Of a DNA stretch of 64,000 bases, positions 1 to 64,000 are shown piece by piece. The stretch is from Verrucomicrobiales bacterium (lineage in GTDB: Bacteria > Verrucomicrobiota > Verrucomicrobiia > Limisphaerales > CAIMTB01): contig JAEUHG010000139.1 in NCBI GenBank assembly GCA_016795425.1, positions 1 through 64,000 on the forward strand. The letters run 5' to 3'. Positions within the stretch are counted from its first letter, which is position 1. Each line of letters begins with the position of its first letter. Under the pieces are notes generated by a model. That model ran no database searches and was not told where the DNA came from. It saw only the letters and a program-made list of their open reading frames with translations. The translations under genes were made by a program, and so were the position numbers.

Positions 1-140
1 AGGCAGTGAATCTGTTCGGGTCGTCCTACGTGCCAAGCCGTGCGTGAGCGAATCATCGTGAAGAGCCCGGTGCGGGAATACCGCTCGCCGGGATCTGTGG
101 GGGGGGCGCCGGGCAACCGGCGTCCCTACCCCGATCGCCC
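1..140 (+). mobile_element. 3' end of a group II intron (domains V and VI), truncated by window edge
   Basis: Positions 63-95 fold as a domain V: the lower stem GAGCCCGG pairs with CCGGGATC, the upper stem GCGG pairs with CCGC around GAATA, and the catalytic AGC triad is at 64-66. After a spacer of about 3 nt, 99-132 forms a domain VI-like hairpin in which GCGCCGG pairs with CCGGCG around GCAA, followed by a CTACCCCGA-like end, as is common at bacterial intron 3' ends. Bases 1-60 would be the tail of domain IV. A reverse transcriptase/maturase gene would be expected to the left of the window. Whether the intron is intact cannot be judged here. The call rests on pattern recognition of the hairpin series, not on a covariance search. 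Confidence 0.6.
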
Positions 141-190
141 CCGGTGTGGCGTCCGCGTCCCGCCCTGGTGAAGCGCCCCAGGTGCGCCCT

Positions 191-223
191 AAAAGGACAG
201 AGCCGGGGCACCATGCCCCGGCT
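191..223 (-). terminator. Rho-independent terminator of the PEP-CTERM gene
   Basis: A perfect 10-bp stem (201-210 with 214-223, AGCCGGGGCA/TGCCCCGGCT) with a 3-nt loop is followed on the minus strand by CTGTCCTTTT. It lies about 30 nt beyond the stop codon of the minus-strand gene ending at 255. Confidence 0.75.
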
Positions 224-254
224 GTGATGAAGGATCGGCAAGAGAGGCGTCAGG

Positions 255-1043
255 TCACGCGCGAATGCGACGTCGCATCGCCCAGGTGGCTCCGCCCAGC
301 GATATAATCGCACCGGCCGCCATGGTCCCCACCTCCGGAACAACGGGCGTCTCCACAATTTGCGCAAAGCCCGTCAGTGCCAGCACGTCGCCTCCACCGC
401 TCAAGGTGAATGCGGTGGTGACTTGCAGGAAATTCCAGGGTCCGGGGCCCGGCCCGAAGGCTGGTCCGGAGGCGAAGGGGCCATAGACATGGAACGAACC
501 TGCGGGCCCCGGGCCAAAAGCTGCCGCAGGACCAACGTCGACGCCCATTGTGGTCAATGGCATTCCGACTTCGGCGATCTGCAACGAAGGGCCCAGAATG
601 GGAGTGACACTGGCGCCGTTGCCGGTGAGGTCCGTAATGCCACCCACGACGCTGGCATCGACCAGATTCGGGAAGCCGGTGGGGACGATGGGGACGCCGA
701 AGATGAATTGGAAGTTGCTGGGAGCGCCAAAATCCGTGACGGCGATCCCGTAGGCGATGGATGGATCCGGATTCAATTGTCCGGTCATGGTGATGAAGAA
801 TCCGTCCCGTCGGAGGGAGAAGTCTTCAATGGCCCAGAATTCCTTTCCGGAATCGTCCTGGTCCTTCAGGAGTCTGGGCCCGTCGTAACTCACGCCATCC
901 ACCTGAATGGTGACGGTGGGTTCCTCGGTCTCATCGATCACGTCCAAGTCGATGAAATTTCCCGCGGCCATGGTGGCGGCGGGGACGATGGTGGCTAGGG
1001 TTGCGATTCCGACAATGCGTCCTGCGAGTTTTGAATACGTCAT
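255..1043 (-). CDS. PEP-CTERM-type secreted protein
   Basis: A 262-residue exported protein of unknown function. The start at 1043 is fixed by a strong Shine-Dalgarno (AAGGAGGAG on the minus strand, plus positions 1049-1057); the longer open frame upstream lacks one. Residues 1-27 form a signal peptide ending AAA/AAG. The C-terminus carries VPEVGT, a hydrophobic helix (AAGAIISLGGATW) and a basic MRRRIRA tail. That is the layout of PEP-CTERM sorting signals, which in the known families are processed by an exosortase; none is in this window. The middle is Gly/Pro/Phe-rich with a repeated GPGP pattern and no recognisable catalytic motif. The gene has its own terminator. It is divergent from the kinase/regulator pair at 1403, and an inverted repeat sits in the shared upstream region. 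Confidence 0.85.
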   Translation of the reverse strand: MTYSKLAGRIVGIATLATIVPAATMAAGNFIDLDVIDETEEPTVTIQVDGVSYDGPRLLKDQDDSGKEFWAIEDFSLRRDGFFITMTGQLNPDPSIAYGIAVTDFGAPSNFQFIFGVPIVPTGFPNLVDASVVGGITDLTGNGASVTPILGPSLQIAEVGMPLTTMGVDVGPAAAFGPGPAGSFHVYGPFASGPAFGPGPGPWNFLQVTTAFTLSGGGDVLALTGFAQIVETPVVPEVGTMAAGAIISLGGATWAMRRRIRA

Positions 1044-1402
1044 GAATTCTCCTCCTTGAAACCGCATGAGCGGTATCACTCTTAGGTATTCGCCTAGTAG
1101 ATTTCTCGCAAGGAATTGGTTGAACAAAAACCCGGACAGTGGGGATGTTGCCAAAGCCCTCGGTGACGTTGGTGGAGAGACTCAAGGCAGCGGCGGTCCC
1201 GGGGATTGGCAACGTCCAAATACGTTGGGCTTGTCGGCGATTCCTGCGGTGAGTGGATGGGTTTTCCCGTGTTCAAGGAATCCGCTTCCCGCGCCCGAAT
1301 TGCCTGATAAGTTTGCGGTATGAGGCATGCCGCAGGCCTGCCAATCCGGCGATCCGGTGATCCGACCCTGGGGGATCCGGAAGATTTGATTCCCACCCGC
1401 TC
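1044..1402. other. Divergent intergenic region with hairpins and a candidate operator
   Basis: No gene seen. It separates the PEP-CTERM gene (minus) from the sensor kinase (plus). It holds an ACCGC-ATGA-GCGGT hairpin at 1061-1074 in the PEP-CTERM leader, the dyad described separately at 1081-1097, and a 9-bp stem with a 3-nt loop (one G-T pair) at 1314-1334 (TGCGGTATG/CATGCCGCA) in front of the kinase. Confidence 0.6.
1081..1097. promoter_or_regulatory. Candidate operator: TAGG-N6-CCTA dyad
   Basis: CTTAGGTATTCGCCTAG contains the dyad TAGG-N6-CCTA. It lies about 40 bp upstream of the PEP-CTERM start and overlaps where a core promoter would be expected (TTGCGA, 17 bp, TACCTA on the minus strand). 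The nearest regulator is the LuxR-type response regulator at 3498-4145. The link between the two is inference. Confidence 0.35.
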
Positions 1403-3526
1403 ATGACGATCCCGCGGCGCATCGTTCTTCATGTCGCACTGGGAGTGGGAGTGGTGATCGCGGTGGTGACGGCTGTGACCTATTGGATGGTGTATCAAGC
1501 GGTCAAACAGCGGGATCTCCAACATCTCAACGCCTACGTTTCCGAACGCTCGCTGCGCGAGGAACAGACTTTTCGCCAGGTCGAAGGCAACCTGAGGCTG
1601 GTTCGTGGTCAGTTCTTGAAGCGGATGCGCGGAGCGTCGCCGTCGGCGCGAGACATTCAGGAAAAGTGGAATGCGCGATTCAGGCTGTTCCCGGACGGTG
1701 CCTGGCGCAGCCAGGAGAAGTTCCAGGACGGTCGGCGCTACTCGACCTTGTGGGCGCATCGGGACTTCGACATCAACCTCACCCATCAACTTCAGATTCT
1801 GCGGGCGCAGGACATTTGTGATGAGTTGCTGCCGGGTTGGGCGGACACGTTTCCGAGCGTCTATTTCGTTCTGCCGGGCTGGGCGAACATCGGCTTTGAT
1901 CCGCGCATTCCCTCCTGGGTGTGGGACACGCCGGCAGACTACGACGCCACCGAACTGGAATGGTTTCAACTCGCATTGCCCAGGAACCAGGTGGCGACGG
2001 GGCTGTCGTGGACCGGCGTTCTCGAAGAGCCGACAACAAAGATGCCGATGGTCTCGGTCTACATCCCGATGGAATTGGATGGGACCTTTCTGGGGTCCAT
2101 CGGCCACGACATTGATGTGAGCCGGATGATGGACGAGGCCACGCGGAGCGGACTCACGGGTGTGACGCATCTGATATTCCGCTCGGACGGCCGATTGATC
2201 GCGCACCCGACCCGGAGGGCGGAGATCATCGCGACCAAGGGCCGACTCCGAATGCAGGAGTGCGGCGAGCCCGCGTTGGCCAGCTTGTATCGGGCGGTGA
2301 GTTCGGTAGGCGAACAACGATTCTCGGGCTACGACAGTGTCAGCGAAGTGTATTATTCGGTGGCACGGCTGTCCGGACCGGATTGGCTATTCCTGACGAT
2401 GATGCCCAGGGCGCAGTTGCACCAGCAGGCTTTCGCATCGGCGCAATGGGTTGTCTGGTCGGGATTGGTGTCGCTGTCCCTGGTGCTGGTCTGTCTTGGC
2501 GCCGTGCTGCGACGCCAGATATCGCGGCCGCTGATGGAGTTGACATTGGCCACGCGCCAGATGAGCCGAGGCAATCCGACCGCGCGCGCCCGGGTCCGTC
2601 GCAACGACGAACTGGGAGATTTGGCACAGACGTTTAACGAGATGGCCAGTCAGGTGGCCGCGCGCGAGTCGGAACTGCGCCAACTCAACCTCGAGCTGGA
2701 GAACCGGGTGGCGGTGCGAACCGCGGATCTGACCCAGGCCAACCAGGAGCTCGACCAGGCACGGGAGGAAGCGTTGCGACTGTTGGCGCGCGAGCGTGAG
2801 TTGGGCGAGTTGAAGAGCGATTTTGTGTCGCTCGTGTCCCACGAATTCCGGACACCGCTGGAGATCATCCTGTCATCAACGGACAACCTTCAGCGGTATC
2901 ATGACCGCTTGTTGCCCGAAAAGCGGCAGCAGCTCCTGGGGACCATTCAGAAAGCCGTGCGACGGATGGCGGACATGATGGAGGAGGTGCTGGTCCTTGG
3001 CAGGCTGCAGACGGACAGGGTCACCTTCCGGCCTGCCGCGCTCGATCTCCGGTCGTTGTGCCGCCGACTCTGCGATGAGGTGGACTCCGCCACCAACGGG
3101 CGATGTCCCATCCGGTTGGAACTGGACGGAGTGCCGGAAACGGTCGTCGCCGATGAAGGTTTGCTGCGCCACATCTTCAACAACCTGCTGGGCAACGCGG
3201 TGAAGTATTCGCCGGCTTCCGAGCCGGTGATGTTTCACCTCCGGAAGCAAGGTGACCGAGTCGTCTGCGAGGTTCGGGACCGGGGTTGTGGCATCCCTGA
3301 AGCCGATCAGAAGCGGGTGTTCCAGGCGTTTCACCGCGGCAGCAACGTGCGGCAGATCCCGGGCACCGGCCTCGGTTTGATGATTGTGCAGCGATGCGTC
3401 GCCCTGCACGGCGGCGAGATCCAATTCGAAAGCACCGAAGGACAGGGCTCGACCTTTACCGTCGCGCTGCCGCTGTTCGCCCCTGAATCGAAACCCGATG
3501 AAAACCATACTGGTGATCGAAGATGA
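1403..3526 (+). CDS. Membrane sensor histidine kinase
   Basis: A 707-residue two-component kinase. Transmembrane helix 1 is at about residues 8-30. A long extracytoplasmic region (about 31-345) looks like a double-Cache sensor (a YIPM-type strand, then RSDGRLIAHP). Helix 2 is at about 347-370, followed by a HAMP linker and a coiled coil to about 470. The HisKA dimerisation box SHEFRTP places the phospho-acceptor at His480. The ATPase domain has the N box (NNLLGNAVKYSP), G1 (DRGCGIP) and G2 (GTGLGL). The response regulator gene overlaps its 3' end by 29 nt, so the pair is co-transcribed and probably translationally coupled. The ligand cannot be read from the sequence. The ABC exporter operon that follows is a likely target (inference). 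Confidence 0.9.
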   Translation: MTIPRRIVLHVALGVGVVIAVVTAVTYWMVYQAVKQRDLQHLNAYVSERSLREEQTFRQVEGNLRLVRGQFLKRMRGASPSARDIQEKWNARFRLFPDGAWRSQEKFQDGRRYSTLWAHRDFDINLTHQLQILRAQDICDELLPGWADTFPSVYFVLPGWANIGFDPRIPSWVWDTPADYDATELEWFQLALPRNQVATGLSWTGVLEEPTTKMPMVSVYIPMELDGTFLGSIGHDIDVSRMMDEATRSGLTGVTHLIFRSDGRLIAHPTRRAEIIATKGRLRMQECGEPALASLYRAVSSVGEQRFSGYDSVSEVYYSVARLSGPDWLFLTMMPRAQLHQQAFASAQWVVWSGLVSLSLVLVCLGAVLRRQISRPLMELTLATRQMSRGNPTARARVRRNDELGDLAQTFNEMASQVAARESELRQLNLELENRVAVRTADLTQANQELDQAREEALRLLARERELGELKSDFVSLVSHEFRTPLEIILSSTDNLQRYHDRLLPEKRQQLLGTIQKAVRRMADMMEEVLVLGRLQTDRVTFRPAALDLRSLCRRLCDEVDSATNGRCPIRLELDGVPETVVADEGLLRHIFNNLLGNAVKYSPASEPVMFHLRKQGDRVVCEVRDRGCGIPEADQKRVFQAFHRGSNVRQIPGTGLGLMIVQRCVALHGGEIQFESTEGQGSTFTVALPLFAPESKPDENHTGDRR

Positions 3527-4145
3527 GCCCGAGACGCTGGACAACCTCGTGCTCATGATCGAGATGGAGGGATTCCGCGCCATCCGTGCTTCGAATGGCC
3601 GCGACGGCATCGAGGTCGCCCTCCGCGAAGCCCCGGATCTCATCCTGTGTGATGTGTCCATGCCCGAGTTGGATGGCTACGGAGTCTTGGAGCATTTGCG
3701 CGCGGATCGCCGAACCGCCGGATGTCCTTTTATTTTCCTGACCGCGAAGGGGGACAAGAAAGACCTGCGAACGGGAATGAACCTTGGGGCGGACGATTAT
3801 CTGACCAAACCCGCCGGCGCCGAGGATTTGCTGGAGGCCATTCACGCTCGTCTCGAACGGCAGGAAGAAAAGGAGGAGGCCGCTTTGTCACGCGTGGAGG
3901 TGAGGCCCGACTTCGACTCCGCCAAACCTCTCGAGGCCCTGGGCCTGACGCCGCGCGAGGCCGAAGTCCTCCTTTGGCTGGCGCAGGGCAAAGCCAACGG
4001 TGACATCGCTGCCGTTCTTGGCTGCGCCGAGAACACCGTGAAGGTTCACACCGCTCGGATCTTCGAAAAATTAGGGTGCGAAAACCGGGGAGCAGCAGCG
4101 ATCCGGGCCCTCGAAATCCTCAGCAAACCTTCACGTCGCCGCTGA
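3498..4145 (+). CDS. Response regulator, REC plus LuxR-type HTH (NarL/FixJ family)
   Basis: A 215-residue cognate regulator of the overlapping kinase. The receiver domain starts MKTILVIEDEPE; the acidic pair is in IEDE, the phospho-acceptor is Asp52 in LILCDVSMPE, and the conserved Lys is in YLTKP. After a short Glu-rich linker, the HTH has the LuxR signature LTPREAEVL...NTVKVHTARIFEKLG. The ATG at 3498 lies inside the kinase gene. Family knowledge says such proteins bind short inverted repeats as dimers. Two dyads nearby (1081-1097 and 4245-4261) are possible sites, untested. Confidence 0.92.
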   Translation: MKTILVIEDEPETLDNLVLMIEMEGFRAIRASNGRDGIEVALREAPDLILCDVSMPELDGYGVLEHLRADRRTAGCPFIFLTAKGDKKDLRTGMNLGADDYLTKPAGAEDLLEAIHARLERQEEKEEAALSRVEVRPDFDSAKPLEALGLTPREAEVLLWLAQGKANGDIAAVLGCAENTVKVHTARIFEKLGCENRGAAAIRALEILSKPSRRR

Positions 4146-4244
4146 TAGCGACGGGCCACTTCAAGACAGCGGACCGGCTTTGAAGCCGTCCAGGCGCGGG
4201 CCTCGAGCCGATGTCGGCGCGCAGGCCCGTGCCTGGATGGGCGT

Positions 4245-4261
4245 AATACCGAAGCGGTATT
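4245..4261. promoter_or_regulatory. Candidate operator upstream of the ABC exporter
   Basis: A perfect 7-bp inverted repeat AATACCG-AAG-CGGTATT lies in the 268-bp gap between the response regulator and the exporter operon, about 150 bp before the permease start. It shares the core ATACCG with the leader of the PEP-CTERM gene (GATACCGC on the minus strand near 1070). It could be an operator or an mRNA hairpin. Confidence 0.35.
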
Positions 4262-4413
4262 CTCCGAACCGCTGGCGCCAGGATAGGAAAGGACCATGAA
4301 CTGCGTCCTGCGCCGAGCCATCGACGACCTGAGTGGAGAACCGACTCCTCCTCGGTTGCCCGCGGGATTCTCGACGATGTGACCGCTGGCGAACGCCTGA
4401 CCTAGCCCCATCC

Positions 4414-5553
4414 ATGAACGACCTAGCCCTCAAAATGCTGCTCGGAGACCGAGCCAAATACATCATGTTGGTGAGCGGACTGACCTTCGCGTCCCTGCTC
4501 ATGACGGAACAAGCCGCGATCTTCTGCGGCATCATGCAGTGGTCCGGATCCACGCTGGACAATGTCGGCGCGCCGATCTGGGTCGTCGATCCGATGGTCG
4601 AGCAGGTCAACGACACCGAGGCGCTGCGGGATACGGATCTCCACCGGGTACGGTCGGTCGAAGGCGTGGCCTGGGCGGCGCCTTTTTACCAGGGAGTTCT
4701 AAGGACCCGGATGCGGGATGGTTCGTTCAAGTTCGTGCAATTGGTGGGGATCGACGCGGCGACATTTGCCGGCGCCCCGGCGGAGGTGGTCGAGGGCGAC
4801 CTTAACCAATTGCGGCTTCCCAATACGGTGATCCTGGACGAGTACGGGGCGCAGAAGCTCAGTCGAGATCCGGCGAGGCCGATCGCGGTGGGCGATTCGT
4901 TCGAGATCAACGATCACGAAGCGCGGGTCGTGGGGATCTGCCGGACCCGAATGTCATTCTCGGGCAATCCGTATGTCTTCACGACGTACGACCAGGCGCT
5001 GCAATACGCTCCCGGGACGCGCAAGATGCTCTCCTGCGTACTGGTCGGTGCTGCCGAAGGGAAAGAGCCGGCTGCGGTGGCGCGTCGGATCGGGCAGGCA
5101 ACAGGACTGAAGGCCTACACCCGCGACGAGTTCTTTTGGCTGACCGTCTGGTGGTTCATTGAGAACACCGGCATCCCGGTGGCCTTCGGGGCCACAGTGC
5201 TATTGGGATTCGTGGTCGGCTTGGCGATCAGCAGTCAGACGTTTTATTCGTTCGTCCTCGAGAATCTGCGAAATCTGGGGGCACTGAAGGCCATGGGAGC
5301 GTCGGACCGCGTGCTCGCGCGGATGGTGATGCTTCAGACACTGACCGTGGGACTCATTGGCTACGGCTGCGGGGTCGGGTTGGCCTCCTTGTTTGGCATG
5401 GTGGTCCTGCGGAAGGGCATGCCGCCTTTCTTCCTCCCGTGGCAACTGCCGCTGCTGACCCTGGGCGCGGTGCTGTTCATCTGCTGGATGGCGGCATCGC
5501 TCGGCATACGAAAGATCCGCCAATTGGAACCGGCGGTGGTGTTTCGCGGCTAA
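4414..5553 (+). CDS. ABC transporter permease, FtsX/DevC-like
   Basis: A 379-residue inner-membrane permease. There is one N-terminal helix (about residues 17-40), a periplasmic domain of about 200 residues, then three helices from about 252 onward. This is the four-helix topology of the MacB/FtsX/DevC group. The conserved cytoplasmic stretch ENLRNLGALKAMGAS between helices 2 and 3 is the family coupling region. The ATG at 4414 is preferred because the upstream extension is Arg-rich and lacks family features. It is the first gene of a permease-ATPase-adaptor-outer-membrane-channel operon, so it most likely exports a molecule across both membranes. The substrate is unknown. Confidence 0.88.
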   Translation: MNDLALKMLLGDRAKYIMLVSGLTFASLLMTEQAAIFCGIMQWSGSTLDNVGAPIWVVDPMVEQVNDTEALRDTDLHRVRSVEGVAWAAPFYQGVLRTRMRDGSFKFVQLVGIDAATFAGAPAEVVEGDLNQLRLPNTVILDEYGAQKLSRDPARPIAVGDSFEINDHEARVVGICRTRMSFSGNPYVFTTYDQALQYAPGTRKMLSCVLVGAAEGKEPAAVARRIGQATGLKAYTRDEFFWLTVWWFIENTGIPVAFGATVLLGFVVGLAISSQTFYSFVLENLRNLGALKAMGASDRVLARMVMLQTLTVGLIGYGCGVGLASLFGMVVLRKGMPPFFLPWQLPLLTLGAVLFICWMAASLGIRKIRQLEPAVVFRG

Positions 5554-5609
5554 GACCTGCGTGACGGAAGCCGGCTGGTGAATTCAACCATCATTCGAAG
5601 GGAACATTT

Positions 5610-6323
5610 ATGAATCGCATCGCAGTCAGGACCTCGTGTGTGTGCAAGGGATTTGGTGAGGGCGAGAGCCGCACCGAGGTGCTCAAGGAGGTGAATTTTG
5701 AGGCCCAGATGGGCGAGTTGCTCATGCTGGTCGGGCCATCCGGATGCGGCAAAACCACGCTCCTAAGCGTAATTGCCGGGACGCTGGGAGTGGATCGCGG
5801 CGAAGTGGAGGTCTTCGATTCGCCGTTGCATCGACTCCAGACCAAGGAGGTCACCCAGTTTCGGGCCTCGAACATCGGATTCATTTTCCAGCAGTACAAC
5901 CTGATCCCCACCTTGAATTGCATCGAGAACGTCAGCGTTCCGCTGCGCATCCAGGGGGCGACCGCCGCTGACGCCGAGGACAAGGCCGCCGCGATGTTGG
6001 AGACCGTCGGACTCGGAAAGCGCATCCGGCACCGGCCGAACATGCTGTCCGGTGGCCAACAGCAGCGTGTCGCCATCGCGCGCGCGCTGGTTCATGACCC
6101 GAAGCTGATCATCTGCGACGAGCCCACGGCGGCCCTGGACAGCGAGAACGGCGCCCGAGTCATGGAGATCCTGCGAGGAGTCGCCGCCCGACCGGATCGC
6201 TGCGTGATCATTGTCACGCATGACAACCGCATTTTTCGGTATGCCGACCGTATGACGCACATGGAAGACGGTCGGATCCATCACACCGACAACCCTGAAA
6301 CCGGCGCCATGGAGCGCCAATAA
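5610..6323 (+). CDS. ABC transporter ATPase, LolD/MacB/DevA-like
   Basis: A 237-residue ATPase energising the adjacent permease. Walker A is GPSGCGKT (42-49), the Q-loop is FIFQQYNLIP, the signature is LSGGQQQRVAIARA, Walker B is LIICDEP, and the switch His is in IIVTHD. Length and motifs fit the small ATPases of the MacB/LolD/DevA class. It lies 56 bp after the permease and about 15 bp before the adaptor. Confidence 0.95.
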   Translation: MNRIAVRTSCVCKGFGEGESRTEVLKEVNFEAQMGELLMLVGPSGCGKTTLLSVIAGTLGVDRGEVEVFDSPLHRLQTKEVTQFRASNIGFIFQQYNLIPTLNCIENVSVPLRIQGATAADAEDKAAAMLETVGLGKRIRHRPNMLSGGQQQRVAIARALVHDPKLIICDEPTAALDSENGARVMEILRGVAARPDRCVIIVTHDNRIFRYADRMTHMEDGRIHHTDNPETGAMERQ

Positions 6324-6337
6324 GACCCTTGGAATCT

Positions 6338-7288
6338 ATGTTACACAGAATGACAACCTTCTATGTCGCCTTGGCGGGCACGGCAGGAACCGCCGCCCTG
6401 GTGGCGCATCTCAACGCCTCGTCGCCCATCAAACATCCGCCCATTGAACCACCGGCCAAACCCTACGAGCTCTGCGTCGCCGCCTCCGGAATTGTCGAGG
6501 CCATGAGCGAGAATGTCTCCATTGGCGTGCCCGAGGCGGGCCTGATCGAGACGGTCCACGTCGCGGTCTGGGATGAAGTGCGCGAAGGGCAGCCACTGTT
6601 CACCTTGGATGGCCGGGAACTGCGAGCGGAGATTGCAGTGCGCGAGGCCGAAGTGTTGGTGGCAGAGGCCACCTTGCGACGGATCCAGGATCAACTGTCG
6701 CGCCTCAAGGGTGTGACCGATCCGCGCGCGGTCAGTGCCGAGGAAGTTCGAACCAAAGAGCACGACGTCCAAGTCGCCGCTGCCCAGGTGAAGTCGGCCC
6801 AGGCCCAGCTCGAACAGCGCCGGGTGCGACTCGCCCGACTCACCGTCGCCGCCCCACGGCCCGGCACCATTTTGCAGGTGAACGTGAGGTCGGGCGAATT
6901 CGCGTCGGCCACGCCGAAGTCTCCCGCGATGGTGCTTGGGGACCTGGAGCACCTCCAGGTACGAGCGGACGTTGACGAACAGAACGCGACGCGGCTTCAG
7001 CCGGGGATGACGGCGACGGCGTTTCTCAAAGGAGTCACCACCGACCCGATCGCCTTGGACTTCGTGCGAATAGAGCCGTACGTGGTGCCCAAGGTGTCAT
7101 TGACCGGTGCCAGTACCGAGCGTGTGGACACGCGTGTGTTACAGGTCATCTATTCCTTCCGGCGTCCGGCGGATCGTGCGGTGTATGTCGGTCAACAGGT
7201 CGATCTCTTTGTGAAATCCGACCACGAGTCGGTCACCGAGGGGGATTCTCCCGTCAAACAACTGGCGCGGACGGAGGTGGTCCGATGA
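6338..7288 (+). CDS. Periplasmic adaptor (HlyD/DevB family) of the ABC exporter
   Basis: A 316-residue membrane-fusion protein. An N-terminal signal anchor (FYVALAGTAGTAALVAHL) is followed by a lipoyl half-motif (ASGIVEA...GVPEAGLIETVHV), a helical hairpin of two long Ala/Glu-rich coiled coils (about 90-165), the second lipoyl half, and a beta-barrel domain. It should bridge the permease to the TolC-like protein encoded next. Start choice is uncertain: ATG 6338 is used, with TTG 6329 and ATG 6350 as alternatives. The 3' end overlaps the next gene by ATGA. Confidence 0.88.
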   Translation: MLHRMTTFYVALAGTAGTAALVAHLNASSPIKHPPIEPPAKPYELCVAASGIVEAMSENVSIGVPEAGLIETVHVAVWDEVREGQPLFTLDGRELRAEIAVREAEVLVAEATLRRIQDQLSRLKGVTDPRAVSAEEVRTKEHDVQVAAAQVKSAQAQLEQRRVRLARLTVAAPRPGTILQVNVRSGEFASATPKSPAMVLGDLEHLQVRADVDEQNATRLQPGMTATAFLKGVTTDPIALDFVRIEPYVVPKVSLTGASTERVDTRVLQVIYSFRRPADRAVYVGQQVDLFVKSDHESVTEGDSPVKQLARTEVVR

Positions 7289-8679
7289 ACGCAACGACAC
7301 TCATCAGCGTGATTCTCACGGCACCCTTGCTTCTGTCGGGTTGTGCCGTCGGTCCAGATTACCACCGGCCAACCGTACCGCAGCAGGCGCGTTGGAAGGA
7401 GTCGGTGGCACCGGTGTCGAACACGGTGTTGCCGCCGTCGTGGTGGAGAAGTTTCGGTGATGCCGAGCTCGACGCGCTGGAGGACCAGGCCGTGGCGGCG
7501 AACCAAGACCTTCAGGTGGCCATGGCGCGCGTCCGGGAGGCGCGAGCCCTTCATCGCGCGAGTCGCGCCGACCTGTATCCGATGTTGTCGGGGAGCCAGG
7601 CGTATACCCGGAGCCGACTGAGCGAGAACCGGGCCAATACGCTGCCGGGCGACCTGGAGTCGGATGATTTCAGTGCCTCCTTCGATCTCAGCTACGAGCT
7701 CGATCTTTGGGGCCGGGTGCGGCGAAGCGCCGAGGCGTCGAAGGGTGATGCCGCATCGGTCGCCTGGGATCTGCAGACCGTGTTACTGACCCTGACGGCG
7801 GATGTGGCGCGGACTTATTGCGGGCTGCGTTCCCTGGACCAGGAACGGGAGGTGGTGGAGGCGACGATCGAGATCCGAGCGGACGAGGTCGGTCTGCAGA
7901 CCTCTCGCCACCGGGCGGGCCTCATCCATGAAGCGGATCTGATGCGTGCGCGGACCGAACATGCGGCGTCGCAGGCGGAATTGCAGGCCATCCTCCGAGT
8001 GCGGGCGCAGATGGAACATGCGCTCGCGGTGTTGTGCGGACAATCAGCGGGGGATTTCACGGTGGCCCGACGGCGCGCCGGGTTGTCGACTCCGGAGATT
8101 CCGGCAGGACTGCCGTCCACATTGCTTGAGCGGCGTCCCGACATTCTGGCGGCGGAGGAGCGCTTGAAGGCCGCTTCGGCGCGGATTGGCGTGGCGAAGG
8201 CGGCGTTTTTTCCCACGGTGAAAATCACCGGCACGGCGGGTTTGGCGAGTGCGGATCTGGGAACCCTCTTCAATTGGCCGAGCAAGGTGGGGTCGATAGG
8301 GCCGAGCATTCATGTGCCGATTTTCGAGGGCGGAAAGAACAGGGCCGATTTGAAAGGCGCGGAGGCGCGTTATGATCAAGCCCTCGCCGGGTATCGGGCC
8401 GCCATTCTGACGGCCTTTCGCGAGGTCGAGGATGCCCTGTCCGATCTCACCACCCTGTCCGCACAGAGCGAAGCGGTGGGGCGGGCCCTGCAATCGGCCC
8501 GCGACACGGCGTCCCTGGCGAACGAGCGATATGCGCAGGGCCTCTCGAGTTATCTCGACGTGGTGGATGCCCGGCGCGTTGCCCTCGACGCGGAGCGTCA
8601 GGAAGCGCAGTTGATCGGGCAACGGGCGGTATCGACGATCCTGCTGGCCAAGGCGATGGGAGGCGGTTGGGAAGACTAG
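7285..8679 (+). CDS. Outer-membrane efflux channel, TolC/NodT-type lipoprotein
   Basis: 464 residues. The signal peptide ends in the lipobox LLSGC, followed by AVGPDYHRP, the classic NodT-family N-terminus. Two OEP repeats follow, including DLWGRVRRSAEA and SYLDVVDARR, which are typical of the family. It is the outer-membrane exit duct of the exporter encoded upstream, and its ATGA start overlap with the adaptor gene suggests coupled translation. Its TAG stop overlaps the TAG of the opposite-strand phosphoesterase gene in a shared CTAG. Confidence 0.95.
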   Translation: MNATTLISVILTAPLLLSGCAVGPDYHRPTVPQQARWKESVAPVSNTVLPPSWWRSFGDAELDALEDQAVAANQDLQVAMARVREARALHRASRADLYPMLSGSQAYTRSRLSENRANTLPGDLESDDFSASFDLSYELDLWGRVRRSAEASKGDAASVAWDLQTVLLTLTADVARTYCGLRSLDQEREVVEATIEIRADEVGLQTSRHRAGLIHEADLMRARTEHAASQAELQAILRVRAQMEHALAVLCGQSAGDFTVARRRAGLSTPEIPAGLPSTLLERRPDILAAEERLKAASARIGVAKAAFFPTVKITGTAGLASADLGTLFNWPSKVGSIGPSIHVPIFEGGKNRADLKGAEARYDQALAGYRAAILTAFREVEDALSDLTTLSAQSEAVGRALQSARDTASLANERYAQGLSSYLDVVDARRVALDAERQEAQLIGQRAVSTILLAKAMGGGWED

Positions 8680-11282
8680 TCGTCGTCCTCCTCCTCCTCG
8701 AGTTCGGCGGGGCGCACGAAGCCGGCGCGAACCGGGGCGGGCATGGCGAATTCGGGACCACGCACGGACCGCCAGATGATCTCGTTCAATTGGAGATCAT
8801 CGGCGGCATCCTCTTTGGCGAAATCCATTTGGCCGGAAAGTTCGCTGCCCCACGCGCCGGCCAGGTTCCTTTGAGTGAGATCGACTCGGGCAGGTGCGGC
8901 GATGAAGGGAGAGGTGTCTCGGGACGGACTGAAACAGGAGTGCATCGGCATGGCGGCGGCGTCGAACTGGGTCATGGGCTTCAGGCCGAGAATGAGTTCC
9001 ATCGTGCGCAGCATGCTGCAGGTGGAGAACATCGAGGAATCGACCGTTCCGCGCCGGACGTAGGGGCTGATGACATAGGCGACGGTGCGGTGGGCATCGA
9101 TGTGGTCCGGTCCGTTCTGAGCGTCATCCTCCACCACGAAGACGGCGGTTTGCGGCCAGAACCTGGAGCGGGAGATTCCTTCGATGACGCGTCCGAGCGC
9201 CAGGTCGTTCTCCGCGACGAAGGCGGTCGGGGTGAGCTTGCCCGCGCTGGTTCCGGCGGTGTGGTCGTTGGGGAGGCGGACGATCTGGAGTCGAGGCATC
9301 TCACCTTCGCGTTCGAAGCGGGCGAGTTCGGCAAGAAACCGGTCGGCGCGAGCGAGGTCGCTGTAATCCATGTCGAAACTCCGGAACCAGGGATCGAAGT
9401 GCCCCTGGAGGCTTTTGACGAGGGTGGTGCAGGGCTCGTTGGTTTGGGCGCCGTTGTTGACGAACTCGCCGTAGCTTCGATAGGTGACACCGGCGGCCTT
9501 GGCGCGATCCCAGAGGTAACCGCCGGCGGGTTCGGCGATTTTGAACCGCCCTTCGCTCGGATAGGCGTACTTGCGGTCGCGATTGTGGCCGTAACTCATG
9601 GGCCACATCTTCTCCACGTAATCGGTGGCATAACCGCCGACAGTCCACTCATGGCCATCGGCGCTGACTTCGCTCTCCACATAGAAGTTGTCGAGCAACA
9701 CGAATTCGCGGGCCAGCTTGTGGTGATTGGGAGTGACCTCTTCCGGGAAGAGACAGAGGGTGGGATCCCCGCGGCCTTCGGGCATGTCGCCCAGCACCTG
9801 GTCATAGGTCCGGTTCTCCTTGATGATGTAGATGCAGTATCGCAGCGGCGTTGGTCCGCCGGCCACCTGAGGGATGGGGTGTCCGGGTTCCAGGGTTTTG
9901 GGAGGCTCCGGAGGGCGGCAACGATAGGCGCGATCGGTGTAGCCGCGGAGCGTCGATTCGAGGCGTTCGCGGTCCGCAGGCAGATCAATGATCGACAGGG
10001 AACCGACCATCAAACCACCGATATACTCGCGGACCGTGGCAGGGGCTTCCCGGCCGGGCTGCGGGCCATAGCGATTGGAGCGGGAGGCCAGTCCTTTGCC
10101 GTTCGCCACGAGCAGGTGACGCCCGTCGGGAGTCAGTCGGACCGACGTGGGATACCAGCCGACGGGAATGAATCCGAGGGCGCGACTGCGGCCTGGCTGA
10201 GCCACATCGAAGACGGCGATCGCATTGATGTTGGCATTGGCGACGAAGAGGAGGGTTTCGTCGGGACTCAGTGCGAGACTGTTGGGGGTGGATCCGGGAG
10301 GCGAGTTGGGCTGAAGTTCGGCGGTCAGGGTTTCAACCGTTTTCCCCAGGGTCGTGTCGATGACACTGACGGTATTGAGATTGGCATTGGCGACGAACAG
10401 ATGGCGGCCATCGCGCGCCAGAATCATTTCATTGGGGTGATCCTCCGCTGACCATCGCGCCACGCTCTGTCTTCGGTTGAGGTCGATGACCTCAACCGAA
10501 GCCTTGCCCCAGAGGCTGACGTACAGGCGTTGTTTGGCGGGGTCGATCACGCAGGCGTACGGGTAAGGCGCCTCATTGTTCAACGCCTCGAGCAGCGCCC
10601 GCGCGCGTTTGGTGATGGCTTCATCCTCGACGTCGCGCCACGGGTCGTTTTCGCCGGTGGGCGGCGTGGTGGTCCGGTCAGCCAGCCGATACTCGAAAGT
10701 GTTCGTGCCGGTGACGTCGGCGGAATCGAAATCCACCAGGCTCAACGAATGCCCGAGCAGATTGGCCACCCACAGCCCGCGGCCGTCCGGGGTGAGGGCC
10801 AGGCCCGCGGCGATGCCACGGGCCTTTGGATCGCGGAGTTGAAATGGGCGGGGGCCGGATAGCTGGCCGTCGGCAAAGTCGAATCGGTGAACCACCTCCT
10901 TGCCGGCGCCGCTGCAGTACAAGTGGCGTCCGTCGGCATCGAAGGCGAGTCCATAGAATGCCTCCTCGACGGTGACTCGCGAAACGACCTGGGCGGCTTT
11001 GACGTCGACGACGATGATCTCATGCGTCCCGTAGCCGCAGTGCAGGACCGCGGCGTGACGTCCCGAAGGGTGCACCGCGATGTTGACCGGGAAATCTCCG
11101 AGCCTGACCTGCTTGCCGACGGGGTCCAGGGACCATTGGTTCGGCAGGAGCACGGTTCCGTCCTTCCTGGCACCCGGCCAGCGGTCGTCGTCGGCATTCG
11201 CGGCGCTGGGTTGTGGGCGAGGGGAGGCGCAACCGCCCAGCATCACCAGAAGCGCCGCGAGGTATCGGGCCGGTAGATTCAT
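8676..11282 (-). CDS. Beta-propeller/phosphoesterase lipoprotein (YncE plus PF04185-like)
   Basis: 868 residues. The start at 11282 gives a lipoprotein signal (LLVMLGGC) with Cys near residue 17. Residues about 40-470 hold repeated blades of the YVTN/YncE type (for example NSLALSPDETLLFVAN and HLLVANGKGLASR). The C-terminal part begins at IYIIKENRTYDQVLGDMPEG, the entry motif of the PF04185 phosphoesterase/acid phosphatase family, and includes GHEWTVGGYATDYVEK and VFVVEDDAQNGPDHIDAHR, likely metal-ligand segments. It ends in an acidic EEEEDDD tail. This two-domain form is widespread in soil Acidobacteria and Verrucomicrobia; the substrate is unknown. The opposite-strand 594-codon open frame is a shadow. 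Confidence 0.9.
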   Translation of the reverse strand: MNLPARYLAALLVMLGGCASPRPQPSAANADDDRWPGARKDGTVLLPNQWSLDPVGKQVRLGDFPVNIAVHPSGRHAAVLHCGYGTHEIIVVDVKAAQVVSRVTVEEAFYGLAFDADGRHLYCSGAGKEVVHRFDFADGQLSGPRPFQLRDPKARGIAAGLALTPDGRGLWVANLLGHSLSLVDFDSADVTGTNTFEYRLADRTTTPPTGENDPWRDVEDEAITKRARALLEALNNEAPYPYACVIDPAKQRLYVSLWGKASVEVIDLNRRQSVARWSAEDHPNEMILARDGRHLFVANANLNTVSVIDTTLGKTVETLTAELQPNSPPGSTPNSLALSPDETLLFVANANINAIAVFDVAQPGRSRALGFIPVGWYPTSVRLTPDGRHLLVANGKGLASRSNRYGPQPGREAPATVREYIGGLMVGSLSIIDLPADRERLESTLRGYTDRAYRCRPPEPPKTLEPGHPIPQVAGGPTPLRYCIYIIKENRTYDQVLGDMPEGRGDPTLCLFPEEVTPNHHKLAREFVLLDNFYVESEVSADGHEWTVGGYATDYVEKMWPMSYGHNRDRKYAYPSEGRFKIAEPAGGYLWDRAKAAGVTYRSYGEFVNNGAQTNEPCTTLVKSLQGHFDPWFRSFDMDYSDLARADRFLAELARFEREGEMPRLQIVRLPNDHTAGTSAGKLTPTAFVAENDLALGRVIEGISRSRFWPQTAVFVVEDDAQNGPDHIDAHRTVAYVISPYVRRGTVDSSMFSTCSMLRTMELILGLKPMTQFDAAAMPMHSCFSPSRDTSPFIAAPARVDLTQRNLAGAWGSELSGQMDFAKEDAADDLQLNEIIWRSVRGPEFAMPAPVRAGFVRPAELEEEEDDD

Positions 11283-11378
11283 GCTGCGAGACGATGCGCC
11301 TGGAAGCTGGCGCAGAACAAGCGCCGGGGACACCGTTCCCCAAACGTAACTCGCAACACGCAGGCAGGTTTTCCGGTA

Positions 11379-11474
11379 TCAACCGAGACTGAAAACCAGG
11401 ACCAGAAAGCCCCAGGCGGAGAGCAGGGCAAGAGCGCAGCCACCGAATCGAAGCAGCCAAGGCAATTGAATCAT
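11379..11474 (-). CDS. Possible 31-residue single-helix membrane peptide
   Basis: This minus-strand frame starts ATG at 11474 and stops TGA at 11379. It reads MIQLPWLLRFGG followed by a continuous hydrophobic stretch (ALALLSAWGFLVLVF) to SLG. The composition is that of a one-pass membrane peptide. It lies 96 bp upstream of the phosphoesterase lipoprotein gene on the same strand. The upstream GGGG is only a weak ribosome site. No family recognised; it could be chance. Confidence 0.3.
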   Translation of the reverse strand: MIQLPWLLRFGGCALALLSAWGFLVLVFSLG

Positions 11475-11828
11475 GGCCCCAGCTTAGAGGGGGTGCATGG
11501 ACATTGGCGGTCCATGCGGGCGGGAATTTTCAGCGTGACCCCATTCGGGGCGCATCTCCGAGTTGTCGGGGCGATTTCCGTTGAAATAGCGGGAGAGGAC
11601 TCCCGCACTCCACGACGACCAGCGTTGGCCTGCCCCCGGGGTGCGGACTGGCGCGAAGCGTCTTGGACTGCGCGCAGTCCCCTGCCGCTTTCCCAGCACG
11701 GCGATTCCCGGCCGGAACGGTGGTGCCGCCCACTCGACCACTCGGAGATCCGCCCCCCCAGGGCGCACCGGCCGCCCGTGGAAAAACCTTATTGCCGCAG
11801 GCGCGCGGCGGCGGGACCATTGCTGAGC
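11475..11828. other. Intergenic stretch occupied mainly by a MITE-like repeat
   Basis: No convincing gene. The first 70 bp are unremarkable. 11548-11760 is the repeat described separately. The last 70 bp lead into the ligase-like gene. Open frames running through it on both strands come from the repeat and not from a coding region. Confidence 0.6.
11548..11760 (+). repeat. MITE-like dispersed repeat, copy 1
   Basis: About 213 bp, with near-identical sequence at 39413-39619 in the same orientation. The ends are terminal inverted repeats: GGGCGCATCTCCGAGTTGTC at the left and its complement with two changes at the right. Inside are perfect hairpins such as GCGGGAG-AGGA-CTCCCGC. There is no open frame shared with a transposase. 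The copy ends about 70 bp before the ATG at 11829. Flanking direct repeats are unclear here (CCCCA at both sides). Confidence 0.75.
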
Positions 11829-13376
11829 ATGTTTCGTGAACTTGGGCTCCCGGCATGGGTGGCCATTTATTTGGTGGCCATTCCATTGGCCATCATCGTC
11901 GGGGTCAGCGTTGCCGACCCCGCCTCGCCGACGAGTCTTCTCGTATTGGCCATGATCATCGGCGTGGGCCTGCTTCCGCTGGCCATGCGGTATTATCATG
12001 AGTCGCTCATTCTCTGCTGGAACTCCGCCCTGGTCGTCTTCTTCCTGCCTGGCCGGCCCACCATCGCCATGGTGCTGACCGGCATCACCCTTGGCATGGC
12101 GGTGGTCAAACGTGCCATGCTGCGCCAACCGATCTCCATTCCCGCACGCACCATCGCCGCCCCCCTGATCATCATTGGCCTCGTCGTCTTTGCCACTGCC
12201 CTCCTGACGGGCGGTATTGGCGGTCGCGCCCTTGGTGGTGACATGTGGGGTGCCCGACGCTACGCCGGCGTTTTTGTCGGTGTCTTCGGGTTCTTCGCGC
12301 TCAGCTCCATGCCCATTCCCCAGCACAAAGCCATGCTGCTGGCCGGATTGTTTACGCTCTCCGGAACCACCGCCGCCGCCAGCGATCTCGCCTACGCTCT
12401 CGACTGGAATTACCTGTTTCTTCTGTTCTCCACCGAACTGGCATTCCTCCAGGCCGCCGGCGATCAGATCGTCGGGTCGTTTGTCCGGTTCACCGGTGTC
12501 TGTTGGGCCGCCTGGGCCGTGTTCAACTTCATGCTCATGCGGTACGGCCTCCGCGGTCTCATCGATTTCAGCCGGCCCTGGCGCTTCCTTTTCGCCGCCG
12601 CGGCGCTCTTCGGAACTCTCATGGGCGGCTACCGCTCCTACATCATTCTGACCGCCCTGCTCTGCGGCAGCCTCTTCTTCCTGGAGGGCCTGCACCGAAC
12701 CAAGGTGCCTTTGATTGCTCTCGTCTGTCTTGCCCTCGGCTCCGCCCTGATCCTGCCCAATACCCGCTTGCTGCCCCTCGCCGTCCAACGCTCCCTGAGC
12801 GTGCTCCCGTTCCTGGACGTTGATCCGGTCGCCCGCCGCGACGCCCAGGGCACGCTCGATTGGCGTCTGGAGATGTGGAAGACCGTTCTGCCCGAAGTAC
12901 CCAGGTACCTGCTGCTCGGAAAGGGCTTCGCCTATAGCGGCACCGACTATTACCTCACCCAGGAAGCCGTGCGCCGCGGCATGATCTACAAGTCCTACGA
13001 GGACGCCATCATCAGCGGCAACTACCACAACGGCATCCTCACCGTCATCATTCCCTTCGGGATCTGGGGAACCGTCGCCTTCGGCTGGTTCTGCATCGCC
13101 TCCGTCTGGGCGTTGCTCCGAAATTACCGATACGGAGACCCCTCCCTTGCCGGCATCAACCGGTTCATGCTCGCCTCCTTCCTGACTCGTCTGGTCTTTT
13201 ACCTGACGGTCTATGGGCAGTTCGACCTCGACCTCCAGAGCTTCGTCGGCCTGGTCGGTATGAGCGTCGCGCTGAACGCCGGCATCCGTGGCCCGGTCCG
13301 CGCCGACCAACGCGCCTCGCGAAGCCGCCCATCGGCATCCAGCGAACCCGGTATGCCGCAACCCGCTACCGCCTGA
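11829..13376 (+). CDS. O-antigen ligase/polymerase-like membrane protein
   Basis: 515 residues with 11-13 predicted hydrophobic helices and a large loop before the last ones. That loop holds WRLEMWKTVLPEVPRYLLLGKGFAY and later NYHNGILTVIIPFGIWG, which match the conserved Arg and His-Asn region of the WaaL/Wzy O-antigen ligase superfamily. The ATG at 11829 is chosen because everything upstream is repeat sequence. The C-terminal 40 residues are Ser/Arg-rich and cytoplasmic. With the glycosyltransferases that follow it probably builds or exports a surface polysaccharide. Ligase versus polymerase cannot be separated by sequence. Confidence 0.75.
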   Translation: MFRELGLPAWVAIYLVAIPLAIIVGVSVADPASPTSLLVLAMIIGVGLLPLAMRYYHESLILCWNSALVVFFLPGRPTIAMVLTGITLGMAVVKRAMLRQPISIPARTIAAPLIIIGLVVFATALLTGGIGGRALGGDMWGARRYAGVFVGVFGFFALSSMPIPQHKAMLLAGLFTLSGTTAAASDLAYALDWNYLFLLFSTELAFLQAAGDQIVGSFVRFTGVCWAAWAVFNFMLMRYGLRGLIDFSRPWRFLFAAAALFGTLMGGYRSYIILTALLCGSLFFLEGLHRTKVPLIALVCLALGSALILPNTRLLPLAVQRSLSVLPFLDVDPVARRDAQGTLDWRLEMWKTVLPEVPRYLLLGKGFAYSGTDYYLTQEAVRRGMIYKSYEDAIISGNYHNGILTVIIPFGIWGTVAFGWFCIASVWALLRNYRYGDPSLAGINRFMLASFLTRLVFYLTVYGQFDLDLQSFVGLVGMSVALNAGIRGPVRADQRASRSRPSASSEPGMPQPATA

Positions 13377-13415
13377 CGCCGGGCGGCCGTCCGCCGCGGA
13401 CACTGTCCCTTACCC

Positions 13416-14537
13416 GTGCGGGTCCTGATTCTTCATGGCGAGTGCCTGGGCTGCGCTGGCGCTCAACGCGTCCTCGGCTTCTTTCTCGAGGGCCTCGACC
13501 CCTCGCGCCACGACGTCACCGTCGCCCACGCCCCGAACACCAAGCTCGAGCGCCTCTTTCCCGCCACTACCAGGAAGATCCTCATCCCCGGCAACCAGAA
13601 GTTCAGCCTGCCCGGCTTTCTGCGCCAATTCCTGGCAGTTCGCCGACTCGTCGTTCGCCAAGGCTTCGATGTCCTCCACGGATGGACCGCACGGGACTGG
13701 GAACTCACCGCCGCGGTCGGCAAGACGTCGTGGCGCCCGGCCATCGGATCCCTTCATGAACACCCGCACGCCGGCCACATCGGCCGCAGTCGCCGCCGGC
13801 TGATGAAAGCCTCCGCACGCCTGGGTTTGGACGAAGTCCTCTGCGTCTCCCAGGCAGTGGCATCAGGATGCGGGACCGTCGGATATGTTCCGGAACGACT
13901 CTCCGTCGTTCACAACGGCATCCCTTCGCGTCAGCCGGCCCCGCCTCCGCCATCCCCTTCCGAAGCAGTGAACTTCGGCTACCTCGGATTGCTCGATGAA
14001 TCCAAGGGACTGTCGGTCCTCATGGAGCTCTGCGACGCCCTTCACCAAGGCGCACCCGGTCGATGGCAACTGAAGCTGGCGGGAGGAACGCTCGACACCG
14101 CCGGCGATCGCTACGTCGCCAAGCTCCGTGAAACCTTCGGATCGCGCCCTTGGTGGCCAAACCTCGAATGGCTCGGCTGGGTGAATCCTGTGGCCGGATT
14201 CCTGGAGTCCATCGACCTGCTGATCATGCCTTCGACCTCCTTCGACGCTTTTCCGACGGTGCTCCTGGAGGCCGCGGAAGCCTCGCGCCCCGTGTTTGCA
14301 CATCGCATCGGTGGGGTTGCCGAAATCGTCATCGACGGCCGTACCGGCTGGCTCTTTGATCGCGATCGATTGACGGAAGCCAAGCAGTCGCTCGTCGAAC
14401 TGGCCCTTCATCCTTTGGAACTCACCAAGGCCGGTGCGCAAGCGGCCGTCCATGTCCGTGAAACCTTTACCGTCGCCAAGATGGTGGAGGGATACTTCCG
14501 GCGGTATTATCTGCATTCCCCGGCGCACCCCGCCTGA
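13416..14537 (+). CDS. Glycosyltransferase family 4
   Basis: 373 residues with GTG as start (MRVLILHGE). The Rossmann N-domain has a GCAGAQRVL acceptor-side loop. The C-domain has LDESKGLSVLMELCDAL and the nucleotide-sugar motif FPTVLLEAAEASRPVFAHRIGGVAEIV with the E-x7-E-like pattern of GT-B retaining enzymes. Predicted cytoplasmic transferase of the surface-polysaccharide locus. Donor and acceptor are unknown. Confidence 0.88.
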   Translation: MRVLILHGECLGCAGAQRVLGFFLEGLDPSRHDVTVAHAPNTKLERLFPATTRKILIPGNQKFSLPGFLRQFLAVRRLVVRQGFDVLHGWTARDWELTAAVGKTSWRPAIGSLHEHPHAGHIGRSRRRLMKASARLGLDEVLCVSQAVASGCGTVGYVPERLSVVHNGIPSRQPAPPPPSPSEAVNFGYLGLLDESKGLSVLMELCDALHQGAPGRWQLKLAGGTLDTAGDRYVAKLRETFGSRPWWPNLEWLGWVNPVAGFLESIDLLIMPSTSFDAFPTVLLEAAEASRPVFAHRIGGVAEIVIDGRTGWLFDRDRLTEAKQSLVELALHPLELTKAGAQAAVHVRETFTVAKMVEGYFRRYYLHSPAHPA

Positions 14538-14560
14538 ACGCCCCCCTCGCCCACCACGTC

Positions 14561-15631
14561 ATGCGCGTCGCCGTAGACACGAATCCGCTCTATACCACGC
14601 GCGCGGGCGTCGCCCGTTACGTGCGCGGCCTCCTCGACGGGCTTCGCGCCGAAGGCAACGCCGCCGATTGGGATCTGCATCCGTTCGCCTGGGAGGTCGA
14701 GAATTTTGGATTTCGCCAACCCATGCGCGCCTGGCGCACCTTCTACCGCGAATTCCTCTGGGCGGGATGGGTGGCTCCCCGGCGCCTGCGGTCGCATGGC
14801 GTTCAACTGCTGCATAGCACCGGAGCCCCCCTGCTCGACACGCCTCGGGGCGTCCGCCATGTCGTCACGGTGCACGATATCGGTTTTTTCAAATTCCCCG
14901 AACGCTTTCGTCCCTGGCACCGCCGCATGGCCGTCCGTTCACTCGAACGCGCCCGCCGTGCCGACCGCGTCATCTGTATCAGCCAGTTCACGGCTGATGA
15001 ACTCGTCCATCGCGCCGGCTTTTCGCGGGATCAATTGCGCGTGGTTCACAACGGTTGCACCCTCGGCCCGGACTCACCGGAAACCCCGCTCGTTCATCCG
15101 GCGCTGCCGGAGGATTTCTTCCTTTTTGTCGGATCCCTGGAGCCCGGCAAGAATCTCTCGTTGATGCGAGCCATGTACGATCTGGCGGCAAGGAACGGCG
15201 TCAACCTGCCGCACCTCGCCATCGTCGGCGCGCGATTCGAAGGCTTGGCGAAAGAGGGCCCACCTCCGGTTACCTGGCATTATCTGGGCCATCGTACCGA
15301 CGCGGAACTCGTCTGGCTCTACCGACGCGCCAAGGCCCTGCTCTTCCCGAGCATCTACGAAGGATTCGGCCTTCCGGTCGCCGAAGCGATGAACCTGGGA
15401 TGCCCGGTCATCTGCTCTCCCGTCTCCAGCCTTCCCGAGGTCGCCGGCGACGCCGCCCTCCTGCCGTCCCACCAACCCGCCGACTACCTGCAGGCTGCCC
15501 ACAGGATTCTCCAGGAGCCCGGACTCCGCCAGGAACTCATCCGTCGTGGCCGCCTCCAAGGCGCTCGCTTCACCTGGCGCACCTGCGCTCGAGCCACGCT
15601 GGAAGTCTACCAGGATGTGGGAAATCGCTGA
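14561..15631 (+). CDS. Glycosyltransferase family 4 (mannosyltransferase-like)
   Basis: 356 residues. The start MRVAVDTNPLYTTRAGVARYV has the Gly-rich acceptor loop common in WbpY/MtfB-like mannosyltransferases. The C-domain contains FVGSLEPGKNLSLM and IYEGFGLPVAEAMNLGCPV, the GT4 E-x7-E motif. It lies 23 bp after the previous glycosyltransferase and is convergent with the wecB-like gene. Sugar specificity is inferred only loosely. Confidence 0.88.
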   Translation: MRVAVDTNPLYTTRAGVARYVRGLLDGLRAEGNAADWDLHPFAWEVENFGFRQPMRAWRTFYREFLWAGWVAPRRLRSHGVQLLHSTGAPLLDTPRGVRHVVTVHDIGFFKFPERFRPWHRRMAVRSLERARRADRVICISQFTADELVHRAGFSRDQLRVVHNGCTLGPDSPETPLVHPALPEDFFLFVGSLEPGKNLSLMRAMYDLAARNGVNLPHLAIVGARFEGLAKEGPPPVTWHYLGHRTDAELVWLYRRAKALLFPSIYEGFGLPVAEAMNLGCPVICSPVSSLPEVAGDAALLPSHQPADYLQAAHRILQEPGLRQELIRRGRLQGARFTWRTCARATLEVYQDVGNR

Positions 15632-15691
15632 CCACGCTGGCTTCCTTTGAAGTGGTCGACGCTGCAAAGCCCTCGGCGCCCGCTACCCGGA

Positions 15692-16885
15692 TCAGCGCCC
15701 ACCCAAGAACGCCCGGCACGCGGCGACGATCTTGTCCGCCGCCTTCCCATTCCCGTAGGGATTGCGCGCACCGGCCATGCGCCGATACGCCTTCTCATCG
15801 TCCAGCAACCGGCTGACTTCCTCGACGATGCGACGGCGATTCGTACCCACCAACTTCACCGTGCCGGCCGTCACGCCCTCGGGACGTTCCGTGGTGTCGC
15901 GCATCACCAGCACCGGCTTGCCCAGGCTCGGCGCCTCTTCCTGAATGCCGCCCGAGTCCGTTAGCACCACGTCCGAACGTGCCATCAGGGCCACGAAGGG
16001 TAAGTAGGACAACGGTTCCAAAAGGTGCACGTTGGACCATCGCGCCCGACCACCGTCGGCGCCGCCAAGAATGCGACCGACCGGCTCCCTCACCTTGGGG
16101 TTCAGGTGAACCGGGTAAATGAAATCGACATCGCCATGTCGCTTCGCCAACTCGGCAATCGCCCGGCAGATCTGCTCAAAGCCGTCCCCAAAACTTTCGC
16201 GTCGATGGCCTGTAATCAGTACCCGTCGCCGCCCACGCCCCGCACCGCTGTCGGAGAGGTTCAGCCCCGGAATCGCGGCGCATTCCCGCCGCGCCCGCGG
16301 CAGCACCAATTTCAAAGCGTCGATCACCGGATTGCCCGTCACCCAAATCCGCCGCGCCGGCACCCCTTCGCGCTTCAAATTGTCACGACTCCACGTCGTC
16401 GGGGCGAAGTGCAGCGCCGCCAGCCGCGTCGTCAGCACCCGGTTCGCTTCTTCCGGCCATGGCGCCGACATATCCCATGTCCGCAAGCCGGCCTCGACGT
16501 GCCCGACCGGAACGTGCCGGTAAAAGCAGGCCAGGGTGGCGCAAAAGACCGTGGTGGTGTCGCCCTGTACCAGCACCAGGTCCGGTTCGTCCTCGACCAG
16601 ATATCGGTCCAGCGCCGTCAAGGCCCGCGAACTGAACTCCGCCAGGCTCTGGTCCGCGCGCATTAGATCCAGATCCACATCCGGCCGAATTCCAAACACC
16701 TCCAACACCTGATCCAGCATCTGACGATGTTGCGCCGTCACACAAATGCGGCAGTCCACCGTCGGCTCACGCCGCAACGCCAGAATGACCGGGGCCATCT
16801 TGATGGCTTCAGGTCGGGTCCCAAAAACCACCGTGATCCGGTGCTTGCCCGAAGCTCTTGAATGCGCCTTCGACTTCGCCTTCAT
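15692..16885 (-). CDS. wecB: UDP-N-acetylglucosamine 2-epimerase (non-hydrolysing)
   Basis: 397 residues. It interconverts UDP-GlcNAc and UDP-ManNAc, supplying ManNAc or ManNAcA units for surface polysaccharide. Motifs: GTRPEAIKMAPV near the N-terminus, VQGDTTT, GHVEAGLRTWD, TGHRRESFG and DSGGIQEEAPSLGKPVLVMRDTTERPEG, all diagnostic of WecB/MnaA. The ATG at 16885 overlaps the stop of the upstream glycosyltransferase gene (ATGA), so the two are translationally coupled. Confidence 0.95.
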   Translation of the reverse strand: MKAKSKAHSRASGKHRITVVFGTRPEAIKMAPVILALRREPTVDCRICVTAQHRQMLDQVLEVFGIRPDVDLDLMRADQSLAEFSSRALTALDRYLVEDEPDLVLVQGDTTTVFCATLACFYRHVPVGHVEAGLRTWDMSAPWPEEANRVLTTRLAALHFAPTTWSRDNLKREGVPARRIWVTGNPVIDALKLVLPRARRECAAIPGLNLSDSGAGRGRRRVLITGHRRESFGDGFEQICRAIAELAKRHGDVDFIYPVHLNPKVREPVGRILGGADGGRARWSNVHLLEPLSYLPFVALMARSDVVLTDSGGIQEEAPSLGKPVLVMRDTTERPEGVTAGTVKLVGTNRRRIVEEVSRLLDDEKAYRRMAGARNPYGNGKAADKIVAACRAFLGGR

Positions 16886-18096
16886 GTTGTCCTGGCGGAT
16901 ATCCGCCCTTCCCTTCCGTAGAACGCCTCCACCCGATCCACGATACTCGACCACGAATACTCCCGGTCGACCTTGGCCCGGCCCCGCAACCCCATGGTCC
17001 GCGCCAGATCCGGCTTCTCGAGCAGTTCCACCAACCGCGCCGACAGGGCGTCGGCGTCCTGATCCACCAGGAACCCATCCACGCCGTCCTCAATCGTCAG
17101 AAAGGGGATGCGGCAACCGATGACCGGCTTGCTCATGGCCCAGGCTTCGATGTACACGCCGCCGATGCCCTCCTGCCGCGACGGCAAGGCGAAGACGTCC
17201 GCCGCCGCCAGGGCGGACGCCTTCAGTGGATCCAGTACCTGAACGCGCGGTATATCGATGATGCGTGGGTCCCGGAGACTTCCGATTTGTCGTTCGCTGT
17301 CGTTGTAGTGCGGCCCAATGAACACAAAACTCGTCTCGGGCAGGCGCTTCCAAACCTTCGGCGCCGCCGCGAGAAGCACATCAAAGCCCTTGTACGGCAG
17401 CTTCTGGCCCAAAAAGAGCACCATGTGCTTCCGTATCCCATACCGGGCTCTGAATTCCTCCGCATTCCAGGTCTGCGAAAGCAACGGGCCCACTCCGATC
17501 TGACAGATTCGCTCCCGCGCCACTCCCAGGCGCTCCATCTCTTCCGCCTCCGCCTTGGTAAAAACAAACACACCATCCGACCGCCGCAGCAGCCGATAGA
17601 AATGCCGCATCACCAGCCCGCCCAAGCGGGTTTGCATGCGCGGACTGTAGTTCGGCGTGATGTGAAATCGTGCCCCCCGCCTCCGGGCCAGGTAGTACGA
17701 TGCCCAGGAGAAGTGCTCCCTCCCGATGCGAATATTGTGGACGATGTCTGCCCCGGGGACCAAAGCACCGAATCGTGCCGCAAAATAACGGCTCATCGGA
17801 GCATACCCGACCTCGGGCGCCGCAAAACAGAAGGGCACCAGCGGCGCCATCCACAAGCGGGCGATCCACGACGGTTGCACCCGGTGCACGCGGATGCCTT
17901 CGACGTCGTAGGTCTCATTCTCCCATGGAGCCAGAATCGTCGAATCCAGGAGGTACCGGTTGCGTTGGTCTTTCCACTGCGCCAACGCCGTCACGGTGTG
18001 TCCGCGCTCATGCAACATCCGGCCGATGGTAAACCAGTGCAACTGCGCCCCACCAACGCTGGGGTAATACGCTGTCGCTGTATGAATGATCCGCAT
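16882..18096 (-). CDS. Glycosyltransferase family 4
   Basis: 404 residues. The start MRIIHTATAYYPSVGGAQ is the usual GT4 N-terminus, with the acceptor-side GGAQLH loop. The C-domain has LFLGQKLPYKGFDVLLAA and FALPSRQEGIGGVYIEAWAMSKPVIG, the E-x7-E region. The ATG at 18096 is chosen over the longer open frame for this N-terminus. It is the first gene of a two-gene minus-strand unit with wecB, so it may use a ManNAc-derived donor (inference). Confidence 0.88.
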   Translation of the reverse strand: MRIIHTATAYYPSVGGAQLHWFTIGRMLHERGHTVTALAQWKDQRNRYLLDSTILAPWENETYDVEGIRVHRVQPSWIARLWMAPLVPFCFAAPEVGYAPMSRYFAARFGALVPGADIVHNIRIGREHFSWASYYLARRRGARFHITPNYSPRMQTRLGGLVMRHFYRLLRRSDGVFVFTKAEAEEMERLGVARERICQIGVGPLLSQTWNAEEFRARYGIRKHMVLFLGQKLPYKGFDVLLAAAPKVWKRLPETSFVFIGPHYNDSERQIGSLRDPRIIDIPRVQVLDPLKASALAAADVFALPSRQEGIGGVYIEAWAMSKPVIGCRIPFLTIEDGVDGFLVDQDADALSARLVELLEKPDLARTMGLRGRAKVDREYSWSSIVDRVEAFYGREGRISARTT

Positions 18097-18295
18097 CGCG
18101 CCGAACTCTTGAACGTGATCGCCATTCCACGGGCCGGTCCATGGACCTTCCCTCGACCGCTCGTGGAGGGCGGACCATACGGGCGCGGCCCTGTCACGGA
18201 CAAGACGCCGGTGCAACCCGTCGTCGGCGCCGCGACGATCCCGGTCCCAATACCCCCTTTCGCCGCCTTTCGTCCTGCCTTATCGTTCGCCCCTC

Positions 18296-19138
18296 TTGAA
18301 TCTGGACCATTCCACCGTCGCCGAGGCCAATCGCCGTTTCTACGCGCGCATCGCCGACCTCTATGATCGAACCGAATCGTGCGTCGCGGATCATGCCGCC
18401 CAAGTCGCCCTCGAAGCGGATCTCGACCAGGTTCTCTCTCATCTGTCCCAGCCTGCCGGCAGCGTCCGCGCCCTCGATGCCTGCGGCGGCTCCGGAAACG
18501 TCGCCCTCAAACTGCTCAACCGCGGACTCGACGTCACGGTCGCGGACATCTCCCGCGAACTGCTCGACATTCTCGAGCGAAAAGCCGCCGCGGTCGGGCG
18601 CCCTGCCAAGACCCACTGCGGCGAAATCGCGGCGTTCCTCGAATCCACCGACGCCACCTTCGACCTCGTGGTGTTCTCCTCCGCCCTGCATCATCTTCAG
18701 GATATCGACCGCGTTCTCACCCTGGTCTTCCGACGCCTGCGACCCGGCGGCCTGCTCTTCACGCTCCACGACCCCACCGCCCGCAGACACCAGGGCCGCC
18801 TGACGCCATTCCTCCTGAGAGCCGAGTACTTCGCCTTCAAATTCTTCAAACAACCCGGCGACGTACCCGCAGCGGCCCTTCGCAAACTGCGGCGCGCCTT
18901 CGGCGGACGTTCCGGTCAGAGCCGACTGTCGGACGACAATCTTGGCGTGGTCGCCGAGTATCACATCCGCGATGGCATCGATGACCTGGCCCTGGTCGAA
19001 CGCCTCAAGCAGGTCGGTTATCAGGTGGTCCGCCACGATCGCCTCCACGGCGCCCGGTTTGCCCTCGTCCAGGCGGTGGTGTCGCGCATCGGCCAACCCA
19101 CCGGCTTCAAACTGCTCCTGAGAAAGCCCAATGCCTGA
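18296..19138 (+). CDS. Class I SAM-dependent methyltransferase
   Basis: 280 residues, TTG start (MNLDHSTVAEANRRFYARIA). SAM-binding motif I is LDACGGSGNVALKLL, then TVADISRELL and the post-motif region FDLVVFSSALHHLQDID; LRPGGLLFTLHDP follows. This is the UbiE/Methyltransf_11 type. The 3' end overlaps the next gene by 8 bp. In this context the substrate may be a glycan, lipid or small molecule; nothing in the sequence decides. Confidence 0.85.
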   Translation: MNLDHSTVAEANRRFYARIADLYDRTESCVADHAAQVALEADLDQVLSHLSQPAGSVRALDACGGSGNVALKLLNRGLDVTVADISRELLDILERKAAAVGRPAKTHCGEIAAFLESTDATFDLVVFSSALHHLQDIDRVLTLVFRRLRPGGLLFTLHDPTARRHQGRLTPFLLRAEYFAFKFFKQPGDVPAAALRKLRRAFGGRSGQSRLSDDNLGVVAEYHIRDGIDDLALVERLKQVGYQVVRHDRLHGARFALVQAVVSRIGQPTGFKLLLRKPNA

Positions 19139-20525
19139 CCCCGCACCCCACCGGGTCAGTGCCTGGCGGACCCGCACGGACTACTCCGATCGCCAGGCCA
19201 TCGTCGAAGCCACGCGATCGGCGATCGATGCCCTCGCGCTGCCGGCTGATTTTGTGCGTCCCGGCGACCGCGTGGTGCTCAAACCCAATTGGGTGAAGGA
19301 ACACGACGAGCGTCACCCTGGCCCCGGTGCCTGGGAACACGTCGTCACTCATCCCGCCGTCATCGAGGCGGTGATCCGTTGGTCGGCTCCGCGTCTTGCC
19401 GGATCCGGGTCCATCGTCGTCTGTGACGCTCCCCAAACCGATTCGTCGTTCGCCGCGCTCCGGCGGTATTGCCAACTGGACGCTCTCATCGCCACCTGCC
19501 GCGCGGATTTCCCGGGTGTGCGCATCGAACTGCTCGACCTGCGACCGGAGGAATGGCACGCCGTCGATGGGGTCACCGTGTCCAAAACCACCCTGCCCGG
19601 CGATCCCGCGGGGAGCACCCTGGTTCAACTCAATGCCGGGAGCGAATTCGTCGGCTATTCCGGGTGCGGCAAGCTCTACGGCGCCAGTTACGACATGGCC
19701 GAGACCAATGAACACCACCAGGGATCTCGGCATGAGTATTTGCTCTGCCGCACCCCGATGGACGCGGATGTTCTCATCAATCTTCCCAAGCTCAAAACCC
19801 ACAAGAAGGTCGGCGTCACCTGCGCCCTGAAGAACCTCGTCGGCATCAACGCCAATAAGAATTGGCTGCCACACCACACCGAAGGCACCCCCAGTCAGGG
19901 CGGAGACCAATTCCCCGCCAACACCACCAAGGCACGCCTGGAACACCAATGGATGGGCGCGGCAAAACGCTTCCTGCGCAACAGCCCCGCGCTCTCCCGA
20001 TTGTTCGTGCCGCTCAAAAAGGCGGGCCGCCTCGTCTTTGGCGACACCCAGAAAGTGGTGCGCTCCGGCAACTGGCATGGCAATGACACCTGCTGGCGGA
20101 TGGTGCTCGACCTCAATAAATGCCTGTTCTTCTTCGACGGCGCAGGACAGCACCGCCGAGAGCCGCTCCGTTACCTCGCGGTCGTCGATGGCATCATAGG
20201 CGGCGAAGGAAACGGGCCCATGTCGCCCGATCCGGTCCCCTGTGGTGCCATCCTCGCGGGCACCCATCCGCTCGCGGTGGATTGCGCATCCGCCACCCTG
20301 ATGGGCTTCGATCCGCAACGATTGCCGCTGCTTGCCGGCGGTTTCCGCATGCGAGCCCCGGACTTCGCCGGCTTCGCGTACGACACCGTCGAATTGTCGT
20401 CCAATCATCCCGCCTGGACCGGCCCCGTGGCTGCCTTGCGCGAAACGTTTCATTTCCGGCCGCACTTCGGCTGGACCGGCGCCATCGAACGAACGGCCCC
20501 ACCGCGATCGCCCGCCCCCCGATGA
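19131..20525 (+). CDS. DUF362 domain protein (cytoplasmic)
   Basis: 464 residues with no signal peptide. DUF362 hallmarks are DRVVLKPNWVKEHD near the N-terminus, HPAVIEAVIRW, DVLINLPKLKTHKKVGVTCALKNLVGIN, and GGEGNGPMSPDPVPCGAILAGTHPLAVDCASATLMGFDP near the end. The molecular role of the family is unknown; some members carry ferredoxin domains, but this one has no Cys cluster. It overlaps the methyltransferase upstream and the FHA-cyclase downstream (ATGA), giving a tight three-gene unit at the end of the polysaccharide locus. Confidence 0.85.
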   Translation: MPDPAPHRVSAWRTRTDYSDRQAIVEATRSAIDALALPADFVRPGDRVVLKPNWVKEHDERHPGPGAWEHVVTHPAVIEAVIRWSAPRLAGSGSIVVCDAPQTDSSFAALRRYCQLDALIATCRADFPGVRIELLDLRPEEWHAVDGVTVSKTTLPGDPAGSTLVQLNAGSEFVGYSGCGKLYGASYDMAETNEHHQGSRHEYLLCRTPMDADVLINLPKLKTHKKVGVTCALKNLVGINANKNWLPHHTEGTPSQGGDQFPANTTKARLEHQWMGAAKRFLRNSPALSRLFVPLKKAGRLVFGDTQKVVRSGNWHGNDTCWRMVLDLNKCLFFFDGAGQHRREPLRYLAVVDGIIGGEGNGPMSPDPVPCGAILAGTHPLAVDCASATLMGFDPQRLPLLAGGFRMRAPDFAGFAYDTVELSSNHPAWTGPVAALRETFHFRPHFGWTGAIERTAPPRSPAPR

Positions 20526-21388
20526 GCAACCTCGAAACTCCCAAGGCCTCCCTGGAACGCGACGGCTCTCCGCCCGTCCCCATCACCGGCAATTGCTCGC
20601 TCGGCCGCACCGTAGGCAATGATGTGGTCCTGGTGGACGACCGGGTCTCCCGCCGGCACGCCACCATCCACGCCCAAGGCGATCGCGAATTCTGGCTGGT
20701 GGATCTGGGCAGCCGTAATGGCACTTATCTCAACGGCCGACGCGTCAGCCAACCCACCCGTCTGCGTGATACCGACCGCGTGCAGATCGGCCCGTTCCAC
20801 CTCACGTTTCGACTCGGCGCCGGCCCCAATGATCCTACGGTCGGCACGGTCCTCGCCGACCAGACTCAAGTCGATCTCCGATCCTGTCCATGCTGGCTGA
20901 TTCTCTGCGATATCATCAGCTCCAGCGCCCTCCATCAACAAGCCAGCCCGGAAGAGGTCTCCGTTCTCGTCGGTGGCTGGTTCGCCCGCTGCAAAGAAGT
21001 CATCGAGGAGAATGGTGGAACCATCAACAAGTACCTCGGCGACGGTTTCTTCGCCTATTGGAGCGCGTCGCAACCGGCCTTGCAGCACGTCGCCCAGGCT
21101 CTCCGCGACCTGCGCCGCCTCCAGGCGGAAGGACGGCCCTCATTTCGGGTCGTCGTTCACCACGGTCGCGTGTTCCTCGGCGGCATACCGTCCTCGGGAG
21201 AAGAAAGTCTCGCCGGTCCGGAAGTGAATTTCGTGTTCCGACAAGAAAAGTTGGCCGGCGAATTGAGAAGAGAACGCCTCGCCAGCGCGGCGGCCAGCGA
21301 ACTTCTGAAGCCTCTGCTGCCCGCCGAGGCGGCAGGAGAACATTCACTCCCCGGTTTCCCAGGGAAGTTCTCCTTCTTCACGTTCTGA
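20522..21388 (+). CDS. FHA domain fused to class III nucleotide cyclase
   Basis: 288 residues. FHA domain at about 25-95: LGRTVGNDVVL, SRRHATI and DLGSRNGTYLNGRRV, the phosphothreonine-binding signature. Cyclase domain at about 120-270: first metal Asp in LILCDIISSS, second in KYLGDGFFAYW, and transition-state Asn/Arg in VNFVFRQEKLAG at the right spacing. The substrate-selecting Lys region is replaced by GEESLAGPE, so cAMP versus cGMP cannot be called. Its ATG overlaps the DUF362 stop. Phosphorylation-gated second-messenger synthesis is the natural reading of the fusion (inference). Confidence 0.85.
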   Translation: MSNLETPKASLERDGSPPVPITGNCSLGRTVGNDVVLVDDRVSRRHATIHAQGDREFWLVDLGSRNGTYLNGRRVSQPTRLRDTDRVQIGPFHLTFRLGAGPNDPTVGTVLADQTQVDLRSCPCWLILCDIISSSALHQQASPEEVSVLVGGWFARCKEVIEENGGTINKYLGDGFFAYWSASQPALQHVAQALRDLRRLQAEGRPSFRVVVHHGRVFLGGIPSSGEESLAGPEVNFVFRQEKLAGELRRERLASAAASELLKPLLPAEAAGEHSLPGFPGKFSFFTF

Positions 21389-21442
21389 TCGGCCCGCGAC
21401 TCGTTGCTTTTCGCACCGCCGCGGTTCTCGATGGTGACGGAT

Positions 21443-22285
21443 TCACCGGGTGCGGACACGGCGGCTCCACATCACCCCGCCCAGCAAAGCGGCACCCAGC
21501 AGGAACAAACCGGAGGGTTCGGGAATCGGCATCACGGAGGCAAACGTGGTGCCCACAAGAAGGTCGTCAAAAATCAGGGACCCCGATCCCCCGGCAATCC
21601 CGCTGCTGGGCGTGGTGGTGCCCTGCCGCATGGCGAAGGCCTCCACCTCACCCTGAAATCCCCAGGCATCGGTGGAAACTGCGCCCGGACTGGATTCACT
21701 CAGCGGGTTGACCCATAGCGTCGCCTCGCCGGTATCGACATTGAGCCGCGTGAAAACCGTGTATCCGACATTGAGGTCCAGCGCCTGACCCCATTTCGTC
21801 GCGTTCTCGCCGTTGTTGGCCGACTCGCTCGAGATGCGCAGCGAGAACTTTCCGCCCGCTTCCTGGCCGGCCCAGATGCGACCGTAAAACTCATTGGCCG
21901 TGCTCGACTTGAAGTGGGCGAAGTACGAACCGCCACTGTCCGTCGGCAACGCCGTGAACTTCACTCCGAAGCTCGCGTACAAGAAATTGTTGGCGTTGTC
22001 CGCGTCGCCGTCCGCCTTGAACTTCAACCCGCCATCGAACAACCGATGCGCGTCGTCCTTGTTGCCCACGGTGTCAGCCTGCAGCAACTGAACCGATCCC
22101 CCCTGCACCAGTAGGTTGTTGCCCGTGCCACTATGCCGATTCCAGGCCGACGCGGTGTTGGGCGGATTCGACAACGGCCCGTCTCCGTAGGCATTGAAAT
22201 TGTCGCTCACCAAGGTCGCCGCCTGCAGAGGCAGAACAGTGGTGGCAAGACCGGCGATCAAAAGCTGGCGATGTTGGCGGTTCAT
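21443..22285 (-). CDS. PEP-CTERM secreted protein, LamG/jelly-roll-like
   Basis: 280 residues. Signal peptide MNRQHRQLLIAGLATTVLPLQA, then VSDNFNAYGDGPLSN, a common opening of concanavalin-like PEP-CTERM proteins. The C-terminus is a canonical signal: PIPEPSG, a hydrophobic helix LFLLGAALLGGVMW and basic SRRVRTR. It is predicted to be exported and sorted by an exosortase encoded elsewhere. Start ATG 22285 is taken from the signal peptide; the preceding bases have no good Shine-Dalgarno. Function unknown. Confidence 0.88.
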   Translation of the reverse strand: MNRQHRQLLIAGLATTVLPLQAATLVSDNFNAYGDGPLSNPPNTASAWNRHSGTGNNLLVQGGSVQLLQADTVGNKDDAHRLFDGGLKFKADGDADNANNFLYASFGVKFTALPTDSGGSYFAHFKSSTANEFYGRIWAGQEAGGKFSLRISSESANNGENATKWGQALDLNVGYTVFTRLNVDTGEATLWVNPLSESSPGAVSTDAWGFQGEVEAFAMRQGTTTPSSGIAGGSGSLIFDDLLVGTTFASVMPIPEPSGLFLLGAALLGGVMWSRRVRTR

Positions 22286-22532
22286 AGGGAGGACGACAGA
22301 ATCGGAATTCGCGAGCATAGACCATGAACCAGGACGTTCCGGCAGATTGCGATCTCGACGCGCGCCGATGCGGGATGGGACACCCGGCGCGTTGCTTCGG
22401 TGAAACCCTGCCAAGGCGGGTGCGGTTGCCCGACCATCGAGCAACCGTGGATCATGGGTAGCAAGTTGGAGTTGCCCCGCACCCGGCCATTGTTGAACCC
22501 GCGCCCCGATCCGCGCAAGTGACGAAACAGGG

Positions 22533-23654
22533 TCAGACTCCCGGCATCATCCAACGCACAAACCAACCCTGCGCCCCCAAAATCCACGCGAGCGCCGACC
22601 CCGCCAAATACGGTCCGTAGGGTATCCGCGCCGACCACTCCCTCTTCCCCGCCGCCGTCAGCAAGGCGCTGATTGCCAGGGCCGACACCGAACTCCCCAT
22701 CAGCGCGAAAATCACCCCCTGCCAACCCGTAAACGCTCCAATCATCGCCATGAACTTCACATCCCCGAATCCCATCGCCTCCCGGGGCACCGTCACTTCG
22801 TCCGTCATCGCTTCCATCCAAGGCACCGTCGCCGGATCCAATTCCTCCTCCCCAATCTGCATCCGACCCGCCCTCAACCGCAGCCTCACGGTCACGTTCT
22901 CGTAACAGCGATCCAGCAACTCCAGGCGGCTCGCATGAAAGACCAACGCGTCCGAAACCCGGTAGAAAACATCCTCATAGGGCAGCACCCGGTCCGGCAA
23001 ATGTATCTCCGTCTCGGTGAACACCAGGCGCGCTCCCGATGGCAACCGGAACCGCTGCCGTCCCAACAACAGTTTGCCCAATTCCAGGATGCCGAACACC
23101 AGCCCCGAACCGATGGCCGCCCCAATCAACGAAGCTTTCAACGAAGGCCACACATAGGACTCGCCGTGCATGCCGGGCGCCAACACCGACAGCACAATCC
23201 CCGCCGCCGCGCCGCCCAAGGTGATTTCATCCGGAATGATCAGGTGCTCGATATCGACAAATGTGGCGACGATCAGGCCCGCCCCGAACAGGCAAAAGGC
23301 GAGCGGCACCCATGGTCCCGCCGCGCCATGCAACACCCAAAGCAACGCAAATGTCATCGCCGTCAATAACTCCACCATCACATACCGCGCCGAAATCCTC
23401 TCCCCGCAGTGCCCGCACCGCCCCCGTAGCCAAACCCAGGAAAGGATGGGCAGGTTCTGATACCAACGGATCGCCGTCCCGCACCTTGGACAATGTGAGG
23501 GCGGCGAAACCAGGCTCTCCCCGCGCGGCATCCGGTGAATGCACACGTTGAGAAAACTTCCGACGATCGCCCCGAACACTCCGAACACCACCGTCCAAAA
23601 ATGAAACGGGAGCGAGGTCCATGTCGCCGCATCCAATACGTCCGCACCCATCAT
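22533..23654 (-). CDS. pilD: Type IV prepilin peptidase (A24), with an inserted domain
   Basis: 373 residues, longer than the usual 250-290. N-terminal methylase-like domain: FLNVCIHRMPRGESLVSPPSHCPRCG with the CxxC...CxxC zinc site (CPRC, CGHC). Catalytic Asp pair: FVDIEHLIIPDE and MGFGDVKFMAMIG, as in TcpJ/PilD. Between the two Asp motifs is an extra soluble segment of over 100 residues (RQRFRLPSG to EVTVPREA). It is predicted to cleave and methylate pseudopilins such as the one at 55189. Coupled to aroE: its ATG (23654) overlaps the aroE stop. Confidence 0.92.
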   Translation of the reverse strand: MMGADVLDAATWTSLPFHFWTVVFGVFGAIVGSFLNVCIHRMPRGESLVSPPSHCPRCGTAIRWYQNLPILSWVWLRGRCGHCGERISARYVMVELLTAMTFALLWVLHGAAGPWVPLAFCLFGAGLIVATFVDIEHLIIPDEITLGGAAAGIVLSVLAPGMHGESYVWPSLKASLIGAAIGSGLVFGILELGKLLLGRQRFRLPSGARLVFTETEIHLPDRVLPYEDVFYRVSDALVFHASRLELLDRCYENVTVRLRLRAGRMQIGEEELDPATVPWMEAMTDEVTVPREAMGFGDVKFMAMIGAFTGWQGVIFALMGSSVSALAISALLTAAGKREWSARIPYGPYLAGSALAWILGAQGWFVRWMMPGV

Positions 23655-24598
23655 GCGTGTTCCGCCCTTCCGTAAATGTGCTCCGACAACGCCCGCCGCA
23701 TCACCTCCGCAGGCGCCGGCCTTCCAGACCACCAACTCAACGCGGCGGCGCCTTGGTAGAGCAGCATGCCCAGCCCGTTCGCCGTCCGGCAACCCGCGTC
23801 CCTGGCGGCCATCAGGAAGGGTGTCATGGCAGGTCGATAAATCATGTCATAAGCCGCGACCGCTCGGTCCACTGCCCATGCCTCACGGTCATACGGCAGC
23901 GGATCGCTCGGTTTGAGTCCTGCCGACGTCGCGTTCAATGCCAGGTCAACGCGTCCCGGTGGATATCCAACCCCGACCCGGCCCCGTAGTTCCGGTTGGC
24001 GCTGCACGATTTCTTCGGCGATCGCCTGCGCTTTTGCCTCGGTCCGATTCACCAGCCAAAGCTTCTCCGGACCCTCCACCGCGAGTCGCAACGCCGCCAC
24101 CCGCCCGGCTCCTCCCGCCCCCAGCAGCAGGATCGTCGAATTCCTTGGCTCAAAGCCGAGATCCTCCCGCAAGGACCGAACGATGGCGTCGGCATCGGTG
24201 TTGCATCCAGCCATCCGAATCTCGGTCGCCGCCCCGGCTTCCATCTCCCCTATTGGGCGCCAATCCTCCTCCCCCCCCGCAATCCTTCCCTCAAAACGAA
24301 CCGTGTTGACCGCCCCCCAGGTCCTGGCGGAAACGTCCAGAACTTCCATCATGTCCATCGCCAGCAACTTATGCGGAACCGTGAGGTTCACTCCCACGAA
24401 TCCCATAGCCGCCGCCCCGGCCAATGCCTGCCGCAATTCCGAGGGCCGAACATCAAAGGCCAGGTACCGCCAATCCAAGCCCAGGGCATCGATCCCGGCA
24501 TTCTGCATGGCCGGAGACGCCGAGTGTTGGATCGGATGCCCGTAGACCGCGCAATAGCGCGTGCTCGCGGAAATCCCCGCCTTCGTTTCGAACGGCAT
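23651..24598 (-). CDS. aroE: Shikimate dehydrogenase
   Basis: 315 residues. NADPH-dependent reduction of 3-dehydroshikimate in aromatic amino acid synthesis. Motifs: VYGHPIQHSASPAMQNAG (shikimate-binding Ser), VNLTVPHK (catalytic Lys), NTDADA (catalytic Asp), LLLGAGGAGRVAALRL (dinucleotide fold). ATG 24598 gives the standard N-terminus. Slightly longer than E. coli AroE (272) because of insertions after the lysine motif. Co-transcribed with pilD. Confidence 0.93.
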   Translation of the reverse strand: MPFETKAGISASTRYCAVYGHPIQHSASPAMQNAGIDALGLDWRYLAFDVRPSELRQALAGAAAMGFVGVNLTVPHKLLAMDMMEVLDVSARTWGAVNTVRFEGRIAGGEEDWRPIGEMEAGAATEIRMAGCNTDADAIVRSLREDLGFEPRNSTILLLGAGGAGRVAALRLAVEGPEKLWLVNRTEAKAQAIAEEIVQRQPELRGRVGVGYPPGRVDLALNATSAGLKPSDPLPYDREAWAVDRAVAAYDMIYRPAMTPFLMAARDAGCRTANGLGMLLYQGAAALSWWSGRPAPAEVMRRALSEHIYGRAEHA

Positions 24599-24732
24599 GT
24601 GGCCGGGCGTTATAGGGTCCCGTCCAAGGCCGGGCAAAGGACAATTTCGCCAGCCCCTGCCCGCTTTTGAATGCCATTGCAGCCCCCATCGTCCACTCCT
24701 AGCGTATCCGCCCGTCGCCCGCTGGGCCGGCT

Positions 24733-26214
24733 ATGCTGTACCAAATGGATCCCGATCGCACTGCATCGATCCCAGGTTCCCATGAACCGCCCAACAGATG
24801 TCGCGCGCGACACCGCGCCCTCTCCACCGCGGCGGTGTGCCTGCTCCTTGCGCTCGTGCTCCCCACCATCGGCTGTCGCACCTACGCCACCAAGACCGAG
24901 GATCTCCGGGCTGCCTGGCGCAGTGGCAATGTCGACCAGGCGGTCAAAGACCTGACCAAAAGGGCCGAAGACGCCGCCAACACCCGGGATGCCGTCATTT
25001 GGCGACTCGAACAAGCCACCGCCCTCCGCGTGGCCGGCAAGTTCGAGGAAAGCAATCAAGCCTTCGACACCGCTGAGGCCCGCATGACGGAGTATTCCGG
25101 ACGCGCCAAAGTCCGCGTCGCGACCGAGGCCATGGCCACCATGACCACCCCCGCCAACCTTCCTTACGAAGGGCGGGCGTATGACCGCATCATGGCCGCC
25201 ACCTATCGGGCACTCAATTTTCTCGCCCTCGGAAAACCTGACGCCGCCCGCCCCGCCCTCTTCAAGGCGTACCAATACCAGCAGGATGCCGTGGCGGAGA
25301 ACGCCCGCCGCATCGAGCGCGCCAAGCAGGACGCCGCCCGTTCCCAGGATTCGGCGACGCTCCAACGCACCCAGAACAACCCGCAATTTCAGCAGCGGGT
25401 GAATTCGCTCTATACCACCAACTCCGCCTTCCAGCCCTACGCCGAATACGTGAACCCCTTCACGGTCTGGTTGGATGGCGTGTTCTTCCTCCATCAAGCC
25501 CAGGATGCCTCCGATCTGGAACGCGCCCGAAAATCCCTCGAACGGGCCCTCGCCTTCGCGCCCGGCAATACCGGCATCCGCGCTGACCTCGCCGCCTGCG
25601 ACCGACGCCTGCAAGGGCAACCTCTCGAGCGCGTGACCTACGTCATCTTTGAGACCGGCGGCGCCCCGATCCGCCAGCAAATCCGGATCGATATCCCCAT
25701 CATCTTTGCCAACGTCTCCTACATCGGCTCCGCGTGGCCCGTCCTTCAGCCCCAAGGCGGCCACGCCGCCACCCTCGCCGTCACCGGCGCTGGCTCCCGA
25801 GCCCTCACTGAACGCGTCGCCAGCATGGACAGTGTCGTCGCCCGCGATTTTGAAGACGAGAAACCGGCGATCATCTCGCGCACGCTGATCTCCACCCTGG
25901 CCAAGGGCGCCGCGGCCTTCGCCGCCAACGAGGCCGCGTCCCAGCAGGACGAAGGTCTGGGCGCCCTGGTCCGCATCGCCACCCTGGCCTACCAAGCCAG
26001 TGTCAATATTGCCGATACCCGGACCTGGACCACTTTGCCCAAAGAATTCCAAGTCGCCCGTATCCCGACGCCGCCGGATCGCCGCCTCGAATTGTCCGAA
26101 GGTTCGAGTCCGGTCGTGCCGGTGGTGGTTGCGGACGGGGAAGTGAATGTCGTCTATGTTCGATCCCTGAGCGGGCACACCCCGCTTCGGATCAGCCAAA
26201 TGAGATTGAAATGA
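24733..26214 (+). CDS. COG3014-like lipoprotein with TPR-like region
   Basis: About 490 residues. A long basic N-terminus leads into a lipoprotein signal (LLLALVLPTIGC). Helical repeats follow (about 55-190: AAWRSGNVDQAVKDLTKR, FEESNQAFDTAEARM), then AYDRIMAATYRALNFLALGKPDAA, typical of COG3014. The C-terminal half has the beta-rich GAPIRQQIRIDIPI region. Start uncertain: ATG 24733 or 24745. It overlaps the YcfL-like gene by ATGA. In gammaproteobacteria homologues sit next to ycfL and lpoB, and the same trio is found here, so a role in envelope/peptidoglycan regulation is inferred. Confidence 0.8.
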   Translation: MLYQMDPDRTASIPGSHEPPNRCRARHRALSTAAVCLLLALVLPTIGCRTYATKTEDLRAAWRSGNVDQAVKDLTKRAEDAANTRDAVIWRLEQATALRVAGKFEESNQAFDTAEARMTEYSGRAKVRVATEAMATMTTPANLPYEGRAYDRIMAATYRALNFLALGKPDAARPALFKAYQYQQDAVAENARRIERAKQDAARSQDSATLQRTQNNPQFQQRVNSLYTTNSAFQPYAEYVNPFTVWLDGVFFLHQAQDASDLERARKSLERALAFAPGNTGIRADLAACDRRLQGQPLERVTYVIFETGGAPIRQQIRIDIPIIFANVSYIGSAWPVLQPQGGHAATLAVTGAGSRALTERVASMDSVVARDFEDEKPAIISRTLISTLAKGAAAFAANEAASQQDEGLGALVRIATLAYQASVNIADTRTWTTLPKEFQVARIPTPPDRRLELSEGSSPVVPVVVADGEVNVVYVRSLSGHTPLRISQMRLK

Positions 26215-26678
26215 AAATGTCCTCCCGAACCTGGTCTCTTGCCGCCCTGGCCGCCGCTTGCCTGGCCGGCCCCGGCTGTCACACCGCTTACAAAGGGGTC
26301 AACACCGTTGAACCCGCCAATCCCTCCTACGTCCGCCACAATATCGAAGACAAACGTATCGTCCGCGACAAAGGCACCGCGCGGTCGGTCGCCGTCCTCA
26401 ATGTCATCGAGGGCACGACGAACGACGGCGGACTTCGCATCGGTGTCGAGGTGCAAAACCAACGCACCAAGTCGTTCCGGTTCAACTACCGCTTCGATTG
26501 GTTCGACGGCCAGGGTTTCCCTTACAGCACCCCCGGATCAACCATGGTCTCGCAACAGATCGAACCCGGCCAGGTGCTGGTTCTCACCACCGTCGCGCCC
26601 AACCCGGCGGCCAAGGATTTCCGGCTCACCCTCCAACAGAGCACCCGCGACTACAACCCGGTCCTGCCCAAGAACTGA
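26211..26678 (+). CDS. ycfL: YcfL-like lipoprotein (DUF1425)
   Basis: 155 residues. The signal peptide ends ACLAGPGC (lipobox-like). The core includes LNVIEGTTNDGGLRIGVEVQNQRTKSFRFNYRFDWFDGQGF, matching the YcfL beta-sandwich, and VLTTVAPNPAAKDFRLTL near the end. Start ATG 26211 overlaps the previous stop. It is the middle gene of the COG3014-ycfL-lpoB set. Biochemical function unknown. Confidence 0.82.
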   Translation: MKMSSRTWSLAALAAACLAGPGCHTAYKGVNTVEPANPSYVRHNIEDKRIVRDKGTARSVAVLNVIEGTTNDGGLRIGVEVQNQRTKSFRFNYRFDWFDGQGFPYSTPGSTMVSQQIEPGQVLVLTTVAPNPAAKDFRLTLQQSTRDYNPVLPKN

Positions 26679-26711
26679 TCCGCCCGATTCACCGCCTCTC
26701 CATCTGTGCCT

Positions 26712-27311
26712 ATGAATTCCAAACTCATCGTCTGCACCGCCGCACTCGGCGTCCTCGCCGCCTTCGCCCCCGGTTGCACCCGTCGCGCCCAATACGTCGA
26801 TCCCAAGGGCGGCCGTCTCATGGTGACCCTCGACCAAATCAACATCCAGGACTTCTCCATGGCCGCAGAAGACGCCATCAAGGACCTGCTCGGAGCCGGG
26901 GTTCTCGAAAAAGTACCCTCGCCCCCGGCCGTCATGGTCGTCAGCCGCGTGGTCAATAGCACCAGCCAGCAGGTCGATACCGACCTGCTCACCAAAAAAA
27001 TCCGCGTCGCCCTCAACAAAAGCGGCAAGGCCCTCACCATGACCACCCGGGGTCCCGGCGGCACCGCCGAGGATGAACTCGCCCGCGAAATCGCCCAGGA
27101 ATGGCGCGACATGGGTCTCGAACCCCAGCCGTCCCGTCCGCCGGATTTCAGTCTCTCCGGCAAGATCATCGAAACCTATACGCGCGCCGGAAATTACCGT
27201 CAGGCCGCCTACACCTTCCAACTCTCGCTCACCGATCGCCGCGGTCTCGCGGTCTGGGAAGGCGAAAAGGAAGTGGTCAAACAGGGCCGCCGTCCATCGG
27301 TCGGCTTTTGA
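26712..27311 (+). CDS. lpoB: LpoB-like outer-membrane lipoprotein
   Basis: 199 residues. Lipoprotein signal (LGVLAAFAPGC). The C-terminal domain has MVVSRVVNSTSQQVDTDLLTKKIRVAL and FSLSGKIIETYTRAGNYRQAAYTFQLSLTD, matching the LpoB/COG3417 fold. In E. coli LpoB activates the peptidoglycan synthase PBP1b; here that role is by family only. ATG 26712 is chosen (GTG 26706 is possible). It is convergent with the RND pump gene, with 15 bp between stops. Confidence 0.82.
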   Translation: MNSKLIVCTAALGVLAAFAPGCTRRAQYVDPKGGRLMVTLDQINIQDFSMAAEDAIKDLLGAGVLEKVPSPPAVMVVSRVVNSTSQQVDTDLLTKKIRVALNKSGKALTMTTRGPGGTAEDELAREIAQEWRDMGLEPQPSRPPDFSLSGKIIETYTRAGNYRQAAYTFQLSLTDRRGLAVWEGEKEVVKQGRRPSVGF

Positions 27312-27326
27312 CCGCGTCACCCTCCG

Positions 27327-30300
27327 TTACCGGATCCACTTCAGCCGGGCGGCCGCCGTGTGATAAAGCACGGGAAGAAGGATCAGCGACAACACGGTGG
27401 CAAAAAGCAGGCCGAAGATGTGGACCGCCGTCAGCGGCCGCCACAATTCTCCGCCCGTCAACGCCAGCGGCACCAAACCGCCGACGGTGGCCAGCGTGGT
27501 CACCAACACCGCGCGCAATCGCACCAGGCCGGCATGGATCAAGGCCTCCTTGAGTTCCATGCCCTCGGCCCGGGCCTCCTCGATCAAATCGGAGACCACG
27601 ATGATGTGACTCACGATCACTCCGGCCAGGCTCACGATTCCCAGCAGCGCCATGAATCCCAGCGAGGTCTGCATCACCGTCATGCCGAAAAACGCACCGA
27701 TCAATCCCACCGGCACCACCACCAGCACCACACCCGCCTTCACCACCGAATTGAACTGCAGCACCAACGCCAGCGAGATCAACGCAATCGACAAGCCCAT
27801 CACTGTCCCCATCTCGGACTGACTCTGCTTCAGTTCCTTCGCTTCACCGGCGAACTCCATCCGGTAGCCCGGTGGCAACCGAATGGCCGACAACGCGACC
27901 CGCGCCCGACCTAAGACTTCCGAGGGCAGCTCGCCCACCGGCGAAAACGCCCGCACTGTCGCGCTCCGCAACAGGTTGTGCCGCGGTATCGTCGCAAATT
28001 CCGACCGAATCCCCACCTCCGCAAAACTGTTCAGCGGCACCGGCCGCGTCGAGAGCGACTCGACATACAACGAACCGATCCGTGACGCCTCGTGCCGCTC
28101 GTCGACCGCCAGTCGGACCAAAACCGGCACCAGGTGGTCCCCTTCCCGAAGCTCGGTGATCTTCAGTCCGCCAAACGCCGACTGCATGACCCGGCCGATG
28201 AGGGAGTTCACCACCCCCAACGTGTTCGCCTTCGCCTGGTCGATGTCGACCCGGAGCGTCGGCATCCGCCAGCCCAGATCGTCGTTTACTTTGTACCCGC
28301 CCGCTGCCCGCAACGCCGCGGCTGCCTCATCCGCCAATCCGCGCAGCACGTCGAGATCCTCCCCCGCGAATCGAACCTGGATCGGGTACTCGACGGGCGG
28401 CCCCTGCTCCAGTTCCTTCATCAGGACTCGCGCCCCCGCGATCTCGCGATCGAACACACCGCGCAGGTCCGCCACCAACCGCGGAACATCCGCCGCGGTC
28501 CGTGTGTTCACCAGGATCTGGGCGAGATATGGAGCGGGTTCTCGTGGCGACACGTTGTAGTAGAACCGAGGGGCTGTTCCGCCGAAAAACACCCCGGCAC
28601 CCACGACCTCGGTGCGCTCCGCCAGGCGCGACACGATCTGTCCGACCACATCCCTCGTTTGAAAGATGGAGGCCGAGGCCGGCAGCTCGACATCAATCAG
28701 ACACTGGTTCCGCTCGGCTGGAGGAAAGAACTGCTGCCCAAAGAAAGGCACCGCTCCGAAACTGACCGCCAGCAGCCCGTAAGCCAGCAGTACCAATCGC
28801 CCGGGCCGCGAAAAATACCGCTGCAGGATTGCTCGATACTTCGGCGCCATCGCCAGCAGGCCCTGGTCCACCCAGCGGAACAACGGAAACCGTCGCAGTT
28901 CGCCGCCCTGGTCGAGGCTCTTCTGCCCGCGCAGAAAATAATGCCCCAGCAACGGAATGAAGGTCACCGAGACCAACCGCGACGCCCCCAGCGACAGGGT
29001 GGCCACCTGCGGCAACGCCAGGATGAACGCGCCCTTGTCGCCAGGCAGCAAGGCCAGCGGCAGAAACGCCACAATGTTGATCACCGTGGCAAAGAGAATC
29101 GCCCGCCGCAGCCGCCATGGGCCCAGCCAGGCGGCGACTCCCCGGGGTTTGCCAGATGCCAACTCCCGGTTGATCGCGTCCGATGCCACGACCGGATCGT
29201 CCACCAACATTCCCAACGCGATGATCAATGCCGCGATCGAAATCTGATGCAACGGAATCTCCAGGAGGTGCATGCCCACAAACGTCAGCGCCACCGTCAA
29301 GGGTATCGCAAACGCCACCACCAGCGCCGAGCGCCATTCCATCAGCAACAACGAAACCAGAATCACAATGACCACGGCTTCCAGGAAGCAGGTCAGAAAC
29401 TGCCCGACCCGGTGCCCCACCGCGCCCGGTTGATCACTGAGCTTCACCAAATGCATCCCCTCCGGAAGCCGACCCTGCACCGTCCCCGCCGCCCCGGTCA
29501 CCTCGGCGTCGAAGTCCCGGATGATGCGCCCCTCTTTCATCTCCACCGCCACCATTACGGCCCGCTGCACGCCGCCGTCCTCCTTCGGAAACATCAGTCC
29601 CGCCACTCGATGGGTCGCCCGTTTCGGCTCGTCCTTCGATCGCTCGGGTGACAATACGCCCACCGAAAAAGTGGTCGGGTTCTCGTACCCCCGCCGCACC
29701 TCGAACACGTCCCGCAAATAGATGGGCGCACCGTCGGTCGATTGCCCGACCACCGCCCCCATCAAGTCGCCGTGGGTCTTGAACTCCCCGGAGAGCTGCA
29801 CCGGAAAGTTCTGTCCCTCGGTCGCCAACGTGCCGCCGGGAATCAATGCGTTCCGCGTGGCAATGAAATCCATCACCCGCTGGGACGTGAGATTGCGCCC
29901 TTCCACCCCGCGCATCGAATACATCAGGTACAACGCTTCCGGGACGATCCCCACCCGCGTCACCTTGCCCACTGTCTCCAATTGCTTCAGTTCGTCTTCG
30001 AAGAGGTCCGCCGCCAACTCCAACTGTCGATAGCTGTACCGCGGAAGCGCCCCGGCCCGCAGTGCCGGCAATGGATCCTCGTCGCCCGTCAAGATCACGA
30101 TCGGGCCAAAGTCGGGATGCAACTCGGAGTCCGACCCCGCCACCGTCCGGATGAATCCCGCCACGAACTCTTCCAATTCCCCTCGGGTCGCTGTCGTAGC
30201 AAAATCCGCCAGGATGAACGACTCGCCGGGCACCGACCGAACGTCCGTGCCGCGATTCTGTTGGCGCAGACTCAACAGAAACTGCTCCTTCGTCCGCAAC

Positions 30301-30911
30301 CGGTACGTCTGTGAAACGGAGGGCGGATAGAACGCGAAAACCGCCGCACGCCCGCTGCCGCCCCCGCCCCCCCGCAGGTCCTGCAGATGGGAGCGGATCA
30401 GGTTCGCACGCGCCACGCATTCCGCCTCGGATGCCGTCGGACTGGCGATGCCGAACAGCAAGGTCACGGTATTGCCGAAATCCGTGTTCAACCGCGGCGC
30501 TTGCGCTCCCTCCGGCAGCGAGACCTCGGCCAAACGCGCCCGAAGCTTGTCCCAGTCCTGATCGATCCGCGCGCTGCGCGCCGGCCGCAATTTCACCGTG
30601 ATCACCGAAACGCCGAGTCGACTCTGACTGGTCACTTCCTCGATCGAATCCAGCTCGGAGATCTTTTTCTCCAACCGGTCGGTCACCAACTGCTCCACTT
30701 GCAGGGCGGTCGCTCCCGGAAACGCGGTAACCACCAACGCCACCCGCTCTGGTATCTTCGGGTCCTCCTGCTGCGCCAGGCGGAACAGGGCGATGCCGCC
30801 CCAGATCAGCGTCGCCACCAGCGCGAGCCATCCCACCTCGCGGTGCTCCACGAAGAACCGGGCCAACCCACCTTCATTGCCGCGAACCGATGCATCCATG
30901 GCAGGCCTCAC
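27327..30911 (-). CDS. RND efflux transporter (AcrB/MdtB-type)
   Basis: 1194 residues, slightly longer than AcrB (1049). It shows the RND duplication: helix 1 (WLALVATLIWGGIALFRLA), two large periplasmic loops and the proton-relay Asp pair GMLVDDPVVAS in TM4. QEDPKIPERVALVVTAFPGATALQVEQLV is typical of the HAE-1/MexF-like branch. GTG 30911 overlaps the adaptor stop (GTGA); ATG 30899 is the alternative. Substrate is probably hydrophobic or drug-like, not metal (inference). No TolC partner is adjacent; the one at 7285 could serve, or one outside the window. Confidence 0.93.
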   Translation of the reverse strand: MRPAMDASVRGNEGGLARFFVEHREVGWLALVATLIWGGIALFRLAQQEDPKIPERVALVVTAFPGATALQVEQLVTDRLEKKISELDSIEEVTSQSRLGVSVITVKLRPARSARIDQDWDKLRARLAEVSLPEGAQAPRLNTDFGNTVTLLFGIASPTASEAECVARANLIRSHLQDLRGGGGGSGRAAVFAFYPPSVSQTYRLRTKEQFLLSLRQQNRGTDVRSVPGESFILADFATTATRGELEEFVAGFIRTVAGSDSELHPDFGPIVILTGDEDPLPALRAGALPRYSYRQLELAADLFEDELKQLETVGKVTRVGIVPEALYLMYSMRGVEGRNLTSQRVMDFIATRNALIPGGTLATEGQNFPVQLSGEFKTHGDLMGAVVGQSTDGAPIYLRDVFEVRRGYENPTTFSVGVLSPERSKDEPKRATHRVAGLMFPKEDGGVQRAVMVAVEMKEGRIIRDFDAEVTGAAGTVQGRLPEGMHLVKLSDQPGAVGHRVGQFLTCFLEAVVIVILVSLLLMEWRSALVVAFAIPLTVALTFVGMHLLEIPLHQISIAALIIALGMLVDDPVVASDAINRELASGKPRGVAAWLGPWRLRRAILFATVINIVAFLPLALLPGDKGAFILALPQVATLSLGASRLVSVTFIPLLGHYFLRGQKSLDQGGELRRFPLFRWVDQGLLAMAPKYRAILQRYFSRPGRLVLLAYGLLAVSFGAVPFFGQQFFPPAERNQCLIDVELPASASIFQTRDVVGQIVSRLAERTEVVGAGVFFGGTAPRFYYNVSPREPAPYLAQILVNTRTAADVPRLVADLRGVFDREIAGARVLMKELEQGPPVEYPIQVRFAGEDLDVLRGLADEAAAALRAAGGYKVNDDLGWRMPTLRVDIDQAKANTLGVVNSLIGRVMQSAFGGLKITELREGDHLVPVLVRLAVDERHEASRIGSLYVESLSTRPVPLNSFAEVGIRSEFATIPRHNLLRSATVRAFSPVGELPSEVLGRARVALSAIRLPPGYRMEFAGEAKELKQSQSEMGTVMGLSIALISLALVLQFNSVVKAGVVLVVVPVGLIGAFFGMTVMQTSLGFMALLGIVSLAGVIVSHIIVVSDLIEEARAEGMELKEALIHAGLVRLRAVLVTTLATVGGLVPLALTGGELWRPLTAVHIFGLLFATVLSLILLPVLYHTAAARLKWIR

Positions 30912-31990
30912 CGCGTCGTCCCCTGTTCTCCTCGCGTCACGGCGACCCGCGCCCCGTCATACAACTGGCTGGCTCCCGTAACCACCACCGCTTCGCCGGC
31001 CTTCAATCCCTGGCTCACCAGGATCGAACTTTCGATGATATCCCGCGTTTGCACCCGCCTTTCGCGTGCCACTGAGTTCTCCACCACAAAGACGGCCAGC
31101 TCCCGTTCGCCCCGCGCGACCAATGCCGACAACGGAATCAGTATCCCGTCGCGACGGCGCACCGCTTCGTCCAAGTACACCGACGCCGTCATACCGGCAC
31201 GAATGCCGCCGTCCGAATTGGCCACCTTGATCACCACCCGAAACAGCCGGCTGCCCTCCTGAGCCGCCACCCCAACCTCCTTCACCACCCCGCGGAAATC
31301 CTGGTTGCCCAAGGCCGAGATCGACAACCGCACATCGTCCCCGGGCTTCAAATCCCCCACCAATCGGTCGGGCACACCCACTTCGACTTCCACTTCGGAA
31401 AGATCCGCCATGGTGAGCACCGGGCGCCCCGCCCCGATGGTCTCTCCCGCGTTCACCTCGCGCTTGAGGATCGTTCCCGCAAACGGCGCCATGATCCGCG
31501 AATCGAGAATGTCCTGGCGCCGCAATTCGAGCGCCGCGTCCGACGCCCGTGTCGCCGCCAGCGCGCGATCGTATTCCTGCTGCGAGGCCGCGCCATCCCC
31601 GAGCAACCGCTTCACTCTCTGATACTGCGTCTGGTCGAGTTGGGCCTGCGCCGCCGCGGAATTTGAAGCCGCCAGAAAATCGGATTGCTTCAGCTGGGCC
31701 AGGAGTTCGCCCTTCCGTACCACGGCGCCTTCTTTCCAGTCACCCCCTCCACCGCCCGGCCCAACCAAGTCCACGATCCCGGGAACCCTGAAGCTTAATG
31801 TGATCTGATTCCGACCTTTGATGGTCGCCAGGTAGGCGGATCCCCGGTCCGTGGCCGACTCCGAGGCGTCCCTGGCCTGAAAAACCCGCACCGGCACCAC
31901 TTCGGGCTCCGCCGATGGCCGGCGGCCGCAGCCAACCGCCAACAACACCGCGAAGGCGAAACACCAGGAAACGAGTCGTTCCTTGCGCAC
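30908..31990 (-). CDS. RND periplasmic adaptor lipoprotein
   Basis: 360 residues from GTG 31990. Lipoprotein signal (FAVLLAVGC), first lipoyl half (VDLVGPGGGG...VRKGELLAQL), a helical hairpin (NSAAAQAQLDQTQYQRVKRLLGDGAASQQEYDRA), second lipoyl half (DSRIMAPFAGTILKREVNAGETI), then barrel and membrane-proximal domains. It delivers substrate to the RND pump encoded next. The frame runs open upstream to 32146 but without a signal peptide at its end, so the GTG start is preferred. Confidence 0.88.
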   Translation of the reverse strand: MRKERLVSWCFAFAVLLAVGCGRRPSAEPEVVPVRVFQARDASESATDRGSAYLATIKGRNQITLSFRVPGIVDLVGPGGGGGDWKEGAVVRKGELLAQLKQSDFLAASNSAAAQAQLDQTQYQRVKRLLGDGAASQQEYDRALAATRASDAALELRRQDILDSRIMAPFAGTILKREVNAGETIGAGRPVLTMADLSEVEVEVGVPDRLVGDLKPGDDVRLSISALGNQDFRGVVKEVGVAAQEGSRLFRVVIKVANSDGGIRAGMTASVYLDEAVRRRDGILIPLSALVARGERELAVFVVENSVARERRVQTRDIIESSILVSQGLKAGEAVVVTGASQLYDGARVAVTRGEQGTTR

Positions 31991-32085
31991 GCCGAAAAAT
32001 TGACAGGTCCCAGCTTCCAAGCAAACGCCTATGGGGCCGCGCTCGGCGCGGTCCCGGCGCGCCTCCATGGCCATTGCGCCACGCC

Positions 32086-32117
32086 CAAAAACAAAAAATG
32101 GCACTCTCCGAGGGTGC
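32086..32117 (-). terminator. Rho-independent terminator
   Basis: Minus-strand hairpin GGCACCC-TCGGA-GAGTGCC (plus 32099-32117, one G-T pair) followed by ATTTTTTGTTTTT (plus 32086-32098). It lies between the DUF2200 gene and the efflux adaptor gene on the same strand and insulates the efflux operon from DUF2200 transcription. Confidence 0.7.
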
Positions 32118-32242
32118 CTTCGGACTCCAACACTTCCACGCAACACCCCGATTCCTCTGTGGAAGGTCTCCGCAGGGTCACACGGTTCCGGCGTGGAATC
32201 TTGCCCTCGCTGGCGGCGCCGCGTGGTTCCCCATCCCTGGGA

Positions 32243-32596
32243 TCAGGACCTCAGAACCTTCTCCATCGCCTTCCCTTTCGCCAACTCGTCGACCAATTTG
32301 TCGAGGTAGCGGATTTCCCGCATCGTCGGCTCTTCGACCTCCTCCACCCGGACTCCACAAACCACGCCTTTGATCATCGACCTCAATGGATTTGGCTTAG
32401 GAGCCTCTTTGAAGAAGGTCTCAAAGTCCTTCTCCATTTTCATCTGTCGCTCCAATTCCTTCTGGCTATACCCCGTCAGCCACAGGATGACCGCGTCGAC
32501 CTCCGCTTTGGTCCGACCTTTCCGTTCCGCTTTGGCGACGTAGAGCGGATACACGCTCGCGAAGCTCGTCGTATAGATTCGATGTTTGGTGGTCAT
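32243..32596 (-). CDS. DUF2200 family protein
   Basis: 117 residues. The start [34 protein letters not shown] and the stretch [13 protein letters not shown] are characteristic of DUF2200, a small conserved cytosolic family of unknown function. ATG 32596 gives the usual family N-terminus. A clear terminator follows about 125 bp downstream of its stop. Confidence 0.88.
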
Positions 32597-32749
32597 ACGG
32601 ATGTCGCCCCACAATCCACCATTGGCGACTCATTGGTGCAAGTTCGGAGAAGGCGCCGACGTTCGCCCTGCATGCTACGGCTCGCCTTTTGAACCAGGGT
32701 TTCTCGCGGCATCGAGGGAACCCATGGGTTCCTCCCTGCCCGCCAACTT

Positions 32750-33163
32750 CTAATCAGGGGCGACGCCCGTCATTGCAGCCTCGATGCGGTAGCCGTCCGG
32801 ATCGAGCACGAATGCAGCGAAGTAGTTGGGCCCGTATTCCGGATGGAGTCCCGATCCGCCGTTGTCTTGGCCTCCATTCCCGAGTGCTGCCTGATAAAAG
32901 GCGACGACGGCCCCTCGGGATGGCGCTCGGAAAGCCACATGAAAGCCATCACTCGATTGAGGAATGCCCCCGGAACGCAAGCGGATGGCAAACTCGTCTT
33001 CCGCACCGGGCAATCCATAGCCAACGGCAGCCTCGCGGTAACCCGCACCCACCTCATGGATCCAAAGGCGCACGTAGCCCAAAGGGGTAAGTACCGCATT
33101 GTAAAATGCCGCGGATCGATCCAGGTCACCGACGGCGATCGACAAATGGTGCACCATGCTCAT
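32750..33163 (-). CDS. VOC (glyoxalase/bleomycin-resistance fold) protein
   Basis: 137 residues, one VOC module: MVHHLSIAVGDLDRSAAFYNAVL opening with a metal-ligand His, GFHVAFRAPSRGAVVAFY in the second half, and FAAFVLDPDGYRIEAA, the C-terminal VOC motif with an acidic ligand. Specific substrate unknown. ATG 33163 or 33157. A 16-bp perfect palindrome (GGAACCCATGGGTTCC, 32717-32732) lies just beyond its stop and may act as a weak terminator. Confidence 0.85.
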   Translation of the reverse strand: MSMVHHLSIAVGDLDRSAAFYNAVLTPLGYVRLWIHEVGAGYREAAVGYGLPGAEDEFAIRLRSGGIPQSSDGFHVAFRAPSRGAVVAFYQAALGNGGQDNGGSGLHPEYGPNYFAAFVLDPDGYRIEAAMTGVAPD

Positions 33164-33264
33164 GGACGATCTGCCGAACTCGTGGTTACGCGACGCCTGC
33201 CAACACCTTCCTATTCCTCACCGCCCGCCCTTTCCGATCCCGGCATCGACCAAGACGCGTGATC

Positions 33265-33313
33265 CCTCGTCGCAGCGCGGCGAGGGGCACCTCACTGGGT
33301 GGGCCTGTCGCCG
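33265..33313 (+). repeat. REPIN-like palindrome, shortened copy
   Basis: CCTCGTCGC-AGC-GCGGCGAGG at 33265-33285 (one G-T pair) followed by GGCACCTCACTGGGTGGGCCTGTCGCC. It resembles the element at 47115-47192 but lacks about 17 internal bases and has a decayed right arm. It lies between two minus-strand genes. Confidence 0.6.
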
Positions 33314-33413
33314 ATTCGGGCGGGGCGATCGCCACGCCTACCGATCTGGCGACCTGGTGACGTCATGCCGTTCAGGTCTCGGCGGAGAAATCCTTGGTGT
33401 TCCTGCTTCTCCA

Positions 33414-34484
33414 TCAGGCCCGCCATCCGTGGTTTTCCCGAACCTGGATCATGGCGGCGAGGATGTTGTTCCAGGTCTCCTGCCGCATCATCACCTCGTT
33501 CGGGAACATGCATCCGTCCCAACAAATGTGCTGAAGCTTCTTGGTCACTTTGCCGGCCTCGTCGCGCAGCCAGTAACCGGCGTCCCGAGGGACGTTGAGC
33601 TTCCCATTGGGATCATTGACGGGACAGTGCTTGCCGGTCTTCTCGTGGTCGCCGGAGCCCTTCACGGTGGCGTCGTTCTGCGCCACATGGAAATCGAAGG
33701 TCCAAGGCCGCAGGGCGTTGGTCATTTTCTTCATGGCCTTGTGGAAGACCTCCGGTTCCCAGTGGAACGTGTCGGGAACCAGCCGATGTTCCGTCGCGTT
33801 GTACCCAAGCAGATAGAGGAGCGTGTGCGCCATGTCGGCTTGGAACCCGACCACTTTGGGCATCCCGACCTCTTCCAGGGTGCGGATCATATTCTTCCAG
33901 GAATGCATGCCGCCCCAGCAGATCTCGCCTTCGGCCGCCAGGCGCTCGCCGTGGTCCTTGGCGACCTTGCCGCCTTCTTTGAAAGTCTTGGCGATCAGCT
34001 TGGTATTGCCCTTCGGATCCTTGTCCCAATCGGTGACCGATGCCGCGGAGTCGATCCGGACCAGGCCGTAGGGGCGAACGCCGAGTTCGCGGAGCTTTTT
34101 CGCGATCCGACAGGCCTTGCGCACGGCGGTCACCCAATTCTTGCGCTTGGTCTCGTCGCCCATCGCCGATCCGTCAAACCACACCGGCGCCACCACCGAG
34201 CCCACCACGAATCCCTTCGACTGGATTTTGTCCGCCAACTTCTTGATCCCGTCGTCGTCGATGTCGATGGAGGTGTGGGGGTCATAGAGAAACAGATCGA
34301 CGCCATCGAACTTGGTGCCGTTCACCTCCGCCTTGGCGGTCAGGTCCAGCATCGTGTCCAAATCAATAAATGGCTCAGCGCCAGGGCTTCCCTTGCCGAC
34401 CAGACCAGGCCACATGGCGTTGTGAAGCTTGGGGAAGTTGTTGGGACCGGCCGAAGCCGTGGCTTTGGATGCGGGTTTGCTCAT
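33414..34484 (-). CDS. Sugar phosphate isomerase/epimerase-like TIM-barrel protein
   Basis: 356 residues. AP endonuclease 2/xylose isomerase-like barrel: [40 protein letters not shown] at the front, [14 protein letters not shown] and [16 protein letters not shown] (likely metal-site Asp and His), and [37 protein letters not shown]. No signal peptide, so cytoplasmic. Homologues of this type are common in Planctomycetes and Verrucomicrobia, generally in sugar catabolism; the substrate is not known. Monocistronic. Confidence 0.8.
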
Positions 34485-34651
34485 GGATGGATGCGCCTTC
34501 GGGTTACCGAACAGAGGCTAATCACGCCACCCGACACCCGCCAAGGGAAAGTCCGGCGGAATGGTGCGATGGGAAAGCCGGACGATGAGGTCGACGCGGG
34601 CGCCTTGGGACTGGATCCCCCGCCCGGCATCCCTAATCTCCCGCCCGCGCC

Positions 34652-35800
34652 ATGAAAGCGTTCCACTGCACCTGCCGTCAGCCCCTCTTCTTCGACAACA
34701 CCCGTTGCCTGCGATGCGGCTCGGAGGTCGCCTACGATCCCACCTCCCGACGGCTGGCGCCGTTGAAGCCTGCCAAACAAAAGGACCTGTGGCTGCTGGC
34801 CCGCGACAACCGCAAGCCCAAGCCTCAGTTCCGATTTTGCGCCAACCGTACCGAAGCCGCCGCCTGCAATTGGCTCGTGCCCGCCGACGCCGATACAACC
34901 CTCTGCTTGTCCTGCCAACTGACGCGGACCATCCCCATCCTGGCTCGTCCCAAGAACCCCGAACGTCTGCGGGATCTCGAGGCTGCCAAGCGCAGGGTGC
35001 TCTTCGTTCTTCAGGAACTGGATCTGCCCTTGGTTCCCAAGAGCGCCGATCCCAAACGCGGACTGGCCTTTGATCTTCTCGAATCCCTTCCCGGAGAACC
35101 TCGGGTGCTGACCGGCCATGCCGAAGGACTCATCACCCTCAATGTGGCCGAGGCGGACGACGATTATCGCGAACGCCACCGTGACAACCTGCGCGAACCA
35201 TACCGCACTGTCATCGGGCATCTCCGCCACGAACTGGCCCATTATTACTGGGACCTGCTGATCCTCGACACCGACTGGATGGAACCGTTCCGCAAACTCT
35301 TCGGCGACGAACGTACCCACTACGCCTCGGCCTTGGAGGCGCACTACTCGCAAGGCCCGGACCCGGAATGGCGCACCAGGTTCATCAGCGCCTACGCCGC
35401 CAGTCATCCGTGGGAGGATTGGGCGGAGTCCTTTGCCCACTATCTGCACCTCCGGGCGACCTTGGAGACCGTGCAGACCTACGGACTCAACACCGCCAAG
35501 GTCCCGCTGAGAATAGAAGCCTTCCCCCTCGAAGCCCTGGGAGACATTGAGGATGCCGAGGACGCCGCCGCATTTCTTCCCTGGGTCAATGCCTGGGTCG
35601 TTCTGACCACCGTGCTCAACGAAGTGTCGCGCAGCATGGGGCAACCCGATCTGTACCCCTTCGTGCTCAACGGCCCGGTTGTTGCGAAACTATACTTCGT
35701 TCATCGCGTCATCCTGCAACGGCAAGGCAAAGAAACCGTCCCGCCGCCGGCGTCCCTGGCCCAGCCCGTGGCACCCGAGGACGCGGTCGCCCGCGAATAA
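34652..35800 (+). CDS. Zinc-ribbon plus putative zinc metallopeptidase (PF10005/PF15887-like)
   Basis: 382 residues. The N-terminal zinc ribbon has CTC, CLRCG and later C...CLSC pairs (FCANRT, LCLSCQLTRT). The C-terminal domain has HELAHYYW, an HExxH zinc-protease motif, with a downstream third-ligand region ERTHYASALEAHYSQG and the conserved SHPWEDWAESFAHYLHLR. Cytoplasmic. Homologues are annotated as zinc-binding metallopeptidases of unknown target. It is followed by a strong hairpin at 35837-35861. Confidence 0.85.
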   Translation: MKAFHCTCRQPLFFDNTRCLRCGSEVAYDPTSRRLAPLKPAKQKDLWLLARDNRKPKPQFRFCANRTEAAACNWLVPADADTTLCLSCQLTRTIPILARPKNPERLRDLEAAKRRVLFVLQELDLPLVPKSADPKRGLAFDLLESLPGEPRVLTGHAEGLITLNVAEADDDYRERHRDNLREPYRTVIGHLRHELAHYYWDLLILDTDWMEPFRKLFGDERTHYASALEAHYSQGPDPEWRTRFISAYAASHPWEDWAESFAHYLHLRATLETVQTYGLNTAKVPLRIEAFPLEALGDIEDAEDAAAFLPWVNAWVVLTTVLNEVSRSMGQPDLYPFVLNGPVVAKLYFVHRVILQRQGKETVPPPASLAQPVAPEDAVARE

Positions 35801-35836
35801 CGTCCTCCGCGGTCCTTTCCCGTTGCCCCCATTCCC

Positions 35837-35861
35837 GCGCCGCGAGGGGTCCTCGCGGCGC
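35837..35861. repeat. Hairpin repeat in convergent gap, copy 1
   Basis: Perfect 11-bp stem GCGCCGCGAGG/CCTCGCGGCGC with GGT loop, followed by AGCACTTTGCCCGTCTTC. It lies between the convergent stops at 35800 and 35918. Related copies are at 53144-53176 and 56085-56123. It could act as a bidirectional terminator; there is no U tract. Confidence 0.6.
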
Positions 35862-35917
35862 AGCACTTTGCCCGTCTTCATGGCCCCTCAAGGCCCTGAA
35901 CCGGGCCGTCGTTCCCC

Positions 35918-37420
35918 TCAAGCAAACGGCAGCACTTTGGCCGACAGATACGTCATCACCAATCCCGCCACCGAAACCAGCGTCAGCATCACCGTCCAGG
36001 TCTTGAGCGTCTCGGTCTCCGTCATGCCGCTCAATCGGTTGACCACCCAGAACCCACTGTCATTCATCCACGAGCAGCAAAACGCCCCAAAACCGATCGC
36101 CAGGTAAATGTACATGGGATGAAACGGCAGCGAGGCTCCGGCCGCGGGATCCATCATCGGGAACACCATGGCCGAGGTCGTCAGCATCGCCACCGTGGCT
36201 GATCCCTGTGCCACCCGGATGACCGCCGCCACCAGCCACGACAAAAGGATCAAGTTCACCTCCGCACCAGACGCCGCCGCCTTGATGGCGTCACCCACCC
36301 CGGCATTCCGCAGCATCAACCCAAAGGCGCCTCCCGCGCTGGTGATCAGGATGATGACTCCCGCAGTCTCGATCGGTGGACCGATCAAATCCTCGATCTT
36401 CCGGAATCCATAGCCCCGCTGCCGGGCAAGGACCCACAGCGAAATACCGGCGCCAATGAACAGCGCGATGTTCTTGTTCCCGATGAACGCAACCCATCGT
36501 TGCACGGCGGAAAATGTCTCAAGTCCTCCCATGGCTTGCACCACCGACGGAAAACTGCCGCGGATCACCGTGAAGGTGGAGGCCAGACTGATCAGGAAGA
36601 TCGGCAGCACCACCGGGAGTATGGACCAGAAGAACGATGGCAGTTCGGCTTCGGTCTTCCTCGAGATCCCCGCCAAGTCGTCCAAGGAGGCCCCGCGCGT
36701 TTCACGCAGCGGCACGGATACCCGAGCGTTGATCCAGCGCGCCACGAAATACCCGGCAACGCAGGGAAGAATCCCCGCCAGTATTCCCCACACCAGGGAC
36801 AAGCCCACGTCCACCTTCAGGCTGTCCACCATCGCCAATGGCCCCGGATGCGGCACGGTCAGCGAGTGGGTGACCACGCCGCCGCAGCAGATGCACAAGA
36901 GGTAGAGCGTGTAGTCCTTGCCCGTTCGCAACCGCAAGGCGCGCGCCAGCGGCACCATCAGCATGAACATCGTGTCAAAGAAGATCGGGATCGAAAGCAC
37001 GTAGGTGCTCCACAGCAACGCCGCTCCGGCTCGTTGCTCTCCGAAAAAGGCCAGGAACCGGCGCACCACCTTGTCCGCCGCTCCGCTCTCCATCAGCGCC
37101 ATCCCGATGATGGCCGCCAGTCCGATCGAAATGGAGATTGCCGCCGCGGTGTTACCGAACTCCACCATTGTCAGCTCGACGGTCGCCAGCCACTGGTTGC
37201 CCTCGGCCGCTGCCCTCGTCGATTTCGACAGTTTCTCCAGCACCGCCGGAGAGAAAGGGGCCGACAGAAACCCGGCGAGAAACGCCGCGAAGATCAATGC
37301 GATGAAGGCGTGCAGCCGGAGCTTCGTGATGGCGACAATGATAAACGCAACGCTCACCAGAAGGACGACGAACGGCCACTGGGTCGCCCCGGCCTCGGCA
37401 GCGGCAAGCAACGGATGCAT
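35918..37420 (-). CDS. GntP-family permease
   Basis: 500 residues, about 12-14 hydrophobic helices. The N-terminus AFIALIFAAFLAGFLSAPF and central ALLWSTYVLSIPIFFDTMFMLMVPLARALRLRTGKDY match the gluconate/GntP family signature (Ile-Pro-x-Phe-x-Asp). It imports gluconate or a related sugar acid (family knowledge; exact substrate unknown). Ends QGSATVAMLTTSAMVFPMM, also family-typical. Monocistronic. Confidence 0.92.
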   Translation of the reverse strand: MHPLLAAAEAGATQWPFVVLLVSVAFIIVAITKLRLHAFIALIFAAFLAGFLSAPFSPAVLEKLSKSTRAAAEGNQWLATVELTMVEFGNTAAAISISIGLAAIIGMALMESGAADKVVRRFLAFFGEQRAGAALLWSTYVLSIPIFFDTMFMLMVPLARALRLRTGKDYTLYLLCICCGGVVTHSLTVPHPGPLAMVDSLKVDVGLSLVWGILAGILPCVAGYFVARWINARVSVPLRETRGASLDDLAGISRKTEAELPSFFWSILPVVLPIFLISLASTFTVIRGSFPSVVQAMGGLETFSAVQRWVAFIGNKNIALFIGAGISLWVLARQRGYGFRKIEDLIGPPIETAGVIILITSAGGAFGLMLRNAGVGDAIKAAASGAEVNLILLSWLVAAVIRVAQGSATVAMLTTSAMVFPMMDPAAGASLPFHPMYIYLAIGFGAFCCSWMNDSGFWVVNRLSGMTETETLKTWTVMLTLVSVAGLVMTYLSAKVLPFA

Positions 37421-37602
37421 AGGTGTGGGAATGCCGGCCTTGGCTACCGGAAATCTTGGCCTACCCGCAAGCGCGGTTTCCGGTCCGGATCAAAAAGCCG
37501 CACATCCCTCCCGGGTCCGAGGCCGCCGCGCTTCTCTTCCCGACGCCGGCCCCCATCCCGGCCGGTCACCTTAAAGGCGGGCTACGGTCCGGAGGCGTTC
37601 CA

Positions 37603-39330
37603 TCACGCCTTTCGATGGCTTGCTGCCGGTTTGGATGCGGGTGGTTGCGACAGAATCTCCCCAGCGCGATGCAACGCCGCGTCGAGGTTTTCACAGAAAT
37701 TCTCGGCACCCCATTTTTCAACCAAACCCGCCTGGCTCATGGCCATCAGAGGCTGGGTGTGCGCCCCGCTGATGAGGATTTTCGTCCCGTAGCTTTCCCA
37801 TTTCTCCTGAATCTCCTCCAACGCATTCAACCCCGTCGCGTCAATGGCCAGAACATCCTGCATGCGCAGGATCAATACCCGCGGGCGCTCGCTCAACCGC
37901 TTCAGTCCGGTCTCCAGCTTGTCGGCCGCGCCGAACAGGAAGGCCCCCACCAATCGAAACGTCACGACCCCCTTCGGGATTTCCTTACCTTCCATGCGGT
38001 TCTGCGCGGAATCAGAAGTCTCCCGCGTGTCCGCCGCGATCAACTGAGTGGTCGAGGCGATGCGATGGATGAACATCGCCGCGGCCAGCAACAGGCCAAC
38101 CTCGACCGCGAAGGTCAGGTCGAAGAGCACGGTCAACGCGAAGGTGAGCAGGAACACCAGGGCGTCGCCACGCGGCCAGCGAGTCACACGCCGGAAGTTG
38201 TGCCATTCCCCCATGCGCAACGCCACGTTGACCAGCACGCCACCGAGCGTGGCCAACGGAATGTTCGTGGCCAGCGGCGCGGCCACCAGCACGATCCCCA
38301 GGAGCACCACGGCGTGAATCAGCCCGGCCACTGGCGTCCTGGCACCGTTGCGCACATTGGTCGCCGTCCGAGCAATGGCGCCCGTCGCCGGGATGCCGCC
38401 CAGCAATCCCGAACCGATGTTCGCGATGCCCTGGGCCACCAACTCCTGGTTTGAATCATGGCGATCGTCGATCATGCCGTCCGCCACCACCGCGCACAGC
38501 AGCGATTCGATCGCCGCCAACATGGCGATGGTGAAGGCGGGACGAAACAGCGCCGGCAACTCCATCCAATTGATCGACGGCAAGGTCAGCGGCGGAAGGG
38601 ATTGCGGGATGGCGCCGAAAGTGGAGCCCACGGTGGCCACGCCGAATCGCGTGTCGAGATGTCCGATCACCACCGCCAACGTGCCGAAAATCATCGCGGC
38701 GATGCTGCCTGGCAGGAACCGCTGCCAACGTGCCGGCCAGCCGAAAATGATGACCATCGAGACCGCCGCTAACCCGATGCTCAAAACGTTGATGGAGCCC
38801 AGGTGCTTCGCCAGGAAGATCATCTTCAGTACGAACTCGGCCGGCACCTTCTCACCCTCCGCCAACCCAATCCCCAGCAAATCCTTGAACTGCGAACTCA
38901 AAATGATGAGGGCGATGCCCGCCGTAAATCCACCGGTCACCGGGTAGGGGATGTATTTGATCAACCCGCCCAGCTTCGCCCAACCCATCGCCAACAACAT
39001 CAATCCCGCCAGGATCGTGCAGAGGGTCAGGTTCGCCATCCCATACTGGGCGTAAACGCCATACACGATCCCGATAAACGCCCCCGTCGGTCCGCCAATA
39101 CACACCCGCGTCCCACCCAACAGCGAAATCAGGAAGCCGGCGACGATCGCGGTGTAAAGCCCGGCACGCGGATCCGCCACCGAGGAGATTCCGAAGGCCA
39201 GCGCCAGGGGCAGCGCCACCACTCCGACGGTTAGGCCTGCGTTGAGATCCCGAAAAAACTCCTCCCGCGTGTACCCCTTCAACGTATCGAGAAGCTTCGG
39301 CCGAAAAGAGAAAGTAAGTGACTGCACCAC
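37603..39330 (-). CDS. SulP-family anion permease with STAS domain
   Basis: 575 residues from GTG 39330. The start region DLNAGLTVGVVALPLALAFGISSVADPRAGLYTAIVAGF is the SulP signature, followed by 12-14 helices and a C-terminal STAS domain (VLILRMQDVLAIDATGLNALEEI). Substrate may be sulfate or bicarbonate. The open frame reaches 39411, but residues before the GTG show no family features. Divergent from the octaheme cytochrome gene; the shared 413-bp region contains a MITE-like insertion. Confidence 0.9.
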   Translation of the reverse strand: MVQSLTFSFRPKLLDTLKGYTREEFFRDLNAGLTVGVVALPLALAFGISSVADPRAGLYTAIVAGFLISLLGGTRVCIGGPTGAFIGIVYGVYAQYGMANLTLCTILAGLMLLAMGWAKLGGLIKYIPYPVTGGFTAGIALIILSSQFKDLLGIGLAEGEKVPAEFVLKMIFLAKHLGSINVLSIGLAAVSMVIIFGWPARWQRFLPGSIAAMIFGTLAVVIGHLDTRFGVATVGSTFGAIPQSLPPLTLPSINWMELPALFRPAFTIAMLAAIESLLCAVVADGMIDDRHDSNQELVAQGIANIGSGLLGGIPATGAIARTATNVRNGARTPVAGLIHAVVLLGIVLVAAPLATNIPLATLGGVLVNVALRMGEWHNFRRVTRWPRGDALVFLLTFALTVLFDLTFAVEVGLLLAAAMFIHRIASTTQLIAADTRETSDSAQNRMEGKEIPKGVVTFRLVGAFLFGAADKLETGLKRLSERPRVLILRMQDVLAIDATGLNALEEIQEKWESYGTKILISGAHTQPLMAMSQAGLVEKWGAENFCENLDAALHRAGEILSQPPASKPAASHRKA

Positions 39331-39743
39331 TGCCCCCCGATTCCGGGATACCCCCCGCCTCCTGTCACGCGCAAACTTCCCGGCCCCAACTCTGGGCATC
39401 CCGTCGGGCATTGGGCGATCTCCAAGTTGTCGGGGCGATTTCCGTTAAAATGGCGGGAGAGGACTCCCGCACTCCACGACGACCCGCGTTGGCCTGGCCC
39501 CAGGGTGCGGACTGGCGCGAAGCGTCGTGGACTGCGGCAGTCCCCTGCCGCTTTCCCAGCACGGCAATTCCCGGCCGGAACGGTGGTGCCGCCAACTCGA
39601 CAACTCGGAGATGCGCCCGTCGGGCGTTTGCCTTCAGGAAATCGCATTGCCTGTTGACCAGACGCCAGATAGAACCGCCCGGCAATCTCCTGGAAGCCGT
39701 GCCACCGTCGGGGTCGCACGCATCCAGTGGCAGATCGCCTCGC
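39331..39743. other. Divergent intergenic region containing a MITE-like repeat
   Basis: No gene seen. 39331-39400 precedes the permease gene. 39413-39619 is the repeat. 39630-39743 should hold the promoter of the octaheme cytochrome/porin operon; no convincing -35/-10 pair is visible there. Confidence 0.55.
39413..39619 (+). repeat. MITE-like dispersed repeat, copy 2
   Basis: About 207 bp, near-identical in most of its length to 11548-11760. The right end reads CGACAACTCGGAGATGCGCC, the complement of the left end of copy 1, so the element has terminal inverted repeats of about 20 bp. GTCGGGCATT before it and GTCGGGCGTT after it look like a 10-bp target duplication with one change. Internal hairpins include GCGGCAG-TCCC-CTGCCGC. 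Confidence 0.75.
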
Positions 39744-40538
39744 ATGCCCGGTTCCCGTTTCTCAAAAAGGTGGTTCGCTGCGGCCGCAGGATTCCTGCTC
39801 GGCGGCTTGGCTCTCGTCATCAGCTCCTGCAGCAGCGTGCAACGGACCGTCGTGGTACCGCCCCATATTCCCGGAGCGACCTTCGTGGGCAACCAGGCCT
39901 GTTACGAGTGTCACACCAATTACTCCCACGCCTTCCAGGGCAGTGTTCATTTCCGGGTGCAGGCCGATATCGAGAAACTGCCTGGCGGCACGAGCTGCGA
40001 AAGTTGCCATGGCCCCGGCAGCCGCCATGCCGAGGCGCCGCGCGAACGGGCCCAATTCATCATCAATCCGCGCAAGGATCCGAAAGCCTGCTTCGATTGC
40101 CATCAGGATGTGCATCTCCAGTTCCGCCTGCCCTCTCACCATCCGGTCACTGAGGGTATTCTGAATTGCGTCCAATGCCATGACCCGCATGGCCGCGAGA
40201 TCTTCAAGCCCGCCGGCGGCCTCGGCATGGCCCGCCTCAACGAGCAATGTTCCTCCTGCCATAAGGAACAGGCGCGGACGTACGTCTTCGAACATGAAGC
40301 GATGCGGGAAGGCTGCGTCAGCTGCCACCAGCCCCACGGCTCCATCAACTCCAAGCTTCTGACCGAGCGCGACGCCAACCTCTGCCTGAAATGCCACGCC
40401 CAGGTCCAATCCGGCGCCGGCGAGGTCTGGATTGGCAAAACCGATCATCGCTCGCTCCTCTCCCTCGGCAGTTGCTGGTCCGCCGGCTGCCATACCGCCG
40501 TCCATGGCTCCAACTTCCAACCCAAGCTGCTCTACTGA
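39744..40538 (+). CDS. Octaheme c-type cytochrome lipoprotein
   Basis: 264 residues. The signal peptide ends with lipobox VISSC (Cys29), so a lipid-anchored periplasmic or outer-membrane protein is predicted. Seven CxxCH heme sites start at Cys53, 85, 116, 142, 169, 191 and 214, and an eighth unusual CX4CH (CWSAGCH) starts at Cys244. ESCHGPGSRH and CVSCHQPHGS resemble the MtrA/DmsE and NrfB-like multiheme families, but MtrA has ten hemes and no lipid anchor. ATG 39744 places the signal peptide correctly; all upstream sequence in the open frame is the repeat. The porin-cytochrome fusion gene starts 18 bp downstream. Together they are a candidate electron conduit through the outer membrane (inference). 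Confidence 0.85.
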   Translation: MPGSRFSKRWFAAAAGFLLGGLALVISSCSSVQRTVVVPPHIPGATFVGNQACYECHTNYSHAFQGSVHFRVQADIEKLPGGTSCESCHGPGSRHAEAPRERAQFIINPRKDPKACFDCHQDVHLQFRLPSHHPVTEGILNCVQCHDPHGREIFKPAGGLGMARLNEQCSSCHKEQARTYVFEHEAMREGCVSCHQPHGSINSKLLTERDANLCLKCHAQVQSGAGEVWIGKTDHRSLLSLGSCWSAGCHTAVHGSNFQPKLLY

Positions 40539-40556
40539 GCCCCAACCCACGGTCGC

Positions 40557-42959
40557 GTGAGCGCTTTTCCCTCTTCCCCACCTAAGACCGGTTTCACCGT
40601 CCCGCTGACCTTGGCGGCCTGTCTCGCCGCTTGTCTCCGGGCCGCCGCGGCCGACCCAGTCCTCGCCACGGTCGACGTTTCCAAACTGCCGCCACCGGCC
40701 ACGCGACCGGTCGCCTTCTCCGCCGATATCCAACCCATTCTCGAAAAGGCGTGCCTCCGTTGCCACGGCGCAGAAAAGCCCAAAGCCGGGTATCGTCTTG
40801 ATAATCGCGAGGACGCCATCCGAGGCGGCGACCAGGGAGCCGCCATCGTTCCCGGCGACAGTGCCAAAAGCCCGTTGATTCATTTCGTGGCGAGATTGGT
40901 CGAGGACATGGAGATGCCCCCGACCGGAAAGGGCGAACCCCTGACAGCCGACGAAATCGGGATCCTTCGAGCCTGGATCGATCAAGGGGCCGCGTGGTCC
41001 GAAGATTCCGCACAACCGCGCCTTTCCTATTCATTCACCCCCGCCGCCCAATACATCGCCGTGGACGGCAATGAAGCCCGGTTCCGCGAACACTATTGGA
41101 TGCGCGACGGGTGGGGGGACGGCCTTTCAGAGTTCTCCCTCAAGTACGACATGGATCCGCGGACCCGCGTGGAGATCGAGGGCAGGACGTACACCGGCAC
41201 GGATCAGCACCGGTTCAACGCGCGGGTCGAACGCGATGACCTGGGCTGGGTTCGCGTCGGATATCAGGAGTTTCACCGGTACCACGATGACACCGGCGGC
41301 TACTATAAGCCCTACGGGGACGCCGCGCCGCGGCTCGATGATGACCTCGTGCTTCGACATCGCCACGCCACCATCGAACTCGGCCTGGCCCTCCCGGATC
41401 TGCCGGTCTTCCAGATCGCGTACGACCTCCATCTTCGCGACGGCACCGAAGCCACTCTCAATTGGGGAGCCCTGGATCGCGGGGGAGTTCGACGCGCGAT
41501 TTACCCCGGTCGCCAACGCGTCGACGAAACCACCCACCTGGTGACGTTGGATATCCGTTACGACTGGGATGGACTGCTGATCTCCGACCAGGCGCAGTTC
41601 GAGTGGCACGAGCAAAACAACCTCAAGACCAACTACGACACCCAGGGCGGTGGTTTCGATTTTGCCAATCGGATCAACGACCGGCAGGACTACTGGCGCG
41701 GGGCCAACGTCCTGCGCCTGGAACGCCAACTCCGCGACTGGCTCTACGTCTCCGGCGGGTACCTCTATTCCCAACTCAAGGACATCGGAGGGTTCAGTGT
41801 CGAAAGCTTCGCCCCCAACGACCCGACCGTCCCGCCCTCGCTCGATCTCAGCACCGATGACCTGACGCTTCGTCGGCGGTCCCACACCGCCAATGCCAAC
41901 GTCATGCTCGGCCCTTGGGAGCAACTCCACTTTTATGCGGGACTTCAGGCGGATTGGTCGCGACAGGAAGGATTCGCCGGCGGCCAAGCCTACGGCACCC
42001 GCACCGCCTACGATGCCAATATCGACCGTGCCGCCACGGACGAGAACTTTGGGCTCCGGTATTCGGGAATCCCCTACACCATCCTCTTCGCCGAAACCCG
42101 GTTTCAGCAGGAATCCTACTCACATTTCGAGGAAGGACTTACAGATACGACTCAAGCATTCCTGAGGGATACCGATGCTGACGGAGACCTGCAGGATTTT
42201 GAGGTCGGTTTCACGGTCTCCCCGTGGAAACAAGCCAGTCTGCAGGCCAAATACCGACGGCGCGACCGCTCCAACCATTACGATCACCTCCGGGACGTGG
42301 ATCTGTTCTCCAGTGGAAATGGTTATCCGGCCTTCATCCGGTCGCGCGACACGCTCACCGACGAGTTCGACACGCGCTGGGTGTTTCGCCCCTGCAAATG
42401 GCTCAAAGCCACACTGCGCTACAGCCTCGCCGCCACCGATTTCGAGACCGAAACCGACTCGGTCCAGGACTTCGCCCAAGTCCCTCCCACTTCCTTCTCC
42501 GGTGGACGCCTTCTCGCCGGCCAATATGACGCCCATGTCGTCGGAGCGGGATTTGTCCTCACTCCCTGGAGCCGGTTGCACTTCTCCACGGCGCTCACTT
42601 GGACCACCAGCCGATCGTTGTCCGGCAACAATAATGAGGCAGAAGTGGCGCCCTACCAGGGTGAGGTCTGGAACCTCCTCAACTCCGCCACTTTCGTGGT
42701 CGATGAGAAAACCGACTTCATCGCCACCTACCTTTTTTCCGACGCCGATTACGGTCAGGATAATGCGGCCTCCAGCCTGCCGTTGGGGATTCAGTTCACC
42801 CGACACGCCGCCACTGCCGGCATCACGCGAAAGATGAAACGGGGACAGTCGCTGCGCGTGGAGTACGGCTTTTTCACCTACCACGAACCTTCGCTCGGCG
42901 GCGCCGCGGACTACACAGCCCACGGCTTGTTCACGAGCTACCGCATCCCCCTTCCGTAA
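40557..42959 (+). CDS. Cytochrome c domain fused to a large outer-membrane beta-barrel (MtrB/PioB-like?)
   Basis: 800 residues, GTG start. Signal peptide (VPLTLAACLAACLRAAA). Residues about 50-148 are a planctomycete-type cytochrome c domain (PSCyt1-like): FSADIQPILEKACLRCHGAEK with heme Cys66-Cys69-His70, VPGDSAKSPLI, and MEMPPTG supplying a likely Met ligand. From about 150 to the end the sequence alternates polar and hydrophobic residues with many aromatic-ended strands (e.g. FSLKYDMDPRTRVEIEGRTY, WLYVSGGYLYSQL, LHFSTALTWTTS) and short turns, as in a barrel of more than 20 strands. Length and context fit MtrB/PioB porins, which sheath a multiheme cytochrome, but the N-terminal CxxC of MtrB is absent and the fused heme domain is not part of that family as I know it. 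Barrel assignment is by pattern, not profile search. Confidence 0.75.
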   Translation: MSAFPSSPPKTGFTVPLTLAACLAACLRAAAADPVLATVDVSKLPPPATRPVAFSADIQPILEKACLRCHGAEKPKAGYRLDNREDAIRGGDQGAAIVPGDSAKSPLIHFVARLVEDMEMPPTGKGEPLTADEIGILRAWIDQGAAWSEDSAQPRLSYSFTPAAQYIAVDGNEARFREHYWMRDGWGDGLSEFSLKYDMDPRTRVEIEGRTYTGTDQHRFNARVERDDLGWVRVGYQEFHRYHDDTGGYYKPYGDAAPRLDDDLVLRHRHATIELGLALPDLPVFQIAYDLHLRDGTEATLNWGALDRGGVRRAIYPGRQRVDETTHLVTLDIRYDWDGLLISDQAQFEWHEQNNLKTNYDTQGGGFDFANRINDRQDYWRGANVLRLERQLRDWLYVSGGYLYSQLKDIGGFSVESFAPNDPTVPPSLDLSTDDLTLRRRSHTANANVMLGPWEQLHFYAGLQADWSRQEGFAGGQAYGTRTAYDANIDRAATDENFGLRYSGIPYTILFAETRFQQESYSHFEEGLTDTTQAFLRDTDADGDLQDFEVGFTVSPWKQASLQAKYRRRDRSNHYDHLRDVDLFSSGNGYPAFIRSRDTLTDEFDTRWVFRPCKWLKATLRYSLAATDFETETDSVQDFAQVPPTSFSGGRLLAGQYDAHVVGAGFVLTPWSRLHFSTALTWTTSRSLSGNNNEAEVAPYQGEVWNLLNSATFVVDEKTDFIATYLFSDADYGQDNAASSLPLGIQFTRHAATAGITRKMKRGQSLRVEYGFFTYHEPSLGGAADYTAHGLFTSYRIPLP

Positions 42960-43014
42960 GGCCGGCCCGTCACCACCGCCGGTCTCCAACCGACCCAAAC
43001 CTGCCTGTCACTGC

Positions 43015-43689
43015 GTGAAAACCCTGGTCATCGCCACGAGAAACGCCCACAAGGCGCGTGAAATCCAAACCTTCCTGGGCAACCGATTTCGCTACCTCAC
43101 CCTTCGGGAACTTTCCGGGGCTCCGCCTATCGACGAATCAGGCACCACCTTCGCCGAGAATGCCAAGTTGAAGAGCGAAGGCGTGGCCTGCTGGCTCCTG
43201 CTGAAGCGCGGCACGGATCGCACCCAAGCGTGGTGGGTCCTCGCTGACGATTCGGGCCTCGAAGTCGACGCCCTCCATGGCGACCCCGGTGTCCGGTCCG
43301 CCCGATTCGCCGCCACCGATGTCCAAGTCTCGGCCAATGCGCCCGATGCGGCTAACAATGAGAAACTCCTCCGCCTGCTCGCCGACACTCCGGAGGAACA
43401 GCGCACCGCCCGCTTTCGTTGTGCCTTGTCCCTGACGGAAATCGGCTCGGGCCTGCCCAGCCAGTTGTTCGAGGGTGTGTGCGACGGACGCATCCTCGCC
43501 GGCCCGCGCGGAACCAACGGCTTCGGGTATGATCCGCTCTTCGTGGCCGACGGCTTCTCGACCACCTTCGCCGAGATGTCGTCGGCGGAAAAATCGGTAA
43601 TCAGCCACCGCGCCAAAGCGCTGGACGGACTGCGTTGCTGGGCGGATCGCCGATTTGGCCTCGCCTCCCATGCCCGGGTCACCCATTAG
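43015..43689 (+). CDS. rdgB: XTP/dITP diphosphatase (non-canonical purine NTP pyrophosphatase)
   Basis: 224 residues, GTG start. Hydrolyses ITP/XTP and dITP to monophosphates, keeping damaged purines out of nucleic acids. Motifs: [57 protein letters not shown] and [12 protein letters not shown], all standard for RdgB/HAM1. Followed by aroC in the same direction. Confidence 0.93.
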
Positions 43690-43775
43690 GCGACCTGGGA
43701 CCCGCTTCGCCCCCGCTCCCACGATTCCCCGCGCCGTTTGACCCCGGCCCGCCCCTTCCGGCACGCTGGCGCCGC

Positions 43776-44855
43776 ATGGGCAATTCCTTTGGCCAGTTGT
43801 TCCGCCTAACGACCTGGGGCGAATCCCACGGCGGGGGCGTTGGCGTCGTCGTCGACGGCTGCCCGCCTCGCTTGGAACTCTCGGAAGCCGACATCCAGCC
43901 CGACCTGGATCGACGTCGTCCCGGCCAATCCACGATCACCACGCCTCGCCACGAAACCGACGCGGTCCAGATTCTCAGCGGCACGTTCGAGGGCCGTACC
44001 CTGGGCACCCCGATCTCCATGTGGGTCAAAAACCAGGATTACCGACCGGAGGCCTACTCAGAAATGGCCGAGAAGTTTCGACCGTCCCACGCGGATTATA
44101 CCTACCACGCCAAATACGGAATTCGCGCCTGGCCGGGAGGCGGACGCAGCAGTGCCCGCGAAACGATCGGCCGAGTCGCAGCGGGCGCCATCGCCAAGAA
44201 GCTGCTCAAGGAACGCTGGGGCGTCTCCGTTCTCGCCTGTGTCGTCCAGGTTCAGGACATCCTCGCTCCGGTCGACCCGGAGTCGTTCCGGACGGAAGAC
44301 GTCGAAGCCAACATCGTCCGCTGCCCCAATGCCGAGGTCGCTGCGCGCATGGTCGCCCGCATCGAGGAAGTTCGCAGCCAGGGCAATAGCGTCGGCGGGG
44401 TCATCCTCGGCGTCGCCCGCGGCGTCCCGCCCGGCTGGGGCGAACCGGTTTTCGACCGAATCGAAGCGGACCTCGCCAAGGCCATGCTCAGCCTGCCGGC
44501 TTCCAAAGGGTTCGAAGTCGGCAGCGGTTTCGGCGGCGTGCTCCTCACCGGCCGCGACCACAACGATGCGTTCCGCAATATCGACGGCAAGGTGCGTACC
44601 ACCACCAACCGCTCCGGCGGCGTGCAGGGCGGCATTACCAACGGCGAAACCATCTACTTCCGCACGGCCTTCAAACCTGTCGCCACCATCATGCGGGAAC
44701 AGGAAACGGTCGATGCGAGATACCAGAACACCACGCTCACCGGCCGGGGACGCCACGATCCCTGCGTCCTTCCTCGCGCGGTGCCCATGGTCGAGGCGAT
44801 GACCGCGTTGGTCCTCGTCGACCACGCCCTGCGCCATCACGCTCAATGCGGCTGA
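43776..44855 (+). CDS. aroC: Chorismate synthase
   Basis: 359 residues. FMN-dependent conversion of EPSP to chorismate, last step of the shikimate route. Motifs: [64 protein letters not shown] and [16 protein letters not shown]-terminal [18 protein letters not shown]. Start MGNSFG at 43776 matches the family. Convergent with the esterase gene (7-bp gap). Confidence 0.96.
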
Positions 44856-44862
44856 GGGCCGG

Positions 44863-45627
44863 TCATTTCAACGCCTGCCCGAACATCCAATCGTAAAGCG
44901 CAGGATCGTTGTACGCTGCCGTCCATGAATCGTGCCCTGCGTCCGGATAAACCGTGAGCTTGGGTTGGTTTCCGATGGCTTTCAGGGCCTCCACCATCCG
45001 CTGCGATTCATCCAGCGCGACGACATTGTCCTTGGCTCCGTGAAACACCCAGATCGGCAGCCGCTTCAGTGCTTCGCGGCGAGCCCCCTGGGGTAACTTC
45101 AACCGAATCGTGCTGCCACCGCCGCAAATCGGCACCACCGCCGCGAAACGTTCCGGATGCGCGGCCAGCCAATCCCAGGAGGCGTATCCCCCCATGCTTA
45201 GACCAGTGAGGTAAACCCGCTTCGGGTCCACAGCCAAAGTCCCCAGCAAGTCCGTCAACCAGGCATCCAACCCTTCCACATCCCATACCTGGCCTTCCGG
45301 ACACTGCGGCGACACCACCACGCCGGGAAATTCCTTGCCGGCCTGGATCAACTTCGGAGGACCATGAACCGCGACCTTGCTCAGCTCGGTCCCTCTTTCA
45401 CCCGCGCCGTGCAGGAAGATCAGGAGCGGCCATCGCTTCCCCGCCGTAGCGGAGTAGTCCTTGGGCAAATAACGAAGGTAGGCGATATCCACCGGGTGAG
45501 AAATCGAGGTCTGGAATCGGGCCGAGTGCTGCCCGGTCGCAACGGATTTCATAGACGAAGAGGCGCAGCCCGCCAGGCCCATTCCCAGGGCCAGCAGGAA
45601 CGCCACGCGTAGCATCGAAGGTTTCAT
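44863..45627 (-). CDS. Alpha/beta-hydrolase lipoprotein (predicted esterase/peptidase)
   Basis: 254 residues. Lipoprotein signal (LGMGLAGC). Hydrolase core: WPLLIFLHGAGERG oxyanion region, nucleophile elbow GLSMGGYASWDW, FHGAKDNVVAL (acid), DAGHDSWTAAYND (His). Close to the COG4099 esterase group; the substrate is probably an ester or feruloyl/acetyl group. Lies in a secreted-enzyme neighbourhood. Confidence 0.88.
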   Translation of the reverse strand: MKPSMLRVAFLLALGMGLAGCASSSMKSVATGQHSARFQTSISHPVDIAYLRYLPKDYSATAGKRWPLLIFLHGAGERGTELSKVAVHGPPKLIQAGKEFPGVVVSPQCPEGQVWDVEGLDAWLTDLLGTLAVDPKRVYLTGLSMGGYASWDWLAAHPERFAAVVPICGGGSTIRLKLPQGARREALKRLPIWVFHGAKDNVVALDESQRMVEALKAIGNQPKLTVYPDAGHDSWTAAYNDPALYDWMFGQALK

Positions 45628-45936
45628 GGTCGGCGCCGAATCCTAGGGCGATCCGCGCCGGTGACGCGAGCAGCGGTTTTTCAAAAGGGCGTCCCGGGAA
45701 GTATGGGAACCTGCCAGGCTCAGTATCACTCACCGATTCCGTACCTTGAAGAATCACTGCCTTCTCAACTCCACCTTGGCACCGGGCGGATGAATACTCC
45801 GTTCCGGCAGCGCACCATCCTCTGGCATCTCGTCAGGCTTACGCCATCGAGTCCACCAGATACTTCCGTCACCTGCCTGGAAGCACCCCACCATCCCTCC
45901 CTGCTTTGGAGATTGAATGATCCGGTTCCCGCTGCC
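45628..45936. other. Intergenic stretch, no gene recognised
   Basis: Divergent spacer between the esterase and the next plus-strand gene. Long open frames cross it, but none has a signal peptide, ribosome site or recognisable motif in this part. No hairpin repeat seen. Confidence 0.5.
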
Positions 45937-47079
45937 ATGTCCAAGCCCGCCATCATGTTTCGCGTTTCCACCATCGCTTTCGCCCTCAGCCTTTGCCTCG
46001 CGGGGGATGGTTCCTCCACCGCAGCCGCCACCGAATCCGCCGTCCGTCGCAGCCTTGTCTTCTCCAATGCCACCGCGCGCCTGGTTGCCGACCTCGACGG
46101 CGGTGCGATCGGAGACTTCCGGCGCGTCGGCAACCCGGTGAATCCCCTCCATTGGGGAACCCCGACCGCTGGCGACACCGCGATTCGAGGTTTCGGTCAC
46201 TTTCTGTGCCTCGATCGCTGGGGTCCACCCTCCGAGGCCGAAGGCGCCCGCGGCATGCCGTACCACGGTGAAGCCAGCCACGTGGCGTGGCAGCCCGGCG
46301 GTGAAGTGAGTCCACGCGCCGGAGCCCTCGAAGCGACGATGTCGGCGAAACTCCCCATCGCCGGCCTCGCCATCCAACGGCGCATCCGCTTCTCGGTCTC
46401 GGATCCCGTCTTCGCGGTGCGCGAAGTCATCACCAACGAAAACCCACTCGGCCGCCTCTACAATTGCGTCCAACACCCAACCATCGGACCGCCCTTCCTC
46501 GACACCCGTACCCTCGTGGACTGCAACGGCCGCCGCGGCTTTGCCCAGGGTGGTTCTCTCCCCCATCCGGAGGAACCCTCGTCCTATTGGCCGCGCGCGC
46601 TGACCAAGGACGGCGAATCCGTCGATCTTCGCCGACTCCTCGACGACCCCGAGCCGAACGTTGTCACCTACGCCATCGACCAACCCTATGGTTGGGTGAC
46701 GGCCATCAGTCCCTCCACCCGACTGCTCCTGGGATATTTCTGGAAAACATCCGATTACCCTTGGATCAGCCTTTGGCGCGATGTTCGTGACGGCGCGCCG
46801 GCTGCGCGCGGACTCGAGTTCGGCACCACCGGCCTTCATCAACCGTTCCCTATTCTGACCAAGAAAGGACGCATCTGGGATCGGCCGCTGGCCGAGCACC
46901 TCGATTCCGGACAGGCGGTTGGCAAGGAGTACATCGCCTTTCTCCTGGAGATCCCTCCGGATTTCCGAGGAGTCGAGGACGTGGTGCTTCAAGGCAATCA
47001 ATTGACCGTGCGCGAACGGTCCGCTGAAGGCCCACCTCGCGAACTTCGGCTCTCGATCGAACACCTGCTGGTTCCCTGA
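45937..47079 (+). CDS. Secreted protein of unknown function, possible mutarotase-like fold
   Basis: 380 residues. Signal peptide (STIAFALSLCLAGDGSSTAA). Mostly beta-strand with phrases typical of galactose mutarotase-like proteins (VFAVREVITNENPLGRLYNCVQHPTIGPPF, LEFGTTGLHQP). No catalytic set confirmed. ATG 45937 gives the signal peptide. The following gene is a PVC-type propeller-cytochrome, and both may belong to secreted carbohydrate use (inference). Confidence 0.6.
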   Translation: MSKPAIMFRVSTIAFALSLCLAGDGSSTAAATESAVRRSLVFSNATARLVADLDGGAIGDFRRVGNPVNPLHWGTPTAGDTAIRGFGHFLCLDRWGPPSEAEGARGMPYHGEASHVAWQPGGEVSPRAGALEATMSAKLPIAGLAIQRRIRFSVSDPVFAVREVITNENPLGRLYNCVQHPTIGPPFLDTRTLVDCNGRRGFAQGGSLPHPEEPSSYWPRALTKDGESVDLRRLLDDPEPNVVTYAIDQPYGWVTAISPSTRLLLGYFWKTSDYPWISLWRDVRDGAPAARGLEFGTTGLHQPFPILTKKGRIWDRPLAEHLDSGQAVGKEYIAFLLEIPPDFRGVEDVVLQGNQLTVRERSAEGPPRELRLSIEHLLVP

Positions 47080-47114
47080 GCCTGTCCTCTCCGTGAACCG
47101 CCGAACCCAGCGCA

Positions 47115-47192
47115 CCTCGTCGCAGCGCGACGAGGGTCGCCTGACTGGATTCAATTCCAATCCAGGTGGGCCCTGTTGCGCTGCGACAGGGC
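47115..47192 (+). repeat. REPIN-like element with three hairpins
   Basis: 78 bp. Hairpin A 47115-47135 CCTCGTCGC-AGC-GCGACGAGG (perfect 9-bp stem). Hairpin B 47145-47165 CTGGATT-CAATTCC-AATCCAG (perfect 7-bp stem). Hairpin C 47170-47192 GCCCTGTTGC-GCT-GCGACAGGGC (one G-T mismatch). A and C share the core GTCGCAGCGC in opposite orientation, so they form an inverted pair of palindromes. Confidence 0.7.
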
Positions 47193-47331
47193 ATTCCAGC
47201 CCGAGTTCATGGCAGGTGCGCCGTTCTGAACGGAACCGGCGGCCACCCAGAATGCTCTCCACCGCAATTCCCCGCCGACCACACGACGCAACCAAGCCGC
47301 CCGTCCGAGTCGGTGTGACGCCCAAATACCA

Positions 47332-50300
47332 ATGAAACCTGGCATCATGACCGCCGTCGCCGCGTCGCTGACGCTGCTGGCGGCCGACCCCGGCCGATCC
47401 CAAGTCGCCCCGGGCCAAGTCCCCAAACCGCCGCCGGGCTTTGAAATTGTCCGCTGGGCCCGCCAACCCATGCTGCGAAGTCCGGTCGCCCTGTCTTTCG
47501 ACGACCAGGGCAGGCTGTATATCGCCGAGACTGCCCGCCGCAGCACCGTCGACATCGATATCCGCGGACATCCCGACTGGCTTATCGACGACCTCTCCAA
47601 CCAATCGGTCGACGATCTGCGGGAGTTCTTTCGACGCCGGATGGCCCCGGAATTCAGCACGATCAATGCCTCCTGGCTTCGAGATTACAACGAGGACGGT
47701 TCCCACGATTGGCGCGATCTCACGGCTGTCCGAGAGCGGATCGACCTGCTCCAGGACAGCGACGGTGACGGGCTCGCGGACCAAGCGCAGGTGTTCGCGG
47801 AGGGCTTCAACGAAGAAATCAACGGCGTCGTCGCCGGCGTTCTGCCGTGGCAAGACGATGTCTTCGTCACGATCTATCCCGATCTCTGGCGACTTCGGGA
47901 CGAGAACCGCGACGGTGTGGCGGATCGGCAGGAAAGCATTTTCCGTGGCTTCGGCGTCCACGCCGCCTTCGACGGTCACGACCTGCACGGACTCATCGTC
48001 GGTCCGGACGGAAAGATCTACTTTTCCATCGGCGACAACGGATTTTCGGTGACCAACCGGGAAGGTCGGCGGCTGCACCATCCGAACACCGGCGGTGTCC
48101 TGCGCATGAATCCGGATGGCACGGAGCTCGAGGTTTTTGCCACCGGTTTACGCAATCCCCAGGAAATCGCCTTCGACGAACTCGGCAATTTGTTCACGGT
48201 CGACAACGACGGCGATCTTGCGGATGAACGGGAGCGCTTCGTGTTCATTGCCGAGGGCAGCGACTCCGGCTGGCGCCTGCATTGGCAATTCCGCGAATCG
48301 GGTTGGGCCAGGTACACCGGGCAACCCACTTACAATCCCTGGATCGACGAGCGGCTCTGGGTGCCGCATTTCCCTGGTCAACCGGCCCACATTCTTCCGC
48401 CTATCTCGAACTACTCCATCGGCCCCGGCTCCTTTCAGTACAATCCCGGCACCGCGCTCACGGACGCGTATCGCGGCCACTTCTTTCTTATCCAATACCC
48501 CGTCGCCAAGGTGACGGCGTTCCAAGCCCGTCCCAAAGGGGCCGGATTCGAGATGGCCAACGAACACACGTTCGTGTCGGGCATGATGGCGTCGTGCCTA
48601 GCCTTCAGTCCTGATGGCGCTCTTTTCATCGGCGATTGGGACGGCATGTGGGCCCCCAGCGGGAAGGGATCCATCTGGCGTGTCGACGACCCGACCGCCG
48701 CCAAATCCGCAATGCGCGCCGAAGTTCGCGACCGACTCCGGCAAGGCGCCAGGGATCAATCCATCGACGACCTCCTGACCTGGCTGGCTCACGCCGATCT
48801 GCGTGTGCGACAACGCGCCCAATTCGAATTGGTGCGCCGGGGCCGGCTCGCGGATCTCCGAACTCTGGCTCTCGCAACCCGTGCGCCGTGGATCGCCCGC
48901 CTCCACGCCATCCGCGGCTTGGGCCAGAGCCGAGCCATTCGCGCCGCCACCGACCTGCCCCTCTCCGATGCCGATCCCCGAATTCGCGCACAAAGCGCCA
49001 GGATCGCAGGCGAAGCACGGCTCGCCGGCGCCCGTGACACCTTGATCCTGCTCCTCGACGACACGGACGCATCGGTCCGGTTCCAGGCGGCCATCGCCCT
49101 CGGCAAACTCCGCGACGCCACTGCCTTTCCCGCTCTCGTCCATTTGCTCGATGTCGACAACGGCGCCGACCCGTTTCTGCGGCACGCCGGGATCATGGGT
49201 CTGGCCGGCGCCGCCTCTCCCACCCAACTCGCCACCTTGGCGCGCCATGCCAATCCGCAGGTGCGAATCGCCGCTGTGGTCGCCTTGCGCCGGCAGCATG
49301 CGGTCGAAGCGCGCGATTTCCTGTCCGATGCAGCCCCCCTGGTTTACGCCGAGGCGGTCCGCTCCATTCATGATGACGATGGCATCGCTGAGGCCATCCC
49401 GGCGCTCGCCGCCGAGATCGCCAAACCGGTGCTCCCGACGGACCCCGGGCTGGTTCGGCGCCTCCTGAATGCCAACCTGCAACTCGGCAGCGAGGAAGCC
49501 TCCCGCCGGCTCGCCAGTTATGCCACCAACCGCAGTCACCCAGGTGAGCTACGCGCCGAAGCCCTGGAATGTCTGGCGGATTGGTCGCGAACGCCGGCGC
49601 TGGACCGCGTCCAAGGATTTATGCGCCACCTCGGGCCGCGCGATGCGGGATTGGGGCACGCCCGCATTCAAGAACACTTCGATGCCTTGGCAGGCAACAA
49701 GGAGGAACGCTTGATGCCCACCTTGGTGCGCGTGGTTCTCGACCACGGATTGCCCGTCGAACCCTCCTACTTCGTGGACTGGTTGAATTCCGAATCCCAA
49801 CCGGCTCGAGTGCGAGTCGCCGCGCTCTCCTTGCTCGCGCTTCGCAGTCCGGAGCTCTTCCCCGCTGCCCTTCGGCAATCGCTCGCCTCACCCTTGCTCG
49901 AACTCCGGTTGGCGGCCCGGCGTCTGCAGTCGACACTTCGCCCTGACGAGTTCATGGGAGAATTGGAAGCGGGTTGGTCCCGCTGGCCGATCGCGGAACG
50001 ACAGTTGGCCATCAGCTTAGCCGTCCCCATCACGGGTCCGGTCGCGGCTTCCTGGTTTGAGCAACGTCTCAGTGAACTGGCCACCGGCCAATTGAAGCCT
50101 GACCTCGAACTCGATGTGCTCGAAGCCGCCGCACGACGCCCTGAGGAGCGCATTCGCGCCACCATGGCCGACATCGATTCCAGGCGACCCGCCCAGGACC
50201 CGCTTGCGGGGTACCGACCCACGCTGCGAGGCGGGAACCCGGACGCTGGCCGCGATATTTTCAAGAGCCACGCCAACGCCCAATGCGTTCGCTGCCACGA

Positions 50301-50667
50301 AGGCGGCGGTGAAGGCAAGCAGGTCGGCCCGGTGCTCGCCGATATCGGTTCGCGGGTGGACGCCGAATACCTGCTGGAATCCCTCATTCAGCCCAGCGCC
50401 CGCATCGCCGACGGATTCGCCACCACGATGGTGACCCTTCGCAACGGCGACGAATTCGACGGAGTCCGTCTCTCCGATACCAACCACACTCTCCTTCTTC
50501 GTCTGTCGACCGGGGCCATGCGACGAATGGATCACAAGGACATCGCCCATCAGGTGACCAGCACCGTGTCGGCCATGCCACCCATGGGCGAAGTCCTTAC
50601 CCGTTTCGAGATCCGCGACCTCATTGCCTACCTGCAGTCCCTGCGCCAGCCCGAGCCGAAGCGTTGA
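47332..50667 (+). CDS. PVC-type propeller/HEAT/cytochrome c protein (membrane-bound dehydrogenase type)
   Basis: 1111 residues with N-terminal signal peptide. Residues about 30-470: six-bladed SorLDH/PQQ-like propeller with acidic calcium-type loops (DYNEDGSHDW, DSDGDGLADQAQVF, DENRDGVADR). About 480-900: HEAT-like helical repeats (RIRAQSARIAGEARLAGARDTLILLLDD). About 975-1111: cytochrome c with CVRCHEGG and a PVC-specific C-terminal module (LADIGSRVDAEYLLESLIQPSARIADGF...MRRMDHKDI). Exported redox enzyme; likely sugar or alcohol oxidation, substrate unknown. The REPIN-like element lies just upstream. Confidence 0.9.
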   Translation: MKPGIMTAVAASLTLLAADPGRSQVAPGQVPKPPPGFEIVRWARQPMLRSPVALSFDDQGRLYIAETARRSTVDIDIRGHPDWLIDDLSNQSVDDLREFFRRRMAPEFSTINASWLRDYNEDGSHDWRDLTAVRERIDLLQDSDGDGLADQAQVFAEGFNEEINGVVAGVLPWQDDVFVTIYPDLWRLRDENRDGVADRQESIFRGFGVHAAFDGHDLHGLIVGPDGKIYFSIGDNGFSVTNREGRRLHHPNTGGVLRMNPDGTELEVFATGLRNPQEIAFDELGNLFTVDNDGDLADERERFVFIAEGSDSGWRLHWQFRESGWARYTGQPTYNPWIDERLWVPHFPGQPAHILPPISNYSIGPGSFQYNPGTALTDAYRGHFFLIQYPVAKVTAFQARPKGAGFEMANEHTFVSGMMASCLAFSPDGALFIGDWDGMWAPSGKGSIWRVDDPTAAKSAMRAEVRDRLRQGARDQSIDDLLTWLAHADLRVRQRAQFELVRRGRLADLRTLALATRAPWIARLHAIRGLGQSRAIRAATDLPLSDADPRIRAQSARIAGEARLAGARDTLILLLDDTDASVRFQAAIALGKLRDATAFPALVHLLDVDNGADPFLRHAGIMGLAGAASPTQLATLARHANPQVRIAAVVALRRQHAVEARDFLSDAAPLVYAEAVRSIHDDDGIAEAIPALAAEIAKPVLPTDPGLVRRLLNANLQLGSEEASRRLASYATNRSHPGELRAEALECLADWSRTPALDRVQGFMRHLGPRDAGLGHARIQEHFDALAGNKEERLMPTLVRVVLDHGLPVEPSYFVDWLNSESQPARVRVAALSLLALRSPELFPAALRQSLASPLLELRLAARRLQSTLRPDEFMGELEAGWSRWPIAERQLAISLAVPITGPVAASWFEQRLSELATGQLKPDLELDVLEAAARRPEERIRATMADIDSRRPAQDPLAGYRPTLRGGNPDAGRDIFKSHANAQCVRCHEGGGEGKQVGPVLADIGSRVDAEYLLESLIQPSARIADGFATTMVTLRNGDEFDGVRLSDTNHTLLLRLSTGAMRRMDHKDIAHQVTSTVSAMPPMGEVLTRFEIRDLIAYLQSLRQPEPKR

Positions 50668-50748
50668 GGTTCCGGGAACGTTATCCCGCATTGGTGCCGG
50701 ACCCTGGCCCCACTTGCACATTTCCGGGCGCCTCGTCAGCTTTCCAGC

Positions 50749-51882
50749 ATGCAATCCAGGAACCGTTGGTCGCGGCGCGAGTGGCTGGGAGCCGCCGCCC
50801 TCGCCGGCCTTAGCCTGCCCCGCCTCGTGCGTTCCGCGGAAGTCACCTCGAAATCCAGCCGTTCCAAACTGGGAATGCCCGGCCTTTACCCGGGGCGAGT
50901 GGTCGTTGCCTCGCATCCGGGCTGCCTTCTCGACGGGAAGTTCTACGCCGATCCCATCCGGCGCTTGCTCAATGAAGGCATGATGGAACTGACCGATGCC
51001 GACGAACCCACCGACGCGTGGCGCCAGTTCTTCGAACCCGGCGATGTGGTCGGCATCAAACTGACCCCGGTCGGAGGCCCGCTCGTCATGAGCGGCCCGG
51101 AAGTTCTTCAGGGAATCGTCGCCGGACTGGAATCCGCCGGGGTTCGACGCAAGGACATCGTGGTCTACGACCGGTATCGCCAGCAGTTCCTTCAGAACGG
51201 CATGGACACCTGGCTGCCGTCAGGAGTGCGCTGGTCTTCGGCCAGCGAGGACTACACCGAGATCCAGCAGGACATGGCCGGCTATGATCCCGACCACTAT
51301 CTTGATCTGGCAGTCGTCCTGCCTGGACAAGACGCCACCAACCCTTCCGCGCGCCGTTCCTATGCCGCCAAGTTCATCACTCGGGAGGTCAACAAACTCA
51401 TCAACCTGCCCGCGCTGAAGGACCATCAATCCGCTGGCATTACGCTCGCCCTTAAGAACCTTTCCCACGGACTGGTCAACAACGTCAGCCGCACTCACTC
51501 CTCCAGCACCCTGAATGTCTGCGGCGCCTTCATCCCGGCCGCGGTTTCCCTGCCGGTGATCCGCGACAAGACCGTGCTCCACATCCTCGACGGCATCCGC
51601 GCCCTCTACCACGGCGGACCCTCGGCCCGACCTGAGTTCGTCTGGGAACATCGCACGCTCTACTTCGCCACGGACCCCGTCGCCCTCGACCGCGTCGGCT
51701 GGCGGGACCTCGACAAGAAGCGCGTCGCGATGGGTATGAAGCCGATTGCGGATTCCAAGCCGGATAAGTTCTCCACCTTTCTCAACCGCCAGCCCGAGCA
51801 TGTCGAAATTGCCGGGTCGCTGGGGCTTGGAATTTGGGAGGAACGCCGCATTGATGTCCGGTCACGCCAGCTCAAAGGTTGA
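50749..51882 (+). CDS. DUF362 protein with TAT signal
   Basis: 377 residues. Twin-arginine signal (WSRREWLGAAALAGLSLP). DUF362 elements: EPGDVVGIKLTPVGGPLVM, VNKLINLPALKDHQSAGITLALKNLSHG, and LHILDGIRALYHGGP with VALDRVGWRDLDKKR at the end. Exported and folded before transport, so a cofactor is likely. Contrasts with the cytoplasmic DUF362 protein at 19131. Confidence 0.85.
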   Translation: MQSRNRWSRREWLGAAALAGLSLPRLVRSAEVTSKSSRSKLGMPGLYPGRVVVASHPGCLLDGKFYADPIRRLLNEGMMELTDADEPTDAWRQFFEPGDVVGIKLTPVGGPLVMSGPEVLQGIVAGLESAGVRRKDIVVYDRYRQQFLQNGMDTWLPSGVRWSSASEDYTEIQQDMAGYDPDHYLDLAVVLPGQDATNPSARRSYAAKFITREVNKLINLPALKDHQSAGITLALKNLSHGLVNNVSRTHSSSTLNVCGAFIPAAVSLPVIRDKTVLHILDGIRALYHGGPSARPEFVWEHRTLYFATDPVALDRVGWRDLDKKRVAMGMKPIADSKPDKFSTFLNRQPEHVEIAGSLGLGIWEERRIDVRSRQLKG

Positions 51883-52134
51883 GGCGCACGAGGTCAGGGG
51901 GCCGACTCAGGCCCTCGGCTTCGTTCCCCTCTCCTGATCGCCCCAGCCGACCGTCGCTCGGCCCAGAAACTCTCCTCGGACGCCGAGGCGGCGCGGGCCA
52001 CCGTGCGGTCCTTCGATTCCCTCGTCTCCCATTCGCCCCAGAACACTGGCACACGGACGCAGATAGGAAAGGGTTCGGGCAAAGACGTACTGCCAGCCGG
52101 TGGTCTCAATCCGCGGCGCCAAACCGAACCGATC

Positions 52135-53127
52135 ATGAAATCTCCGTCTCTCCCCCGACGTCGATTCCTCAAAACATCAGCCGCCACCCTGGCCGCGCCC
52201 CTCGCCTTCAGCCTCGAGGAGAAACATCTCAAGGCTCACGCCGCCGATGTGACGCCCAACTCCAAGCCCTTGATCCCTGCGGACCCCCATCCCCTGCCGG
52301 CAGGCAAGATCGGGAACCTCCGCATCAGCCGCCTCATCTGCGGTGGCAACCTCATTAGCGGCTACGCCCACAGCCGCGATCTCATTTACGTCTCCGACCT
52401 GCTCAAGCACTACTTTTCCGACGAACGCATCATGGACACCTGGGCGCTCTGCGAAGCCCACGGTATCAACACCATGGTCGCCAGTCCCAGCGATCCCCAC
52501 GCCGTCGAGGTCTATCGCAAGTACCGCGCGCGCGGGGGCAAGATCCAGTACCTGGCCCAGATCAACCCCTCCAAGTCCGACCTCATGACCTGTGTCACTG
52601 AAGCCGTCGATGCCGGAGCCTCGGGTGCGTTTCTTGTCGGCAACCTCGGTGACCAATGGACCCGCGAGGGCAGTGTCGCCCTCATCGGCGAACTCATCGC
52701 CAACATAAAATCCAAGGGCCTGATTGCCGGTGTCGCCGGACACGAACTCCGCACTCCGCGCGAAGTGGAAAAAGCCGGATTCGCTCCGGACTTCTACGTC
52801 AAAACGCTCCACGCGGAGAACTACTGGTCGCGCCGCCAACCTGGACAGGACAAGGATGTGATCGACAATTACGCGACCGACAACTACTGGTGCAAAGACC
52901 CCATGGAAACCGTGAGGTTCATGTCGGAACTCGAACGGCCGTGGATCGCCTATAAAGTACTTGCCGCCGGCGCCATCCACCCTCGAGCCGGTTTCCGGTT
53001 TGCTTTCCAGAACGGCGCCGATTTCGCATTGGTCGGCATGTTCGATTTCCAGGTGGCCGAGAATGTGAAGCTCGCCAAGCAAATCCTGGCCGAGAAACTC
53101 GACCGCCAGCGAGATTGGATGGGTTGA
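52135..53127 (+). CDS. TAT-exported protein, TIM-barrel oxidoreductase-like
   Basis: 330 residues. TAT signal (LPRRRFLKTSAATLAAPLAF). The body has ISRLICGGNLISGYAHSRDL and YVSDLLKHYFSDERIMDTWALCEAHGINTMVAS, reminiscent of aldo/keto-reductase-type barrels, and a late FALVGMFDFQVAENVKLAKQIL. Common in PVC bacteria as a stand-alone family; enzymatic role unproven. ATG 52135 is chosen for the signal. Confidence 0.75.
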   Translation: MKSPSLPRRRFLKTSAATLAAPLAFSLEEKHLKAHAADVTPNSKPLIPADPHPLPAGKIGNLRISRLICGGNLISGYAHSRDLIYVSDLLKHYFSDERIMDTWALCEAHGINTMVASPSDPHAVEVYRKYRARGGKIQYLAQINPSKSDLMTCVTEAVDAGASGAFLVGNLGDQWTREGSVALIGELIANIKSKGLIAGVAGHELRTPREVEKAGFAPDFYVKTLHAENYWSRRQPGQDKDVIDNYATDNYWCKDPMETVRFMSELERPWIAYKVLAAGAIHPRAGFRFAFQNGADFALVGMFDFQVAENVKLAKQILAEKLDRQRDWMG

Positions 53128-53143
53128 TCGGCTCCCCCCTGGC

Positions 53144-53176
53144 CCGGACCGCGACGTGTCCTCACGGCGCAGCCCA
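53144..53176. repeat. Hairpin repeat in convergent gap, copy 2
   Basis: CCGGACCGCGACGTGTCCTCACGGCG-type sequence with an imperfect stem (CCGCGACG/CCTCACGG). It lies between the convergent stops at 53127 and 53202. Nearly the same sequence recurs at 56085-56123. Confidence 0.55.
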
Positions 53177-53201
53177 TCGCCTGCGTCATCACCTATCTTC
53201 T

Positions 53202-55070
53202 CTATCCGCCACCAAAGGCATCCTCCGCGAACATCTGCCGTGGATTCTTCTGCAGGTGATCCTGGATGGCCTCCAAAAAGGCCGGACCGAACTCGGCCCG
53301 TTTTCGATCGCCCACACCATTGATACGCAGGAATTCCTCGTCGTTCTGCGGATAGTAACGTGCCATTTGTTTCAGCGAGACATCACCGAAGACGATATAG
53401 GGCGGAACACCCAACTTGCCCGCCAACTGCCGACGCAACTCCCGCAATCGATCGAACAGCACCTCGTCACACCCGATGTCGCCGACCTTTGGCCGCGTCA
53501 CCGGCGGAGCGGTCACCGGCCGGGTTAGCATGATCCGGCCCCGCTGCCGCAAAACCGTCATGCCATCGGGCGTCAATTCCAGGCTGCTGAACTGACCCGG
53601 TGTCTGACGGAGGTACCCGAGTCGAACCAACTCCCGCGCCACCGCCGCCCAGGTGGCCTTGTCACGATCCCGCCCAATCCCGTATGTCGACAACTTCTCA
53701 TGCCCCCATCGCCGGATGCGCTCGGTCTCCCCGCCACGCAGGACATCCACCACGTGCTGAATGCCGACGCTGAAGCCGCTGTGCTGGCGGATGCGAAAGA
53801 CGCAGGACAACAGCTTCTGGGCATCGACCGTGCCGTCGTAGGTCGCCCGCGGGGACAAACAGTTGTCGCAGGCCCCACAGCCGACGTTCTCATACGTTTC
53901 CCCGAAATAGCGCAGCAGTTCGACGCGCCGGCATACCGACGACTCCGCGTAATGCACCATTTGCCGCAATTGTTCCCGCGCGATCGCCTGTTCGCCGGGA
54001 TCGGGCTTCTCATCGATGAACTGCAGGTACTTCTGCACGTCGCCCGGACTGAACAGCAACAGACAGTCGCTGGGCAGGCCGTCACGCCCCGCGCGGCCGG
54101 TCTCCTGGTAGTATCCCTCGACGTTCTTCGGCAGATCGTAATGGATCACGAACCGCACGTTGGGTTTGTTGATGCCCATGCCGAAGGCGATCGTCGCGCA
54201 GACCACGCGCACCTCATCCCGCAGGAACGCCTCCTGGTTCCGCGACCGCTCGGCCGCCTCCAACCCCGCATGGTAGGCGGCCGCCGGAACGCCCTCCAAT
54301 CGCAGCTTCGCCGCCAAGGACTCTGCCGATTTCCGACTCTGCACGTAGATGATCCCAGCCTCCCGGGAGCGGCTCCGTAGAAACGCGCATACCTGCTCAA
54401 AGGCACCGGACTTCGCGGATACCCGGTAGTTGAGATTGGGTCGGTTGAAACTGGCGATATAGACGCGCGGCTCCCTCAGGTGCAACTGCCTCACGATGTC
54501 CGCACGCACCCGCTCCGTCGCCGTGGCCGTCAATGCCATCATCGGGACCGCTTCGAACTCGGTTCGCAACGAGGCCAGTTGCCGGTACTCAGGTCGGAAA
54601 TCATGCCCCCACTCGCTGATGCAATGCGCCTCGTCGATGGCAAACAACGACACCCGCCATCGCTTCAGGTCCTCCAGGAATCCCGACAGCATCAACCGCT
54701 CGGGCGCCACGTACAGCAACCGATACTCGCCCGCGTGAAGTCCGCGGAGTCGCGGACGCGACTCTCCCGACGCCAGCGACGAATTCAGAAAGGTCGCCGG
54801 AATACCGGCGGCGGTGAGGGCGTCGACCTGGTCCTTCATCAGGGCGATCAAGGGGGAGACCACCACCGTCAGGCCCGGGCGCGCCAGGGCCGGCAATTGG
54901 TAGCACAACGACTTGCCACCGCCGGTGGGGAGCACCGCGAACACGTCTCGTCCGGACAGGGTGTCCTCGACGATTTCGCGCTGGTGTGGCCGAAAGGCCG
55001 CGAAACCGAAGTGCTTCTTCAGCAATGGAATCAGATCGAAAGTCAAAGCGAGGCTCACGTCGAATTTCAT
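53202..55070 (-). CDS. recQ: ATP-dependent DNA helicase RecQ
   Basis: 622 residues. 3'-5' helicase in recombination and repair. Motif 0/I: FRPHQREIVEDTLSGRDVFAVLPTGGGKSLCYQLP; motif II DEAHCISEWGHDFRPEY; motif VI YYQETGRAGRDGLPSDCLLL; zinc site CRRVELLRYFGE...CGACDNC; winged-helix RQC; C-terminal HRDC (LFDRLRELRRQLAGKLGVPPYIVF). Full length, no interruption. Confidence 0.96.
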   Translation of the reverse strand: MKFDVSLALTFDLIPLLKKHFGFAAFRPHQREIVEDTLSGRDVFAVLPTGGGKSLCYQLPALARPGLTVVVSPLIALMKDQVDALTAAGIPATFLNSSLASGESRPRLRGLHAGEYRLLYVAPERLMLSGFLEDLKRWRVSLFAIDEAHCISEWGHDFRPEYRQLASLRTEFEAVPMMALTATATERVRADIVRQLHLREPRVYIASFNRPNLNYRVSAKSGAFEQVCAFLRSRSREAGIIYVQSRKSAESLAAKLRLEGVPAAAYHAGLEAAERSRNQEAFLRDEVRVVCATIAFGMGINKPNVRFVIHYDLPKNVEGYYQETGRAGRDGLPSDCLLLFSPGDVQKYLQFIDEKPDPGEQAIAREQLRQMVHYAESSVCRRVELLRYFGETYENVGCGACDNCLSPRATYDGTVDAQKLLSCVFRIRQHSGFSVGIQHVVDVLRGGETERIRRWGHEKLSTYGIGRDRDKATWAAVARELVRLGYLRQTPGQFSSLELTPDGMTVLRQRGRIMLTRPVTAPPVTRPKVGDIGCDEVLFDRLRELRRQLAGKLGVPPYIVFGDVSLKQMARYYPQNDEEFLRINGVGDRKRAEFGPAFLEAIQDHLQKNPRQMFAEDAFGGG

Positions 55071-55188
55071 TCATGCTTACCGGGGAGACCCGAGACTGTG
55101 AAGTCCGTTGCACATCCTTGAGCGCTCGAACCGAACCGGGCACAGTTCGGCCCTTCCGGTCGCCGAACCTTCGGCGCACCGGGGAACG

Positions 55189-56049
55189 ATGCGCATCCAA
55201 CGACGCCCCGCGACTGCTCGCCATCCGCGTGCCTTCACGCTGATCGAGCTCCTCGTCGTCATGGCCATCGTTGCCATCCTGGCGAGCCTGCTCGGGCCCG
55301 CCCTCGGCCGCGCCAAACGCCAGGCGCGCAAAGCCAATGAGATCAACTCGGCCCGCCAGTTGATGACCGCCTGGCAGCTCTACGCCGACGATCACAACGA
55401 CCGCCTTCTGCCCGGATTCCGCCGGGGATTTCAGGCCAAGGACGATCGCGGCAATGAACTGGTAGCCGAGGTGGCGGCCCGCTACCCGTGGCGCCTCGCG
55501 CCATTCCTCGGAAACAATTTCGACGTCATCTACGCCAACGAAAATCGCGCGTTCCTCGACCAGTTCCGGCGCCTCGAAGACCCCACGCTGGGAGTCTACG
55601 CCGCCAGCGTCTACCCGTCCCTCGGCATCAATTCCATCTTCGTCGGTGGCGACGACGAACTGCCGCCGACCGACCTGGCTGTCTCTCGCTTCGGCGATTT
55701 CTGCGCCCTGCAATCCACCCAGATCGAACGTCCCTCAGACCTCATGGTCTTCGTGTCCGCTCGCGCACCCCTCGAATTCCTTCCCACCCCAGCCCGACCC
55801 GAAGGCCGGATCGTCAACGGGTTTCATATCGTCAAACCTCCGTACCTCGTCGGTCGCAACTGGGCGGCTCATTGGGACCCCGCCGATGGCCCCGTCGCCT
55901 GGGGTTTCGTTCACCCCCGCTACACCGGGCGTGCAGTCGCCGCCCACGCCGACGGTCACGTCGATTCACCGGGCCTTCGCGATCTTCAGGACATGCGCCG
56001 CTGGGCCAACCCGGCCAACAGCCCGGATTGGGTCCTGCCCGGCCGCTGA
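55189..56049 (+). CDS. Type II secretion/type IV pilus-like pseudopilin
   Basis: 286 residues. Class III leader: cleavage after Ala15 in PRA-FTLIELLVVMAIVAILASLLGPAL, Glu at mature +5, the prepilin peptidase signature. A long helix (KRQARKANEINSARQLMTAWQLYADDHNDRLLPGF) follows, with the variable C-domain ending HADGHVDSPGL. Verrucomicrobial genomes carry many such stand-alone pseudopilins, role unclear. A likely substrate of the A24 peptidase at 22533. Confidence 0.85.
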   Translation: MRIQRRPATARHPRAFTLIELLVVMAIVAILASLLGPALGRAKRQARKANEINSARQLMTAWQLYADDHNDRLLPGFRRGFQAKDDRGNELVAEVAARYPWRLAPFLGNNFDVIYANENRAFLDQFRRLEDPTLGVYAASVYPSLGINSIFVGGDDELPPTDLAVSRFGDFCALQSTQIERPSDLMVFVSARAPLEFLPTPARPEGRIVNGFHIVKPPYLVGRNWAAHWDPADGPVAWGFVHPRYTGRAVAAHADGHVDSPGLRDLQDMRRWANPANSPDWVLPGR

Positions 56050-56084
56050 ACACAGGCCGCGGTCCTGTGCCCTCAACTGCTTTC

Positions 56085-56123
56085 CCGGACCGCGACGTGT
56101 CCTCACGGTGCAACCCTTTGCCT
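56085..56123. repeat. Hairpin repeat in convergent gap, copy 3
   Basis: CCGGACCGCGACGTGTCCTCACGGTG-type sequence between the convergent stops at 56049 and 56149. It matches copy 2 over most of its length and shares the hairpin core with copy 1. Confidence 0.55.
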
Positions 56124-56148
56124 TCGGTCCCGGTGTTCGATGGACCGC

Positions 56149-59100
56149 TCAAGGTGTCACCGCCGGATGGGCGGGACGCAGACTCTGCAGGTAATGCCAG
56201 ATGGCATCGAACTGGCGCTCGGGATCCCCGTCGAACACGTGACGCAGCGCGGTCCGCCCATCCTCACCAATGAATCTCGGCATCATCGTCCCCGGCGCCA
56301 CTCGCACCGGATCCTGAACGTATCGCCAGTAGTACGAGCGCCGGAGTCGCTCGCCCACCACTCCGAAATTGACGGTGGCGGTGTCGGCACCCGCCAACGC
56401 CTTTTGCGAGCCCACCCCGTGACACGATATGCAACTGAACCCGCCCTCCACCAGCGTCAGTCGACGCCCAACGTCCGCCGCCTCGCGATTCACCTCCCAC
56501 CGCGGCGCCGCTTCCACCGCGAATCCGTGCTGCTGCGCCATTCCCGCCGCCAAGGCCTCGGCATAGGCGGGAAACGCCGGCATCACCCCCTGAAGATCCG
56601 GACGCGGTTTCGTCGCCATGCGGCCGCTCAAAAAGTCCGCCACCCACGACGCGTACAGTTTTTCGCCCGTATGAGTCAGCGATGGACGGCCCACGTGCAC
56701 GCTGCCCGCCGCCGCCGCGCCTTCCTCATCCTCTTCGGTCCCCACCAACGGGTTGACGGTCAGACTCGACAACAGGTCGGTCTCCGAATCCCGCCCGTGA
56801 CAGGCCTGGCACCGGAGTCCGCGATAGCTTCGCTCCATGAACTCAGCCGGCGTATCTTGTCCCAGGGCCGATGCCTCGACGTTCGAAAGCCACTCGCGCA
56901 CCGCCACTCGCTGACGCTCGGTCAGGGCGAATTTGGGTGCCGATCCGAGATGACCTTCGTTGTCTGCCAAACAGCCTCGTTCAAGGGCCGACGCGCGCAG
57001 CGCGGCCAACCCGGGCGCGATGGCCGTCAGCGGGTCGGTCTCGCCAGCCCGATGGCAATGGGCGCAACCCGCGGTTCGATACAGCCGGCCGCCCCGCACC
57101 GGGTCACCTGCCAGCGTGTGGTTCGGAGCCGGTTCGTCGTTGAACGAGCGCAGAAACGCCGACAAAGCCGAAACCTGCGCCGACGAGAGTTTAAAGTCGG
57201 GCATGCGCGTGCCGGCATGCCATCGCGCGGGAGCCCGAAGGAACTCCTCCAAGGCGCTGCCTCTCCACTTCCACCGCACGTTCGAAAACAAGATTCGATC
57301 CTCCCCCGCCACCGCCGACTCGTCGGGCGCCCGGTGACACCCCCGACATCCCAGGTCGGAAAAGACCTTGGCACCGACCCCGGAATCACCGGCTGCGTCG
57401 GACGCCTGCTCGAGGGCGCTTCCGGTTCGGGTCCCTAGAAATGCCGCCAGATCGGCCGCTTCCTGTTCCTTGTTTGCCCCACGCAGGACAGCCGGCATCC
57501 GCGCCTGCGCACGCAACGACTTCGGATCGAGGATCCACCGCGCCATCCAGCGTGAATCGAGCCGTGAACCGACGCCCTGAAGCGACGGTGCTTCCGCATG
57601 CATTTCCGGCATGCCGCCCGTCACGGGTGCCGCGGGAGGATGACAATCCAGGCAGCGATGCGTGGCCACCAACTCCCTGCCCTCACGTCGCAAGTCCCAC
57701 ACCGTCAGTCGGGAATCTTCCGCGTCGTGGACCAAGGCCGTCGCTGGCACCGGTTCCAATGGCGTTCTGCGGGAAGCCCACAGCAACCGCACTTCGCTTT
57801 CGCCGTCCGCCTTGCTTTGGTACTCGAACTCGATGCGATTCAGACCGCCCCGCAGCGACACCGCAGCACTCCGTTGCCCATCGAGACGACCGCTTCCCTC
57901 CAACACCGCCAGGTGGTTCACGTACAACCGGGCTGTACCTTGACCCGCCAACTCGAACTGCATTTCCCCGCTGACGTCCAAACGCAAGAAGCCCTCCCAC
58001 CGCACCCAGTGCGGACCGGCCCCCACGAAGGCGCTCACCGGACTTCCCTTGGACACGAAGAGAGCCGGCAAACGCACACTGCGGGCATCTTCGACCGGAC
58101 CGTCTCCCGATCGGCGCACCAATTGGAGCAAGCCCGGGCGTTCCTTTGCCAACCGATGCTTGGGCGCGGCCTTCGCCGCCACCGCGCCGGGACCCAATGC
58201 CTCCAGCCCCGTTCGATCCCCAAGGCCATGAATCGTTCCGTGAAGGAAATTGCGGAACGAATCGCCGTTGGCGCCCTTCAAGTGGAACGCCAGGTTCCAT
58301 TGCATCGCCGGCCGAAGCTCGGGCACCGACAGGAACACACGCCGACGGTCGGACGAGAGCGTCACCTCTTCGATCCCCCAACGATCCCGACCTTCGGTGC
58401 CGTCCATGCGGAAATCCGGGGATCCGTAGTTGGCCGACCACCGGTAATTCCACGCAGTGAGGTCATAGCTGCCCGGATCCGAAGCGCTGGCTTCATCCAG
58501 CGGGTCGGTGAATCCGATCACCACGCCATCCGACACCACCTCGAGATGCCGGGCCATGTTCAGGGGCTTCCCGGTGAATCGAATGCGATACATCCCACCG
58601 GCGCGTGTCTTGTTGCCGGCCCATCCATAGAGACCGCAGACGTACAGTTGTTGGTCAACCGGATGGAATACTCCCCGCATGACACCGGTATCGAACTCCA
58701 AGGGCAACCGGGTGACCGCCCCCTGCATCACTGAGCCCACCTGCTGCCGCAGCACGAGAAACATCTGGCCCATGCCATAGGAGATGGTGATCAACTCATC
58801 CTTCAAAGGTCCCCATCGATCGGTCGGCACCCAAAGCTGCGTCCCGCCCGAGCGATCCACCGAGTTATGCATCCAACAAAGCGGCGGATCATACTCGGTG
58901 TGCGCCTCCGGATTCCACGCCCATTGGTTGCCATACCAGCCGCCGGTCTGCACCCAATTCAGTCGGTTCGCCGGCATCCAATGGCCCTGGTTGTCGATGG
59001 TGGTCATCTCACCTCCCGGCCCCAGGCCAAGTCCATTGACGGCACGAAACCCGCGCGCCACCACGTCCAGCTGCGTGCCGTCCCGCGACACTCGAATCAG

Positions 59101-60588
59101 ACTCCCATGATGTGCATGGACCGCCGGCAACGCATGCCGCGCGCACTTGATGTAGTAGAAATCACCATCAGGCCCGAGCTTCAGATCCGTGGCGAACTCG
59201 TGAAAATGTTCGCTCACCTCGCAGTCATTGTTGAAGTTCTCGTAAAAGTCGGCCTCCCCGTCCCCGTTGAGATCGTGAAGTCGAGTGATTTGATCCCGAC
59301 CCAGCACGTAAACCTCTCCCTCGACGATCTTCAGTCCCAATGGTTGGAACAAACCGGTGGCAATGCGCTGCCAGCGCAGATTTCCCAGATTCCCCGACAC
59401 CCCTTCCACTAGCCAGACATCCCCGTTCCAGGTACTCACGGCGGCCCGTTGGCCATCAGGAAAGAAGTCCATCCCACCCATGCGCATCCAGGATTTCCAT
59501 GGGTTCGACTCCGGGAGCGGCAACTCATCGACGGCGTAAGGTCCGACCGTGTCGGTGGCGATCTTTCCAGCGGTGGTGATCCGTTCCGGCCAGCGTGCCG
59601 ATCCGCCTCGCGTGCGGTCCGCAAGGTTGGCCGGAGCAGACGACTGCTTCACGGCCGCGGCCAGGTTCGCCAACTGTGAGGCTGCCCCCCGCCAGATCAG
59701 CACCTTCGCCCGAACCGTTTCGGTGCGCTGGGGGAACTGAAGGCGAACGTCCCCCTCGGGCTGCAGCCGCCATCGGGCATTGACCGGTGCTCCGACCACC
59801 GCGGCCACCAAGACTTCGCCACCAGCGCCGGGAGATCGGCAGACCACCAGAGACTTGGATGCCGGCCCCTCAGCTACACTCTCCCGCAATTCCTCGAGAG
59901 CCAGCACTTCGGCGCGCCAGCCCGGCTCGAAGGCCACTTGGGTGAACACGGGATGCGATGCCGGCGACAGCTCGATCGTTCGCGTCAGCGCCGACCCTTC
60001 TCCGATCCGTTCGCATCCCGGCATTTCCAACACCGCCGTTTCTCCCACGGAAAAAGACAAAACGACCGATGATCCCTCCAGGTACAGTCCCCGCCACCGG
60101 GCCTGCCCACGCGGGAGCGGACCGTATGGACGCTGCCGAGGATCGGAGAAATCGCCGGTGGCGCTCCATCCCGGCCGCACCGGATTGGCGAAGACCACCT
60201 CGCCATCGATGCGCGGAAAGGCCCAATGCTCGCCATCATACACAATGCCCTTCAACGCCACGAAGTTCCCCGTCCATCCTACCGAATATCGCAGGAGATC
60301 AGTGTCGAAGATCATCGCTTCGTTCCTCGTTCCACCCTGGGCACGTCCCACGTTCACCGCGATGCCCTTGTAGGCAATGTTCGTCCCGGGACGCGGCGCC
60401 TCAATCGAGGCGGTCAGAAACGGTCCGTAATCCATGGCCACCCACGGCGACTCACCCAAAGCGGTGCACCCGATCCACAGTGGCACCCACCGACAGAGTA
60501 TCCGCCACAGCGGCATTGCCGGCCGCGCCCTGTCTCGGACGTTGGTGAATGCCACCGGCATCGGGGTCGATGAATCGTGGATCGTCAT
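56149..60588 (-). CDS. Giant PVC-type multi-cytochrome propeller protein (DUF6797-like)
   Basis: About 1479 residues from ATG 60588 (a GGGGGC ribosome-site-like run precedes it; ATG 60516 would start nearer the signal LWRILCRWVPLWIGC). The N-terminal DUF6797-like region has MDYGPFLTASIEAPRPGTN and YKGIAVNVG. Then a propeller (GMDFFPDGQRAAVSTWNGDVWLVEGVSG, INDLNG-type loops) and a PA14-like beta region (MQFELAGQGTARLYVNHLAVLEGSG). Five CxxCH heme sites follow (CLDCH, CRGCH, CAHCH, CQACH, CISCH). Exported electron-transfer/dehydrogenase protein; substrate unknown. Five hemes in one polypeptide is many for this class. Confidence 0.85.
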   Translation of the reverse strand: MTIHDSSTPMPVAFTNVRDRARPAMPLWRILCRWVPLWIGCTALGESPWVAMDYGPFLTASIEAPRPGTNIAYKGIAVNVGRAQGGTRNEAMIFDTDLLRYSVGWTGNFVALKGIVYDGEHWAFPRIDGEVVFANPVRPGWSATGDFSDPRQRPYGPLPRGQARWRGLYLEGSSVVLSFSVGETAVLEMPGCERIGEGSALTRTIELSPASHPVFTQVAFEPGWRAEVLALEELRESVAEGPASKSLVVCRSPGAGGEVLVAAVVGAPVNARWRLQPEGDVRLQFPQRTETVRAKVLIWRGAASQLANLAAAVKQSSAPANLADRTRGGSARWPERITTAGKIATDTVGPYAVDELPLPESNPWKSWMRMGGMDFFPDGQRAAVSTWNGDVWLVEGVSGNLGNLRWQRIATGLFQPLGLKIVEGEVYVLGRDQITRLHDLNGDGEADFYENFNNDCEVSEHFHEFATDLKLGPDGDFYYIKCARHALPAVHAHHGSLIRVSRDGTQLDVVARGFRAVNGLGLGPGGEMTTIDNQGHWMPANRLNWVQTGGWYGNQWAWNPEAHTEYDPPLCWMHNSVDRSGGTQLWVPTDRWGPLKDELITISYGMGQMFLVLRQQVGSVMQGAVTRLPLEFDTGVMRGVFHPVDQQLYVCGLYGWAGNKTRAGGMYRIRFTGKPLNMARHLEVVSDGVVIGFTDPLDEASASDPGSYDLTAWNYRWSANYGSPDFRMDGTEGRDRWGIEEVTLSSDRRRVFLSVPELRPAMQWNLAFHLKGANGDSFRNFLHGTIHGLGDRTGLEALGPGAVAAKAAPKHRLAKERPGLLQLVRRSGDGPVEDARSVRLPALFVSKGSPVSAFVGAGPHWVRWEGFLRLDVSGEMQFELAGQGTARLYVNHLAVLEGSGRLDGQRSAAVSLRGGLNRIEFEYQSKADGESEVRLLWASRRTPLEPVPATALVHDAEDSRLTVWDLRREGRELVATHRCLDCHPPAAPVTGGMPEMHAEAPSLQGVGSRLDSRWMARWILDPKSLRAQARMPAVLRGANKEQEAADLAAFLGTRTGSALEQASDAAGDSGVGAKVFSDLGCRGCHRAPDESAVAGEDRILFSNVRWKWRGSALEEFLRAPARWHAGTRMPDFKLSSAQVSALSAFLRSFNDEPAPNHTLAGDPVRGGRLYRTAGCAHCHRAGETDPLTAIAPGLAALRASALERGCLADNEGHLGSAPKFALTERQRVAVREWLSNVEASALGQDTPAEFMERSYRGLRCQACHGRDSETDLLSSLTVNPLVGTEEDEEGAAAAGSVHVGRPSLTHTGEKLYASWVADFLSGRMATKPRPDLQGVMPAFPAYAEALAAGMAQQHGFAVEAAPRWEVNREAADVGRRLTLVEGGFSCISCHGVGSQKALAGADTATVNFGVVGERLRRSYYWRYVQDPVRVAPGTMMPRFIGEDGRTALRHVFDGDPERQFDAIWHYLQSLRPAHPAVTP

Positions 60589-60720
60589 GGAACGCCCCCT
60601 TTTGCCGGTTTTCGTCCGCCGTGTCACCGCTCGCCATCCGCGCCCAGCCGGAGGAACCGGTCTGAAACCGAGGTTTACGCCACGCAGGATCCACGACATC
60701 GTTCGGTCGCTCCGACGTCG

Positions 60721-62040
60721 ATGAACATGCTCCCCTCCGATTCCTCCATCAGCCGCCGCACCTTTCTCAAATCCTCATCCACCGCCACCGCTGCCGCCAC
60801 CGCCGCTTGGTTGGTCGCCGGAGCGGGCGTGCGCTCGGTGGTGGGCGCGGATTCCAATGAGAAAGTGGAGGTCGGATTCATGGGGCTCAACAGCCGGGGC
60901 ATGGATCTGCTCAAGGAATTCCTGGCCAGCCAGCGCGTCCTGGTCAGCTGGCTCTGTGATGTCGACCAGCGGGCCATCGACAAGGCCGGCGCTGTCGTGA
61001 AAGCCGCTCAGGGCCTCGCCTTCAAGACCACCCCTGATGTGCGGCGCATGCTGGAAGACCGACGGTTGCAGGCAGTCGTCATTGCCGCCCCGGATCATTG
61101 GCATGTTCCTGCCGGACTCATGGCCCTTCAGGCCGGCAAGCACCTGTACGTCGAGAAACCCCTCAGCCACAACCCGCGCGAGGGCGAATGGCTCGTCGAA
61201 GCCACCCGCAAGACCCGCCTGGTCGTCCAGGTTGGCCTTCAACGGCGCAGTGTGCCCTGGGTGATCGAGGCGATCGGCCGAATCCACGCGGGCGAACTCG
61301 GTCCCGTCCACTTCGCCCGCGCCTGGTACGCCGCCGATCGCACCGGCATTGGGTTCGGCCAGCTCGCTCCGGTCCCCGCGTGGCTGGATTACTCCCTCTG
61401 GCAGGGACCCGCGCCGGACAAACCGTTTCGCGACAATCTCGTCCATTACAATTGGCATTGGTTCTGGCATTGGGGCACCGGCGAACTCGCCAATAATGGA
61501 GTCCACTTCCTCGACCTCGTCCGCTGGGGCATGAACCTCGACTGCCCGCAGCGCGTCACATCAACCGGAGGGCGGTATTTCTTCGACGACGACCAGGAAA
61601 CACCAGACACCCAGGTGGTCACTTTCGATTTCGGCGGACGCACCGTTGTCTGGGAACATCGCAGCTGCCAACCCACGCCTTCCGAAGGCGAAGCGACCGG
61701 CGCGGTCTTCTACGGTCGCAAAGCCACCCTCACCATGGGTCCTTCCGGATACCGAGTCGTGGATCTCTCAGGAAAGGAATTGGCCAAAGGCTCCGGCGGT
61801 ACCCCGTCCGCACCGCACGTCGCCAACTTCCTCGATTGCATCGTCAATCCTGGAAAATCCCCCGCCTCATCCGCCGAAGACGGCCACAAGAGCACCTTGT
61901 TGTGCCACCTCGGCAACATCGCGCAACGCTCCGGCGAAATTCTCCAGGTCAATCCGGCCACCCGCCAACTCCGGACACCCTCGACGGCCTCCCGCTACTG
62001 GTCCCGCGAATACCGCCGCGGTTGGGAACCCAAAGTCTAG
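60721..62040 (+). CDS. TAT-exported Gfo/Idh/MocA oxidoreductase
   Basis: 439 residues. TAT signal (SRRTFLKSSSTATAAATAAW). NAD(P)-fold EVGFMGLNSRGMDLL, catalytic-region EKPLSHNPREGEWLVEAT, and a C-domain with LDYSLWQGPAPDKPF and HWFWHWGTGELANNGVHFLDL. Periplasmic Gfo/Idh/MocA proteins are abundant in PVC bacteria and act on sugars or glycans. Starts about 20 bp after the divergent giant cytochrome region. Confidence 0.92.
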   Translation: MNMLPSDSSISRRTFLKSSSTATAAATAAWLVAGAGVRSVVGADSNEKVEVGFMGLNSRGMDLLKEFLASQRVLVSWLCDVDQRAIDKAGAVVKAAQGLAFKTTPDVRRMLEDRRLQAVVIAAPDHWHVPAGLMALQAGKHLYVEKPLSHNPREGEWLVEATRKTRLVVQVGLQRRSVPWVIEAIGRIHAGELGPVHFARAWYAADRTGIGFGQLAPVPAWLDYSLWQGPAPDKPFRDNLVHYNWHWFWHWGTGELANNGVHFLDLVRWGMNLDCPQRVTSTGGRYFFDDDQETPDTQVVTFDFGGRTVVWEHRSCQPTPSEGEATGAVFYGRKATLTMGPSGYRVVDLSGKELAKGSGGTPSAPHVANFLDCIVNPGKSPASSAEDGHKSTLLCHLGNIAQRSGEILQVNPATRQLRTPSTASRYWSREYRRGWEPKV

Positions 62041-62051
62041 CTGCCCGTTCC

Positions 62052-62948
62052 ATGGCCGAGTCCTTGTCGTCGTCGTCCGGACCCCGATCCGATCCCCACG
62101 GGACAGCTCGACTGCCACTCGAGGAGATCTTCGCTCCCACCGATTATCAGCATCGGCTCCGCCTCGCCCGCGGTGAGGTGCGCGCTTTCTTCGGCCATTG
62201 GCACGACGACCCGTCGCTCCTGGCGGAACGTCGGCGATGGCTGACTTGCCATCCGGACCGCCACGCCGTCGCCCTTCCCGAGTCCCTCCCGGTGCTTCGA
62301 GAAACCGCTCAGTGGTTCCATGAACTCGAACTCGGCGATCTGCCCGATCCGGGCGCTGAAGCCGCTTCCTTGTGTGCCGCCATTGGAGGCATGGTCGAAC
62401 CCGATCTCCTGTGGCTCGTGAAACCGGCCGCTGCCGCTGCGTCGCCAACCTCTCCACCACCCGCGCGCATGATCGCGGGCGCGGTCGCCGGCCCGTCCTC
62501 GTGGGCACCCGAAGAAAAACTCGGCCACGATCTCCAATTCATTCATGGCGTGGTACCGGAATTGAATCGTGAACTCGCCCATGCCATCGACGGATTCATG
62601 GCGCGACTCCGACCCGGCGTCGCCTGGTTGCGCGCCAACTGGGGTCTGAGCGCTTCACCGGAATACAACCAGCATCCCTCCCGCGCTGTGCCGCGCTTGC
62701 AGCCTCCCCTATCCGTCGAATCGACGTGGGTCCGCATCGAGCACCAAGCCCTCACTCTGCTCCCCGAAAGCGGCGCGATTCTCTTCGGTATCCGCATTGA
62801 AAACCGCCGGTTGTCCGAAATGATGCGCGACGCGCGCGTGGGCGCCGGACTCGCCCAGGCGTTGCGCACCATGCCGGAGCCGATGGCCCGCTACAAAGGG
62901 ATCGCACCCGTGCGCCAGAATCTGCTCGAACTTCTGCGGGCACACTGA
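62052..62948 (+). CDS. Heme-dependent oxidative N-demethylase-like protein (DUF3445)
   Basis: 298 residues. Family hallmarks: LPLEEIFAPTDYQHRLRLARGEV at the front, SSWAPEEKLGHDLQFIHGVVPELN, GVAWLRANWGLSASPEYNQ, and VRIEHQALTLLPESGAILFGIRI. Homologues (PF11927) bind heme and act on N-methyl groups. No signal peptide. Starts 11 bp after the Gfo/Idh/MocA stop, so likely co-transcribed. Substrate unknown. Confidence 0.8.
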   Translation: MAESLSSSSGPRSDPHGTARLPLEEIFAPTDYQHRLRLARGEVRAFFGHWHDDPSLLAERRRWLTCHPDRHAVALPESLPVLRETAQWFHELELGDLPDPGAEAASLCAAIGGMVEPDLLWLVKPAAAAASPTSPPPARMIAGAVAGPSSWAPEEKLGHDLQFIHGVVPELNRELAHAIDGFMARLRPGVAWLRANWGLSASPEYNQHPSRAVPRLQPPLSVESTWVRIEHQALTLLPESGAILFGIRIENRRLSEMMRDARVGAGLAQALRTMPEPMARYKGIAPVRQNLLELLRAH

Positions 62949-63276
62949 CGCATCGCCTTCAGTCGCCCGGCTTCGATCGCGCTTACTAGAAGGATTACTG
63001 ATTTCAGCCACGCAAGCCCGTCACGGAACTCAGGCGACCGCGGTGGTCCTTGCGCAGATCCATTGGAGAGCGCAATGGAAAATCAAAATTATTCTTAATC
63101 GTTTGCCATAAGATAGTTACAAATCATAAACAACACTGAAGTCGGAATGAAGCCCGTCCAAGAATGCATTGACACTCCGCCCCCCACTGTTAGCGTGGCT
63201 TCACCAAAGCACGGGCATACCCGCGCAATTCAGCAGCGTTTGATCTGCGAAATCGAAGGACTGGAACAGCAAATCT
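62949..63276. other. AT-richer leader region upstream of PPDK
   Basis: No credible gene. Bases 63080-63135 are the most AT-rich in the window and hold the promoter listed separately. A 63-codon frame at 63147-63338 overlaps the PPDK start in another frame and is probably not translated. Confidence 0.5.
63103..63131 (+). promoter_or_regulatory. Candidate sigma-70 promoter of ppdK
   Basis: TTGCCA (63103-63108), 16-bp spacer, CATAAA (63125-63130), in AT-rich sequence. It leaves a leader of about 140 nt before the ATG at 63277. Confidence 0.5.
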
Positions 63277-64000
63277 ATGGCAACGAAACCGACCTCGAAG
63301 GCCAAGGGCCTCAAGTACGTTTATGTTTTCGGCAATAAGAAGGCCGATGGCGATGGCTCGATGAAGCCGCTCCTCGGCGGCAAGGGCGCCAATCTCGCCG
63401 AAATGAGCCGCATCGGACTGCCGGTGCCTCCTGGCTTCACCATCACCACCGAAGTCTGCACTTACTACTACGCCAACAAGCGCACCTACCCCGCCGCCCT
63501 CGACCCGCAGGTCAAAGCCGGCGTCGAGTTCATCGAGAACATCATGGGGACGAAGTTCGGCGACAAGTCCGCCATGCCCCTCCTCGTCTCCGTCCGCTCG
63601 GGTGCCCGCGACTCGATGCCGGGCATGATGGACACCATTTTGAACCTCGGTCTCAACGACCAGACCGTGCTCGCCCTCGTCGCGGCCACCAAGAATGAGC
63701 GCTTCGCCTGGGACTGCTATCGCCGCTTCATCCAGATGTACGGCGACGTCGTCATGGGCGTCCAAAAGCGCGCGGGCGAAGATCACGAACCGTTCGAAGT
63801 CGTCATTCATGCCCTCAAACACGAGCGCTACCACGAGGACATCGATGACCCGAAGCTGACCGTCGACGACCTCAAGGAACTGGTGAACCGCTTCCAGATC
63901 CTGATCAAGGAACGCACCGGAAAGGCGTTCCCCCAGGATCCGTGGAAGCAGCTCTGGGGAGCCGTCGGCGCCGTGTTCGGTTCCTGGATGAACGACCGCG
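63277..64000 (+). CDS. ppdK: Pyruvate phosphate dikinase, 5' part (runs off window)
   Basis: The first 241 codons are present and the gene continues past the window. Interconverts pyruvate, ATP and phosphate with phosphoenolpyruvate, AMP and diphosphate. The N-terminus has [31 protein letters not shown] and [15 protein letters not shown], then [25 protein letters not shown], the ATP-grasp region diagnostic of PPDK. ATG 63277 has only a weak Shine-Dalgarno; an AT-rich promoter lies about 150 bp upstream. Confidence 0.95.

Follow-up and report, generated by a model that had tools for sequence, protein, structure and literature searches.

The trans-outer-membrane electron wires known to us exchange electrons with separate periplasmic cytochromes. 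In a bacterium of soils and lakes, a pair of adjacent genes raises the question of whether such a relay can be built into the barrel of the wire itself and, if so, in which direction the electrons would flow. The pair lies in the window, by which we mean the whole 64,000-nucleotide stretch of DNA that was analysed. A preliminary description, made without database searches, had proposed that the two genes encode a possible new type of outer-membrane electron conduit. As described there, both genes are on the plus strand, and the spacer between them is exactly 18 bp (Table 1). Gene A starts with ATG and gene B with GTG. The window's own neighbours of the pair are a SulP-type transporter gene, upstream on the opposite strand, and an RdgB-like gene downstream. 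Limisphaerales-type Verrucomicrobia occur in many soils and lakes.

Table 1 Features of the gene pair (positions are those of the window)
Feature	Start	End	Strand	Basis
Gene A: MtrA/DmsE-related octaheme c-type cytochrome lipoprotein, 264 aa	39744	40538	+	ORF; TIGR03508, NF041028 and MtrA profile matches
Lipoprotein signal peptide	39744	39830	+	lipobox ISSC at 39819-39830; Cys29 predicted lipidated
Heme motif 1, CYECH	39900	39914	+	sequence
Heme motif 2, CESCH	39996	40010	+	sequence
Heme motif 3, CFDCH, aligned with MtrA heme 5	40089	40103	+	profile comparison
Heme motif 4, CVQCH	40167	40181	+	sequence
Heme motif 5, CSSCH	40248	40262	+	sequence
Heme motif 6, CVSCH	40314	40328	+	sequence
Heme motif 7, CLKCH	40383	40397	+	sequence
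Heme motif 8, CX4CH (CWSAGCH)	40473	40493	+	kept in both clades; L065 has CXXCH
Gene B: PSCyt1 monoheme domain fused to 26-strand MtrB-like outer-membrane barrel, 800 aa	40557	42959	+	ORF; structure model; fold matches
Probable signal peptide, residues 1-32	40557	40652	+	hydrophobic N-terminus ending AAA-A, from sequence
PSCyt1 domain, residues 54-148	40716	41000	+	PF07635 at 66-124
Heme motif CLRCH (C66, C69, H70)	40752	40766	+	invariant, 61 homologues
Met120, likely distal heme ligand	40914	40916	+	invariant, 61 homologues
26-strand barrel, residues 155-799; helix 173-180 between strands 1 and 2	41019	42953	+	DSSP of predicted model; MtrB fold match

The octaheme lipoprotein

The longest open reading frame of gene A begins at 39318; the start at 39744 is preferred and is supported by a cysteine that every one of the 90 aligned homologue rows has 23 to 25 residues ahead of the first heme. 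The protein has a lipobox cysteine after a hydrophobic signal, which points to a bacterial lipoprotein. This residue (Cys29) is invariant in 61 of 61 homologues, preceded by Ser or Ala at −1 and with mostly Ser, once Asp, at +2. The lipobox cysteine and eight heme motifs reported in the preliminary description are thus both present, the motifs comprising seven CXXCH and one CX4CH. The latter, the eighth, is CX4CH in nearly every homologue and an ordinary CXXCH in one of them (L065), which supports its assignment as a heme site. Eight histidines outside the motifs are also invariant in the 61 homologues, matching the expectation for eight bis-His hemes.

The best matches of the octaheme are of the MtrA/DmsE type. 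Comparison of the gene A profile with MtrA (6r2q_A) gave an E value of 5.9e-35. The DmsE-family decaheme model TIGR03508 scored 150.1 bits, below its cut-off of 192.2, against this protein of eight hemes rather than ten; the best NCBIfam match, NF041028, reached 165 bits, far below its cut-off. The DmsE profile aligned with gene A as 1-58 plus 114-256, and the unmatched profile positions 59-113 indicate an octaheme without two internal hemes. Judged by these profiles, gene A is an MtrA/DmsE relative missing two internal hemes, and homology with MtrA heme 10 would place heme motif 8 at the outward-facing end. An AlphaFold model of the octaheme was poor (pLDDT 53) because the hemes are not modelled, and it was left out of the analysis.

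The fused barrel

Pfam PF07635 (PSCyt1) matches residues 66-124 of gene B (E 3e-18, 66.6 bits against a cut-off of 22) and all 61 fused homologues. The CXXCH motif is followed downstream by an MPP motif, and C66, C69, H70 and M120 are invariant in the 61 homologues, confirming the one-heme PSCyt1-like domain noted earlier; Met120 is likely to be the distal heme ligand. We note that the same genome encodes a free-standing PSCyt1 protein with 54% identity over the matched stretch.

The preliminary description had read about 650 residues of barrel-like strands in the remainder of gene B, and held that a confident non-barrel fold for residues 150-800 would refute the proposal. Structure prediction of the 800-residue protein gave a confident barrel instead (pLDDT 89.3, pTM 0.81), with 26 beta strands. 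The best PDB match of this model is MtrB (6r2q_B; E 6.5e-14, Z 22.2, 561 residues aligned, rmsd 3.6); the next chain has a Z of 16.4, and TonB-type receptors come further down the list. The structure paper of MtrB describes a helix between strands 1 and 2 and short first strands (PMC7198977). The gene B model has a helix at the position of this cap helix and the same short first strands, and its predicted topology is that of MtrB. Gene B had no match in the PDB by sequence alone and none to Pfam PF11854 (MtrB_PioB). The same Pfam model matches five of the 61 homologues with E up to 0.01, the best being L139 (28.8 bits against a cut-off of 23). Since direct searches with gene B gave no match, the link to MtrB is drawn from its fold and its relatives. 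The profile searches that the preliminary description had suggested were positive for PSCyt1; for MtrB/PioB they were negative for gene B and matched those five homologues, the best of them above the cut-off.

Distribution and gene neighbourhoods

The synteny survey suggested in the same description covered 76 homologous loci with sufficient downstream sequence, and every one of them has gene A followed by the fused gene B. Beyond the two genes, no general synteny was seen across the homologous loci, and the SulP-type and RdgB-like neighbours form no common operon. Taking as a neighbour any other ORF with at least three CXXCH motifs in the flanks, we found none at 51 fused pairs (that of the window and 50 homologous pairs), so the earlier observation that no outer-face cytochrome gene is adjacent holds well beyond this locus. 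Unfused pairs, in contrast, have other multiheme genes beside them in 20 of 20 cases, with a NapC-like cytochrome in 11. The preliminary description had expected a different entry route for electrons from both the fused heme domain and the lipid anchor. The first part stands, as the neighbouring electron-supply cytochromes are missing where the domain is fused. The second does not; unfused relatives have the lipobox cysteine in their octaheme too, so the anchor is not special.

The fused pair is confined to one verrucomicrobial order (Pedosphaera/Limisphaerales), whereas the octaheme with an unfused barrel is spread across the phylum Verrucomicrobia. A sample of 20 barrel-bearing genomes of other orders contained no PSCyt1-barrel fusion. 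According to the barrel tree the fusion was gained once and lost once; one fused locus (L209), apparently on the same contig as L144, was excluded from the unfused group. Among open-access papers we found none on a PSCyt1-porin fusion, and only PMC5615132 combines PSCyt1 with a porin or beta-barrel. The novel elements here are the PSCyt1 fusion, the fact that it is confined to one order and its association with a lack of cytochrome partners.

Proposed mechanism and direction of electron flow

Taken together, homology, fold, conservation, gene pairing, the fusion's single origin and the lack of neighbouring cytochrome genes argue that genes A and B encode an MtrAB-type outer-membrane conduit with its periplasmic relay hard-wired to the barrel; we put the probability of this at roughly 0.77. 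In the arrangement we infer, the two proteins would assemble into a complex with their hemes in contact. The octaheme lipoprotein, a shortened MtrA, would sit inside the 26-strand MtrB-like barrel and carry electrons between periplasm and cell surface, with a lipid tethering its N-terminal end to the outer membrane's inner leaflet. The topology of the modelled barrel suggests that PSCyt1 is on the periplasmic side; attached at the start of strand 1, it would occupy the periplasmic mouth of the barrel and relay electrons between the octaheme wire and the remainder of the chain. Unfused relatives have separate periplasmic or inner-membrane cytochromes next to them, and the domain would take over the role of these.

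As to direction, we lean slightly towards inward flow. The PSCyt1 monoheme is probably His/Met ligated, and the small monoheme relays PccH and MtoD are part of electron-uptake or iron-oxidation systems. Ligand type is a weak argument for direction, because the potential of PccH, which relays electrons during uptake with its single heme, is unusually low at −24 mV (PMC4717640). Outward flow, in which electrons from soluble periplasmic cytochromes would pass through PSCyt1 and the octaheme and reduce humic substances or metal oxides, is a serious contender that we nevertheless consider less probable. A paralogue of the pair in the same genome adjoins a NapC/NrfH-like cytochrome, a type typical of quinol-driven outward flow, yet a quinol-dehydrogenase or periplasmic multiheme neighbour occurs at none of the 51 fused pairs. 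He et al. (2017) proposed such flow for verrucomicrobial porin-cytochrome clusters, which they linked to humic-rich anoxic water (PMC5615132). Here, transfer from a probable His/Met entry heme to low-potential bis-His hemes would be less likely, and oxygen is available as an acceptor, given four heme-copper oxidase subunit I genes in the genome.

A tentative and rather doubtful extension is that Limisphaerales-type Verrucomicrobia may have two oppositely wired conduits built on one octaheme-barrel core. The unfused one would receive electrons from a NapC-like quinol dehydrogenase and run outward; the fused one, tied by its monoheme to the oxygen-respiring chain, would run inward from external donors, for example Fe(II) or reduced humics. 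If so, fusion of a single domain switched the direction of a trans-membrane wire.

PSCyt1 itself could be the main redox centre, a Cyc2-like barrel plug oxidising a small soluble donor, with the octaheme as a periplasmic collector outside the barrel. This is unlikely; Cyc2 does have an N-terminal monoheme fused to a barrel as a periplasmic-side plug (PMC8406198), but it has 16 strands against 26 here, where the fold match is MtrB. Moreover, unfused barrels adjoin the octaheme without any PSCyt1, so the octaheme was the barrel's original partner. We regard as very unlikely a transport or secretion channel whose cytochromes perform a redox step on cargo, e.g. copper or a polymer: MtrB stands well above every transporter in the fold matches, even if TonB-type receptors appear lower, and Pfam found no plug domain. 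A SCO1/CusF gene does lie directly upstream in nine homologous loci, mostly preceded by a cupredoxin gene, but these copper genes are limited to a subclade and absent from the window. Although the assembly containing the window is a draft in 301 contigs, chance juxtaposition or an assembly artefact has a negligible probability and is ruled out by the identical order in the 76 loci and by the fused protein in three congeners with 64-66% barrel identity.

The preferred reading, a conduit with a relay built into its barrel, matters because where that relay is present, the usual cytochrome neighbours are missing. The general question of the partner and direction of such wires thus becomes directly testable by adding or removing one domain. 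The results also suggest electron exchange with the environment by a large order of soil and lake bacteria, most of it uncultured.

Comparison with known systems

The likeness to MtrAB and PioAB noted at the outset is upheld, MtrB being the nearest solved fold of the barrel and the octaheme a relative of MtrA. MtrAB, MtoAB and PioAB share with our predicted complex the 26-strand barrel, the helix between strands 1 and 2 and an MtrA-type multiheme wire; PioAB and MtoAB also lack an outer-face cytochrome. The pair differs in having eight hemes rather than ten, a CX4CH last heme, a putatively lipid-anchored wire and a barrel-fused monoheme. PccH and MtoD are likewise small monoheme relays of outer-membrane conduits, but are separate soluble proteins where PSCyt1 is tethered to the barrel; the Pfam model of PccH weakly matches eight of the 61 fused proteins.

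Cyc2, a fused monoheme cytochrome-porin iron oxidase, also combines an N-terminal monoheme domain and an outer-membrane barrel in one chain (PMC8406198). It is a 16-strand porin without a multiheme wire, and identity with it was rejected on the 26 strands and the octaheme partner in 76 of 76 loci. In Geobacter GSU2203/GSU2204 (NF041028/NF041027), NF041028 being the best though sub-threshold NCBIfam match of gene A, the cytochrome is a decaheme rather than an octaheme. As described, GSU2204 resembles gene B in being a barrel of the MtrB/PioB family that carries a CXXCH motif, but the scores against these models lie far below the cut-offs.

He et al. (2017, mSphere) reported verrucomicrobial porin-multiheme clusters in which a porin gene lies beside an eight-heme cytochrome gene. 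Compared by description, our unfused relatives fit these clusters, and the present pair likewise places a porin of at least 20 membrane strands beside an eight-heme gene. The conduit is therefore not the new type first supposed: its two proteins are members of the MtrAB lineage, and the octaheme-plus-porin core was already known in Verrucomicrobia (PMC5615132). That report found Mtr-homologous systems absent and no PSCyt1 on the porin, and predicted PSCyt proteins to be periplasmic or cytoplasmic, not outer-membrane (PMC5615132). Here, in contrast, the porin bears PSCyt1, the modelled barrel has an MtrB-like fold and the octaheme is related to MtrA, which indicates that verrucomicrobial octaheme-linked porins are MtrB-like.

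The gene pair and its barrel

The preliminary description of two adjacent window genes, an octaheme lipoprotein (gene A) and a PSCyt1 monoheme domain fused to a barrel (gene B), was correct in every checkable detail (coordinates, an 18 bp gap from the gene A stop to the gene B start, hemes and PSCyt1). Gene A has a hydrophobic leader with ISSC at its end, seven CXXCH motifs and an eighth of the form CX4CH (CWSAGCH); residues 66-124 of gene B match PSCyt1 in a profile search (E 3e-18). The barrel suggested for gene B is borne out by an AlphaFold2 model based on an alignment of 61 homologues (mean pLDDT 89.3, pTM 0.81), in which a helical PSCyt1 domain is followed by 26 strands (155-171 to 786-799). 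The best PDB match is MtrB of the Shewanella baltica Mtr complex (6r2q_B; Foldseek E 6.5e-14; VIA-align Z 22.2 over 561 residues, rmsd 3.6); the next chain has a Z of 16.4 and an rmsd near 9. The MtrB structure has 26 strands, the first four of them short, and the loop joining strands 1 and 2 carries a small cap helix (PMC7198977); a helix (173-180) is also found in this loop of our model. Sequence backing for the MtrB link is thin, though not absent: in the proposed profile comparison with MtrB/PioB, PF11854 matches five of the 61 fused homologues (best 6.4e-07, with locus L139 over the cut-off) and does not match gene B itself. A SulP-type transporter gene and an RdgB/HAM1-like gene adjoin the pair, and RdgB-like genes lie downstream in some homologous loci too (L083, L079, L127).

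Coordinates of the gene pair, its neighbours and related loci
Feature	Sequence	Position	Strand	Description
Gene A	window	ATG 39744 to 40538	plus	ORF, 264 aa
Gene B	window	GTG 40557 to 42959	plus	800 aa
SulP-type transporter gene	window	37603-39411	minus	opposite strand to the pair
RdgB/HAM1-like gene	window	43015-43689	plus	
Unfused paralogue	L161 (G000:C128:62000-78000)	2544-10009	minus	one strand run with NapC/NrfH-like and nine-heme genes
Possible conduit cluster	L160 (G000:C4:36000-50000)	4414-12181	minus	barrel-like protein (749 aa), small multiheme lipoprotein, a pair of NHL-repeat proteins and two further multihemes, one of them large and with an MtrC-like domain match
Free-standing PSCyt1 protein	L003 (G000:C228)	1462-1848		adjoins thymidylate-synthase-like gene
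Fused porin	L146	972-4064		two N-terminal CXXCH; two PSCyt1 domains
Fused porin	L139	10738-13482		two N-terminal CXXCH
Relative with loss of PSCyt1	L065	548-3474		
Fused porin	L095	1178-3700		reading frame interrupted in this MAG by stops or frameshifts, through decay or faulty assembly

The octaheme and the fused domain

Compared with MtrA (6r2q_A), a profile built from 61 octahemes gives an E-value of 5.9e-35, and its six C-terminal hemes align with MtrA hemes 5-10. Two segments of the DmsE profile TIGR03508 (1-58 and 114-256) align to almost adjoining stretches of gene A, which scores under the curated cut-offs of decaheme families. On this evidence the likeliest reading of gene A is an MtrA-type wire without two hemes of the N-terminal half; the identity of the missing pair is less certain than the number because heme motifs repeat. 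Every heme-motif Cys and His is invariant in the 61 octahemes, as are Cys29 and eight more histidines (69, 95, 133, 149, 184, 198, 235 and 254), as many as eight bis-His hemes would require. In 90 of 90 aligned rows, unfused relatives included, a Cys precedes the first heme by 23-25 residues; its +2 residue is mostly Ser and in a single row Asp. Under the +2 rule for lipoprotein sorting in E. coli, this predicts an outer membrane location.

Residues C66, C69, H70 and M120 of gene B are invariant among the 61 homologues, consistent with the PSCyt1 domain being a His/Met monoheme, as it probably is. The free-standing single-domain PSCyt1 protein of the window's own genome (L003) has the VDVSKLPP lead in common with the fused domain and shows 54% identity to it where the two match; given this likeness, the fused domain appears to derive from a soluble carrier that was recruited, with the L003 protein its likely ancestor type. 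A barrel with an even number of strands has both ends in the periplasm. As a short linker connects PSCyt1 to strand 1, the modelled domain should sit at the periplasmic mouth.

Distribution and neighbours

When 84,980 species genomes were scanned with an octaheme alignment, 443 relatives came up; the 80 best of them were retained. Synteny, for which a survey had been proposed, is kept: the PSCyt1-barrel fusion directly follows the octaheme in 76 of these best 80, and in the other four the sequence stops at most 361 bp past the octaheme. Most of the 80 records carry the name Verrucomicrobia, Pedosphaera, Limisphaera or Limisphaerales. Several sequences from genomes of the window's order are identical to loci with these names, so that the order belongs to this group. 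A few MAG records are titled Akkermansia muciniphila or Klebsiella pneumoniae (L077, L078, L081, L084, L085, L088, L094, L135), probably wrongly, as the isolate labels look environmental and the sequences group with Limisphaerales. The barrel is present in 184 of 320 genomes of the same order (at 64-66% identity in three congeners) and in 22 of 376 sampled genomes of the phylum; in that sample, barrels outside the order are unfused in 20/20 genomes, with a CX4CH octaheme just upstream in 19. In the barrel tree (60 rows) the fused proteins have a single origin, requiring one gain and one loss, the latter in L065, whose eighth octaheme motif is plain CXXCH, not CX4CH.

The window's own genome holds both a fused and an unfused pair. 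Downstream of the latter, on contig C128, come genes for a NapC/NrfH-like cytochrome and a nine-heme protein. From 20 further unfused-candidate stretches we removed L209, which turned out to be one of the fused pairs counted before; with C128 this left 20 unfused loci; these were compared with 51 fused loci (the window and 50 others; median flanks 9.9 and 7.6 kb). Another ORF with at least three CXXCH is found nearby in all 20 unfused loci and a NapC-like hexaheme in 11, whereas neither is found in any of the 51 fused loci (Fisher p ~1e-17 and ~1e-7, uncorrected for kinship of loci). Presence of the PSCyt1 domain therefore goes with absence of cytochrome neighbours. Another conduit cluster is possible on contig C4 of the same genome (table).

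Proposed mechanism

The octaheme would fill the barrel with its CX4CH heme pointing outward and its inner end held to the membrane by the lipid; PSCyt1 would pass electrons between this inner end and a soluble partner. Heme A1 of MtrA reaches ~20 Å into the periplasm (PMC7198977); with two hemes fewer, the inner end of the octaheme would lie closer to the barrel mouth, at the start of PSCyt1. We lean towards inward electron flow on four grounds: the probable His/Met ligation of the monoheme, the lack of a linked quinol dehydrogenase, the lack of a linked outer cytochrome (a feature shared with PioAB and MtoAB), and the presence of four heme-copper oxidase genes in the window's genome. The low potential of the periplasmic monoheme carrier PccH (-24 mV, PMC4717640) tempers our certainty. 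In nine homologous loci (L112, L113, L115, L119, L125, L130, L132, L134 and L145; region of at most 2.5 kb) a SCO1/CusF gene adjoins the octaheme, or almost does so, on its upstream side, in most of them preceded by a cupredoxin-Big_7 gene; these genes may mark a copper-protein redox partner in one subclade.

Comparison with known systems

He et al. 2017 described, as novel, porins of Verrucomicrobia encoded next to an eight-heme cytochrome; they stated that homologues of the Shewanella and Geobacter systems are absent, proposed outward transfer to humics and treated PSCyt proteins separately, as not outer-membrane (PMC5615132). By description the present pair resembles those clusters; it adds a link, through fold and profile, to the MtrAB lineage, as well as a fused variant. 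The suggestion of a new type of conduit is not borne out: the kind is known, and the fused variant of it is new. PSCyt1 joined to a barrel in this sense was not found in the open-access literature searched. Keffer et al. regarded Cyc2 as unique in its cytochrome-porin fusion (PMC8406198); gene B represents a second fused cytochrome-barrel architecture, which unlike Cyc2 has a 26-strand MtrB-like barrel and is accompanied by a multiheme wire.
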